Below are positions 1-64,000 of a stretch of 64,000 nucleotides of DNA, piece by piece; the stretch's first letter is position 1; each line of letters starts with the position of its first letter. The notes beneath the pieces are model-generated. The model was not told the origin of the DNA and did not search any database. It saw only the letters and a program-made list of their open reading frames with translations. Position numbers and translations under genes: made by a program. The stretch spans positions 3,359,501 through 3,423,500 of the forward strand of contig OW028583.1 in assembly GCA_932294295.1 (NCBI GenBank), read 5' to 3'. Source of the DNA: Alitta virens (taxonomy: Eukaryota; Annelida; Polychaeta; Phyllodocida; Nereididae).

Positions 1-116
1 GAATTTTTTTAAGCCATGAGAAGTTTTGACGTATGCTAAGAACAAAAATCGTGATGATATTTGTTACTACGAAAGCTGTAACTCCTACGGCTAATTTGTC
101 CTTTAATGTTTGCGGT

Positions 117-398
117 AGTTGAATTAATCAAATTTCCAAAGATTAGTTGAATTTATCAAATTTCCAAAGATTAGTTGAATTTATCAAATTTCCAAAGATT
201 AGTTGAATTTATCAAATTTCCAAAGATTAGTTGAATTTATCAAATTTCCAAAGATTAGTTGAATTTATCAAATTTCCAAAGATTAGTTGAATTTATCAAA
301 TTTCCAAAGATAAGTTGAATTTATCAAATTTCCAAAGATTAGTTGAATTAATCAAATTTCCGAAAATAAGTTGAATTTATCAAATTTCCAAAGATTAG
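117..398. repeat. 28-bp tandem repeat, about 10 copies
   Basis: The unit is about 28 bp and begins AGTTGAATTTATCAAATTTC. About ten head-to-tail copies differ by single bases (for example TTAATC for TTTATC). It lies just downstream of the last visible exon of the L1-type gene, so probably in an intron of that gene. Confidence 0.95.
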
Positions 399-557
399 TT
401 CTCAGTTTTCTATAAATATGCTTATCAAGCTAGCGATTAATCCGGCCCTGATCCTCCTGACTTTCGCAGTATTTTATCACTATTTATCTGCAATTAATGA
501 GACTTGCATAATATTCGTCATTGCCAACAATCAAATCACGGTCATTTTAGCGCTTAC

Positions 558-3500
558 CTGTGGTGTTCATGGAAATCCATGTCTTTCAATTCCTTTTCGG
601 GATCATTTCCGTTAGCTCTTTCTTTTTCATCAACTGAAATAAAAAATAAAGTTATTTTAAAATTTGAGGAATAGACACTATAGTAATTCACAGTATCTGC
701 AATAATTATTGGCAAATGGTTAACCAGGCACCGAATCCATTTGAGATTATATACAGTCTAAATATATATACAGTGTATTTTTTTGGAATTAACACATGCT
801 TATTAACTGAACTGAATATTCACATGTAATACTTGACATTGGACATTCCTCATAACATACAAAGACCCTTCTAAATACAAATGCATATTTTTTGTGCACT
901 CCTTTTCTTGGCAAACTCATATATTTCCAATAATAATTCTGATCTCGGCAGACTAAGTCAGTGCCTCTTTCTGAAGCTGATTGGTGACGTCACAAGTGCA
1001 GCTTGATTGTGATGTAACTATGGACCATTGTGACGTCACAATTACATGCCAAAAGCCACACAAGAAACAATGATGGCAGTGGCTAATAATCTTCTCTGAA
1101 AATACATTGACACCTTCATTGTGTGGTACAGAAAAGAGCTCTTCATCAAGAATATGGATAAACCCTCTGGTCAAAGGTTACTGATAGCGTCAGTGATGAA
1201 AATGATGCCACACACCAGGTCAGTTTAAAGTTACCTGTTCAAACCTTATTACACAATGAAATGAATTACCCGGCAAGTCGTACTACTGTTTCTGTTAAGC
1301 TTAAATTGTGATTATTTTCCTACTTATCCACTCATCTATAATTTCAAATATTGAATGAGGAGCAAGAATTTCAAAATCGTGAACCTTTCTCATTTGCATG
1401 ACGGGAAGACATTAAATTTTCCCCAAATTTCCAAAACTCACCAGGATAAGCTTCGCCTCTGTTTCTTCGTAAATAACAGCAACAACATATGCAGAGAAGA
1501 ATTAGGAGGATTAATAAGAGGATTAATAATAATATCCACCACACATCAGCAAATGTTGTGCCTGAAACGAAACAAAAGAAAATATTAAACTTGACTTGGT
1601 AACACGGAATAATCCTGACGTTTTTAGTATACTGGGAAAATGCGGACCAAAACTTATGACCATATTTAGCAAGTCTCGTTGCCAGGCCTACGACGTTATA
1701 ATGTTTGAATTCAATGGATGACGTCACACACTAATGACGGCGGGGATCGTTTACAAGGCAAGAAAGTTGTTCGTTTTCTTTTTATCGAGGGCTGCCGCCC
1801 CCAGACCCTCTTATTGTTTGGGAGGAAAAATTTGACAAGAGATAGTGATTATTTTCATGTTTCATGGATGCCAAATATGGGCATAAATTTGGGTCCGTTA
1901 TACTGCACTAAACCCGTATACTGGATTAATAGACAAAACAGCCTTATCAAAACTGAATCAAGATATTTTCAATCCAAATCAGAGGTCAAAATTTGCCTAG
2001 AATATTATGTTTGTGAGTTGTGCATAATTTCAAAAATCCTAGATAACCTTACCTCTAGGCTTAATGCCCTTTATGACCAATTTAAACATGGCCTTTGCAC
2101 TGCTATATTGGGTGTATGCACGGCATTCGAATTCTCCAACATAGTCTCTTCGCTCCTCGTCATCCATGTCAGTCAAGTTCACGTACAAGTACTGCTCATC
2201 ATTCGGTATTCTGAATGGACCGGTCAAATCATATAGCCTTTCCTGGAACAAAAATACAAACAGATTACAGTCAAATCCGCCCCAATATTACTTATTTATA
2301 TTCTGTTCCACCCAACACTGATACCCGTGTTTCAGTGGCAGGGTTGGAAAAAAGCATGAGATTTCTTACTTTAAAATCGGATTTTGTAATTTATCAAAAT
2401 CGGATTTTTTTAAATTAAATCAGACTGTTTTTAATTAAATCGGATTTTTTTTAATTAACAATTTTTTTTATAATTAAAATCGGATTTTTTCAAATAAAGC
2501 AATTAGGCCTATAAGTACTGTATAGCATCAGCCAATTGTAACCATTTTTCCAGCATTCATTCGTAAACTTACTAAATTGTGCTCTAAAAATGAACAGAAC
2601 TTTGAGTTATGGAAAAATTTGGGTTTTTCAAACAATCAACTTAAAGGAATCATGTTGTATAAAAAAAAAATAGCTTTGATTGTAAAATATCAAGTTTTCA
2701 ATCGAATAAACTTGTTTTATCAACAACAAAAAATCAAAATTGTAGATTTAAATCACAATTTTAGATCAATGATTTAATTTGCTTGATTTAAATCTGGCAA
2801 CCCTGTTCAGTTGTGCTTATACCTAGTTCGTCAGGTTGTGCCGTGACTTTTGTGACGTTATAATCAGGGAGAGGTTAGCAGCATAATGTAGCCCTTCAAG
2901 TTGCTGAGTAATAGAGAACTTTCACATCGGTAACACCACAAGATTTCTCTCCAGTGGAGGAGGCAAAATTTGGTCACACCGAGGAGCGACAGTGTAATGT
3001 ACGTCACCAATGCACAATACTAGATGACGTCATCAATAATTAGCCTGTTGTGATGTCATTAATTGTAACCAGACAACATGTCACCACATGAGCTCACAGA
3101 TTAAAACAAATCACGCACTCTCGTAAGTAGGACGCTCTATGCATGCCGGGGGGAGTAGGCGGATTGTTTAAGGTCTAAATGATGTCACGAACAGAGAACA
3201 ACCTGCAACTATTGAGTGACATCACAATGGCATACTATGACGTCTTTGGACATCGATCCTACGTTCAGCTTAATCAGCTTTTGTTGACGTTGTAAATTGG
3301 TGATAATTTGCTTTATTAGCCCACTAATAGTCACTAGGACACTGAAATCACTTGGAAATTATATATTTTAACTATTTTAACTGTCAAATTGAAGTTTGTG
3401 CCAACTACTCCCAGAATGCACGTTTACAATGTGAAGTATAGGAAGTGGTGCTTCTTGGTAATCTTCTTTGATGTGCTCCTCATACCGGTGGCTCTGCCTG

Positions 3501-6500
3501 TGAAGCTATTACATCAACGTACACAGGAAAGTCCTTTATTGATGCAAACAGTGGGCCTTATTGTGTAGGCCAAGACTGAGGGGAGGGGTGTCACTATGCC
3601 GCTAGTACTAATCTATCAATCTCTTATCATTTAGACTGCACTCACATTGTTATGCCACCATCCCTGCTTCATTTGGTCTTGCGTAAGTGGATCGGTTCTT
3701 GCTTTGCAGGTGAAGTTTGTTTCTAGAGGCTCGCCAGTCGAAGGGTCCAGCTCAATTAGTCTCTCACTTGTTTCATAAATTGTTGTTGCCTCTGAAAATA
3801 TGGCGGCAAAGAAGATGTCTATTAGATGTCTATTATATGAATTATAATTTTCATGACATCACCTTGCAAACTTTATGGTTGGTATATCGAATATAAAAAT
3901 ATATTTTCTGGTGACATTCAGTTTATGAAATTATGTAGGCCAATATAAAAATCTGCAATTAGATAAAAACTGTCCAAAAGTAAGTCTGTTTTGTATACAA
4001 ATTGTGAGCATTCCGTTAGTTTCATAAAATACGGTCGACTCTAGCTGTCTATAGCGACCTATACCTGGCTGTTATCTAAACATGCTAAAGCCAGCTGCTT
4101 CTGTCCACTTCTATAGCTAATAATCTGCTTACATCTATCACGAGATATATATACACATATTGGTAAATGTAAGTAATTAATCTAATATATCATAAAATAT
4201 GTACTTTTAGATTTGGTTTTGAGTAGCCAGCCATGACTGGTTTGTCTAGTTTCAATTTGACGGGCCGTTTTTAATGAAACTAACTGTACATCTAATTAAT
4301 TAAAGATTTTTTTATTTTTCACTTACGAATAACATTGAGATAAGCCGACGCTGACGCTTCACCATGTTTATTGCTGATTTTGCACATGAAGACTTGGAGA
4401 TCTGACCTCTTGTTCGCTTCTTCGCAGTTCTTGCAGATGTCCCTCATGTTTAATTCCGTCCGATCTTTAGATATTACGAGTTTGCTGCTACCGGGATCCG
4501 CAGCTGTAAGAGAAAAGAGAAATACTGGTGAGTAAATCAATCACATAAAAGCCTAGGGCTGTTCAATTTAACAAAGAGGAGAGGGGTGGACTAAACATTT
4601 TCCGAGCCCCACCCCTCAGCCCCCCTTATTTTAACATTAAGATATTAAGAAAATACTGGTAAACCAACCCCTCTCCCCTCTCTTTTTCCCTTCTAGAGAA
4701 CCCCCCCCGCTCTTTCTCGCTTTTTCAAAAACCTTCCTGTTCACCCCTTCTTTTTTTAATTAAACAGCCCTTACTTTAACTGCAGCATGTAGATTGTAGA
4801 TTGTGATTGTTAACTAAAAATAATTTCATATTTTAATATTATTTGACTATTCCAATACAAAAAGAGAGTTGTAAACTTCATTTTTCTGAAGATGAAACTT
4901 GTTGAGCATGGGAGGATATCCCACATGGTCCTCTTGACCAATACGTCTTTTTAAAGGACACATTTTTATTAGCATATATTGGGCTTTGACAGATTGGCTA
5001 CATAATATTGTGGCAAAAATTTTCAGAATTACAGATGTCAGACTTGATATAAATCTTGTCCTTTCATGCGCTCTCAGCCGGTTTTATAATTAGAACTTGC
5101 TAGATGATTCCTGTATTTCGATGAAAAACTTACGGTCAATAAGAACGCCATTGCTGTACCATTCGATCGTGGCTTCTGGTTTAGCATCCGCTACGCATTT
5201 AAATGTTACACTCTCCCCCTCTGTTCCGTTGACATTCTGAGGAGCAGTGATGAAGGTTGGAATTGCTGAAATTAGAAATTGCATTATGTCAGTATTGTTA
5301 TGAAATGAGGTGAAACTTTGTAATATTGTTGTCAAATGGTAAGCAAAAACTCTAGATTCTTTGTCATGGCAATAAATTAAATGCTGGCTTCTGCGCTTTA
5401 GGAAAAAAGTGCAGTATGGCGAACCCAAATTTATGACCATATTTAGCGAGCATCATATGACGTCAAATGCCTGACTTCAATGAATGACGTCACAAACAAA
5501 GAGCGGTGGTTTTCAATTTTTGCGGCAAGAACGATGTTTATATTTTACATTTTATGGACACCAAATATGGTCATAAATTTGGATCCTCTATACTGTACTA
5601 AACCCACGCTGTTAAATAAATGATTTTAACACTAACTTTAAAGAAATTCTAAGCACTAAATATACAACAATAAAGTAGCAGACTTAATTTTCTTTGACTA
5701 CTTCATTATACTGCTCCTCATACATCCTAAGACATTACAATTATGAGCGTCATACAGCAACAAGTTTAACCATTTCTGAAACTGGCGATATCGAATTCAT
5801 CGATTATTATTAGGATAACATAGTTTGATGGATTGATGTTTTGTTTATTTATTTCTAGGCCCTACAATAAGAAATAAAGTAATAGATTTAATACATAAGA
5901 ACATTAATGGTTTGTTAAAGATGCTGATCGAAGGAATATATTCCATTAGGCATATTTATTAATTCGTTTCATTGTTTGGTTTTTTTTACTGCTCTGAAGA
6001 AAAGTTCCGGTTGCACTTGGTTGGGACCTGTCAGTTACCAAGTCGGAGTATTGTATTTAGGAGGGAGATAAATAACATTTTTGTTAAATCCTGATGTTGA
6101 AGGAAATTATATTCCATAAGGCATATTTATTAATTTGCTTGCTTGTTTTGATTTGTTTTACTGCTCTTAAGAAGAGTTCTGTTTGCACTTATTTGGAACC
6201 TGTTAGTTGCCAAGTCGGAGTATTTAGGAGGAATATAAGTATATATCTCTCTAAGAACAATAAAACATAGGCTGAGCTGCAGCGAAACCCTCAGCGAATC
6301 CCTCATAGCACACAGGCATCATTAATATAGTTTAATGTTCATCCAACAGGCAGAAGACAGCAGAACTCCCAATACTACTGCACTTACCCTAACAAAATTT
6401 CATACAGTAATACTCTACTCTTCTAACTTTGTTCGCTGAGGGTTAAAAATGGTATTTTGTTGAAGTATAAGTACACTTACATTCAATTTTGAGTTTGAAT

Positions 6501-9500
6501 CTGGCTTCTCCATTACCCTCCGCATTTTCTCCCAGGCACTTGTAAGTTGCCGAGTCTGAGTATTCTAAGTAGCGGATGAAACATTCTGTCTTGTGTTCTT
6601 GAGTGCAATCGATCCGAGACTGTGGTGGAGGGTTGGATGGCAGGATCCATGACACCTTTGGAGTAGGACTGAAATATAAATACAATAAGTTAAGTGGATG
6701 GGTGGGTGGATCAGGGCTTTATATTCTGTATTTCTGCACCGGATGGGGCTAAGTAGGACAGGCAGGAACCATGAAAATGAGGTAATGGATGAAACCACCA
6801 CCCAACTTAGGCTCGACCATGAATTGAGCCCGGGACCCTGTGGTTGGACGCGCACTACCACAATAAGTTAAGTAACCAGGTGGTCTACTGTTCAAGGCAT
6901 CAACCAATACCACATTGGCAAGGTCTGCTGAAGGTCCGGGGTTCGATCCCCAGTCCGGGCACTCTTCATGAGCTACATCTCAGCTGGATGTTAATCGCAT
7001 GAGATGTTAAATTGGAGGTGCCTTGTATTTGTGCTTATGCTGAGGCAAGTAAAATACCCCACTCATATAAGCTGACTGAGCTTCAGACCCAATATTCAGA
7101 CATAACACCTTAACAAGATTTAGTATGGTCTAATGCAGCCAAGCAGGCAATGCCCTCATTTGCATCCAAATACGCGGAATGACGGCCACGCAGCAGTCTT
7201 TGCATTTTTTCGTAGGATTATATGTGCACGCGGTTTTACAGCCTTCCTACCGACCTGAATCTCTTCTAAACTGACAAATAATGTGTGCACACACTATTAA
7301 TATCCTTGACACGCTGTTATTTGTACACAATCATCCTTTTCATGCAAATGAATCTGCAATTTCTGCAAAAACCCATCTGGATGTCGTTTGGATGAGAAGC
7401 TAAATCGGCGGTCCCTTGTACTCAGTGTCTATGCTGATGCAAGTAAAAGACCCCATCCCTTAGAGGGCTGCACTTTCAACATCTACCTATCTTTCAACAT
7501 GAACCACACGACTTATTATCGAAACGGTTTCATAAACTGCAACAGAACACGGTTTCATTTATCAAAAGTTTAGCATCACAGCGTCAAAGAATGTATAGTT
7601 TTCGGTGTGATTAAATTTGATATGGAGTCAAGCAGTCTATTTTCATCTATTTAATTTTAGTGCATGAAACAGACCAGTCACCAATGTGTCATGTTAAAAA
7701 AGTGAACTTGCAATTTTTGTCACATCTGATGGCTGTCTGATGTTTAATGATGACCCATATCATTATATATGATTGAGTATTATTACATAAGTGTGTCAGG
7801 GTGCATTGGGTCTGCTTTGATTGTAAATTTACAGAGGGAAAACTGGTTTTGATAGAGGATTAAAACAAGGCCAAGCTGTTAACAGCTACAGCTGGAACAG
7901 TATAACCAATATGATCTATAGCTTTTTGTATACTGTTTGTGTAAATAATGTCTCAGGTAGACCCCCCAACAGAGAAATGCATTTGGTCAAAATCAACCCA
8001 TGGTCCCTGCAATACTCTCTTAGATTTATTTTATATTTTGCACACTTAAAACACCATCCTATGAGATGATTGTATGCAAAATTTGAAATGACTACCACTA
8101 AAATTTCAATAAGTTATGATCCTTTGAAATTTGTTTAAGTGTACAAAATATAAAATAAATCTGTCAGGTAAGGCAGGACACTCCTTGAAATTTGGTTGAT
8201 TTGACAAGGAATGACCCATTTTAAAATGAGTTTATAAAAACAAAACCGCCGCCTCATAACTGAGCCATTTCATATGAAATAAAAAATTACAAGGCATCTG
8301 TCATTCTCTGGCAAATATACTGGTCATGAAGTAATACTTGAGTTTTGAATGATGCGTGTTCCACGAAGTGTACATGAGTTCAGCAAATACTGCAATTCTG
8401 TTTGTACCATGAATACCTGTATTTTGAATGTTGTGCAATCAACATGTACTTGGATTTGGCAAATATTGTGATTTTATCTGTCTGTCTATACCAGGAAATG
8501 TACATGGACTTAGCAGCTGGGTGGCCTATTGGTTAAGGTATCCGCAAACTCCACATCGACCAGCTTTGCTGAAGGTCCCGGGACCCGGATTCGATCCCAG
8601 GCCCCAGGCACTCTTCGTGAGCTACATCCCAGCTGGATGTCGATCACATGAGACGTTAAATTGGAGGTGCTTTGTACTCGGTGTCTATGCTGAGGCAAGT
8701 AAAATACCTCACCCATGGGATAAACATGTAACATGGTGTGGACTCCCAAGCCTTATCATCCCAACATTACATCTGCCTCAGCTGGTCATATAAGCTGACT
8801 AAGCTTCAGACCCAGTAGCATTGAGACATTAGACATAAGACATTACAATATAGCACGATTCTGTCTCAGGCTGTCTGTCCGTCTATACCTTGAAGTAATA
8901 CGGATTTGGAAAATATTTTAATTCTGCCTGTATGTGTATATCATGAAGTAATACCTGTATTTGAATGTGGTACATTGTACTTTTCATGGTATGGTAGGAA
9001 GGTGACTGGTATGTCTATAGCATGCAGTATTACATCTTTAGCACCTAATACAGCTGTAGTCACGTATACCATGTAGTCAATGAAAACTGATTGACGAATG
9101 CACTTACTATCCTCCGTAGAAGCACTTTAATGTTACGTTTCTCCCTTTGATTCCAAGAACCTCATAATCTTCCTGTGAAGGCGTCAGTAATAGTGGCGGT
9201 TTGTTCGAAACTGAAAAAATGACAAAAATATTAATATCTCAGAAAGTTTGTGAGTACATTATGAGTAAAGTTTAAGGATGTAGTTAAACTTGGACCACAG
9301 TCATGTACCAAGATTTTAAACAAACCATGAACTAACACAAGCACATTGTCAAAAGATATTAAAAAAGTAGCATGAAGGTGTTATGGAATTTGTGCGAGTC
9401 CTCGGGGGGGGGGGGGGGCATCTCAGTAGCGATATATCAAATATCTTAGAGATGTTCCCCCCATATTACATGTATCATCTTTCACTTCATTCTTATTTCA

Positions 9501-12500
9501 TATATGTTACATTGTATCAATGATTGATGTGTAATATGAAATAAATATGTTCTGAGTTCTGAACTGAAATGCGGTCTTTGTTATAGTGTGTTCTATTGTA
9601 TGACTACTTAAAGTATAATCCAAAATAAATGACCACTTGATTTTCGGTCTTATTTTTACATATATGTGATTGAGAAGCATAAAATGTAAAATACAACTAA
9701 ATGTAAATGTTGTCAAAATGAAAAATCCCAACTTTCTAACGCCCACACTTGAGTCTTGTGGGAGAGTATACTTATTCCTATACACTCAGGCGACATTGAA
9801 ATTCGCCAAGACATTGAAATTTGCCAAGACATTGAAATTTGCCAAGACATTGAAATTCGCCACTTGCAATAAACTGCAACAAAAACGTATTAGATGGCTG
9901 CCACAGTGTTAGAAGACTGTGAATGATATCAACAATTAGTTTTGTATCAAATCAGCAATGATTTAGGGGGGTGTTGAATCTCGATGTCGTGGCGAAGTTC
10001 AATGTCGCCGAGTGTATGCAGAGGTAAATATTTGTGGCCCCTTGATAGCGAGCGGCCTTTGGCCTTAAAGGGGTCTCCTCAGCAATGTGAAATCAATAGT
10101 TAATAAGTAAACCTGTTTGTTTTTTTTTATTATTATTACAGAATGTTTCTTTGTATTTTGGACATGTATTCATTGTATAAATATATATGTTTATTTTATT
10201 TTATGCTGTCAATAAATCAATTCTGAATTCTGAGTTCTGATAGATACTGATTTGACATCTGTTCTGTTATTATGAAATTATGGCCAATTAAATGAAATCC
10301 AAACTTGAACTTGGCATGCTATAAAATTAAACAGTGTTAATAATTGCACACAACTATAAGAGTATGTGTAATATTTATTCATCGACATTTATTCTGCTGC
10401 ACTTTGAACATAATCATGTCCAATTTGGTATGTCCAGAGTACAAACAACATATGTCTAAATGTAAATTTAAATCAATCAAAGCCACATCAACAGCTGTTG
10501 TGTTATTTAATTGAAGTGTAAAATTATAGTTATATCTAGACCTTTGTATACATGTACTATAAACTATAATACTACAAATGTGCTAATAAGTCAATATTGT
10601 ACCAAAATGTGACGTCTAATTTTACTTTTAAAAGTATGGCCCCGTAGTAGAAGATGGACTACATATGGAGAGCGCATAAAGAACAGTCCCAGCTCAGCTC
10701 ATAACCCAGGAAATAATCCATGAGCAAGCTCACTGGATAGACATGAAATAATATCTAAACAGCAATTCTGGCTCGGCAAATAGCCAACAAAATACATTCC
10801 ACGAGCTCATTGGATAGATATGTATCGAAACAAGAATTCCGGCTCAGCCTTTAGCCAATGAAATACAATGCTTACTAGATAGACATGTGCCAAAATAACA
10901 ATTCTGGCCATGCAAATAACCAAAAGAATAAAATCAATGAACTGGCTCACAGGATAGACAATAGACATGTTTTTAAACAACAATTCCCAGGTTGGTAAAT
11001 AGCCAATGAAAGGCAATCCACGAGCCCACTCACTGGATAGACATGTACCTAATAACAATTCCAGTTCAACAAACAGCCAATGAAATACAACCCACGAACC
11101 CAGCTCAATGGATAGACATGTATCTAACAACAATTCCACTTCAGCAAATAGCCAATGAAATACAATCCATGAACCGAGCTCAATGGATAGACATGTATCT
11201 AACAACCATTCCAGTTCAGCAAATAGCCAATGAGAGGCAATCCACGAACCCAGCTCAGTGGATAGACATGCACCTAACAACAATTCCTGTTCAGCAAATA
11301 GCCACTCCAAACTCCTAATTAGACATCTTACCTGGTGCTTCAATGGCACTTATAATGTACGGAGAACCTCCTCTAGTGATGTCATCTATCGCATTGTACA
11401 CATCCATCTTGTAAATTCTACCATCTTGGGCATCTTCTTGCTTGATGTTGGCGAAATAAAGCTTACCTGTGAATAAATAAACAAATACTATATGAATAAG
11501 AATTAAGTGAATAAGGGACTCATCAGCCTAATTAAGTATTGTATCCAAATAAACATCATTAATTTGATAGGAATTAGAGTTGGACTAACCAATGAGGCCC
11601 ATTTTTCATTTAGCATTCAGTTTCTCGTTAGATATTATCTTATAGGTATATTTGAGCAGAATTTTCACAGCATGCCATCACCATCCATATGAAAGTACTA
11701 TTGGTAATTACAATTATTGTATGTTATTCAACATCTGCTCCCAGTGGGAGTCAGCCTGCCATTCATGCTGTTTTCAAAGATACATAAGACAATATTTTTT
11801 TTAAATGGCTAATAAATGAATCCTGAACATCGTTATTGGTACGGGCCAAATATACTGCATCGCACATTAAAGCTGCACTGTCTGTCAAATTGCGATTTTG
11901 TAAGACTCAAATAGTTTATAAATAACCTTTATTAATCAAGGCACACTAAATTTGTGTGATCAATGATTTCATCAGACATTAATTACTAAAAAAAAAATTA
12001 TACATTGAGAGAAAATCCAGATCAAAACATTGGAAACACAATGGAAATGACATCATCACCATTGTTCAGTATTGTGACGTCATCACTGGGTTTGTTTACA
12101 TATTGAGTTTTTGATGGCATGAAAAACTAATATTTATATTATTTATTGTAAATTAAAACTGAATTATTGACCAAAAATGGGCATAATGGTAAAATATATC
12201 ATGAAACAAGAAGACAGTATTGATTTATATAATTACTTTTATGTGCAAATTTGACAGACAGTGCACCTTTAAGGCCACCATATTGTGTCTGCCATGTAAA
12301 GTCTAGATTCTGTTTTAATTTTATCCATATACTGGTTCAATTGAAAGTTTAGTAATTCAACCGAATCCACATACCATTTGCAGAATTCAAAGCAATTCGA
12401 GGGGTGGTGATCAAAGGTTTTGGGTCGATATTCTCTGCTGCATTTGTCACTGTTTTCCATCTATATGTAGGTTCTGGAAAACTGGTGATTTTTTCGTATG

Positions 12501-15304
12501 GTTCGAGGACAAGAGAATCTCCCGTAGTGACAGTTTTTGTGGTTGGATCGCTTGGACCCGTGTAAATAATATCTGTAATAAAATAAAAAGAAAGATATTG
12601 AATTTCGATCAATTCTAACGCGTTATAATGAATATTTTCGCTTGAATAATTCCACTTCATGAACATTTATTACGATAACTTCAGTTACACTCCACTGAGA
12701 TTTTTGTTCTGAGCGGGATATAACCAACGAAAATGTTAATTAACTCCCTCCTGAGTGCAAACTGAATTAGTTTTGCGCATTACAGGCAGTCAAACAAAAC
12801 AAACAATCAAATTAGTAAATATGGCTAATGGAGTATAAGTTAGTTATGTCCCTCATAGTTGGGAGTTTAAGCCCTCGGCATCGGGATATAACCAATATAA
12901 ATGTTAACTCCCTCTTATTCGTGATATAACTATTACTTATCCAGCAGAAAGCAAAACTTATTTACCTGAACTATGTCATTTTCATTAAATAGTTTCATCC
13001 AGAGTAGGAGGGAGTTTAACTTACATTTTTGGTTGGTTATATCCCGACGCAGAAGCAACAAAATGTTGGTTAACTCCTGGCTATGCAGGAGTCAAGTCCA
13101 GACTATGAGGGATATAACTAACTTATAGACCATTAGGCATATTTACTAATTAGCTATTTCGATTTGTTTTACTGCTCTTATTAAATACAGTTTGCACTTC
13201 GGAAGGATAACTAACATTTTTGTTGGTTATATCCCTCCTAAGAAAGGTACCATGTTGGAGTGTACAACGCATAGTAATTACTTACAACAAAGTACCAGGA
13301 ATAAGTAATAGTTATATCTCCACTATGAGGGATAAAACTAACTTACACTCTATTAGGCATTTTTAAGAATTTGTTTGTTTTGTTTTATTGCCTTTATTAT
13401 ATAAAACAAATTCAGTTTGCACTCAGGAGGGAGTTAACTAACATTTTCGTTGGTTATTGTCCACTCAGAACAAAAGGAAAAAGTCTTAGTGGAGTATAAT
13501 AACTAGTTTATTCAGTTTAAAATCCTGACTAACTGTGGAACTTTTAGAATACACTCAGCTTAAATTTAACTTTCTAAATAGAAATAAGTTGATTCAGATG
13601 ACTTCATTATAACTATATTTGTTGATTGGCAACCTAGTCTTATTATTTTTTCATTATTGTTTGTCATCTACTAAACATAGATGACTGCATTCAACAACTG
13701 ACAACCTTTGTTTATTGTATATTCTCTTGATTGTTTAATAATTATCACATTTTGGCAACAACAAAAACTGACATACTTGCTTGTTTGACCTGAACCTTGG
13801 CACTGACAACTGTGCCATACTTGTTGGATGCTTGACAAGTATAATTGCCATTTTCTGTGTGACCTATGGCAGGCTCTATGACAATGTTACCACTGTTTGG
13901 AGGGTCCACAGTAATTCTCCCTTTGATCTCTAGTAATTCTCCATCCTTGAACCAGGTACATCTGAAATAAAACGAATGCAAGAGACTTTCTTAACTCCAG
14001 TGGTATACACCTTGGCTGGGACCTGCCTGTGTGTGTGTGATTAGGGCTTTACGTCCTGTATTTCTGCACCAGTTGGGCTAATTAGGACAGGCAGAGACCA
14101 TGGCTGGGACCTGCCTAAGCGTAAACGCGATAGGCAGGTCGGGTCTACCTATCCCACATGGCTGATTGGCTAAGCACTGAATTTTCTGATTGGCTGTGCT
14201 ATTTTTAGACTGGGGAACACGTTCCGATCCACGCATTTTCAATGTTAAAGGCAGAGATGCGCACGCACGCTACCGGGAGGAATCCCTCCCGGTTAATGGC
14301 AGCCCCTACCTGGGTACTGCATCAGCTAGTTGCAGTGGGCCAGCGAAGGTATATACCTAGCTTGCATGAAGCCATTAGAGTGCGACCTTGGTCAAGCACT
14401 CTACGATGAAGTTCTTTATACTGAGCAGCCCTGAATTCAGCAAGACATATATAAGTCCTTCCTCTCTTCTTATTATTCGTTTTGCTTTTCAGACATAGTA
14501 GATCATAACTAACTGATTCTCAGGGAAATAACAGAACTTGAATGATAAGATGTCAAATATACATTGAAATGCACTAAAAATAGGATGCAGTGTGCTTCAG
14601 CCAATCATAGTCAAGGGCGGGAACTTTTTCAGCCAATAGAATTGCAGTATTCTGTCGTAGCCACCTGGTGGAAATATGGAGAACCTACCGTGAAAATCCT
14701 CTATTGCCATCACAGTATATATAGTCTGGGTAGATTGAAGCAGTGGTTTAAGCAAGACCTGCTCATTTCTACCAAGCCATAGCATATTCGATTTTTTGCA
14801 GATAAGTTCAACACACCCACATAGAATTTCGATAATCATGCAGACATTACACAGCACACTGGTGAGACAGCTCAATGGCATTTTACTTATATTTACTTAT
14901 AGCAATGCATTTCATGTTTAACGGGCGCGTATTTTGACGAATCGCCAAGACTCTTGGCTGAAAGATCATCGCAATGCTTTTAAATTAGTTATTTTTTGAT
15001 TCCATGCACTGACCACATTCATAGTCGCGTTATCATACAAAACTTCATCATGCAAAAAAAAGAGAGAATTATCGGAAATACTGCGGAAGCGGTTGAATCA
15101 GGGATGAGATTTTAGGTGAAGTTTTCTTATTGTGGACTACTTGAATTGGACTTCCGCAAGGTTTACTATACTTTTCATAGTGCAATATTAATACTCACTT
15201 GGGCTCAGGGATTCCAGTGGCTTTGCACTTCAGATCAATTCTATCCTGTGCCTTGAACACAATGTCCCTTTTAGGGAATTTAACGATATTAGGTGGGAGA
15301 CGCA
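558..15304 (-). CDS. L1CAM/neuroglian-like cell-adhesion protein, five Ig domains plus transmembrane segment, 3' end outside window
   Basis: Twelve exons on the minus strand join in phase (585 residues): 15304-15199, 13961-13777, 12572-12375, 11466-11332, 9210-9108, 6668-6481, 5265-5134, 4503-4327, 3791-3646, 2242-2053, 1561-1442, 633-558. All have AG acceptors and GT donors. Each Ig domain is split over two exons, as in vertebrate L1CAM genes. Ig1 starts near LPPNIVKFP with Cys in DLKCKA and YTCQAS. Ig2 has KLYFANI but no cysteine. Ig3 and Ig4 (SNKHGEASASAYLNV) follow. The fifth domain, with FTCKARTDP and WWHNN, resembles L1 Ig6. The membrane helix starts DVWWILLLILLL and is followed by RRNRGEAYPVDEKE, the L1-family juxtamembrane signature. 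By family knowledge this is a neuronal/epithelial surface adhesion molecule coupled to ankyrin and ERM proteins; the ankyrin-binding FIGQY part would lie left of the window. No FNIII exon fits in the gaps. Family assignment is strong; the missing domains are inferred. Confidence 0.85.
634..1441 (-). other. intron of the L1-like gene
   Basis: This stretch lies between the transmembrane exon and the first cytoplasmic exon. Apart from the CRE pair I see no exon, repeat or RNA gene in it. Confidence 0.6.
985..1038. promoter_or_regulatory. two perfect CRE-type palindromes (TGACGTCA)
   Basis: TGACGTCA occurs at 985-992 and 1031-1038, 46 bp apart, in an intron of the L1-like gene. CRE octamers bind CREB/ATF bZIP factors. 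Six more copies occur in the window (1719, 3025, 5458, 5485, 12075, 37025). Binding is not shown by sequence alone. Confidence 0.45.
1623..1913. mobile_element. MITE with about 45-bp imperfect terminal inverted repeats (family M1)
   Basis: The left end reads TTAGTATACTGGGAAAATGC and continues GGACC..TTATGACCATATTTAG. The right end, reverse-complemented, carries the same GGACCcAAAttTATG.CCATATTT pattern. The interior has a CRE octamer at 1719. A second copy lies at 5400-5605, supporting a dispersed non-autonomous DNA transposon. Both copies are in introns of the L1-like gene. Confidence 0.7.
2339..2805. mobile_element. hAT-like MITE with 8-bp target-site duplication
   Basis: It begins CAGGGTTGG and ends CCAACCCTG-like (GGCAACCCTG). 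The flanks TTCAGTGG (2331-2338) and TTCAGTTG (2806-2813) form an 8-bp duplication with one mismatch. An 8-bp duplication and CAGGG termini are hAT-superfamily traits. The interior is AT-rich with repeated AAATCGGATTTTTT blocks and no transposase. Confidence 0.8.
2814..3645 (-). other. intron sequence with CRE-like sites
   Basis: Remainder of the intron between the two halves of the fifth Ig domain. It holds a perfect TGACGTCA at 3025-3032 and several near matches (TGATGTCA near 3051, TGACATCA near 3220). No exon is apparent. Confidence 0.5.
4015..4284 (+). mobile_element. MITE, GTTAGTTTCAT family (M2)
   Basis: Its left end GTTAGTTTCATAAAATACGG pairs with the right end, whose reverse complement is GTTAGTTTCATTAAAAACGG. 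The length is 270 bp. Related copies occur at 27974, 30870, 49090 and 51975, and an inverted, interrupted copy at 19606-20187. No coding potential is seen, so it is non-autonomous. It sits between the Ig4 and fifth-Ig exons. Confidence 0.8.
4504..5133 (-). other. intron of the L1-like gene, no distinct element
   Basis: Intron inside Ig4. It contains pyrimidine-rich and C-rich runs near 4600-4740. I see no exon or repeat family here. Confidence 0.5.
5400..5605. mobile_element. MITE of family M1, second copy
   Basis: The left part GTGCAGTATGGCGAACCCAA and right part TTTGGATCCTCTATACTGTAC form inverted repeats and match the termini of the 1623-1913 element, including TTATGACCATATTTAG. Two TGACGTCA octamers lie inside, at 5458 and 5485. 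Confidence 0.7.
5930..6245. repeat. imperfect direct duplication of about 170 bp
   Basis: The block with GGCATATTTATTAATT, TTTACTGCTCT, CCAAGTCGGAGTATT and TTTAGGAGG occurs twice (about 5948-6065 and 6118-6235). Fragments also match the foldback element at 12689-13495, so these are remnants of the same family. Confidence 0.65.
6705..6866 (-). mobile_element. tRNA-derived SINE, family A (diverged)
   Basis: It matches the fuller copy at 15369-15557: TGTATTTCTGCACC, ATGGGGCTAA.TAGGACAGGCAGG, GGCTCGACC.TGAATTGA and CCCGGGACC. The tRNA-like head is on the minus strand and the body at the low-coordinate side. Confidence 0.75.
6870..7120 (+). mobile_element. tRNA-derived SINE, family B
   Basis: The head has a box-B-like GGGTTCGATCC. 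The family body follows: GAGCTACATCTCAGCTGGATG, GAGGTGCCTTGTA, TGCTGAGGCAAGTAAAA and TAAGCTGACTGAGCTTCAGACC. It is a diverged copy of the element at 8505-8850. Confidence 0.75.
7365..7475 (+). mobile_element. SINE family B fragment
   Basis: Only the middle of the element is present (GGTCCCTTGTACTCAGTGTC and TATGCTGATGCAAGTAAAAG, then CCCCATCC). Confidence 0.6.
7476..8504 (-). other. intron within Ig3 of the L1-like gene, no gene seen
   Basis: AT-rich sequence between two SINE-B copies. I see no exon with splice signals and no named repeat. Confidence 0.5.
8505..8850 (+). mobile_element. tRNA-derived SINE, family B (near complete)
   Basis: The head GTGGCCTATTGGTTAAGG resembles a tRNA box A and GGATTCGATCCC a box B. 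A body of about 230 bp follows, ending TAAGCTGACTAAGCTTCAG and a GAGACATTAGACATAAGACA tail. This is the best copy for defining the family. Pol III transcription is inferred from the boxes. Confidence 0.85.
9406..9418. repeat. poly-G tract
   Basis: A run of 13 or more G within an intron. Similar G-runs recur near 21150, 30450, 43210, 46025 and 51570. Confidence 0.8.
9792..9861. repeat. 18-bp tandem repeat, 4 copies
   Basis: The unit GACATTGAAATTTGCCAA is repeated four times with C/T variants. It lies in an intron of the L1-like gene. Confidence 0.9.
10735..11312. repeat. 75-bp tandem repeat, about 7-8 copies
   Basis: The unit contains GGATAGACATGTATCTAAC, AACAATTCC, TCAGCAAATAGCCAATGAAA and CACGAACCCAGCTCA. 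The three copies nearest 11300 are spaced exactly 75 bp (11111, 11186, 11261); copies decay leftward. The array ends about 20 bp from the splice donor of the Ig2 exon at 11332. Confidence 0.9.
11871..12268. mobile_element. MITE with TTAA target duplication (Kolobok/piggyBac type)
   Basis: Left terminus AGCTGCACTGTCTGTCAAAT and right terminus ATTTGACAGACAGTGCACCT are inverted repeats of about 22 bp with one or two mismatches. TTAA flanks both sides (11867-11870 and 12269-12272). TTAA duplication is typical of piggyBac and Kolobok. There is no ORF inside; a CRE octamer lies at 12075. Confidence 0.85.
12689..13495. mobile_element. foldback-like element with about 80-bp inverted repeats
   Basis: The left arm runs from ACTCCACTGAG through TGTTCTGAG, ATAACCAACGAAAATGTTA and CTCCCTCCTGAGTGCAAACTG. 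The right arm, reverse-complemented, repeats the same order with few changes. Shorter subrepeats of the arms (GGTTATATCCC, GGAGGGAGTT) recur inside. No ORF is present. Confidence 0.8.
14036..14110 (-). mobile_element. SINE family A fragment
   Basis: Matches the body end of family A: GATTAGGGCTTTACGTCCTG, TATTTCTGCACC and TGGGCTAATTAGGACAGGC. Confidence 0.75.
14395..14730 (-). repeat. dispersed repeat with CTCF-like core (family R1)
   Basis: In reverse complement this matches 28590-28925 and 49700-50035: GGATTTTCACGG, TTTCCACCAGGTGGCTA, CTATTGGCTGAAAAAG, GATTGGCTGAAG and TGCTGAATTCAG. CCACCAGGTGGC at 14661-14672 fits the CTCF core consensus, and two CCAAT boxes lie nearby. Confidence 0.65.
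14740..15198 (-). other. intron within Ig1, no element recognised
   Basis: Between the R1 repeat and the first Ig1 exon I see no further exon or repeat family. Confidence 0.5.
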
Positions 15305-15368
15305 CTGAAATGAAGAATATCATTTTTAAAGATGGCGCTATACAAATATATATTTTAATTATTTTCAA

Positions 15369-15557
15369 GTGGGTGGGTGGGTGCATTAGGATTTTACATC
15401 CAGTATTGCTGCACCTGATGGGCTAATTAGGACAGGCAGGGACCATGGCAGGGAGATTAAGGAAGAAACAGCCATCCAACATAGGCTCGACCGGGAATTG
15501 AACCCGGGACCCAGTGGTTGGAAGCCCAGCACTACCACTGAGCTATGTCCCCACCCC
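15369..15557 (-). mobile_element. tRNA-derived SINE, family A (most complete copy)
   Basis: On the minus strand it starts GGGGACATAGCTCAGTGGTA (box A like TAGCTCAGTGGTAG), then GGGTTCAATTCCCGGTCGAG (box B). The body has CATGGTCCCTGCCTGTCCTA and the end GGTGCAGCAATACTGG. Other copies are at 6705, 14036, 17655, 34937 and 57325. Confidence 0.9.
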
Positions 15558-15754
15558 CTTGTTTGTCAGGTAACATGAGTCAATAATAGAATACCAGGAA
15601 AAGACAAAAATTTATAAAAAAAAAGATACATGCATAATATATATGTAGAGTCAAACCAGTATACAGCCTTCCAAGGGTATTAAATACAAGTGAACTTCAG
15701 TCCACGGAGTCCAGAGGATAACTATGCAAAATAGTGGCTGTTCACAGCCGATTT

Positions 15755-16032
15755 TAATGTCTCAGCGCTATGGGGTCTGAACTCTGAAGATTAGTCAGCT
15801 TATATAACCAGCTGCCTGAGGCAGACGTAATGAGATGATGAGCCTTGGAGTCAACACCATGTCAAATTTACCCCATGATTGGAGTCTTTTTCTTGCCTCA
15901 GCATATACCGAGTACAAGCTTAAGGCACCTCCAATTTAACATCTGATGCATTCGACATCCAGCTGAGATGTAGCTCACGAGGAGTGCCCAGGCCGAGGGT
16001 CAAACCCGGGACCTTCAGCAGAGATGGTCAAT
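15755..16032 (-). mobile_element. SINE family B, interrupted by the hAT-like MITE at 16033
   Basis: The reverse complement carries GCTGAAGGTCCCGGG, GAGCTACATCTCAGCTGGAT, TGCTGAGGCAAG and CTGACTAATCTTCAGAG. The head is cut by the following element. Confidence 0.8.
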
Positions 16033-16338
16033 CAGGGTTCCCACAGAAATCATGAAATTAAATTCCATGACTTTTCCATGACCATTCACAGAATTTCCCT
16101 GACTTTCTTTCGATAAAATCTGCACAGCAAAGTCAACGATTGCAAAATATAACAGATTCCACACACCCCTTGCAGCCGTCCTCACCACTCATTTTATTGC
16201 AGACAATGCTTTTTTTCTTCTTCTAAAATTCCATGACTTTTCCATGAACTTTTTAAAATTTCTATTATTCCATGACTTTTCCATGACAACCAATTTTTCC
16301 AAGATTTTCCAGGATTTTCCATGACTGTGGGAACCCTG
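16033..16338. mobile_element. hAT-like MITE with 14-bp perfect inverted repeats
   Basis: The termini are CAGGGTTCCCACAG and CTGTGGGAACCCTG, perfect inverted repeats. Inside, CCATGACTTTTCCATGA blocks recur. It is inserted in a family B SINE; the flanks GTCAAT and GCCAAT may be a decayed duplication. Confidence 0.85.
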
Positions 16339-17654
16339 GCCAATGCAAAATTAGGGAGCGCATTAACAATTAGGTTCAGCTGTAGTGAGGGTAGGTTTGA
16401 CTATACATACATTTTTCTTTATTTTGTTGTGTTAAATACACCCATTAGGCAACGGTTTTTTTATCCTTCGTTTCTCGACACCGCCAGCCAAACTTTTGCA
16501 GTGCCGCTCAATCAATAAATCAACAATTGCACATTTATTTATGAAAAAAACTTTCTATTTTTTTTTATTTTCCGACTGACCGTCTCATGAAAAACGGTCC
16601 GAGAAAGTTCCGAGAAACATAAGATCAAAAAACCGTGGCCTAACATCAATGTTGTGAGATGTATCTCATATATTTAAAACAATGCTTTTGACCTCATATT
16701 TACCCAACGGCTACCTGAAAACCAACTCCCCATACACCATTTTCATGTGGCAGCCCTAAGGACATTGACCTCATGCTCATACATCATATATTGTCACATC
16801 ATTACTAGACCATTGTTCTTGCACTCTGTGACCTCACCATGGCCGTTGTCTACTGAGAGCGTCACAATATTATATCTGAGTGCAGAGACAGGTCAATAAG
16901 GCAAAAGTGCCAAAATGGCTGCCCTATGAAGAGGGTGTATAAAAATCTCCCAAATAAATTGAAAATTGAATTACGTTACAGTTAATGAACAGTTAATGAA
17001 CATTATAAAACCACATTCATACAAGACACACTAAATACTAACACAAAACAGACAAGACATATTACAAACAAAACATACAGGCCTGTCACAATCATGCATA
17101 TAAAATCTGCAGAGCAATTTGGAACTCAAACACAACCACATTATTCATCAAATCTTAATAGCCATGTCACTCCAATTAAAGAAATAATATCGAAATATAA
17201 AAAAAAAATCTGCAGAGCAATTTGGAACTAAAAAAACACCCACATTATTCATCAAATTTAAATATTCACAAATCACAAACACACTCAAGCCACGTCACTT
17301 CAAATTAAGAAACTAATAAGTATAATATATCGAAGTATAAAAAAAAATTAAAAAAGGACCCAAAATATGTAATTTACAGTGAATAATTTTTTAGCTGTAG
17401 GATCAAAAAATAAAAATAAAACGGACACCAAATTTAAACGCAGTTGGATTCTGGCCATATTATTTTACCACACCATCGAGACAACCTCGCACAAAGTTGT
17501 ACCAAGTGCGGGTCTATTGTACACCTCACAATTAAGACCACCTCACTATTAAGATAAGTATTTATTTTAATATCCTAACATCTGATTTTAATAGCGGAGG
17601 GTGAGGAGGCCAACATGCACTTTTTTCAGGCTAAAAGCTGGTGATATCGGGTGA
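16339..17654 (-). other. first large intron, AT-rich, minor repeats
   Basis: Contains a near-duplicate pair with CTGCAGAGCAATTTGGAACT (about 17106 and 17209) and ACCTCACTATTAAGA near 17540, related to the block at 24990-25265. No gene seen. Confidence 0.5.
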
Positions 17655-17800
17655 GGTATTGTCAGAGATGCCAAGTCCTGTATTTCTGCACCAGTTGGGC
17701 TAATTAGGACAGGCAGGGACCATGGCAATGAGACGAAGGATGAAACAGCCATCCAACATAGGCTCGACCGGGAATTGAACCCGGGACCCAGCGGTTGGAG
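17655..17800 (-). mobile_element. SINE family A, partial
   Basis: CCTGTATTTCTGCACCAGTT through GGGAATTGAACCCGGGACCC matches the 15369 copy; the box-A end is missing. Confidence 0.8.
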
Positions 17801-18068
17801 TTTTGGCTCTTTCCAAACAGTTTACATTAAAATGTTAAAGATTTATTCTGGTCCTCATTGCGTGAGTTACATTAAAATGAAGAAAATACTGAAGTCCAGA
17901 AGAGTGAGGCAGCAACCAAATGCGTGAGACTCACACTGAATGCGTGAGACTTGGCATGTCTAGGCTGAATTCAGTAAAAGTGCATATTGGTTGACTTTCA
18001 ATCCGCCATTTGTTACATTCTACACCCCAAGTCTATGTCCATCTTTCTTGGCTTTGGAAAAGATGACT

Positions 18069-18225
18069 AATATCACCAACCAATATATCGATCACCAACC
18101 AATATATCGATCACCAACCAATATAAATATTTGTTGGTCCTGTCACATGGTACTCTACATGCACTGTGATTGGTTTTAGAAAAAGTGACCAATATCACCA
18201 ACCAATATGAGTATTTATTGGTACT
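18069..18225. repeat. short direct repeats (CACCAACCAATAT)
   Basis: CACCAACCAATAT occurs four times (three times at an 18-20 bp period, then once about 90 bp later within a second block with GTCAC.TGGTA.TC). Confidence 0.75.
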
Positions 18226-19605
18226 GTCACGTGGTAGTCCATGCAGCAGTTGATAGGCTGTTACAATTTAGGTGTAGAATATTCTTCGATATTTCTAAGT
18301 ACTATTAATGAACAATTAAAAAATGTATCACAATAATGATGTGTTTTTATGCAATTTATTTTACTGCCAAATGCAATGAAGTGTAGCTCAAACATTGCCT
18401 CGTGACATCATGGTTTGCTCGGGCGATTTCAAAAGTCAATTTAAAGACAGGAAAGCAACAAAATAGTTTTCAACCAGCCATAACAGCTCATTGATTGGCT
18501 ATAATTAGTTTTAACCTTCAACTTTACAACTCAGACCCTGGGGGAGTAAAGTTTATCATCATTTCTATTCCTCTTTGCGTTGTATTGATACTAATTCAAA
18601 TTAATTTTGAAATAAAAAAAATAAAAAAATTCTGATCTTTATCTCACTCATCTCACCCTCATAATTGGTCATGTAACTAGTGGTCTCAAAATAACTTTGA
18701 ATTAAGTTCTTAGACCACCAGTCATCATCATTGCTGTCAAAATATGTTTTTCCTTAATTATAGCAATAAAGAATCATATCAATTAAAACAAAAGAACATT
18801 TACACATGTCCAGGAATTCAAAACAATTGGTAGCAAACACGAGTGCAAATTGAGCTTGAATACACTTCATTGCATCAGACTATAACAGTGGTGTGGTCTT
18901 ATATATGCAAGTGTACCATACTTACTCGAACCGTCTGAATTACATTGCACACAAAAAAAGAAAAAATATATACTTTCTATATATAGAACAAAGCAATATA
19001 CATAGTATCATATTATGCAATATTGCAATAAATATTACATGTTCTTTTTATGGCAATTGTGACCTACATGGACTGATATTTGGTCATTCATTCATGATTC
19101 ATGTTTATGAAGAGCTTGAAACGGTTTTCCTCAGCCAGGGGGCTTTGAAATTTATGTGTTTTTTTTTTTTTCATATATTGACTCTTTTTATATTTTTTCT
19201 CACACTTAACCAGGTCATCTAGACCTTTGGCTGTTGTCTGCACTTAGACAAAAATCTGTTGTTATAGTTTTGGTGCCAGCCAAATTGAGGGCTCTTTTTC
19301 CAACTAGGTCTCTCACTTTTCGTTTTTTTATCCCTCTTTTTAAACTAAATTGTCACCCAGTGCCAAACACAAAATCATTTACATTTCAAAATTCAAATTG
19401 TCATAGATATATTAGATACATACCATCTGCCTGGCCAATTACAAAACATGAGATTGAGGCTATTGTTATGATTGTTCTCACAACGAGGCTGTCAATTGTT
19501 CTTGCAAACATTGTGGTCCAATATTACATATATGTTGTCTATGTAGAGTCTGGAAATAGAAGAAAAAAAGTATTATAAAACCAGGTCATTTGTGATCATA
19601 TTATA
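18226..19605 (-). other. intron sequence without recognisable gene
   Basis: AT-rich; the open frames here lack family motifs and splice context. I see nothing I would annotate. Confidence 0.5.
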
Positions 19606-20187
19606 CAGTTTCATTACAAACGGCCGGTCAAATTGAACCTAGAGCAAGCTAGACAACATCTGCTATACTGTGCTACCTACCTGCCACTAAACGGAACTGT
19701 CTGGCTATACCTGGCTACTCAAAGCCGGATCTAAAAGTACATGCGGCATAAGTTGAGAGTTATGCATGTCTATTGCAAATTCATATTTATGATAACTAAG
19801 ATAAATTTCTTGCATTCACCAAGATTTATATCTTATCAGTGGTGGTAGGCGAAATTAAAAATTAAAAACTTCCAAATTGAAATAATTTTTTTACCACAAA
19901 ATTTCTTATAACATTTCAAATTTAACCTCCTTTTTTACCACAACAATTCATCTTCAATTTATGAAATATGATATCTTTCAATCATCATTTAAGGCTTTTT
20001 TTAAACTTTAAGTTGCAATATTGATGTTAAATGTCATCAAGGGGAAGCCCTCAACAGTGTCTAATTAGTCTTAGAATTATGTCTTCAAAATAAATAAAAA
20101 TGTTCTGAGTTCTTAGCCAGTAATATCTACAGCCAGGAATAGGTTGCTACAGCTGTCTAGAGTTGGCCATATTTTTTGAAACTAAAA
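19606..20187 (-). mobile_element. MITE of family M2 in inverted orientation, split by unrelated sequence
   Basis: The left end GTTTCATTACAAACGGCCGG and the right end GGCCATATTTTTTGAAACTAA (pairing with TTAGTTTCA) are the two ends of the GTTAGTTTCAT family reversed. About 350 bp of other sequence separates the end blocks (about 19750-20110). Confidence 0.65.
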
Positions 20188-21002
20188 GCTAGCAGAGCTG
20201 ACTAAAAAAAATGGAATCGGCAAATCGCTACCGTGCCTTTTTGACTCACTATATTTCCATAGCGCTGGTGTGAGCTCTTAAGCCCCGGTGGTCATACAAG
20301 TGTTAATAAAATGCTCTCCAGCAGGGAGTTGAGAAAGACACTAGATTGGCCTGTACAATTTTAAGTCAACAAAATTAATTTTTCTCTGAGCAAAGAACAA
20401 AAATAAATTCAGTGCAATCTGATCTGGTTATTACGTTTCATAAACATATTAAAGGCAATATCAATCATTCAATATAAACGGATTAAAATGGTTTTTAGCG
20501 TGCACATATTCCCATGAAAATCCTGTTGAGACCATGAATGTGTGTCTGTGAGAAAAGTAGTGTGTAAATATTCAATGTTTTTTTCTTTTTTCAAATCTGC
20601 ATGTCTGTGTGAATAGAACCTCTGTACAGTGTCTTGGCTCTCAAGAAGCACAGCTCAGCTCAAATAAAAATAAAAACACTCACAGACAATTGTGAATAAG
20701 CATGATATACTGAGGGGGTGCTGTTATTAATTTCAGATAAATTGTCCAAACCTTAAAGAATTTTCTGTACCCTAAACAGCCTCTATTCTAACAGAACTTG
20801 ACCCCACACCTGACTACGGTTAGAGGTCTTGTACAGCCCCAGAGGGGTATTATAACAGCTCTTTTGTGCACCCTGCATAGGGGTAAAATTGTATTAGGTA
20901 TAACAGTTACCCCTTTCTGGTTATCAAATGAATCTGACTTAATTTAATTATTATGGGACAGAATTTCAGTGTTATATAGGTCTAACTATGAATCTCTCTT
21001 GG

Positions 21003-21075
21003 GAGTAAGTAAGTAAGTAAGTAACTTAGTAAGTAAGTAAGCAAGTAAGTAAGTTAAGTATGTAATTTGTAAGTA
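21003..21075. repeat. (GTAA)n microsatellite
   Basis: Imperfect AAGTAAGTAAGTAAGTAA tract. Confidence 0.9.
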
Positions 21076-21129
21076 TGTAAGTAAGGGCAAGAAGAGTCAA
21101 GTAGAGTCAGCTAAATGTATCTCTATCTC

Positions 21130-21200
21130 TGTAGGTAGCGGATCCAGGGAGGGGGGGGGGGGGGTTGATGTTTAAACTCCCCCCCCCCTTCTTTGGCCAA
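21130..21200. repeat. GGATCC/poly-G palindromic short element
   Basis: GTAGCGGATCCAGGG, a long G-run, a TTGATGTTTAAACT spacer, then a long C-run. Similar elements at 30440 and 51550 suggest a small dispersed foldback repeat. Confidence 0.6.
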
Positions 21201-21352
21201 ATCTATCCATCTATCTATCTATCAATATATCTAACTATCTAAATAACTATCTATCTACCTACCTACCTACCTGTCTATCTATCAATCTATCTGTCTATCA
21301 TTCTAACTACCTATCTATCTATTTACCTATCTACCTATCCATCTATCTATAA
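21195..21352. repeat. (TCTA)n microsatellite
   Basis: CTATCTATCTAT and CTACCTACCTACC variants over about 150 bp. Confidence 0.9.
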
Positions 21353-21644
21353 AACTGACTTTACCCTTTACCCTCAGGCATTCTGTTTCACCCCATCCCA
21401 CAAAGTGACCACAAAGTGACCACAAAGGATGGGGTAATTGCGATGGTAATTTATGGTAATGATGTGGTCAGCTCATGTGCAAATTACCAATCCAAACACT
21501 ACCATCCTAAATGTTATACAGAAGAAAGATTACAACTGAATTTTAAATTGTACAAATTGTAGTACACAAACAAAAAGGATGTTAAATATTATTATGTAAA
21601 TGTGAAAGTAGTTCTTTAGAAAAAAACAAGATTTATACATATGT

Positions 21645-23110
21645 ATATCAGCGAGAATAATGTTCCGAGTCGGACTAATATTCTGAAGTTAGCATTGAAT
21701 TTTCAGATATGTGATGCCATGAAGCTCTGCATATATCATTGTCAGAATTGCTACGAATTTTAAAAATACACTAATGTTGTAATAAATAAAAATGATAAAT
21801 AAGACACCATATTAGTGAGAATAATGTCCCGAGTCAGAATAATATTCTGAAGTTAGCATTGAATTTTCAGATATGTGATGCCATGAAGCTCTGCATATAT
21901 CATTGTCAGAATTGCTACGAATTTTAAAAATACACTAATGTTGTAATAAATAAAAATGATAAATAAGACACCATATTAGTGAGAATAATGTCCCGAGTCA
22001 GAATAATATTCTGAAGTTAGCATTGAATTTTCAGATATGTGATGCCATGAAGCCCTGCATATATCATTGTCAGAATTGCTATGAATTTTAAAAATACACT
22101 AATGTTATAATAAATAAAAATGATAAATAAGACACCATATTAGTGATAATAATGTCCCGAGTCAGAATAATATTCTGAAGTTAGCACTGAATTTTCAGAT
22201 ATGTGATGCCATGAAGCCCTGCATATATCATTGTCAGAATTGCTATGAATTTTAAAAATACACTAATGTTATAATAAATCAAAATGATAAATAAGACACC
22301 ATATTAGTGAGAATAATGTCCCGAGTCAGAATAATATTCTGAAGTAAGCATTGAATTTTCAGATATGTGATGCCATGAAGCCCTGCATATATCATTGTCA
22401 GAATTGCTACGAATTTTAAAAATACATTATGTAATAATAAATAAAAATGATAAATAAGACACCATATTAGTGAGAATAATGTCCCGAGTCAGAATAGTAT
22501 TCTGAAGTAAGCATTGAATTTTCAGATATGTGATGCTATGAAGCCCCGCATATATATCATTGTCAGAATTGCTACGAATTTTAAAAATACATTATGTAAT
22601 AATAAATAAAAATGATAAATAAGACACCATATTAGTGATAATAATGTTCCGAGTCAGAATAATATTCTGAAGTAAGCATTGAATTTTCAGATATGTGATG
22701 CTATGAAGCCCTGCATATATCATTGTCAGAATTGCTACGAATTTTAAAAATACATTATGTAATAATAAATAAAAATGATAAATAAGACACCATATTAGTG
22801 ATAATAATGTTCCGAGTCAGAATAATATTCTGAAGTAAGCATTGAATTTTCAGATATGTGATGCTATGAAGCCCCGCATATATATCATTGTCAGAATTGC
22901 TACGAATTTTAAAAATACACTAATGTTATAATAAATAAAAATGATAAATAAGACACCATATTAGTGAGAATAATGTCCCGAGTCAGAATAATATTCTGAA
23001 GTAAGCATTGAATTTTCAGATATGTGATGCTATGAAGCCCCGCATATATATCATTGTCAGAATTGCTACGAATTTTAAAAATACAGTAATGTTATAATAA
23101 ATAAAAATAA
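21645..23110. repeat. 164-bp satellite, about 9 tandem copies
   Basis: The period is 164 bp (for example GTGAGAATAATGTCCCGAGT at 21815 and 21979). Units share GATATGTGATGC.ATGAAGCC, CAGAATTGCTA.GAATTTTA and GATAAATAAGACACCATATT and differ at few positions. No ORF is shared across units. It lies in the putative first intron of the L1-like gene. Confidence 0.95.
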
Positions 23111-23494
23111 GAAATAAATAAGCTCTAAATTTGCTTCTGGACTGAGGTTGGAGGAGCAAGTTATTGCCATTGTTTCTGAGATTTATTGTTTGGGTTAGAG
23201 TTAGTAAATATTTATTTATATTTAATTATAATATTTCTAGGCATATTACCTGTGATATCAAAGTTGCATTAAAACTATTTGGACATTTTTGATTTGACAC
23301 ATAAAACCTTTTGATGACTTGTAAATTACAATGATAAATGTATTTAACCCATGGCCAAAGACAGCTAATGACATTAGTATTTCAATGATCATAAAAAAAA
23401 ATATGACGCTGTCTGACTTAGTTTTTTTCAATAAGAGCTTGAATTTGCATAAGCATTTCAGTCATTTTTGGTTCGACTGTACATTTAAATCCGC

Positions 23495-23925
23495 CAGTTC
23501 CATTCTGGCCAGCTCTGCCAAAGGTCCCGGGTTTCGATCGCTAGCCCGGACACTCTTCATGAGCTGCATCCCAGCTGGATGTCGATCAGATTAGACGTTA
23601 AATTTGAGGTGCCTTGTACTCTGTGTCTATGTTGAGGAAAGTAAAAGACCCCACCCAGGGGGTAAATGTGGTGTAACATTGCGTGGACTCCGAGCAACAT
23701 AATCATCTCATCATTACATCAGCCTCTGGCCGCAGCTGGTCATATAAGCTGACTATAAGCTTCAGGCCCAGTAGCATTGAGACATTAAGACATGAATGAA
23801 TGAATGTATGGTGTGGACTCCAAGCAGCCTGATCATCTCATCATTACATCAGCCTCTGGCCGCAGCTGGTCATATAAGCTGACTATAAGCTTCAGACCCA
23901 GTAGCATTGAGACATTGACATAGTC
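23495..23925 (+). mobile_element. SINE family B with duplicated tail
   Basis: AAGGTCCCGGGTTTCGATCG, GCTGCATCCCAGCTGGATGT and GAGGTGCCTTGTACTC identify family B. The 3' part (GGCCGCAGCTGGTCATATAA, GCTTCAG.CCCAGTAGCATTG) is present twice (about 23680-23790 and 23808-23915). Confidence 0.85.
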
Positions 23926-24989
23926 ATTTAATTGCAAGTACGTACATGAATCAGCGGGTCAGCCATATTGTGCCAAGGGGTTATATACATACATCAGATC
24001 ATGCTAATAATAGGCAGCTGAATCACGCCAAATGTCACTGGGAATTTTGAAAAAAAAAAACAGGATTATGGTCTCCAAAGCTATGTATAAATTGTGTGTG
24101 GTTTTAATCACATGTCCTTTTTACCCTGGATCAAAGAAATTAGCACAGCCCACCAACCACACGACTATTTTTAATATCATTAAATAAAGCTAATCAACCT
24201 CAGATCAAAGTTTAAATGAAATAACGTTTTATACGTTTCCTTGATGCAGTACTATAAAAATAAAATTAATTATTTTGCTCATAATAAATTAACTAGATGC
24301 AGTACTACAAAAAAAAATAATCATTATTTAACTCATAATAATTAAACTAATATTATCACCAAGCCTGTAATAACTCAAATAACATGAACTTCAGTTTTAT
24401 ATACAATGACATGTAAGCATGTCTTCAATAACGTATGAATAATAATAAAACAACTTTTTCAAATTAAAAATATTACTAGAATCTATGATAAAGTCATGAC
24501 TAATAATTCCTATACAGCTGTCACGGAAATTACCAAAAAAATATTCAGTAGTCCATAAATGAATTAAACTGTATTTTTTGGCATATGCATCTATTGTTTT
24601 TAAACATTTGATTGGTTTATAATTTCACAATCGCAAAATAAATCGAAATATCATAAATAAACATGTAATTACGAAAACAGCTGACACTGTTTATTCCCAG
24701 TAAACATGACTATTTACAGGATTCTATTAACTTTCATGAGTCATGCTTTGTTATCACAAACCCCAGATTTTCTTATCTAGGGTTCTATTTGCTCCAGTAG
24801 CTATTTATAACCTAGGGGTCCAGGGAATAATAATATTAAAAGTCTCTAATCCACCTTTTATCCATTACTTTGGGACTTAGTCCAAAAAAAAAAAAAAAAA
24901 AAATGTTGTAGTTGTGTGTATGGTAAAATATTTGTTATGAAGTCAATTAAAGGGTAATATTATATTAGGGTAAGCATTAAGTTCATAAT
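23926..24989 (-). other. intron sequence, no gene seen
   Basis: AT-rich, with short A-runs (about 24050 and 24882-24902). No coding or structured element recognised. Confidence 0.5.
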
Positions 24990-25265
24990 GTACATAGGAA
25001 CCTCGCCATTAGGCCACCCCATTTGTATAATACTGATTTTAATAGCGAGGTGGTCTTAATAGAGAGGAGAAATTTAAATTTTAAGAATATACACTCGTGT
25101 CTAAACATGGGTTTTATTAATGATGTAATTTTAATATCGAGGTGGTCTTAATAGTGAGGTGGTCTTAGTGATAAGGTGGTCTTTATAGAGAGGTAAAATA
25201 CAATGGCAATACTAGAGTGAGGTGGTCTTAATAGTGATGTGGTCTTAATAGTGAGGTGGGCTAAC
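24990..25265. repeat. repeated GAGGTGGTCTTAATAG motif
   Basis: GAGGTGGTCTTAATAG-type 16-mers occur about six times, with inverted counterparts CCTCACTATTAAGA near 17540. Possibly termini of a decayed DNA transposon family. Confidence 0.6.
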
Positions 25266-25970
25266 GAAACATTTTTAACTGAAAAAATAAAATAAAAATC
25301 AGGGCAAATTTCTTGAAGCCTAATTCATAAAATTACATATTTTCAAATTGATATCAACCTGTATACATATAAGTTTGACTTTTATATATTCCCAAATCTC
25401 AGAAGTCTTGTAAGTAGGTCATCCAAATATGACAAAGTCGGGTGAGTAATAAAATTGTTTTACGAATTTCACATGTATTTTAATCAATATATAGCATCCC
25501 TGCATATATATATAATAGCCTCGGATATAGATATATTTTGAATGTATTTCAAATGATGCATATTTTGAAATGTGGGATGAGCAAATATAATTTTTGGCAT
25601 TCCAAATGAAAAAAAAGTAGAACTACAAAAACAAAATTTCTAAAAATTGCACTGACATTTTGAACGCGATCACACACAAATAGCATTGGAAAATTGCTTG
25701 TTTGCCAAAACATTATTTTGGCATATATTCTGGTGAAAATATGCGAAAATAATGTACAAAAAACTAATGTAGAGCAATGCACAAGTTTGGCAGTAACAAT
25801 GTTTAGCGTGAGCACAATCCGGTATTTTCTGTAGGTATATATCGTTATGCAAAATACTAGGCCCACAAACGGCTGTCTAGACATGTTTAAGCATGGATTA
25901 GAAGCCTAGCATGTAGTTAAAATGGCAATAAAACTCATTTGCATGTAATACTAAGCGAATTAATTCTCAC

Positions 25971-26021
25971 CTTCGGCTGATGTCAAGCTCCAAAGATAGA
26001 TACAGTGTGCCAATGTATAAC
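25971..26021 (-). CDS. candidate signal-peptide exon of the L1-like gene
   Basis: The minus strand reads TLAHCIYLWSLTSAEG, a short hydrophobic stretch with a plausible cleavage site after TSA. It ends in a phase-1 donor (GAAG|GTGAGA) that joins in frame to the Ig1 exon at 15304, giving TSAEVRLPPN. No ATG lies in this frame before an upstream stop, so a further 5' exon would be needed; a possible acceptor is at about 26022. The intron would be 10.7 kb. This is a phase-and-composition inference only. Confidence 0.35.
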
Positions 26022-26024
26022 CTA

Positions 26025-26979
26025 TACAGTTTCTATTGGGGCTAAATTAAAGCGTTGGTTTATGGTCATGCATGGCTGGTCAAGCAGAAATACTCAGAAT
26101 AGCATGGAGGACTCATTCAAGAAATATGTACAGATCCTTGTAGTGTGCTTACGGATGGTAGCGATTGGATTTCTCAATAAACGGTCATTTTACATATTCT
26201 TATAAGCTTAAGATTACGTATACATATAACTGTGTCATTTTAACACTTCGCAATGTGGCTAGATCGCTCATTTTCATCACACAAACACCTGCTATATGCG
26301 CTAGCTTCATCAGCATGCCGCTGGGTGATTCAGTTTCCATGGTAACTCACCTTTTTTATCAACAGCAGAAATCCATACACAGACTGGTCTAGTAATCACT
26401 CTTTAAAATCCAAAATTAGGCCCGAAATATCACAGGAATCCTGGTCTTCAATCCCAGTAGCCAAAAGTACGTTACTGTCCAGCCGAAGTAATCAATAAAA
26501 TGATGACTCTAGTTGTCTGCACCTGATGCAACAAGCCCAGACAGTCAGTCTAAATGGTATGTACAGTGAACAGTCTGCATATGAGCTCATTCGTATGTTT
26601 ACAGTGGGGATTCACCGTAATTCTGCACAGTGGGCGACCTTTTTTTCGACCACAATATTCATAGAATTGTGCTACTTTTGCCAACCAACTTCCCAATAAT
26701 CTCCAGTGAGTCAGACAATGTGGTGCAGACGTCAAACAGGGTTTTGCTTTCGAATTTAAAAAATGATGGATGATACGACTATAATTTAGATACCAATAAC
26801 TGTGTATTAAATTATGTGTAAATGTGTAATTATAGCTGATAATTGTGTGGTGAATTGGGCCTTATTATCTCATCACTACGTCTGCATCTACAATATGGCC
26901 ATATAAGCTGACTAAGCTTCAGACCAGCCTAGCTAGCATGAGTCAATCAAGAAAAAACAAAAGAAAGAGAGAAAGAAAC
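26025..26979. other. gene-poor spacer; possible 5' region of the L1-like gene
   Basis: If the signal-peptide exon at 25971 is real, the promoter should be upstream (higher coordinates) of it. A family B SINE tail is present at about 26860-26935. No start exon could be placed. Confidence 0.4.
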
Positions 26980-27550
26980 AAGCAAGCAAGAAAACAAACA
27001 AATGTGTGTTAAAAAAATTACTAAAAACAATAAGTATTTCTTTGTGTATAAAACTTCTTTTTGTTTTTTTGTTCTGTAACTTTCATTCATTTTTACTTAT
27101 TTATAACTTTTGCAAAATCAATTTTGTCTAAAAAATAAAATTAAAAAACAGAAAAAGAAATGCATTATCGCTTCTTTGTATCAAAGAAATCATAATATTA
27201 TTAAAAACAATAAAAAAATAAAAAAATAATTGATATTTTATATGAACAGTAATATGAGTATATTCTGTGTACTTAATTTTAATATATTTTTTCTGAAACC
27301 AACATGCATTATTGCTTGTATCATACAAATCATAATAATGCATGCATAAAGCAAAACAAAAGGTTTTACATTAACTAATATAGAGATTAAAAACAATAAA
27401 GAAGTAAAAAATTGATATTTTATATTAACATTAATATGAGTATATTCTATGTCATTAATTATAGTATAATTTATTGCATGGTTAATGAATATGTTTATAG
27501 TCAGGTTATCAACTGTCACTCATTTATAAAAATTCTGTATTCAGAATTGT

Positions 27551-27690
27551 ATGGCAGCTGTGTGGCCTAGTGGTTAAGGTATTGACCAGTAAGCATATTG
27601 GCCAGCTTTTCTGGGTCCCAGGTTTGATTTCCAGTCCAGACAACTATTCTTGAGCTACAGTTACTGGCCAGTCGATCGTACCACACTGCA
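27551..27690 (+). mobile_element. SINE family B head fragment
   Basis: GTGTGGCCTAGTGGTTAAGG (box A) followed by a degenerate box B (GGTTTGATTTCC). Its duplicate is at 48663-48802. Confidence 0.7.
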
Positions 27691-27973
27691 CGACCAAATT
27701 GACATATTTAAAGTTCGATGCCTGTACACTGTGTACAGTACATAACACTACCCCTGGTGGATTCCATCAGAACTATATACACAGTGCTCTTGGGTTAATC
27801 AGTGTAAAGATTTCGACAAAACACTTGCAGTTTTCAAGTAATTAGGTTTATTGCTATAATGACAATATTGAACAATAGCAATTTGATAATGCATTTGATT
27901 ATGGATATTCTAAGTACTTGTAATAATCTAACTGCTAACCCACCACCTTTAACACCATGCAGTGGTATATACA

Positions 27974-28304
27974 GTTAGTTTCATAAAATACGGTCGACTC
28001 TTGCTGTCTGTAGCGACCTGTACCCGGCTGTGGTCTAAACATGCTAAAGCCAGCTGCTTCTGTCCACTTCTATAGCTAATAATCGGTTTACATCTATTAC
28101 CAGATAAATATTAACCTTGGTAAATGTAAGAAATTAATCTAAATTAATCGACTTACATCTATCACCAGATAAATATAAACCTTGTAAATGTGTAAGAAAT
28201 TAATCTAATATATCATAAATATGTACTTTTAGATCCGGTTTTGAGTAGCCAGCTAGGACAGCTTTGTCTAGTTTCAATTTGGCGTGCTGTTTTAATAAAA
28301 CTAC
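27974..28304 (+). mobile_element. MITE family M2, left duplication
   Basis: GTTAGTTTCATAAAATACGG start and GTTTTAATAAAACTAC end. It has an internal duplication of ACATCTAT.ACCAGATAAATAT compared with the 4015 copy. Confidence 0.7.
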
Positions 28305-28589
28305 ACTGTACATCTCAGCTGGTTGTCTGATGTTAAATAGGAGGTGTCTCGTACTTGGTGACCATGCTGAGGCAAGTAAAAAAAGCCCATCCATAGGGTA
28401 AATGTGTAATGTTGACAATTATAGTAGGATCAAAATAAACGTCAGTTTGTTTCTTTTTTTCTTTTTTTTTTTCAAACAAAGCATGCAGCACAAATTATAC
28501 AGAAACACTGGAAGATTGAGATTAGATAAACTATGCACGTCATGGGTGTTTCCATCTACCGAAAGAATATAAATAAAAGAAGCTTCAAT

Positions 28590-28925
28590 ATAGGATTTTC
28601 ACGGAGGTTCTCTGTATTTCCACCAGGTGGCTAAAACAGAATAGGCCTACTGCAATTCTATCGGCTGAAAAGTTCCCACCCTTGGCTGTGATTGGCTGAA
28701 GCAAAGTGCATCCTAGCAGTAGTATTTTTAGTGCCTTTAAATGTATATTTGACACTTTATCATTTGGTTGATTTTGTTATTTTTCTGAGAAAGGTATATT
28801 TATGGAATTAGTTAGTAATTACCTACTGTGTCGGAAAAGCAAAATGAGTAATAAGAGGAGAGAGACTTATCATATGTCTTGCTGAATTCAGAGCTGTTCA
28901 GTGAAAAGACTCTAATTCTAGCTAA
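28590..28925 (+). repeat. R1 repeat with CTCF-like core
   Basis: TTTCCACCAGGTGGCTA near 28618, with a CCAAT box in reverse (GATTGGCTGA) 60-80 bp away; inverted copy at 14395-14730. Confidence 0.65.
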
Positions 28926-30439
28926 AGGTCACTATGAACACATTGGTAGAATTGAATTTCAACATTAATTTTATGAATGAAGAAAACAGAGTCAATCATT
29001 TCAAGTCTTTTTAGTAAATACAATCTTCTACAAACAAACTCAGAATATCTTACACCATTTTTTGTGACGAGTGAAGCCCATAACTACAACACATGCGGTA
29101 GTCAATAAACTTTAAAATTCCGACATCAGAAATTAACACAGTGGTCAATCAATCTTTCTCATATAATGTAAGACCTGGAATGACCTGCCTAGCAACATCA
29201 TGGGCCAAAGTTTAACAATAACTTCAAAGGTGCACTAAAACATCATGGTCTATGATATTCCGGGAACCATCTCATAGCACTTGTAAATATTATGCGCATA
29301 AAATTGTAGCCATCCAAGCTCATTCACTAATTACATCTCATAATACACTCTATGCAGCCATCTTGCCATCCATACGACCCCACTATAAACTTTGGTTGGT
29401 TACGTTTCTGGCGTTGCAACTCTTGTCCAACGTTTTGCCTATCATTATTTCGAAGATTCTAGACGTCTGATTGGCTGAAATGGTGATGACGGTCGACCAT
29501 TCCTGTCCAAATTGAGGTCAAATAAAAAAATATATTTATTGGAAATAGTGTAAACCGTGACCCATCGCGACCTAAAATTCAGGTAAACTTATCATAGTGC
29601 ACCCCACTAAATCTAAGCTTATTCAAGCTTTTGCGGGCTATCCTAGCACTAACACAACATAGTTGTTTACTTGTCATAATACAATTATACTCATAAATGA
29701 ATGTACATTATCTACTTTATCCTGTATATTTCATCCTATTTATTTATCTTTATTTATTTGCTCCTAACAAACCACGACTACAATACAAGAAACAGAAACA
29801 ATTCATATACAATAAAAGTTATCTAGGTCAAGCACCAAGTCTATGGTTACATGCAAATATAACATTAAAAAGTAAAACTAGTGTCAAAGCCTTTAAATAA
29901 AGCTTTAAAAAAGCAACTTTGCAATTGATATTAGTGTGTAATTATGCAATTTATGTCACTTCATTTATTTATTTATTATTATTATTTATTTTTTATCACT
30001 ATATGAATTTATTTCAAATATATTTAAATAGCCTCTTTTTCTTTTCATTTATAATGTAAAGGGTTGCACAATTTTACAGGTTTTTATTAGCTAGTGCACA
30101 TCCCCCACAGTATGCTTATATATATGTCTTTTATTGTTTATGTTATGTACTAACCGTATTGAACTATTACATACTGTGTACAAATATGAAATCTTAAATC
30201 TCTCCTTGCTTATGTTCTACTCCTATTATTTTATTTTATTTTACCATTCAACTGTATTCTTTGGTTCTGTTCTACTATCTTTGTTTTGTACATTAATGCA
30301 CTCTATACTCTGCTGAGTGTGCGAAATAAAGTAAATAAAAATAAATATAGACAACTTTAATTTAATTATTCAGTTCTAGTGTTGGGGTTAAATCTATTGG
30401 AAAACTTTTAGTCCATTTTGTGGTGTTACATGTATGCTA

Positions 30440-30530
30440 CACAGTAGCAGATTAAGGGGGGGGGGGTTTAGGAGGTTTAATTTGTCAACCCCCCTTGAAA
30501 AAAAATCTGGATCCACCCCTGCTACATGAA
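30440..30530. repeat. GGATCC/poly-G palindromic short element
   Basis: AGTAGCAGATTAAGGGG and CTGGATCCACCCCTGCTAC are imperfect inverted ends around a G-run and C-run. Duplicate at about 51550-51650. Confidence 0.6.
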
Positions 30531-30869
30531 AATACCCCATCGGAAATCGAATAATTATTTTGTTCTAAGTCATCTCATCATTACGTCTGTCACTGGCTGA
30601 TCGGACAGACTAACTTAACTGCACGACCAAATTGACATATTTAAGGCTGGATGCCTGTACACTGTATACAGCACATAACACTACCCCTGGTGGATTCTAC
30701 AGAACTAATCAGTGTAAAGATTTCGACAAAACACTTGCAGTTTTCAAGTAATTAAGTTTATTGCTATAATGACAATATTGAACAATAGCAATTTGATAAT
30801 GCATTTGTTCTAAGTACTTGTAATAATATAACTGCTAACCCACCACCTTTAACACCAGTGGTATATACA

Positions 30870-31137
30870 GTTAGTTTCATAAAATATGGTCGACTCTAGC
30901 TGTCTGTAGCGACCTGTACCGGGCTATGGTCTAAACATGCTAAAGCCAGCTGCTTCTGTCCACTTCTATAGCTAATAATCGGCTTACATCTATCACCAAA
31001 TACATTTATACCTTGGTAAATGTAAGAAATTAATCTAATATATCATAAATATTGTACTTTTAGATCCGATTTTGAGTAGCCAGCAATTACAGCTTTGTCT
31101 AGGTTCAATTTGATGGGCCGTTTTTAATGAAACTAAC
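30870..31137 (+). mobile_element. MITE family M2
   Basis: GTTAGTTTCATAAAATATGG to CCGTTTTTAATGAAACTAAC: both termini intact, 268 bp. Confidence 0.8.
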
Positions 31138-31551
31138 CGTATATCAATTAATATACATAATTTGAATATTTTATATGGGTTACACTGTCACAATATATAA
31201 TCGAGTCACCATGTACCAAAATTATTCAGACATTCAACTTGTAATATTTACCTTGTAACCATGCACAACGATCAATACAAAACCAGAACAATAGCTCACA
31301 TATTTGCCATCAATATTTAAATGATACAATGGAATATCTGGTGCCATATCAATCCCATAACAGTTTCAATTTGCACCAAATTCTCATGGTGTCTGAATAA
31401 TGTTCGATTAATCTGTACAATCATATAAGCAATTTTAAATCAAAGCAAATATATTAATTAGGCAAAATAATGTGATGTAAATAATTGGAATGTACTCATT
31501 TTGAGATTCTCCTGCAGGGGTATATGGTCCCATTATTTGTGCAACTTAATC

Positions 31552-31556
<5 letters not shown>

Positions 31557-31586
<30 letters not shown>
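31557..31586. repeat. (TA)n microsatellite
   Basis: About 15 TA units; shorter in the duplicate at about 52651-52675. Confidence 0.9.
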
Positions 31587-31589
<3 letters not shown>

Positions 31590-32580
31590 AGATAAAGTCA
31601 TAACCCTTTTGCCATACAAATTGTCAATTAGTAATTAAAATTGTGGAGTTACAACAAGACCCAAACAATAAATTTTTTTGAAAGTGATGATAGTGAAGTA
31701 ACTCAGATCAACATAGGAGCTATTTAAAGGTGTGTATAGAATGACTGCTTTAAGAACAGTTTATAATCTGAGAAGTTAATCAGTTTTATTACTTTCTTAA
31801 TCAAAATGTCTTTAATGTAATTAGTTCACTTCTTCTAAGTCAAGATATTTAAGCACTTTAATTATTAGATATCAATGATATTTAGGCACTTCAATTATTA
31901 GATAGCAATGCCATGGAGCTAATAATTCTCAACACTAGCAAAATATCCAAAATAATTAGGCAGAAAAGTTTTCAGTGTCTAGTTAGTGTTCTTCATGTTT
32001 ATCACATTTGTTTATCTTTAGTGTCTGAAGTTGAATTAATGGTACTTGACTCAAAAACGTTTGTCACATGCATGTGTCAAGTGTGTACATCTACTTGTGT
32101 AGACTTTAGCTAGCCAGAATCGACCTACATAGGAATTCTTGGAATTTGACATTTTTGATCCAGCTTTTTGCAATAAACACTTTAGCATACCTTATATTGT
32201 TGTTATGTACACGAGGACTGTTCTGTTTGCTATCGGCTCGCACTCAGATTTTACTGAAAAAGTTACTGGAAACATCGTTTTAAAGAGCATTATCAAATTC
32301 GCATTGGCTGCTTCAAGGGATTCGCTATTGTCACGCCCCCAACTGCATTCTGGGAGTATTAGTCACAAACTTCCACGCCCCTAGTGAATAAAAAATTTTA
32401 ATTTGAATTAGCTCTGTCCTGTCCATAGTTTCTTAAATTTGACAATTGAAATAGTTGAAATATCATTTCCAAATATTTTCAAATAATCACCAATTTATAA
32501 CGTTAACACAAAAGCTTATCAATGAAATGTGAATTCGGAAATGCAACAGAAATAAATTAAAATTGTAGGAAATCAACCAT

Positions 32581-32833
32581 ATCTGAGTGTAGCACTGGAA
32601 CCGCAGTCTCCTTCTCTGTAAAGCCTGCAGCATTTTTTTCATGGTTTGAGATTGGCAGAGGATAAGCAGGGCTATGATTGGTCATTGCGCATCGTGGTTT
32701 TTGAATGGTTGATTTGAACGACCCCCCTCTATTATCAGCCAATCAGACACCAGAGACAGTATCAGCCAATCAGACAAAAGGCAGGATCCTGACTAAAAGT
32801 CATGTGGAGGAAGGGACCAACTTAATCTGAGTG
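32581..32833. other. 244-bp presence/absence segment between 9-bp direct repeats
   Basis: ATCTGAGTG occurs at 32581 and 32825. The right duplication has one ATCTGAGTG and lacks the intervening 244 bp. The segment carries GATTGGCAGA, GATTGGTCA and two AGCCAATCAGAC boxes. It is either an insertion with a 9-bp duplication or a repeat-mediated deletion from the other copy. Confidence 0.75.
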
Positions 32834-32893
32834 CGACACAACAGAAAAGAGGTATGTCTAAACCTAGAGCAGGTGTATTTCGTGTGGCAAACG

Positions 32894-32899
32894 TTTATT
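32894..32899 (-). terminator. candidate polyadenylation signal of cGLR-A
   Basis: TTTATT on the plus strand is AATAAA on the minus strand, about 170 bp after the stop codon. The same hexamer is in the duplicate copy near 53700. Confidence 0.5.
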
Positions 32900-32947
32900 A
32901 AAAAGCTAGGTCCCACAGAAGGTCGAAATTGGACTTGTAACTAGACT

Positions 32948-33080
32948 TCGGCAAACGCTTGGCAGACAACTGGTTTCTGGTTAATTTGATTCTAATTGCT
33001 ATATTTCTTATCCGTGCATACTTTGGCAAACGTTAGGCAAACAACTGGTTTCTTGGTTAGTTTGATTCTAATTATTACTT
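32948..33080. repeat. 67-bp direct repeat at the 3' end of cGLR-A
   Basis: GGCAAACG, CAGACAACTGGTTTCTGGTT, AATTTGATTCTAATT and TTTCTTAT occur twice. The second unit runs into the stop-codon region of the last exon. The right duplication has an extra partial unit (53757-53925). Confidence 0.8.
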
Positions 33081-36000
33081 TTCTTATTCGATTGCATGTA
33101 TTTGTAGGCACCAAAAGCCAACAGGCCTATTCCCACAGCAGCTGCTGCTGTGCCAAAACCAATACCGGCCAAGTTGTCACTGTCTTCCTGTTGCACAAGA
33201 TTGCCTCGTGAGTATGGATGTACGGCTCTGTAATCATCATCCTCATCACTGGAATCATCCCTGTAGACAGCAGGTGGCTCACGATAATCAGCAAAAGGTG
33301 CCTTACAACATTGATCTACAGGCGAATTGAAGACCTTTCTTGCCACTGTCTCGCTGCTCAAAATTCGTTTCAGCCTATCAGCGATATTTGACCGAGTTAT
33401 GGGAGACAGGTCACCCAGAATGTTAACGGTGTCGTCAAACGGATGAAATAGGTAACCTGCATAAACAAATATATATAAAAATATATTAAACAGCCACTTT
33501 CAAAAACCTTAGGCTTACAAAAAGTTTGACTATTTCACTCCGTACATAGTTAAACTTAACGAGCCTTCTGCTACATTCAGTACCAATCGTTGCATAGATT
33601 GCTGTGCATTTCAAATGATACCTTGCGTCAGTTATTAGAAAGACTGTTAGGCACTCCCCGACATCTTTTCTGCTGATCTTTGAATTACATGATCTTTGAA
33701 TTACATGATTTACCTGAGTCCAGACTGTTGGCCATTTCAAGTAAAACATCCTTCAGTCGTAGTGCTAAATTTTTCTCAGACCAGTCAAGAGGCGGTTTTC
33801 TATCAGTCATTTTGATAATTTGGTTTTTAATGTAGAAAGACACCATCTTGTCCAACCCTGGCTCTTTATCTCGAACCACCTTCAAAGAGATCATGTATGA
33901 TACTATTAGTAGGATTCAAAATAAATGTCCACCTGTTTTTGAGAATATTTTTCATGAATGGTAATAAACTGAGTATGCCATAGTTATCTGTAACAATAGC
34001 GCTCCTGAAAATGACACATTAGCCCAAATTACTGCCAAAAGTTGGCCCGATTCGCCAATGTAGGGCCAATGTTGGGCCAACAACATGGCATGTACTTACA
34101 TTATAATTAAAGGGGGAATGAACATTTACCATATTAGTTTTCTGATAATTCCCTTGATTTTGATGTGTAATTTTTACATGATATCAGCCCTTGGCTCTGG
34201 TCACTGCAGGGAATTAAAGAAAAGTCTATACATGGTATGCTAAACCAACCTTGAGCATACGGACAATTTTCTTGCGGCATCCATTGTCTGGACCATCAAT
34301 ATTCACCAACTTGCTTTTCTCTTCAACGGAGAAGGAATGGCGCCATAAAGTAAGGTCATTGTCTCTAGGCTTTGCAACATAAATTTCCTTTTTTCCTTTA
34401 TTTGTAACCTCGTACGCTGGAACTAAGTCGACAAAATACCATTCCTGGCCATTTTTGTGAACCGTTATCCTTATGGCCGGACCGCCGTACTTCAACTTGA
34501 CTTCCCCCTTTAGCCTCGGGGTGTCTTTCTCACGTTTGTTCAACCATTTCTGCAACTCGCCATGAAATGTATCACGAACTTGGAACGGTAAAATCTCATC
34601 CCTCTCTGACAACCGTTTAAATTTCTCAGCAGCAGCTTGACTTTTAGGTCTCAAATGTCCATAACGAGTCGCCAAAGGGTCTTTTTCCACTTCAAGGAGA
34701 TTTCCATCATTCAGAACGAACATGACATCAAATTCTAGCTCTTTCCCTCCAACCTGTGGAAAGTAAAAAAATACCATTCAAAGCATGTTAATCCCTCTGC
34801 CATATGGATGTCCATAAATAAGGAAAACCTGAAACCCAGGCCGGCATACCCAAAGCAAGAAAAGATCATTTTTGAAGACAGATGGGAGGATTCCTGTTTG
34901 GCAGTACTTAACAACATGCATGTGTTGCACCTGTGGTGGTGGTGGATTAGGGCTTTACGTCCCGTATTTCTGCACCTGATGGGCTAATTAGAACAGGCAG
35001 GGAAAACGTTTAGCTTCAATCGATGTATACACACCATTTTTCTAGTAAACGAAAGTATTTTGGTTGATGGTGGTGGTATCTATTTTCAACAGAATTTTAC
35101 CGTTTAAATTATAGGCCTGACTCCATGGGCCAGGGGCAGTGGCTAGATCATGTCACAGAGGGGTCAGCTAATTGAAATAAAATGTTTGGGTCTCTACTGA
35201 TTGGCTAGTTTGGAGCCCAATCTTGCCTTGTTTGCTGGAGCCTTTGCTCAGGGGTCTTTTGTAATTTTACGGGATCAAAATGCCAGGAATTGGAATAACT
35301 TGTTATGTATGGCATCCATCTTCAAATTTGTACTTGTCTTCTCCTAAGGTACTTCCCTTGAGTTTCAATGAGCCTAGCAACAATAGATCTGAAGATATCA
35401 TGTCCATAAAGGTGGTGGACTGACAAATGGACACACCTTCGCAATTCACATTACCTTAGGCCATCTACATTTTGGTTGAAGGTAATAAAAATTATGTAGA
35501 AGGTACAGTAGAAGCCCACCACTTCATCTGTTCAATCTGTTATGCAACATTTGGATTTGGCAAAAACACCCATGTTTGGGTACTTTGACGAATAAACCCT
35601 TAACCAAATATTCTTTGTAAGTGTCAAGCCTGTTTCTGAAATTTTTGCCATATATAAAGCCACAATTTACATGCGTATTTTAGCCTGTTCGAGTACTTCA
35701 TAGTTAAATAAACCTATAACAAATATTATTACTGTAAAAGACAAGCCTGTTTTTGTAATTTTGCCATGGAAAAAGTCCCAATTAACATAAATTTGTGTAT
35801 ATTGGCAATATCAACCATGTTCAACTAAGTACTTCTTGGCTGAGTTAACGCGTATAAAAAATATTTTTTGTTGGTGTAAAAGCAATTAAGATTTACCTTA
35901 AGCCCTTCATAGGCACTTCCAGTGAACTCCATTCTACTCAACATTTTCTTCTCCCTTTTGAGATGGTTTTCCAGTTCATGCATTATCATGACGTGTCTTT

Positions 36001-36106
36001 GTTTTGCGTCCTCCATCTCACCAGGTTGTCGTGCGAAAGTGTGATGAAACCTCTGGACTGTTTCCAAGGCTTCCTTTGTGGAGTACCAATCAGCATTTGT
36101 TGCCAT
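33068..36106 (-). CDS. cGAS-like receptor / Mab-21 domain nucleotidyltransferase with C-terminal tail anchor (cGLR-A)
   Basis: Four exons: 36106-35897, 34753-34250, 33879-33714, 33456-33068; 422 residues. The nucleotidyltransferase core has the GS motif TGSAYEGLK (residues 62-70), the ExD pair in LEFDVMFVLND (about 75-85) and a third acidic position in EWYFVDLVPAYEV, matching the cGAS/Mab-21 fold. WRHSFSVEEK and CRKKIVRMLK are typical Mab-21 elements. The cGAS zinc-ribbon (H..CC..C) is not seen. The last exon adds an acidic linker (DDSSDEDDD) and a hydrophobic segment IGFGTAAAAVGIGLLAFGAY followed by KYMQSNKKSNN, a tail-anchor profile. By family knowledge, active members sense nucleic acid and make cyclic dinucleotides; activity here is inferred from intact acids. 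ATG follows an AG acceptor by 5 bases, so a 5' untranslated exon likely exists upstream. Confidence 0.88.
34754..35896 (-). other. cGLR-A intron 1, with SINE-A fragment
   Basis: Contains a family A SINE fragment at about 34937-35005 (GATTAGGGCTTTACGTCCCG, TGATGGGCTAATTAGAACAG) and otherwise no recognised element. Confidence 0.6.
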
Positions 36107-36147
36107 ATTGTCTGCAATTAACAAGCACAAGCTAAATAACTTTTATT

Positions 36148-36390
36148 TGTGTGGTGGCCTGCATCCCCTTAAATTTCAAAATAGTAAACCGTTGACCTGG
36201 AATGCGGGGCATGTCGCTGCCACAGCGTGGACCCCACGTGACGGGGGTTGCTGGCGCTGGAAGGCGTCATCTAGGCTAGTAGGGTCTTAGTAGGGCTAGA
36301 GATAGGACGTGTGTGCTGGGGCAGGGCGTAATAAAACATGTGAACTTGAATCCTTGTCTTGGTCTGAGTCCATTCCAGAGGGACCCTACA
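36148..36390 (+). mobile_element. long terminal repeat of an LTR retrotransposon (5' LTR)
   Basis: About 243 bp, starting TGTGTGGTGGCC and ending GACCCTACA (TG...CA). It has AATAAA at 36330-36335 and is followed two bases later by a primer-binding site. No second LTR is visible in the window. It starts about 35 bp upstream of the acceptor of the first cGLR-A coding exon. Confidence 0.65.
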
Positions 36391-36392
36391 AA

Positions 36393-36410
36393 TTGGCGCC
36401 CGATGTGGGA
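36393..36410 (+). other. primer-binding site
   Basis: TTGGCGCCCGATGTGGGAC-type sequence; TGGCGCCCGA is the form complementary to the 3' end of lysine-type tRNAs used as primers by several LTR elements. The location directly after the LTR supports it. Confidence 0.65.
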
Positions 36411-36756
36411 CTTGACTCAGTCCAGGAAGAGCTTCTGTTCAGCAAGGATTACTCTGTTCAAATTACTCTCGCATTGAGGGAGGATTATCTTTACCGATAA
36501 GGATTATATTTTGGCAACAGCGAATACACGAAGGAACTCTAATACACAAGGGAATACCTCCTGCAATACTCACTAAGCAGTGGAGGCAGCAGTGTTTTCA
36601 CTTTTTGAGAAGTGCTAGCTCTTTTCCTTAGTGGCCCTGCCCCGGTCACATTTTGTTCGTCTGTACATTTGTTATTGACTGATTTCTGTTTGACTGATTT
36701 CTGTAGCCCCATGGGACTGGCTTGCGTTGTGCGTAAGCCAGTCCCAAACCCATGTA
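36411..36756 (+). mobile_element. internal 5' leader of the LTR retrotransposon
   Basis: Non-coding leader with a repeated GACTGATTTCTGT (about 36677-36703). It is cut by the DNA element starting at 36757 and is inferred to continue at 47540. Confidence 0.45.
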
Positions 36757-36772
36757 TTGAAAAACCTTGGGG
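36757..36772 (+). repeat. left terminal inverted repeat of the RecQ/DUF6589 transposon
   Basis: TTGAAAAACCTTGGGG, perfect inverse of 47522-47537, with TA immediately outside. Confidence 0.9.
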
Positions 36773-37024
36773 GTCGCACTTCAACTGACGATTGTAAAGA
36801 AACTAAAACGAGTCGGGCCATATATAATACCTCAAATTAATCGCCAAATACTTAGCTACGTGGGCGCTAACAAACCAATACTGTTCGCTAGATTACCTGC
36901 TGTCAGCACCAGCTTTTCCTGAAAAAGTTGATCAACCAAATGTACTTGAAATGTCCGTGAATGTTTTGATGAACTACGCATGCGTGACTTAATAATTAGG
37001 CCACGCCTCTACAAGCTGGGCTAG

Positions 37025-37032
37025 TGACGTCA
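37025..37032. promoter_or_regulatory. CRE octamer upstream of the helicase gene
   Basis: TGACGTCA lies 81 bp before the helicase start codon, in a relatively GC-rich stretch that also has GCATGCGT (36978). Likely part of the helicase promoter. Confidence 0.45.
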
Positions 37033-37112
37033 CGGGCACTTGAGATCCACCAAAGTGGCGGGAACAGTCGATCCTTGCAGTTCGGCTGCTAACTGTGAAA
37101 GTTTGAATAGAT

Positions 37113-37769
37113 ATGAATAGTTTACAATCAGGCCTGGCTTTTGTTCAAAGACTCCTGCCTTATCAACTGAAGGAGGAGCAGCTTCGACTTATTAGTGCTG
37201 CAGCACAAGGACATCATACTTTGGGTATCTTGCCCACTGGCTTTGGCAAAAGTGTTTGCTTTGCACTAGTGGGACCTTTGCTTGATCATGTATGTTAATT
37301 TTATACAGAACACATTGCAAAATTAATTTAATACATCTAATTCATTTTCAATTGAGATGACACTTATTTTATATTTAGATTGCATTGGTCTTAGTGTAAT
37401 ATGTTCTAAAATTTCAATAATATTAATAATTGTTATTATGCAATGCAGCATTAGTATAATCTAAATTTATTAATTGTCAATGGGATGTATATTTCCCAGT
37501 CTGGGAAGTATGACTTTTATTTAAATTTTCCCCAATGACTCTTAAGTCCTAATCAATGGGCTTGACAAAAAAAAAATCATCAAAATTCATTTATTGCACC
37601 AAGTGTACAAACCAACTCTGCATGAGAAATTCGAGAAACTAAATATAAATTAATAATTAAGATTTTTTTTCTTTATAGGATTTTTAACAAGTGTGACTTA
37701 TGGAAGGCTAATAAATAACTTGATTTCTTAATTGCCAATCTACCAACACCATATTATGCATCTACTCCA

Positions 37770-37813
<44 letters not shown>

Positions 37814-40686
37814 AATTGATCTGACTTTAGTGACCTTAAAAAACATAGTAGACCAGCAAAATGCAAGTTCTATAATTCAAATAGGAGCTGCAATATAACC
37901 TTGGTTATATTGGCCTATAAGTTTGCAATTAAGTAAACATTGTGTAAAGATGGGAAATTCCCAAATTTTCATATAAATCATGTCCTTAATTGTCTTTCCT
38001 CAAAGTGCATATATATATAGGGCGTAATAAATCATGAAAACTGCATTTTGATGGATTAGATGGGTGACCTAATGGTAAGGCCATCTCTGCAAAGATTCCG
38101 GGTTTGATCCCCAGCCTGGGCACTGCAACGGATTTAAATGTGTAACATGGTGTGGACTCAGAGCAGCCTTATAATCTCATCATTACATCTGCAGCGATCT
38201 GCCTCTGGCAGCTAGTTATATAAGCTGACTAAGCTTCAAACCCAGTAGCACTGAGACACAGAAAGCTGCCTATTCATAAGACAAATACAAAACATTAGTT
38301 TTTCAAGAATGCACATTTTATTACATTCTCGTGTATTATATTTAAAATTTTATAATAACTTTGCCTCATCTGGGTCAACCAGAAATAACAACTTTGTGTA
38401 CACACTGTATATAATATGAATCAAATAAATATATGCATAAGTAAATTTAATAAATTTAAGATTAACAACAACTAGTTGTGTACACACTGAATACTCCAGC
38501 TTCTTGAATAGTATAATAATAGAGAAACCAAGTGGTGCAAGCATAAATTTAAAAACTTCAATTAAATAATTAAAATACTAATTATTTTGGTTAATATAAA
38601 ATCTTGCACAACCTTTTCATAAAATCTCACACAACCCCAACTTGTAAATAATTATCTCACTGCACTTATGGCTAATCAGACTATACCATACAGAATTGGA
38701 CTACAGTAAATGATAAATTATGATGATGGTTATAAATAATGATTTATTCAAGATAAACCCGCAGCAAGTTCCTCACATTACATTAGTGATTTCACCTCTG
38801 AAGAGCCTCATGTTAAACCAAGTGGCCCGGTGGTCAACAGTCAACTGGCTTAAACCAGTAGCCATCCTCAACCAAAAGGAAATGACAGATGAACAAGTAA
38901 ATGGTGAGATTTCCAGGAGTACACATAATATAAGACAGTTCATGGTCTAGGTTATCATAACATGCAAATTCCAAGTTTTGTAAATTAAAAAAATATATAT
39001 TAGGTCATTAAAAACATTTTTGATAAGTGTATACTATATTTGGATATTATATTTCTGTCGCCATAGATATACAACATGGAAAGTACAACTTAATCTATGC
39101 TAGTCCAGAGGTCATCACTACATCAATCTGGTGGGACTGGCTTAGGAAATTTCAAACACAGGTGTCCCTATTGGTAGTTGATGAGGTTCATTGTTTAACA
39201 CAATGGTAAGTAGATATGTGTCATGGTGCGGGAAGTTTGCACACTATGCTCTTTACTATATATGTATCATTTCTAAAACAGATTGACCCATATTTAGACA
39301 TGAATTTTCAAATGTTACCAGGGGACAGACTTTCAGAGGTCATTATAAACTGATACCTCAGTTGAGATCAAGGCTTTGCAAAACGCCCATTATGATGTTG
39401 ACAGCCACTACAACCACGGTAATGGTGGATGAAATTCTCAAATGTCTGCATCTCCCTAGAGAAAGCATCCAAATAGTGGCAGATGTGCCTGACAGGTTTT
39501 TACTTAATTTCTTCCAATCCTTCTTTTTATATCATGTTCAGGGTGCAGTTGAACTATGGACAATCAGATCGATGACACCCTGAACATGGACAATTTCAAA
39601 GTAAAATGTCTACATAATTTCACGTTCAGATTGTCAATATTCTGGCATGTCAACATTTTCTCTACACATTAAACATTCAATTACCTTCTGCCGTTGCAGA
39701 CCAAACATATACTTAGATATAAAAGAGGCAGATACCTTCCAAAATGCTCTGCATACTTACTTGGATATGATACGCACAAATGGCAAGCTAGCACCAAAAG
39801 CCATCATATATGTCAGGTAAATAATTTCAACCCATAGCAGCTGAGATGAGTGTCTGCTGTAATTTTCATCTCAATGTAATGGACTCTTAAGGAGCGTTCC
39901 ACTGGCACAACTTATTTATTTAATTGATACAGGTTTTATCCTAGATGCATGCTCAAAAATCAAACTAGTAATGGCCCCCCTCTAGTCATACAAACTTATG
40001 ATCAATACTGGAAAATGTGAAGCGTAAGTAACCAGGGTTTTATTCAGCAAACACTCATCTCTTATAAATAGGTATGCGCACTTCATTACGCATCAACCAA
40101 CGACCAATGTCTTTGTATCGGTTCATGCAGCTTGCAACTGTGTCTGTTTCCTGGTTACAGGGAAATTGATACTGTGGCAGACATCTTCAGTTGGATGGTG
40201 ACTACACTAGGAGAGAAAGGTTTCTCAGATCCAGAGAAACCTTGTGTCCAGAATCGATTTGTCGACATGTACCATTCAGGCACTGACAAAGAAAGCCAAC
40301 ACAGAATTGCCAGTGATATTGTGCAAATTAATTCCAACTTGCGCTGCGTAATTGCAACAGTAGCATTTGGAATGGGTATCAATTTACCTGACGTTGATTA
40401 TGTAATGCACTGGGGTAGTTCCCCTGATATCATGTCTTACTGGCAAGAGGTTGGTCGATGTGCACGTGATGGCCGACAGGGCAATGCTACACTTTTTGTG
40501 TACCCTAGATCACTAGACAAAAGACGAGTGGACAACAGCCTCAAGCAGCTCATAATAAATGTTAAAGATGGCAGAAAGTGCTTTCGTCGTGGTGTTCTGG
40601 AGCATTTGGTAATCCCAGAAATGAGCAAAGAAAGTTTTGAAAAGGCAATGAAAAATCCTAGATGTTGCAAGACATGCATGATTTGA
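37113..40686 (+). CDS. RecQ-like DNA helicase carried by the transposon
   Basis: Six exons: 37113-37289, 38765-38903, 39067-39205, 39322-39495, 39700-39816, 40161-40686; 423 residues. RecQ motifs are in order: YQLKEEQL (motif 0 area), LPTGFGKSVCF (Walker A), VISPLKSLMLNQV (Ia), VVDEVHCLTQWGQTFR (II plus aromatic loop), MLTATTTTVM (III), VIATVAFGMGINLPDVDYV (V) and YWQEVGRCARDGRQG (VI). The tail has CFRR followed by CCKTC, a minimal RecQ zinc-binding pattern, and stops there; no winged-helix or HRDC domain follows. The family unwinds DNA 3'-5' using ATP. DEVH replaces the usual DEAH. Its place inside the inverted repeats suggests a role in transposition or repair of the donor site (inferred). 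Confidence 0.9.
37772..37808. repeat. (TA)n microsatellite in helicase intron 1
   Basis: About 18 TA units. Confidence 0.9.
38050..38270 (+). mobile_element. SINE family B in helicase intron 1
   Basis: GGTGACCTAATGGTAAGG, GGGTTTGATCCCCAGC, GTAACATGGTGTGGACTC and TAAGCTGACTAAGCTTCAAA identify family B, with a central deletion. Host SINE insertion into the transposon intron shows the element has resided long enough to collect SINEs. Confidence 0.8.
38271..38764 (+). other. helicase intron 1, remainder
   Basis: AT-rich; no coding or known repeat. The preceding part, 37290-38049, is also featureless apart from the TA tract. Confidence 0.6.
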
Positions 40687-40826
40687 AATACAGAACAATA
40701 GTGATGTCATAGTACATGCTGATTGGCAACACTGTTATTAGTTGTTATTATATCCCGTATGCCAAGTTGTAAATTTTGTGACAACAGCACCTTTTCTTTG
40801 TTTGGAAATGGATGAGCTAATGATTA

Positions 40827-40832
40827 AATAAA
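40827..40832 (+). terminator. polyadenylation signal of the helicase gene
   Basis: AATAAA 141 bp after the stop codon. Confidence 0.6.
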
Positions 40833-41240
40833 TGTTTGTACATAGGACTCTGACACCTGGCTTTGACACTTACTAATTAACTTTAAACATTTGACATGAC
40901 CACCATTATTGCCCATTCACATGCATTTTTGAATTAATTGATAACTTTTAATCTGCTCAATTAAGCAAGATAACCAATTTTAATGCCTCCAAGTAACCTT
41001 ACCTAATTTCAAACAAGTGCCTGCAAATTCTAATGATCAAAACTTAAAATTTCAAATATATGCAAGTGCCCCTCATACATCCCACTTTACTGCCCATTTG
41101 TTGTAGCTAGTCTCATGACGCTAATTTCATCACAAGACGTTTTGGCTCCTCCATTTCACCCCCCAAAACTGTATGTCATAATTCAGGCAGGTTAATACTG
41201 CTGAATCATTAAGCATTTACAATTTAAGTCCTTAAACATG
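40833..41240. other. spacer between the convergent transposon genes
   Basis: About 400 bp without ORF or repeat; it contains the 3' ends of both transposon genes. Confidence 0.6.
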
Positions 41241-44200
41241 TTAGATTACAGCTTTCTTACACATATCCAGGTGTTGTGACTTTGCAAATAACTTTCGTCC
41301 AAGAGCCGTAGGAGATTTAATTCGGTTTGTCTGTTGATATTCTTCAAAGCCATCATGATTCCTTCCTGGAATGTAATCGCACAGAGCTTCTGCTTGATAC
41401 TCTTGCACAAATCTCTTTATATCAGCAAGGTACGCATTGCTCCTCTTCTTGGTTGGGTGACTTCTCATATCCACTATACCAGCTGAGGTGAACATGTTGT
41501 CAAGTTGCTTTCCAAATGGTCCGGACATCTGCGCACATCTGCCTATTTCGCGATCAGTGTAGTTTCCTCTTGCGTTTTTGAGCATTTCTGAAAAGCCGAA
41601 AATTTTTTCTATAAATAAGGTAGTAATGATTTATAGTCAGCAGTTACTTTGTTATGCAATGTGTTTTTGCATTGAGCCATCATGTCATGATATTTTGTTA
41701 CTGTCACAAAAATACCTTCATAAATGTAATGAAAGAGCTAATTTTTTAATCTCAGGTATGTAACCTTGATGTAAAAGCCAAGGCTGCAAGTAGTTGCACA
41801 ATGTGTGGAGATCCGATAAATCAGACATGAGTTATAGTATATAGAAATGTTATAACTTAATATCTTTATTTAATAATTGTATTTTCTAGAATATTGTTAT
41901 TCTTACCTTTGAATTCCAAATTTAGGTGTTCATTGCACAAATCTAGGCCAATGTTGCCATTGGGCTTTCCACTGGGATTTGCTACACGGTTCCATATGAA
42001 ACTGTGACGGACATGAGAAGGGGCAAACCCGGCAACACCTACAATGATGAGAACACTAATTAATTTTGCTAGTAACAGCAGTAATCATACTAATCTATTC
42101 ATAAATGATCTGTTTATCCATAATTATTATTTTTTTGTGAATTATTTAAAGAGAATTTTTAAAATATCTGAAAGTGATGGTACCCTTTGGACCACTTAAC
42201 AATTGTGGTAATTACTGAGAACGATTATGAGAAATCCTACTCCACTCAACATTTTATACACTTGATTTTAAAGTGGTACTTACATGACAGGAAGTAGTGT
42301 GCATTGTTGAAATATTTTGGATGTGCTTTCCAAAATTGCACTAGGTCTATCTTCCAATCATCAACCATCGCTGGTCCATTACCTGACCGAACAGCCCCTC
42401 TTCTGGTAGTGTGTAGTAGGCCTTGCCACATTAGACTCTTCGTGTGGTTCAACACATGGTCGTCATGCTCTGCTCCAAGCTCACAAGCTTCTGAGCAGTA
42501 CCACTTTTCTGTAAAAGTTTTGTTTTTATCATTATGAAATATCCTTGAAAAATAATCTCAAAATGTTAAGTTTGGTAGACAAGCAGGTGTTACTGTACAA
42601 GGTCACCACTTTTACACTTGTAGGATCTGCCTGTATGGAGAAAAAGGCGCTGACAGAAAGATAAAATAACATGTCCTAATTTAATCTAATCTGAAATTAT
42701 ATTTTATTTTTGGATTTTTTATCGAGCGACTCATTGACAATGGTGTAATACAACAGCCACATCTAGCTAGAAATCATTTAACACTGAAGTTTATTAATAA
42801 AACTTCCACAAACAAACTTTTTTCAGTCTCACATACCTGGCAGATTTTCATCTGGGGATAACCCTGCACATTTTCTGTGATACCACTGCCATCCTCTGCA
42901 ATCTTTTGCAAGTTCGCACTGGACCATTTCTGTATTTTCAAGCTTTCTGTTACACCAGCAGTATGCATAAAGTATGCTATCCTCGCAATCCTTGCAGCAG
43001 ATCCAATCTTCATTTTCTGGAATGGTAGATTTTATGCAGCGTTCGTGATACCATTGTGTCTTACAAGACAAATTGGCGCACTGAACCAGTGCCCCCTTTG
43101 ATTCTGTAAATGATAAAAGACCAGTTTTTAATAGCTACATCACAGTATTATTTTAAATTGCCCCATTTAAATGTAGAGGGGAGAGAAGGCAAGACCTTTT
43201 ATAAAAGAGCAGGGGGGGGGGGGTGGTCTGATATATTTTCAATATTTAATAATATCATTAAAATAAAAGCTGGTCAACGGGTCAGGTATTTCACAATTTA
43301 AAACTTGAATTAAATTCATTCAATATCATAAATGGAACAATTCGAAAGAAAGTGTCCACCTGCAATTTATGTACCTTTGCCACAGTTGCAAACTACTGTG
43401 ATGTCCTCTTCATTGTCAGGCTCCCTGTAAGCCGTAGCGGCCAGGTTGATGTCTTTGGAAGATGGAGGATTCCAACTGAAATCCACCACTTTATAGGCCA
43501 GTCTCTCGAGCCAAGCATGTTGATCTGCAGATGAGGATGGAAAGTCTGGTGGCATATCGTTGGTGGAGCTCAAGCCACATAGCTTCATTGCTGTTAGAAC
43601 AATGTATCCTTCAGTAGCAAACTGCATACAAAAAAGAGTTATACATTTTTTGGTATTATAAAGTTTAATTAGATAATTCAAAACTTTAACTAAATAACTC
43701 TTTTAGTCTGATTATGTCATATCATGCTAGATATCTTTTTGTCCTGTCAGTACCTCGTACATGTCCCAAACATGCTGGAAGTTAGCCATGACATCATGCT
43801 TCAATGCTCTGTGGTTGAAATCGTTCTTCAGCTGGCTTATTGTACCTCTGCTTGCTAAACTGCTGGACTTGAAGAATTCATGGTTCGAATCCTGTAAATT
43901 AAGTAATTATCTGTAAATCTAAAGAGGCAGGCAGACAGTCCACTTGTGGAGATTCAATAATTTATTTTCTACATTTAACAAACCTGCAGTAGCAAAACTT
44001 CCTTGTGGAACTCCTGTGGGCAGGGCCACAAGTCTTCCAAACGCTGTTGCGATGTTTCACCATTCAATCTGGCCCTCTTAGCCTTTAGCATTCTTTCAAC
44101 AGACAATCCATCACCACTGACCAGGCTCCCTACGCCACTGTTACCATCCACCATATACCTTTGAAGATGCTCAAACACTACGATCATTCCAGAAGTAGAA

Positions 44201-47200
44201 TTCGGATTGGCATCTAAAGTGCCAATTGTCACCTGAATTAAATACAAGTATACATGTGACTTAGTTTTTTCATAAATTTTCAAAATAGGACAATGACTTG
44301 CTAATATTTGGAACCCTCAGTATGTTAATTAGTTTTTTTCACTTCTGATGTTTTATGACCATTAATAATACAAAATTTTTATAAAATTGGCTTCAGAATT
44401 CACTTGTGGCTAAAAATCCTGGCCAATCTGTCCACTCGTGGGGAATATAAAAATATACCACATAACCATTGGGTCTTATTATAGTACCTGTGTACTATGC
44501 AGTATTACCTGAGGATTTTGCTGCCATATGCAGCCTATGTTTCAAGTTGTGATCTATGATAATTACCAGCTTGGAAGGTTCATTCATTTGCTTGATGTGC
44601 TCATGAGGGACAGCTTGAGGAATTTTCGTCTTCAAATCTGAGAGGAATTCCAGGTGTTCACTTAGCACTGCAGTGACATGGAAAACCATTCTGGATTTAA
44701 GTCTGTCAAAAACTGCAGGGCTGGGGAGGAAGGAAAATGGATCTAAAGATGTTGCTGCAGTGTTGGAGTTTGGCGAAATTTCATTGATGGCTATCCTGTC
44801 TTTTACTGCGAAACACATGGTGAGAAGTTGAAATTTGTTGCTGTTGTTTGTGGTGGAATGTTTTGTTTCTGCAGAAAACTGAACATTGTCCAAGCAGAAA
44901 GAGTAGGTGTTTGGGGTAGGCCCTTCTTTCGATCCATCTATGTGAGCCTGTCAAATTGAATATCCCTATTAATTTACCAAATGGCACAATTGCTACGAAG
45001 CCGCTGCTAGTTGCTGCATAGTATGTTAAATTATGATCTATGTAACAATTGATATATTTCTTATTATTCCATACATTACCTGCAAGCTGTCCCTCCACTC
45101 AAGCAGGCTCTTGTCATGAGCTCTTCCTATTTTGTCCACATGATTTCTGGCAGCTGCTATGCCGAGTGACACTCCCATATGATTTAGAGTCTCGAAGACT
45201 TTATGCGATACCCCTTGTCGCCAAAGTTCCACAGACACACAGGACTGAACAAACTTGAATTGCTTTGGGGCTTTCAAGAAAAGTATGGTAGCCAACAGCT
45301 GGCCAACCTCTCGGTCCAATACAGCCTGAGCTTCTTTGTCATTGAGTGGTCTAAAATATTGAGAACATAAAAAAGTAAATTGACGTTTTTAAATTCCTTA
45401 ATAGTACATATAATACCTAAAAGTGCACACAAGTCTGACATGCTACACTATTGTTATATGGTTGTTTATCACAGACTACATATCATAAAGGTCACATTTA
45501 TTAATGTATATCAGATGTACCACACAAACCTTTTAAATCCTTTTCTGCCTTTTGTCCGGCTTGATTTCACCTTTGCCATGGAAGGTGCCAGTGACTCGAG
45601 GATTGACACAGTTGCTGGCAAGTCTTGTCGTGCCTCCTCTATTGCTGTCTTCCACTTGAATTTAGAAATGTTTTCGACTGTTACTCCTTGGGAGAAGGCA
45701 CTGTCTTTCCTTATATTCTTTACCTGAAATAACAATACAGTGACAATCAATACCAGTAAGATACAAAACAAGCACTACAATACACTGTGTGCTCTCAACT
45801 ACTATTTCACAATTTGCTTACATATATGAAATTTTGCTTTTAAAGTCTAAATAATGGTGGTGCAAGCAAAAATAGTACTGCAGTGTGTCTATGATCAAAT
45901 TATACACTTATGGAAATTTTTATATTTATTTCCTCAGTAAAGGAGTTGATATACAGTTAATATAAATTCATCAATTTTCTCAAGTTGGCCGAGGGTATGC
46001 TTCTGCAGCAATGGCGTAGCTATGGGGGGGGGGCAGTCAAAGGCTGTGTCCCCCCCCCCCAGATTGGCTAGAAAAAACCCAAAGTAGAGGGTGGAGAGTG
46101 AGCCCCCCTGGTGGGCCCAAAAGACATTGTGCCCCCCTGAGTGCCCCCCGCTCTGCTTACCCTAGCTATGCCACAGTAGCAACTAGTTATTGCATATCAT
46201 TCATATCATTCATATGAACTCAACATTTGAACAAATATAATTTATATTAGATTACTATCCTTGTGATATATCCGTATGGTGCTGCCACCTCTCAATTTTT
46301 TTCACACCCAATCTTGACGGTATCAGGTTTACTTACAACCTATGCCAACTCACCGCTCACTAAAGAAAATGTAATAAATGTGATTAAACTAGATTGTATT
46401 TAGCCTCCTCTCGTTTTCGTGGGCGAAGTCATGCACGTTGATTTCTACACTCTAAGGTGTGACTATGCTCGCCAAATTATGCAGGGGTGTATGATGAACG
46501 TTTTTGGAGTAAATATTGGAGCTATACAGCTGGAACTGGGCTTAATAAAATTTAGAAGATTTTAGTAGGCTGACCATACAGGCGGTGACTTCTAAAAACG
46601 GGCGGTGAGTTGACTATAGTAATCATTTTGACAGCTGTATGGGGTGGATGAAGAAATAGCATGTACACAATTGATGGAAAAGCCACAACCTGTGATAGAT
46701 GGCACCCACCAACAAAAACTTGGTTACGCAATACTTAGTCAATTTTAAGGCTAATTTTTAGGGAACATTTCAAACACAAAATCAATATGAAAATGGCTCA
46801 CCTCATTCTTAACAATTTCACATGCCACAGAAACCAAGGCTTTTTTTGCAGCACTAGAAGACTTAATCAGGTGGCGGAAGCATTCTTTATATTTGTAGTT
46901 CTCTAACAGCTTTTTCGCTCGGTGATTGGCAGTGTTGGGTGGAGGGAAAATCTCTTCATCTTCGTAGGCATCGTCATTTGTCTCACAGCTGGTGGAGTAT
47001 TTCCTTTTCTTAATTTCGGGGCTTTCCGTAACTTTCGTTTGCGTGGTCTTCAAAATAGCCCAGCAATTAGTACAAATAAAGTTATTGCCACTAAAAAATT
47101 GACCTGGGTTAGCCTTATTAAAAGCAAAACCAAATGATCTTGGAGATGACAGCCTAGTTGTAACAGCTCTCCGTTTATATCCTTTTTTCTTCCGTTCAAA

Positions 47201-47233
47201 TAGGTTGTCACAGACAACACAAACATCGGCCAT
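41241..47233 (-). CDS. DUF6589-type protein with N-terminal zinc motif and inserted double PHD finger (candidate transposase)
   Basis: Eleven exons: 47233-46802, 45723-45530, 45350-45080, 44947-44567, 44232-43984, 43891-43754, 43621-43375, 43103-42837, 42508-42284, 42038-41907, 41587-41241; 960 residues, all junctions in phase. The N-terminus has CVVC (residues 5-8) and FICTNCW, a C2-C2 zinc-finger pattern, then a basic region. DUF6589 signatures follow: FCLDNVQF, SGDGLSVERMLKAKRAR, PCPQEFHKEVLLLQ, GTISQLKNDFNHRAL, RSGNGPAMVDDW and LCNEHLNLEFK. Between them two PHD fingers are inserted (CNCGKESKGALVQC.., WYHERC, CCKDC; then YCWCNRK, WYHRKC, WYCSEAC). Asp in LDNV, Asp in SGDG and Glu in CNEH could be an RNase-H-like triad (inference). 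PHD fingers usually read histone tails and could steer integration. Confidence 0.85.
45724..46801 (-). other. first intron of the DUF6589 gene
   Basis: Holds one small palindromic element (46012-46174) and otherwise no recognisable feature. Confidence 0.6.
46012..46174. mobile_element. small MITE/foldback with GGCGTAGCTAT ends
   Basis: TGGCGTAGCTATGGGG and CCCTAGCTATGCCA are inverted ends around G- and C-runs and CCCCCCTG blocks. About 163 bp. Confidence 0.65.
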
Positions 47234-47303
47234 TCTTTCTCAATAACATGTGCTTTGACGCACATGCTATTGTTTACAAATGATGTCATTGGCTGCCTGT
47301 TTC

Positions 47304-47314
47304 GCGCATGCGCA
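47304..47314 (-). promoter_or_regulatory. NRF1-type palindrome upstream of the DUF6589 gene
   Basis: TGCGCATGCGC on the minus strand, about 70 bp before the start codon, next to a CCAAT box (CAGCCAATGACATCA). It matches the NRF1 consensus; promoter role inferred. Confidence 0.5.
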
Positions 47315-47521
47315 CAAAAAAAGCCGCCATTGACTGAAACGTCAACATGTCGGAACAGGTCCGGTTGTTTTCACACTTTTGTCAAATAATCCAGTGAGAT
47401 TGACAACATTTAACAGGTAATTTTATAGAATAGATAAACATGAACAAAAGTGACTAATCGTTATATTGATGGGCTCAACTTTATTGCAATAAACTACCGT
47501 CACAGTTCAGGTTCATGCATT

Positions 47522-47537
47522 CCCCAAGGTTTTTCAA
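47522..47537 (-). repeat. right terminal inverted repeat of the RecQ/DUF6589 transposon
   Basis: CCCCAAGGTTTTTCAA, perfect inverse of the left end, with TA immediately outside at 47538-47539. Confidence 0.9.
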
Positions 47538-47539
47538 TA

Positions 47540-48090
47540 GGATGGTTTCAGACTGCCTCGCCGGCCCTGCCTTGCGAGTCTGTCTGTTCGGCGCCGGCCC
47601 TGCCTTGCGAGTCTGTCTGTTCGGGCTAGATTTCTGTAAAGAACTCGCCTCATCTCAAACCATGCCAGGTACTTCAAGATTGAGGCCAAAGACAATCAGG
47701 GGATCGCGTCAGCCAGCTGACAGCCAAGACGTGGCTGGGCTGACGACGGATCCAACACGTGGCACTCAGCCAGCCAGTCAGGTGGCTGAGGATGTCACTC
47801 TCGATGAGCCAACTGGGGGGGGCCACTAGCCTTGTAAATAGGGACTCGCCTCTTCCAGGACGCTCTCAAACTAAGGGTCTTGGTAAGAAAACTGGCAAGT
47901 CCCAGGTTCAACCCCGAGCGCATAGTGAAAGGAGGGTGTTAGAATACTCTGACAAGGAGGCATCTGATGACTCCCCTGCGTCCACCCCGTAATCGCCGGC
48001 GAAGCTGCCCCAAGAGGTCGTGCCCTCCCCAAACGGCGTAGGAGGCGCCGAGAAGCCCTTCCTCCTCTATCTGATGGCCAAGGGGTCGCA
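47540..48090 (+). pseudogene. gag-like N-terminal remnant of the LTR retrotransposon
   Basis: GC-richer than its surroundings. It contains a duplicated CCGGCCCTGCCTTGCGAGTC and an ORF from ATG 47663 beginning MPGTSRLRPKTIRGSRQPAD, rich in Pro, Ser, Gln and Arg. A G-run near 47813-47822 breaks the frame, and the downstream frame continues (KKTGKSQVQPRAHSERR, EYSDKEASDDSPAS). The type fits a gag N-terminus but no nucleocapsid or capsid motif is visible. The sequence stops where the right segmental duplication starts. Confidence 0.4.
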
Positions 48091-48662
48091 TTCAGAAAGA
48101 AAGCAAGAAAACAAACAAACAAATGTGTGTTAAAAAAATTACTAAAAACAATAAGTATTTCTTTGTGTATAAAACTTCTTTTTTTTTTTTTTTCTGTAAC
48201 TTTAATTAATTTTTACTTATTTATAACTTTTGCAAAATCAATTTTGTCTAAAAAATAAAATTAAAAAACAGAAAAAGAAATGCATTATCGCTTCTTTGTA
48301 TCAAAGAAATCATAATATTATTAAAAACAATAAATAAATAAAAAAAAAATTGATATTTTATATGAACAGTAATATGAGTATATTCTGTGTACTTAATTTT
48401 AATATATTTTTTCTGAAACCAACATGCATTATTGCTTGTATCATACAAATCATAATAATGCATGCATAAAGCAAAACAAAAGGTTTTACATTAACTAATA
48501 TAGAGATTAAAAACAATAAAGAAGTAAAAAATTGATATTTTATATTAACATTAATATGAGTATATTCTATGTAATTAATTATAATATAATTTATTGCATG
48601 GTTAATGAATACGTTTATAGTCAGGTTATCAACTGTCACTCATTTATAAAAATTCTGTATTC

Positions 48663-48802
48663 AGAATTGTATGGCAGCTGTGTGGCCTAGTGGTTAAGGT
48701 ATTGACCAGTAAGCATATTGGCCAGCTTTTCTGGGTCCCAGGTATGATTTCCAGTCCAGACAACTATTCTTGAGCTACAGTTACTGGCCAGTCGATCGTA
48801 CC
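48663..48802 (+). mobile_element. SINE family B head fragment (duplicate)
   Basis: Duplicate of 27551-27690. Confidence 0.7.
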
Positions 48803-49089
48803 ACACTGCACGACCAAATTGACATATTTAAGGTTCGATGCCTGTACACTGTGTACAGTACATAACACTACCCCTGGTGGATTCCATCAGAACTATATAC
48901 ACAGTGCTCTTGGGTTAATCAGTGTAAAGATTTCGACAAAACACTTGCAGTTTTCAAGTAATTAGGTTTATTGCTATAATGACAATATTGAACAATAGCA
49001 ATTTGATAATGCATTTGATTATGGATATTCTAAGTACTTGTAATAATCTAACTGCTAACCCACCACCTTGAACACCAGTGGTATATACA

Positions 49090-49418
49090 GTTAGTTTCAT
49101 AAAATAGGTCGACTCTAGCTGTCTGTAGCGACCTGTACCTGGCTGTGGTCTAAACATGCTAAAGCCAGCTGCTTCTGTCCACTTCTATAGCTAATAATCG
49201 GTTTACATCTATTGCCAGATAAATATAAACCTTGGTAAATGTAAGAAATTAATCTAAATTAATCGACTTACATCTATCACCAGATAAATATAAACCTTGG
49301 TAAATGTGTAAGAAATTAATCTAATATATCATAAATATGTACTTTTAGATCTGGTTTTGAGTGGCCAGCTATGACAGCTTTGTCTAGTTTCAATTTGGCA
49401 TGCTGTTTTAATGAAACT
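49090..49418 (+). mobile_element. MITE family M2 (duplicate)
   Basis: Duplicate of 27974-28304. Confidence 0.7.
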
Positions 49419-49699
49419 GTACATCTCAGCTGGTTCTGTCAGATGTTTAATAGGAGGTGTCTCGTACTTGGTGACCATTCTGAGGCAAGTAAAAAAAGCC
49501 CATCCATAGGGTAAATGTGTAATGTTGACAATTATAGTAGGATCAAAATAAACGTCAGTTTGTTTCTTTTTTTCTTTTTTTTTTCAAACAAAGCATGCAG
49601 CACAAATTATACAGAAACACTGGAAGATTGAGATTAGATAAACTATGCACGTCATGGGTGTTACCATCTACCGAAAGAATATAAATAAAAGAAGCTTCA

Positions 49700-50035
49700 A
49701 TATAGGATTTTCACGGAGGTTCTCTGTATTTCCACCAAGTGGCTAAAACAAAATAGGCCTACTGCAATTCTATCGGCTGAAAAGTTCCCACCCTTGGCTG
49801 TGATTGGCTGTAGCAAAGTGCATCCTAGCAGTAGTATTTTTAGTGCCTTTAAATGTATATTTGACACTTTATCATTTGGTTGATTTTGTTATTTTTCTGA
49901 GAAAGGTATATTTATGGAATTAGTTAGTTATTACCTACTGTGTCGGAAAAGCAAAATGAGTAATAAGAGGAGAGAGACTTATCATATGTCTTGCTGAATT
50001 CAGAGCTGTTCAGTGAAAAGACTCTAATTCTAGCT
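49700..50035 (+). repeat. R1 repeat, CTCF-like core mutated
   Basis: Duplicate of 28590-28925. The core reads CCACCAAGTGGC, one change from the left copy in the centre of the motif. Confidence 0.65.
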
Positions 50036-51549
50036 AAAGGTCACTATGAACACATTGGTAGAATTGAATTTCAACATTAATTTTATGAATGAAGAAAACA
50101 GAGTCAATCATTTCAAGTCTTTTTAGTAAATACAATCTTCTACAAACAAACTCAGAATATCTTACACCATTTTTTGTGACGAGTGAAGCCCATAACTACA
50201 ACACATGCGGTAGTCAATAAACTTTAAAATTCCGACATCAGAAATTAACACAGTGGTCAATCAATCTTTCTCATATAATGTAAGACCTGGAATGACCTTC
50301 CTAGCAACATCATGGGCCAAAGTTTAACAATAACTTCAAAGGTGCACTAAAACATCATGGTCTATGATATTCCGGGAACCATCTCATAGCACTTGTAAAT
50401 ATTATGCGCATAAAATTGTAGCCATCCAAGCTCATTCACTAATTACATCTCATAATACACTCTATGCAGCCATCTTGCCATCCATACGACCCCACTATAA
50501 ACTTTGGTTGGTTACGTTTCTGGCGTTGCAACTCTTGTCCAACGTTTTGCCTATCATTATTTCGAAGATTCTAGACGTCTGATTGGCTGAAATGGTGATG
50601 ACGGTCGACCATTCCTGTCCAAATTGAGGTCAAATAAAAAAATATATTTATTGGAAATAGTGTAAACCGTGACCCATCGCGACCTAAAATTCAGGTAAAC
50701 TTATCATAGTGCACCCCACTAAATCTAAGCTTATTCAAGCTTTTGCGGGCTATCCTAGCACTAACACAACATAGTTGTTTACTTGTCATAATACAATTAT
50801 ACTCATAAATGAATGTACATTATCTACTTTATCCTGTATATTTCATCCTATTTATTTATCTTTATTTATTTGCTCCTAACAAACCACGACTACAATACAA
50901 GAAACAGAAACAATTCATATACAATAAAAGTTATCTAGGTCAAGCACCAAGTCTATGGTTACATGCAAATATAACATTAAAAAGTAAAACTAGTGTCAAA
51001 GCCTTTAAATAAAGCTTTAAAAAAGCAACTTTGCAATTGATATTAGTGTGTAATTATGCAATTTATGTCACTTCATTTATTTATTTATTATTATTATTTA
51101 TTTTTTATCACTATATGAATTTATTTCAAATATATTTAAATAGCCTCTTTTTCTTTTCATTTATAATGTAAGGGGTTGCACAATTTTACAGGTTTTTATT
51201 AGCTAGTGCACATCCCCCACAGTATGCTTATATATATGTCTTTTATTGTTTATGTTATGTACTAACCGTATTGAACTATTACATACCGTGTACAAATATG
51301 AAATCTTAAATCTCTCCTTGCTTATGTTCTACTCCTATTATTTTATTTTATTTTACCATTCAACTGTATTCTTTGGTTCTGTTCTACTATCTTTGTTTTG
51401 TACATTAATGCACTCTATACTCTGCTGAGTGTGCGAAATAAAGTAAATAAAAATAAATATAGACAACTTTAATTTAATTATTCAGTTCTAGTGTTGGGGT
51501 TAAATCTATTGGAAAACTTTTAGTCCATTTTGTGGTGTTACATGTATGC

Positions 51550-51650
51550 TACACAGTAGCGGATTAAGGGGGGGGGGGGGGGGTTTGGAGGTTTAATTTG
51601 TCAACCCCCCTTGAAAAAAAATCTGGATCCACCCCTGCCACATGAAAATA
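51550..51650. repeat. GGATCC/poly-G palindromic short element (duplicate)
   Basis: Same as 30440-30530 with a longer G-run; here AGCGGATTAAGG is less mutated. Confidence 0.6.
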
Positions 51651-51974
51651 CCCCATCGGAAATCGAATAATTCTTTTGTTCTAAGTCATCTCATCATTAC
51701 GTCTGTCACTGGCTGATCGGACAGACTTACTTAACTGCACGACCAAATTGACATATTTAAGGCTGGATGCCTGTATACAGCACATAACACTACCCCTGGT
51801 GGATTCTACAGAACTAATCAGTGTAAAGATTTCGACAAAACACTTGCAGTTTTCAAGTAATTAAGTTTATTGCTATAATAACAATATTGAACAGCAATTT
51901 GATAATGCATTTGTTCTAAGTACTTGTAATAATATAACTGCTAACCCACCACCTTTAACACCAGTGGTATATAC

Positions 51975-52240
51975 AGTTAGTTTCATAAAATATGGTCGAC
52001 TCTAGCTGTCTGTAGCGACCTGTAACCGGCTATGGTCTAAACATGCTAAAGCCAGCTGCTTCTGTCCACTTCTACAGCTAATAATCGGCTTACATCTATC
52101 ACCAAATACATTTATACCTAGGTAAATGTAAGAAATTAATCTAATATATCATAAATATTGTACTTTTAGATCCGATTTTGAGTAGCCAGCAATTACAGCT
52201 TTGTCTAGGTTCAATTTGATGGGCCGTTTTTAATGAAACT
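51975..52240 (+). mobile_element. MITE family M2 (duplicate)
   Basis: Duplicate of 30870-31137, with a small terminal deletion (ends GAAACTAT). Confidence 0.75.
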
Positions 52241-52650
52241 ATATCAATTAATATACATAATTTGAATATTTTATATGGGTTACACTGTTACAATATATAA
52301 TCGAGTCACCATGTGCCAAAATTATTCAGACATTCAACTTGTAATATTTACCTTGTATGCACAATGATGAATACAAAACCAGAACAATAGCTCACATATT
52401 TGACATCAATATTTGAATGATACAATGGAATATCTGGTGCCATATCAATCCCATAACAGTTTCAATTTGCACCAAATTCTCATGGTGTCTGAATAATGTT
52501 CGATTAATCTGTACAATCATATAAGCAATTTTAAATCAAAGCAAATATATTAATTAGGCAAAATAATGTGATGTAAATAATTGGAATGTACTCATTTTGA
52601 GATTCTCCTGCAGGGGTATATGGTCCCATTATTTGTGCAACTTAATTAGG

Positions 52651-52675
52651 TATATATATATATATATATATATAT
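52651..52675. repeat. (TA)n microsatellite
   Basis: Shorter counterpart of the tract at 31557. Confidence 0.9.
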
Positions 52676-53756
52676 AAAGAGATAAAGTCATAACCCTTTT
52701 GCCATACAAATTGTCAATTAGTAATTAAAATTGTGGAGTTACAACAAGACCCAAACAATAAATTTTTTTGAAAGTGATGATAGTGAAGTAACTCAGGTCA
52801 ACATAGGAGCTACTTAAAGGTGTGTATAGAATGACTGCTTCAAGAACAGTTTATAATCTGAGAAGTTAATCAGTTTTATTACTTTCTTAATCAAAATGTC
52901 TTTAATGTAATTAGTTCACTTCTTCTAAGTCAAGACATTTAAGCACTTTAATTATTAGATAGCAATGCCATGGAGCTAATAATTCTCAACACCAGCAAAA
53001 TATCCAAAATAATTAGGCAGAAAAGTTTTCAGTGTCTAGTTAGTGTTCTTCATGTTTATCACACACATTTGTTTACATCTTTAGTGTCTGAAGTTGAATT
53101 AATAGTACTTGACACAAAAACGTTTGTCACATGCATGTGTCAAGTGTGTACTTGTGTGGACTTTGGCTAGCCAGAACCGACCTAGATAGGAATTCTTGGA
53201 ATTTGACATTTTTGATCCAGCTTTTTGCAATAAACACTTTAGCATACCTTATATTGTTGTTATGTACACAAGGACTGTTCTGTTTGCTATCGGCTCGCAC
53301 TCAGATTTTACTGAAAAAGTTACTGGAAACATCGTTTTAAAGAGCATTATCAAATTCGCATTGGCTGCTTCAAGGGATTCGCTATTGTCACGCACCCAAC
53401 GGCATTCTGGGAGTATTAGTCACAAACTTCCACGCCCCTAGTGAATAAAAAATTTAAATTTGAAATAGCTCTGTCCTGTCCATTATTTCTTAAATTTGAC
53501 AATTGAAATATTTTTTTCAAATATTTTCAGCAAATAATCACCAATTTATAACGTTAACACAAAAGCTTATCAATGAAATGTGAATTTGGAAATGCTACAG
53601 AAATCAATTAAAATTGTAAGAAATCAACCATATCTGAGTGCAACACAACAGAAAAGAGGTATGTCTAAACCTAGAGCAGGTGTATTTCGTGTGGCAAACA
53701 TTTATTAAAAAGCTAGGTCCCACAGAAGGTCGAAATTGGACTTGTAGCTAGACTTT

Positions 53757-53925
53757 GGCAAACGTTTGGCAGACAACTGGTTTCTGGTTAATTTGATTCT
53801 AATTGCTATATTTCTTATCCGTGCATACTTTGGCAAACGTTTGTCAAACAACTGGTTTCTGGTTAATTTGATTCTGATTGCTATGTTTCTTATTTGCGCA
53901 TACTTTGGTTTCTCGGTTAGTTTAA
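53757..53925. repeat. 67-bp repeat array at the 3' end of cGLR-B
   Basis: Two full units plus a partial third, abutting the stop codon. The left duplication has two units. Confidence 0.8.
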
Positions 53926-56900
53926 TTATTACTTTTCTTATTCGATTGCATGTATTTGTAGGCACCAAAAGCCAACAGGCCTATTCCCACAGCAGCTGCT
54001 GCTGTGCCAAAACCAATACCGGCCAAGTTGTCACTGTCTTCCTGTTGCACAAGATTGCCTCGTGAGTATGGATGTACGGCTCTTGAATCATCATCCTCAT
54101 CACTGGAATCATCCCTGTAGACAGGCGAATTGAAGACCTTTCTTGCCACTGTCTCGCTGCTCACAATTCGTTTCAGCCTATCTGCGATATTTGACCGAGT
54201 TATGAGAGACAGGTCACCCAGAATGTTAACGGTGTCGTCAAACGGATGATTTTGGTAACCTGCATAAACAAATATGTATAATATATCAAACAAACGATAA
54301 GTCAGTAACATTGCAAAAATACTGCAGATGGTTATACTGCACTGTACCCTTCTCTGTGCTTGGGATCCTTGAGTTGAGTTGATGCAGGTGTTGCTTTATT
54401 CATATCATTGATTCATCAGTTAATTACAGTTACACGAAAAAAAAAAAAAAAAAACATAAGCTGATGCCAAGTGGCATATATAGCTCATACAATAGAATTC
54501 ATAATTATCTATATTACAATGGTGGTGAAACAAAGGAAATAATGATTAGACAAAAAATAGAAAAACAAAAAAAAGAAATATTATAGAAACAACATCAATA
54601 AACTGAATGACAATTGTATAAATAAAAATGATATCCATAACATGTGAATATTTTATAATTATTATAATTATTACCATAACGGATCCTTACACTGAAGTAG
54701 AAAAAACTTTAACCTTCTTTTATAACAACTGAGACTACATTTTCGATCTATTTTATCATTAAGGATACTAAATACCTTCACCCCTGTATATCTAACTCTC
54801 TTTTGCGATAATACTGATGTGCACACAGGAATCTGGAATAGACCTTGACCTCTAGTATTGTATATGAAAGCATTTAAACAAAAGAATTCTATAAAAACAC
54901 GAGGCAATTTACCTGTCTTATATTTAAACATAAATATTGCCACAGAATATTTGTATAATTTGTTTACAGATAGAACTTTCAATTCAGAAAACAAGACCTT
55001 TGACTCAAATATTCTAGGAACATTTTTAAATAATCTTAGCACTTTCTTTTGTAACTTTAGAATTGGCAGTAAAAATGTTTTATAAGCACTGCCCCATGAA
55101 TCTATGCAATACGTCAGGTGAGGATAAATAAAACTATAATACAGAGTTAATAAAGTGTTACTATTCAAAGATTTTCGAGCTTTTGAAATAATTCCAATAC
55201 TTTTTGAAATCTTATTTTTTATACTATTGATTTGTTCAACCCATGATACAGTATTGTCAAGTATAACCTCCAAAATTTTTATAGATTTTACATTCAACAG
55301 CTGTTTGCTGTCCAGTATGACTGGTGGTAGATCGCCTGGTACAGTTTTTCTTTTTGGTCTGAAAATTATGTAACATGTTTTATCTATATTAACAGAAAGT
55401 TTATTTGCTCTCATCCAAGTTACTACTTTATGTAATTCGTTATTAACACTACTGACAAGATTATACAAATCATTTCCAGTAATATAAAGGCTAGTGTCAT
55501 CTGCATACATCAGTGGAAATAGTTTGCCAGAAGCATTTACAAGGTCGTTAATATATATAATAAATAACAGGGGTCCAAAAATGGACCCCTGTGGAACCCC
55601 ATATTTTATTCTCAGCTTATCAGAATTCGTATTTTTAAAAGTTGTGTATTGAAATCTATTGGACAAGTTACTGACAAACCAATCATATGCCGCCCCCCGT
55701 AAACCATATTTGTATAACTTAGCTAGCAATATTTTATGATTAACCGTGTCGAAGGCCTTACTTAAGTCAATAAAAATTCCCATAATATAGTTTCCAACAT
55801 TTAAAGCTGAAATGATACTATCGACGAGATATACTAAAGCTGTTGAAGTGTTATGAAGTTCTCGAAAGCCAAATTGTAATGAGTATAATAGATTTCTTGA
55901 ATTGAAAAATTCAATAACTCTGTTAAACATTAACTTCTCAAAAATTTTCGACATGACTGGGAGAACAGAAATTGGTCTGTAGTTGTTAAAAGACATTGAA
56001 TCACCAGCCTTGAAAATTGGCACCACCTTGGCAATTTTTAATTCATCTGGGAAATAGCCTTGTGTTAAAGAGAGTCTACAAACATGTACTAACAGTGTTA
56101 TATATAGATTGAAAGTTTCCTTTCATAAGTTTGCCTTGATTCCATCATATCCCGAACTACTATTTTTTTAACATTTTATAATAGTTGACATTTCTTGCTC
56201 GCTAACTTCACGTAGATAAAGGGAACCAATGTTTTCACAATTTATATAGGAAATGGGGTCAGCTGTTACATGTGGAATTTTGTTTGAAAGCGTACTTCCA
56301 ATATTAGTGAAAAATGTATTAAACCGTTCAGCAATTGTCATTTCATTATTTGTTATTTGACCATTTACATTAAATTTATGTTGGATGGCTTTGTCTCACA
56401 TTTGTTAATAACTTCTCTTATGATATCCCAAGATTTTTTCAAGTTATTTCTACAGGATTGAAACCTATTTTCATAATGATCTCTTTCATATTTTTTTCAG
56501 AATTTTACAGAGTAGTGTTTTGTAAGTCTTATACACTTTACAATTTTCAGAGTTGGGTTGTTTCCTATACTTTGCATATAATTTGTTTTTGTACTTAATT
56601 GATTGTTTTAATCCTGGTGTTAACCACAATTTTCTGTTGTGAAACCGAATTTTTACAGTTTTCAACGGGAAACATTCATAAAATACATTACAAAAGATTT
56701 TATAGAAGGCTGAGAACGACTCTTTAGAATTTCTATTCTCCAATACAGGATCAGTGTTGGAGATTTTACTCTCAAAATCAGCTTTGTTTGTATGATTGAT
56801 GCATCTGGTTTGAATATACTGCGGCTGTATAAGCATATGATTACCTTGGTTGATACAAAAAATAGAATAATGGTCAGTAATGTCATTACATAGGATACCA

Positions 56901-59900
56901 TTGACATGAACATAGTGATGTATATCATTACAAAAAATATTATCTATCAGAGTAGCGGTTTGTTCTGTAATTCTCGTAGGTTTGGTAATAAAGGGAAAGA
57001 GAGAGGCAGAATACATTATATCAATGAAATTTGCAGTAGGCACATGAGCATCTGAGTGCAAGAGATTAATATTGTAGTCACCACATAAGTAGACAAGTTT
57101 GTTTTCTAGCTTAATTTTATCTAGAATATCAGACAGGATTAAAGAGTACAGGCATCACAACCAGCTATTGTTGTTGCATTAACCCCGTATCTCAACAAAG
57201 GTATATCAATTTTTCTAGTTAAACCAACCACCCTCCCTCCCCTCTGACTGTTATGATACACCAAAGGGCAAATCTGGTGCCTGTAACTTACTGCACAAAC
57301 AAGTAATAGTCAGCAGTCGGAGGGTTGTGGGTAGGTGGATTAGGGCTTTACGTCCTGTATTTCTGCACCTGATGGGCTAATCAGGACAGGCAGGGACCAT
57401 GGAAATGAGATGATGGATGAAACAGCCATTTCAGTTTCTGTTGCCAACTCGCATCTTTTATTCGAACATTTCAAAATATGGTGTCAAAACATATGAGAAA
57501 TCATTATGACTATTCTTACAGCTTCCAGTAATATTTACAAGTTGCAGGATGCTTAAATACTGGTCAAGCATTTAAATTCTAAATGCTTTTAGAGTACTGT
57601 ATTGAATTTCACATTACCAATTTCCAGGCTTTTGCTGAGTTCCAACATCACATCTCTCAAGCGCTGAGCTAGATTTCTCTCAGTCCAGTTGAGGAAGGGA
57701 TTTGCCTCATCCATTTCCATGATTTTGCATTTAATGTAGAAAGAAACCATCTTTTGCATTCCCGGTTCCTTGTCTCGAACAACCTACAAAATGAAAAAAA
57801 AAAAACGGTTTACAATACATCTGATATATCTGAATTCATCGCAAGCAGGTCTACACCTAGTAGTACACTTGCTAGCCAAGCTTGACACCATATATCATTT
57901 GAAAGCTTAAAACTAGTCGATTATGAAAAAAACATGGTGCCATTTTTTCAATTACCATTATGAGGTAAATACCAAGATGGCTCGCAAGATGGCCACCAAT
58001 ACACTTTATAAGGTTTATCCATTTCTAGAAGAGATAAAGTAATTATCTGCATATCGATTTGTATGTGTTTGAGGTCAAGTATTACGTTTTTGAGGCGAAA
58101 AAAAATACTGTATTCATGAAATAATTCCAAATATGGTATTATGAGATGGTTTTAAATGGCTACTGATCACCCCAACCTGTGACTGACAGTATAATTATCT
58201 CTCATTATAATACAAATACCGCAAATGCAATGGATGAAGTTCCTTATCAAAGGCTTATTTGTGTGTTTCATGACCTCAGTTGTGTTGGTTTAAGAGATAG
58301 AACCATATAATTAAATGATATTGGCAGCAATCTTAGACTGCATAGTGGATGCCATATTTGGACATAGACCTCTTGTAAACCATTTCAGACATCAGAAATG
58401 AAATCCCACAACACTATTCTGTGCATCCTATAAAATCCACATTATTTGATCAAAATGAACATTTTACTTTGATAATGCGAATAATTTTCTTGCGACATCC
58501 GTTTTCTGTCCCATCAATATCTTTCAGTTTCTTCTTTTCTTGCAAAGAGTAGGACCTTCTCCACAGACGGTCAGCCATGTCTTTCGGTTTGGCAACATAA
58601 AGATTGCGTTGTCCTTGTTGAGGAATTTCAAATGCTGGCACTAGGTCGACATCGTACCATTCATGACCATTTCGGAAAACTGTGGCCATGGTTGCCGGAC
58701 CATTGTAATGAAGTGTGATTTCTCCAGGATTTGATGCTTCACGGAGGTTTAGCCATTTCTGTACTTCGCCATGAAACCAGTTACGAACTTTCAAAGGACA
58801 AATCTTTTCACCTACTAAAAACTTGCGAAATTTTTCATGTGCAGTTGGATTTTTTGGCGATAAGTGGTTGAAGTTGCTCCAGGAAGATCGTTGCACTTCA
58901 AGAAGTTCACCATCATTCAAAATGAACATAACATCGAACTCCAATTGACCAGCAACCTGTTAATTGAATGAATCATAACAAATCATATATATAATTGTTC
59001 ATTGAAATTACACTTTACTGTGGAAGGTAGAATCTCCGCTTAGGCAGTGAGTACTGATTCTTATTACATGGTGGCTTTTTGATGTCCGTGGACCAAATCA
59101 TAAGGCAAAAAAAATACTTTTGACACTATGACTAAAATCCAACTAATTCACAAGAATCAATTGAGCATATCATCTCATGATTAATCAATAAAGAAGGGGC
59201 TGGCAACAATAGCAAACAATATGTATACGATACTAACATTTGTCTCATGACAAGTACAAAGCACTGCCAATTCACTGAGTACAATGTACGTTCAATAACA
59301 CATGAAGAGTTGCTGAACATATCACTTAGATAAGGAGCTGGAAATTAGCATACAAATGACTCATTAAATGATTGATGTTTTCAATGCCTAGTAAAATTGC
59401 AACTAAATTATTGATGGTTTCAATGGCTAATAAAATAGCAGCTAAATTATTGATGGTTTCAATGCCTAGTAAAATTGCAACTGAATATTTGATGGTTTCA
59501 ATGGCAAGTAAAATTGCAACTAAATTATTGATGGTTTCAATATCTAGTAAAATTGCAGCTAAATTATTGATGGTTTCAATGGCAAGTAAAATTGCAACTA
59601 ATTTATTGAATATTTCAATGGCGAGTAAAATTGGAACTATATTATTGATGATTTCAATGGTGAGTAAAATTGCAACTAAATTATTGATTGTTTCAATGGC
59701 AAGTAAATTGCAACTAAATTATTGATGGTTTCAATGGCTAGTAACTTGCAACTAAATTATTGATGGTTTCAATGACTAGTAAATTGCAACTAAATTATTG
59801 ATGGTTTCAATGACTAGTAAATTGCAACTAAATTATTGATGGTTTCAATGACTAGTAAATTGCAACTAAATTATTGATGGTTTCAATGACTAGTAAATTG

Positions 59901-60615
59901 CAACTAAATTATTGATGGTTTCAATGACTAGTAAATTGCAACTAAATTATTGATGGTTTCAATGACTAGTACATTGCAACTAAATTATTGATGGTTTCAA
60001 TGACTAGTAAATTGCAACTAAATTATTGATGGTTTCAATGGCAAGTAAAATTGCAACTAAATTATTGATGGTTTCAATGGCAAGTAAATTGCAACTAAAT
60101 TATTGATGGTTTCAATGACTAGTAAATTGCAACTAAATTATTGATGGTTTGAATGGCGAGTAAAATTGCAACTAAATTATTGATGGTTTGAATGGCGAGT
60201 AAAATTGCAACTAATTTAATGATGGTTTGAATGGCAAGTAAAATTGCAACTAAATTATTGATGGTTTGAATGGCGAGTAAAATTGGAACTATATTATTGA
60301 TGATTTCAATGGTGAGTAAAATTGGAACTAAATTATTGATGGTTTGAATGGCTAGTAACTTGCAACTAATTTAATGATGGTTTTAATGGCTAGTAACTTG
60401 CAATTAGATATCACCTTCAGCCTCTCATATGCACTGCCAGTGAATTCCGGTCTCTTCACTATTCCCTTTTTGTTCTTCAGATAATCAAGCAACTCCTTCA
60501 TTATCTCTTTGTGTCTTTGTTTAGCCTCTGTCATTTCCACTGGATGACCCGCACAGTTTTCATGGAAACGCTGTATGGTCCCCAGGGCTTCATCAGTTGA
60601 ATACCAGTCTGACAT
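53922..60615 (-). CDS. cGAS-like receptor / Mab-21 domain nucleotidyltransferase with C-terminal tail anchor (cGLR-B)
   Basis: Four exons: 60615-60415, 58956-58468, 57783-57618, 54259-53922; 397 residues. The layout and intron phases match cGLR-A. Motifs: TGSAYERLK (GS), LEFDVMFILND (ExD), EWYDVDLVPAFEI (third acid), WRRSYSLQEK and CRKKIIRIIK. Exons 1-3 are strongly diverged from cGLR-A (exon 3 about 57% identical by eye), while exon 4 is about 95% identical apart from a 17-residue in-frame deletion before the acidic linker. It ends in the same tail anchor (IGFGTAAAAVGIGLLAFGAY plus basic tail). The start ATG follows an AG acceptor by two bases, so a 5' untranslated exon is expected upstream. 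The last intron contains a LINE and a SINE; the first contains a 38-bp minisatellite. Cyclic-dinucleotide synthesis is plausible but inferred. Confidence 0.87.
54671..56090 (-). pseudogene. reverse transcriptase of the LINE
   Basis: Open for 451 codons from 56026 to the stop at 54671, and in frame further upstream (GYFPDELKIAKVVPIFKAGD). Motifs: NNYRPISVLPVMSKIFEK, FIDLSKAFDTVNH, GVPQGSIFGPLLFIIYIND and the catalytic YADDTSLY. An in-frame TGA upstream (about 56126) separates it from the endonuclease part, so the element is not intact. Confidence 0.85.
56486..57150 (-). pseudogene. AP-endonuclease domain fragment of the LINE
   Basis: CGDYNINLLHSDAHV, FITKPTRITEQTATLIDNIF and DITDHYSIFCI match the C-terminal half of AP-like LINE endonucleases (GD.N, TLIDNI, SDH motifs). 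The N-terminal half is missing. Confidence 0.8.
57325..57440 (-). mobile_element. SINE family A fragment
   Basis: GATTAGGGCTTTACGTCCTG, TATTTCTGCACCTGATGGGC, GACAGGCAGGGACCATGG and GGATGAAACAGCCAT; tRNA head lost. Confidence 0.8.
57784..58467 (-). other. cGLR-B intron 2, no distinct element
   Basis: No exon, SINE or MITE recognised. Confidence 0.5.
59368..60400. repeat. 38/39-bp minisatellite, about 27 copies
   Basis: Unit TTATTGATGGTTTCAATG plus ACTAGTAAATTGCAACTAAA, 38 bp; some units have one extra A (39 bp), which keeps a spurious frame open. It is in intron 1 of cGLR-B and ends 14 bp from the donor of exon 1 at 60415. Confidence 0.95.
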
Positions 60616-63600
60616 ATCTGGAATGCAAAAATACCAGTCTGACATAAATACATGACATTATATAGATACATGGCAGCACCATTGTGCAGCGTATTGACAA
60701 GCTGGATCAGTGAATTCGAGCGCTCGTGGTTTTAATTATGATGTAATATAGCAAAGGACACTTATTTTTGCCCGAAAACCCCCTTAAATGGCAGCTAATG
60801 GCTTATGTAAATATATATCCATCTATTATTTTGAAAATGACTGAAATTTAAAATGATTTATTGGTGACAGTTCACTTGACAAAATCACATATATACTTAC
60901 ACATTACACAGCACACACATTTATTATATACATTAACAAAACGCACAAAAAAAAAAGCCTTACACACCTAGATTTTTCATTAAATTTTAATCATAGCTAT
61001 TACGATATAAAAACGAAATAAAAAACAAACATAATAAACATAAAATTATTAATAAAATAAAGTGTTATATACAGGGTAAAAACCCCATATAATAAACTGC
61101 ACATAGTGCATAGAGCCGTGAACTACTCAAGGCATTTAACATACATAATTTGTATATAAATACATTTTTACAGATATAGCAATTCCCTAATGTACACCGA
61201 TCTGAGTAGACAATAGGTATTTTTTTATATGTTCGGAAAAGATCTTGATTGTTAAATTATACATCTTTATGGAATTACTAATCATTATGAAAATATAGCA
61301 CTTCAATCAGTAAATGATAAAATATCTGTCTTGGTTTTCTGCTTGTCTATTTTGCTCCTTGTTCTATTTTCTTTCTTTTCTTTCTTCTATGTCTGTCTTT
61401 GTCTTGCTGTGTTTCTTTCTGGATAAGTTTTCTTACGTCTTTCAATATTTCTACCTGTCAGTTTCTTTCCGTTTTCCATTTTGTGTTAAGGTCATTTTTG
61501 TTCTTCTTTCTGTATGCCATCCTTAAATATCTTTCTGCTGTGAATTATATCTATCTATCTATCGAGCTGTCTCTAGCTATCTATCTATATCTATCTGTCC
61601 ATCTGTCTGTCTGTCTGTCTAGCTGTCTGTCTGTCTGTTTGTCTATTTATCTATCTACATACCTCTATCTATCTTTCTATCTAAGGCTGTAGCCTATGAA
61701 TGTTTCTCTGAGGTATCAATCCATCAAATTAATAAATCAATAAATTTATCTATCTATCTATCTAACTATCATGCATTACATAATGTATTACAGACGTTTT
61801 GCAGCAACAAGATTACTGTTATTTTCTTGTTTTCATTGTGACTGTTCAGTAGCCAACAACTGCTAATTCTTTTCAATTATTATAAAGTGAAGATCATAGA
61901 AAGAACCTGCAGAAATATTATACATATGTAGATCTAACCAAACAAACTTATCAAAATTATTTCACCATGTGAATTAGGATTACATTTACACCTATATGCC
62001 GAGGATATGCTGTTGCAGCAGCCTATGTTTAGGCTTAAGTAAAAAAAAAAGGTGACATGCCCACATTTGAAATAAAGATATTTCCTTATTTAGTTGTTTG
62101 CAGCAGCAGATGGGTTATTTTTCAGTATGAAGCACATTAAATACAACCTTTCATACATAAATTACATTTTTCACATAATTGGAATAACGTATACAGTGAG
62201 GGATGAGCACAAGCTTCCAGAACCTATTCTTAAAAAAATATATTAAACAATTTTATCGTTTTACAGAATACATTACAGTGCTTATAAGGAAACCAGAAAA
62301 ATCCAAATTGTTGCCAATTGCCTATTGAAGGAAGCCACACCATTTTTACTTTTTAGATTTCTATTTATGCAAGCCTGCAATTACATCTAGTCCTATGGCG
62401 TCAGTTGACGATAACAATTCAGAGGCGTATTTCACTCAAGGCGTGGGCAGGGGGGATGGCGCGGTTGTGATTGAATGTGCAGTAATATTGCCTTTTGAAG
62501 AAAAATAACTCCAAGGTAATGTAAAGTGCAAATTCAAAGTCGTATCATAGTCGAAATGCAATGCTCTCTTTGATGCTACATGAGACCCCTCTTTTCGCGA
62601 AAGTGTAAAGTGTACGCTTCTGATTTCCCAGAAATGCTGGAGAATGGTGGTCCTTTTTTTCCTCGGTTTTCGAGAAATGTCTAAAAATAGCACTTGTTGT
62701 CCACTAATAATTTTCCCACAGAATATATTTATCTCTGATTTTTTTTTGTACCAGATCTAAAGAGGTACTCGTGTAGGTTAGCAAATATGGAAGATTGGTA
62801 AAGTTTCATCATAACTTTGTGTGCATGCCCATATAAGGTAGTGCTGTTGCTCTATGACCAGTTTCAGCTGATTTTAGCAAAATATTGGTTACATTTTAGA
62901 TTGAATCGATAACCATGGGATTTCATAAAACAAGCTACACAACATGGGTCTGACAAAGTTGTGCTATAAATAGCCTGCAGCAGTGGTTATAATGGAGGCT
63001 GAAGAAACTGGGTACGAATCCAACCAAGGGAAAGCTATGTTTACATGTCATTCATTCAAAGTCTAATTTTTCCCCATTCGCAAAAATAAAAAAGAACCAA
63101 AAAGTCTTCATTCAGGACAATCAACTATCTATCACAATAATCTCAAACAAGTCTGGTACAGGTGTCTTTTATTAATGAGAGCTTGTTAATATATTTATCT
63201 AACACCAATAACCCATATTGTGACCCCTGTATTAATTTATCATTGTCACATGTAAATATTATTATCATGTGACGTGATTCAAGTGAGCTAGTGAATCTGA
63301 TGATATCAATAGGCCTAAGTGTTATAAATGAGAATGCATGCAAATTTATCACATGTAGGCCTAATATATATTTTACTAGATATGTACACTTCAAATAATT
63401 TGTTTTACTAATAGTGTGACATATGTACAAGTGATGATATTGAAAATGGCCGAAAACAATATCTAATATTTTCCAGCCTCAGTCTAATAAACAAATTTGA
63501 TGATCGAGACTTCTGGGTCACTGCACCTTATCTCTGAAATAAACTAGCAGAGAATATATCAAAATAAGTGCAAAAATGATGACTTTGGATTGATAATCTT

Positions 63601-64000
63601 CTAGGATTTGGCGGATCCAAATATTCAGACACGTGAATCTTTAACAATTCAGTCATAAATTATGTTTAGTTTCTTACATAATGTAATTTACACATTATCG
63701 TTCAAAGCATATATCAAATACACATAGCATTGTGTTAAATCGATCAAGCCTTTATTTGTAATGTATACAATTATTTATCAACCAGGGCACCTCAACCTAT
63801 GCATAATAAATCACTCATTCAAATTCAGTTCTGCTAAATAAATAATCTCAAAAAATATGTCAATGATTGTGATATCAAATGCCCAATTTTTAATTAGTAA
63901 TAAGTCACAATTAACAGGCAGTAGAAATAGGATTTCATTAGGCCAGGCATTTCCATTTCAAGTTATGCTGAGCTGCTGGGACTAATTACAATCACCTTGA
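60616..64000. other. upstream region of cGLR-B, no gene recognised
   Basis: AT-rich. Open frames here show no family motifs. A 5' untranslated exon and promoter of cGLR-B may lie here but could not be placed. A (TCTA)/(TCTG)n tract is at 61545-61690. Confidence 0.5.
61545..61690. repeat. (TCTA)n/(TCTG)n microsatellite
   Basis: CTATCTATCTAT and CTGTCTGTCTGTCTGTC tracts, with a further CTATCTATCTATC at about 61748. Confidence 0.9.

Follow-up and report, generated by a model that had tools for sequence, protein, structure and literature searches.

The window, a stretch of 64,000 nucleotides from the Alitta virens genome (C11:3359501-3423500), contains a 10,925-bp element that is a real, recently active DNA transposon of an animal genome. 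It encodes a RecQ-like helicase and a DUF6589 protein, and we consider it an autonomous transposon that is most probably (about 85%) moved by its own DUF6589 protein, acting as a DDE transposase from the broad group with an RNase H fold to which hAT, P, Transib and RAG1 belong. The features of the element are listed below in window coordinates.

36696-36703, plus strand: left target-site duplication GATTTCTG, from comparison of copies
36704-47628, no strand assigned: whole element, TAGCCCC...GGGCTA, 10,925 bp, with end points common to copies on other contigs
36712-36746, plus strand: left subterminal hairpin, with 15-nt arms that are 93% complementary in the window copy and a longest perfect stem of 12 bp
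36755-36772, plus strand: left inner 18-bp inverted repeat TATTGAAAAACCTTGGGG, the terminus in the original prediction
37113-40686, plus strand: RecQ-like helicase gene, 423 aa, six exons (37113-37289, 38765-38903, 39067-39205, 39322-39495, 39700-39816, 40161-40686)
38135-38258, no strand assigned: repeat within RecQ intron 1, with further matches in the window at 8721-8828, 23671-23784, 23808-23914 and 15758-15825
41241-47233, minus strand: DUF6589 gene (probable transposase), 967 aa, 11 exons joined at GT-AG in one frame
42480-43395, minus strand: two PHD fingers of the DUF6589 protein, encoded from the end of exon 7 through exon 8 into the start of exon 9 (limits by eye)
47522-47539, minus strand: right inner 18-bp inverted repeat TATTGAAAAACCTTGGGG, the terminus in the original prediction
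47549-47586, plus strand: right subterminal hairpin (limits by eye), imperfect in the window copy and the other long copies
47559-47624, plus strand: 33-bp unit in tandem duplicate in the window copy (47559-47591 and 47592-47624)
47629-47636, plus strand: right target-site duplication GATTTCTG, from comparison of copies

The limits of the element were taken from its copies in the genome (671 Mb in 23 contigs). Searches with the 5′ end (144-bp query) and the 3′ end (150-bp query) yielded at least 40 scored matches (98 candidates) and at least 32, respectively, both counts being lower bounds, and eight matches at each end were 99-100% identical. The further copies with the same ends that were to be looked for are numerous. 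In seven of the first eight copies compared, the 5′ flanks stay similar for about 50 bp outward of the terminus first proposed, up to TAGCCCC and not further, while the eighth, L007, has a rearranged 5′ flank. On the right-hand side the similarity between copies extends to GGGCTA and ends there. The original prediction had placed the element at 36757-47537, between perfect 16-bp inverted termini. A perfect inverted repeat does exist, and its two arms are the only places in the window that match with three mismatches or fewer (0.10 expected), but it is 18 bp long and sits about 50-90 bp inside the true ends, which the copies place at 36704 and 47628. The 33-bp unit occurs twice in the window copy and once in the five other copies compared at the right end. 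An Rfam scan of the window gave no matches at the gathering score. Two of the 3′-end matches at 99-100% identity (L035 and L036, which with more flank are L055 and L056) showed no continuation to the outer end; in both, the 3′ end common with the window element is set inside another related repeat, and the outer end was not found.

Thirty-one loci were fetched, 29 from the 40 listed 5′ matches (11 full-length, including the window copy, and 18 with about 1-3.5 kb of downstream sequence) and two from the 3′ list. Seven of them (c07, c09, c10, c11, L045, L055 and L056) had no complete pair of ends in the fetched stretch. An exact 8-bp direct repeat flanks 22 of the 24 copies that have both ends, and in c08 and L041 the 8-bp repeat has one and two mismatches, respectively. 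When left and right flanks were wrongly paired, none of 552 combinations agreed over 8 bp. The duplications have the consensus nnTnnAnn (T in 13 of 22 at position 3, A in 15 of 22 at position 6). No match of 9 or 10 bp anchored at the ends was present in any of the 24 copies; the 10 bp suggested by the window copy by itself, GATTTCTGTA, were rejected because the other copies reduce the duplication to 8 bp. The joined flanks of 22 junctions were also compared with 70 sequences (362,269 bases). This comparison produced one of the empty sites that had been called for: when joined, the flanks of the derivative L040 align across the junction with continuous sequence in L022, where the 8 bp occur once (94% identity over 85 bp). 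No empty site was found in these sequences for the other 21 junctions. The TA previously read as flanking the element on both sides is part of the inner 18-bp repeat and lies inside the element; the target duplication is 8 bp long, and the TA target-site duplication of Tc1/mariner elements is absent.

These observations bear on the possibility that the RecQ and DUF6589 genes belong to the host and are bracketed by inverted repeats through chance alone. Apart from the fact that RecQ and PHD are host-type domains, nothing speaks for it, and it was rejected as vanishingly improbable given the multi-copy ends, the target duplications, the empty site and the dispersed intact copies. The prediction of an autonomous DNA transposon was upheld, in the sense that the element looks autonomous and recurs with the same ends at many loci. 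All 17 exons are whole, in frame and bounded by GT/AG in three of the 11 full-length loci (the window copy, c01 and c02). In 10.9-kb alignments, the identity among these three copies is 99.53-99.84%, a degree that indicates recent movement. Among the remaining full-length loci, one DUF6589 exon of c06 is interrupted by a stop, c04, c05, c08, c09 and c10 are damaged by deletions, altered frames or absent exons, and c07 and c11 contain no exon. The shorter copies that share these ends cluster in size around 2.9 kb, 0.64-0.68 kb and 0.34-0.39 kb, a pattern that non-autonomous derivatives would be expected to show.

The two genes inside the element are convergent, as originally described, and in the exon model both form open, in-phase GT-AG exon chains. 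The RecQ-like protein matches the Pfam families DEAD (E 2e-22) and Helicase_C (E 4e-12), and its nearest solved relative by sequence is WRN (helicase core, E 2.1e-45). The 967-aa protein matches DUF6589 (PF20231, E 3.5e-31), a name that was not found in the literature searched. The proposed catalytic residues are D319, D467 and E838. A PHD finger was detected when exon 8 was scanned alone (E 3.1e-6), and a profile of relatives matches the ING/YNG1 PHD at two places; PF00628 was absent from the full-length Pfam scan of the protein, even at E ≤ 10. A first structure prediction (five rows) had a pLDDT of 36. In the predicted model of the relative P0006, the best structural matches were Hermes, P, ISCth4, Transib and RAG1, a list from which the absence of a family does not exclude that family, and Foldseek with the predicted model returned nothing at E ≤ 0.001. 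This predicted fold supports the earlier proposal of DUF6589 as the transposase, which we consider very probable.

Each subterminal hairpin is bordered by the terminal TAGCC(C) on the outside and by the inner 18-bp repeat on the inside. Folded as DNA, the left end of the window copy has a z of -5.63. In L037 the perfect stem of the left hairpin reaches 16 bp and that of the right hairpin 13 bp, and neither length was attained in 500 mononucleotide shuffles per end. The right end of L040 with its flank folds with a z of -2.26, and six of 200 shuffles were as good. Of the 24 copies, 21 have a left hairpin whose longest perfect stem measures 10-16 bp, against 4-6 bp in c06, c08 and L041. In the right hairpin the longest perfect stem measures 13 bp in 14 copies, 8 bp in L046 and 3-5 bp in the remaining nine; these nine include all seven long copies, which indicates that the right hairpin is not an absolute requirement. 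A second family, F2 (L066 and L067), also starts with TAGCC, followed by a hairpin recognized by eye, and its RecQ is 45% identical to the window RecQ over the last exon. Pattern searches for the right end of F2 gave no match near C5:25.01 Mb, and its short relatives L068 and L069 had no matching flanks.

The association of the two genes was then considered genome-wide. The 93 listed matches to PF20231 represent 73 loci and the 118 listed matches to the RecQ query represent 47. Among the matches listed, 30 of the 47 RecQ-like loci have a DUF6589 locus no more than 12 kb away, in convergent (tail-to-tail) order at 28 of them and in divergent order at two. Copies of further RecQ-DUF6589 families start, for example, close to C5:25.005 Mb and C7:5.314 Mb. 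The chance expectation is about 0.0026 per locus, so the linkage is far above chance, with the qualification that several pairs are copies of one family and not all are independent. Both kinds of protein are also listed in other species. In Diadema antillarum the DUF6589 protein P0001 and the RecQ-like protein P0009 are on contigs of equal size (4,341,312), and in Patiria miniata the corresponding proteins (P0006 and P0008) are on contigs of 19,347,424, the identity of the contig being judged in each species from size alone.

In favor of the view that RecQ is a passenger without a role in transposition, 40 of the 73 DUF6589 loci have, among the matches listed, no RecQ within 12 kb (17 of the 47 RecQ-like loci likewise have no DUF6589 partner). 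Some of these unpaired loci are a matter of detection: L058, listed as unpaired, contains a RecQ C-terminal frame, and c10, listed as RecQ alone, contains DUF6589 exons by DNA similarity. For the family of the window element, the two genes were not seen apart at conserved positions, and the copies found dispose of the objection that no others share its ends. Against the passenger view, loci with a RecQ as divergent as 26-60% identity to that of the window still show the pairing and, in 28 of 30 pairs, the tail-to-tail order, and passengers would presumably not be kept in this way. We regard the passenger explanation as improbable.

The original prediction knew of no described superfamily with this pairing. 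However, passages in print place RecQ in Academ (PMC3627910, which credits this to other authors) and in KolobokH, where it accompanies a DDE transposase (PMC9587614), and the title of the AcademH paper describes an Academ lineage that encodes a helicase and occurs in animals and fungi (cited in PMC10045372). AcademH and KolobokH are also named as sources of helicase domains in fungi in a passage of PMC10799480. The pairing of a transposase with RecQ is thus not a new idea. The window element works like AcademH, with a helicase encoded beside the transposase in a two-gene plan. The duplications reported for AcademH are 9 or 10 bp and those for AcademX 3 or 4 bp, a difference that a passage of PMC10045372 relates to helicase versus nuclease; the window element has 8 bp, an exact repeat in all but two of the 24 copies, with no end-anchored match of 9 or 10 bp in any of them, and was for this reason not filed as AcademH, with Academ being compared by description only. 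It also differs from AcademX and other nuclease-bearing Academ elements in having only the RecQ-like and DUF6589 genes, with no nuclease beside the transposase. The nuclease of those elements is of the XPG type, and in this genome none of 16 XPG_I matches lies within 12 kb of a DUF6589 match (the nearest is 33.5 kb away). Kolobok offers another likeness in that Kolobok-1_CCri has its RecQ on the complementary strand, but the TTAA duplications and 5′-RR and YY-3′ termini given for Kolobok in PMC9587614 contrast with 8 bp of varied sequence and 5′-TA/TA-3′ in the window element.

Other groups are more distant. The 8-bp duplication is shared with hAT and P elements, which are also, through Hermes and P, among the best structural matches of the predicted transposase model, but the TAGCC ends are unlike hAT- or P-type ends. 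The hAT transposases have a hAT dimerisation or BED domain and the P transposases a THAP DNA-binding domain; Pfam listed none of these in the DUF6589 protein, scanned whole or exon by exon, although the whole-protein scan missed the PHD as well. To our knowledge, neither hAT nor P elements carry RecQ. The predicted fold of the DUF6589 relative resembles RAG1 and Transib, and RAG2 resembles the window element in bringing a PHD finger to the transposition machinery, but RAG1/RAG2 and Transib produce 5-bp duplications, not 8-bp. Helitrons lack terminal inverted repeats and target duplications, both of which are found here.

By their reported values, the 8-bp duplication sets the element apart from AcademH, AcademX and Kolobok. 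Together with a DUF6589 name that did not appear in the literature searched, this would agree with a new superfamily separate from Academ and Kolobok, whose defining features would be a DUF6589 transposase, a RecQ gene convergent with it, 8-bp duplications, and TAGCC ends next to subterminal hairpins. We consider this unlikely: as a whole the element is organized like AcademH, only two families showed the TAGCC ends, and only one the 8-bp duplication. The element is more likely a new AcademH variant, and probably a member of AcademH with a target duplication shorter than reported, Academ being compared here by description and not by sequence; the two-gene plan and the published RecQ agree with this assignment, while the duplication length and the XPG_I result stand against it. 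A fuller version of the separate-superfamily idea, which we regard as rather doubtful, is that DUF6589-RecQ elements form their own animal superfamily, with a hAT/P/RAG-fold transposase that has histone-reading PHD fingers in this lineage, a RecQ usually placed tail-to-tail, TAGCC ends, cruciform-forming hairpins for the helicase to open, and 8-bp duplications. Such a superfamily might perhaps extend to fungi.

Under the favored reading of an autonomous element moved by its DUF6589 protein, the following pathway can be proposed. The transposase would bind the inner 18-bp repeats through its N-terminal Cys-rich part, bring both ends together and cut at TAG/CTA, and joining into the target DNA would take place with an 8-bp stagger, nnTnnAnn being favored. 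RAG2 carries a PHD finger that tethers it to H3K4me3 chromatin, and the ING-like PHD fingers of the transposase may hold it to such chromatin in a similar manner. The RecQ helicase could open the hairpins beside each cut, or it could unwind DNA while the gap left behind is repaired, an activity that would also yield internally deleted derivatives.

These findings suggest a likely function for a domain of unknown function that has 93 listed matches in one animal genome. They would also add a second case, beside RAG2, of PHD fingers in transposition machinery. With three near-identical intact copies that have exact ends, the reason why some cut-and-paste transposons carry a RecQ of their own becomes testable in cells.

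Comparison of the window with itself revealed a direct duplication of 5.6 kb, in which positions 26970-32595 and 48094-53646 share 96.8% identity. The second copy starts 466 bp past the right end of the DUF6589-RecQ element (47628). The same comparison paired positions 32825-33492 with 53632-54292 at 83% identity, and this pair may be a continuation of the duplication. A reverse transcriptase frame is also found in the window:

Window 54674-56122, minus strand: open frame of 483 aa with an RVT_1 reverse transcriptase domain (E 2.4e-30)

Offset self-matches identified two tandem arrays, 21645-23117 and 59365-60409, whose repeat units measure roughly 164 bp and 77-78 bp. Intron 1 of the element's RecQ gene includes a dispersed repeat of ~120 bp (38135-38258), with further matches in the self-comparison of the window at 8721, 15758, 23671 and 23808. 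By impression, its sequence is tRNA-like, and it is perhaps a SINE.

Among the 16 matches to the nuclease domain XPG_I in the A. virens assembly (G000), eight have identical scores, as would be expected if a distinct element encoding an XPG-type nuclease were present in many copies:

G000:C3:49397291, 49485289, 43677412, 49108529, 49567009, 49774946
G000:C4:5961372
G000:C7:34374140

As a guess, these loci could possibly be a nuclease-bearing Academ transposon of the same genome.

A distant, convergent RecQ-DUF6589 pair is located at G000:C2:10635571-10640980. Its RecQ shares 28% identity with that of the window element, and no PHD finger was noticed by eye in its listed frames. The left-end motif of F2, a second RecQ-DUF6589 family of the assembly, AATTCCTATGTAAGTCGTTCC, had 431 matches in G000 with up to three mismatches (219 and 212 by strand), whereas the reversed motif, used as a control, had 8 and 5. 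This sister family thus seems to have given rise to hundreds of short copies in the A. virens genome.
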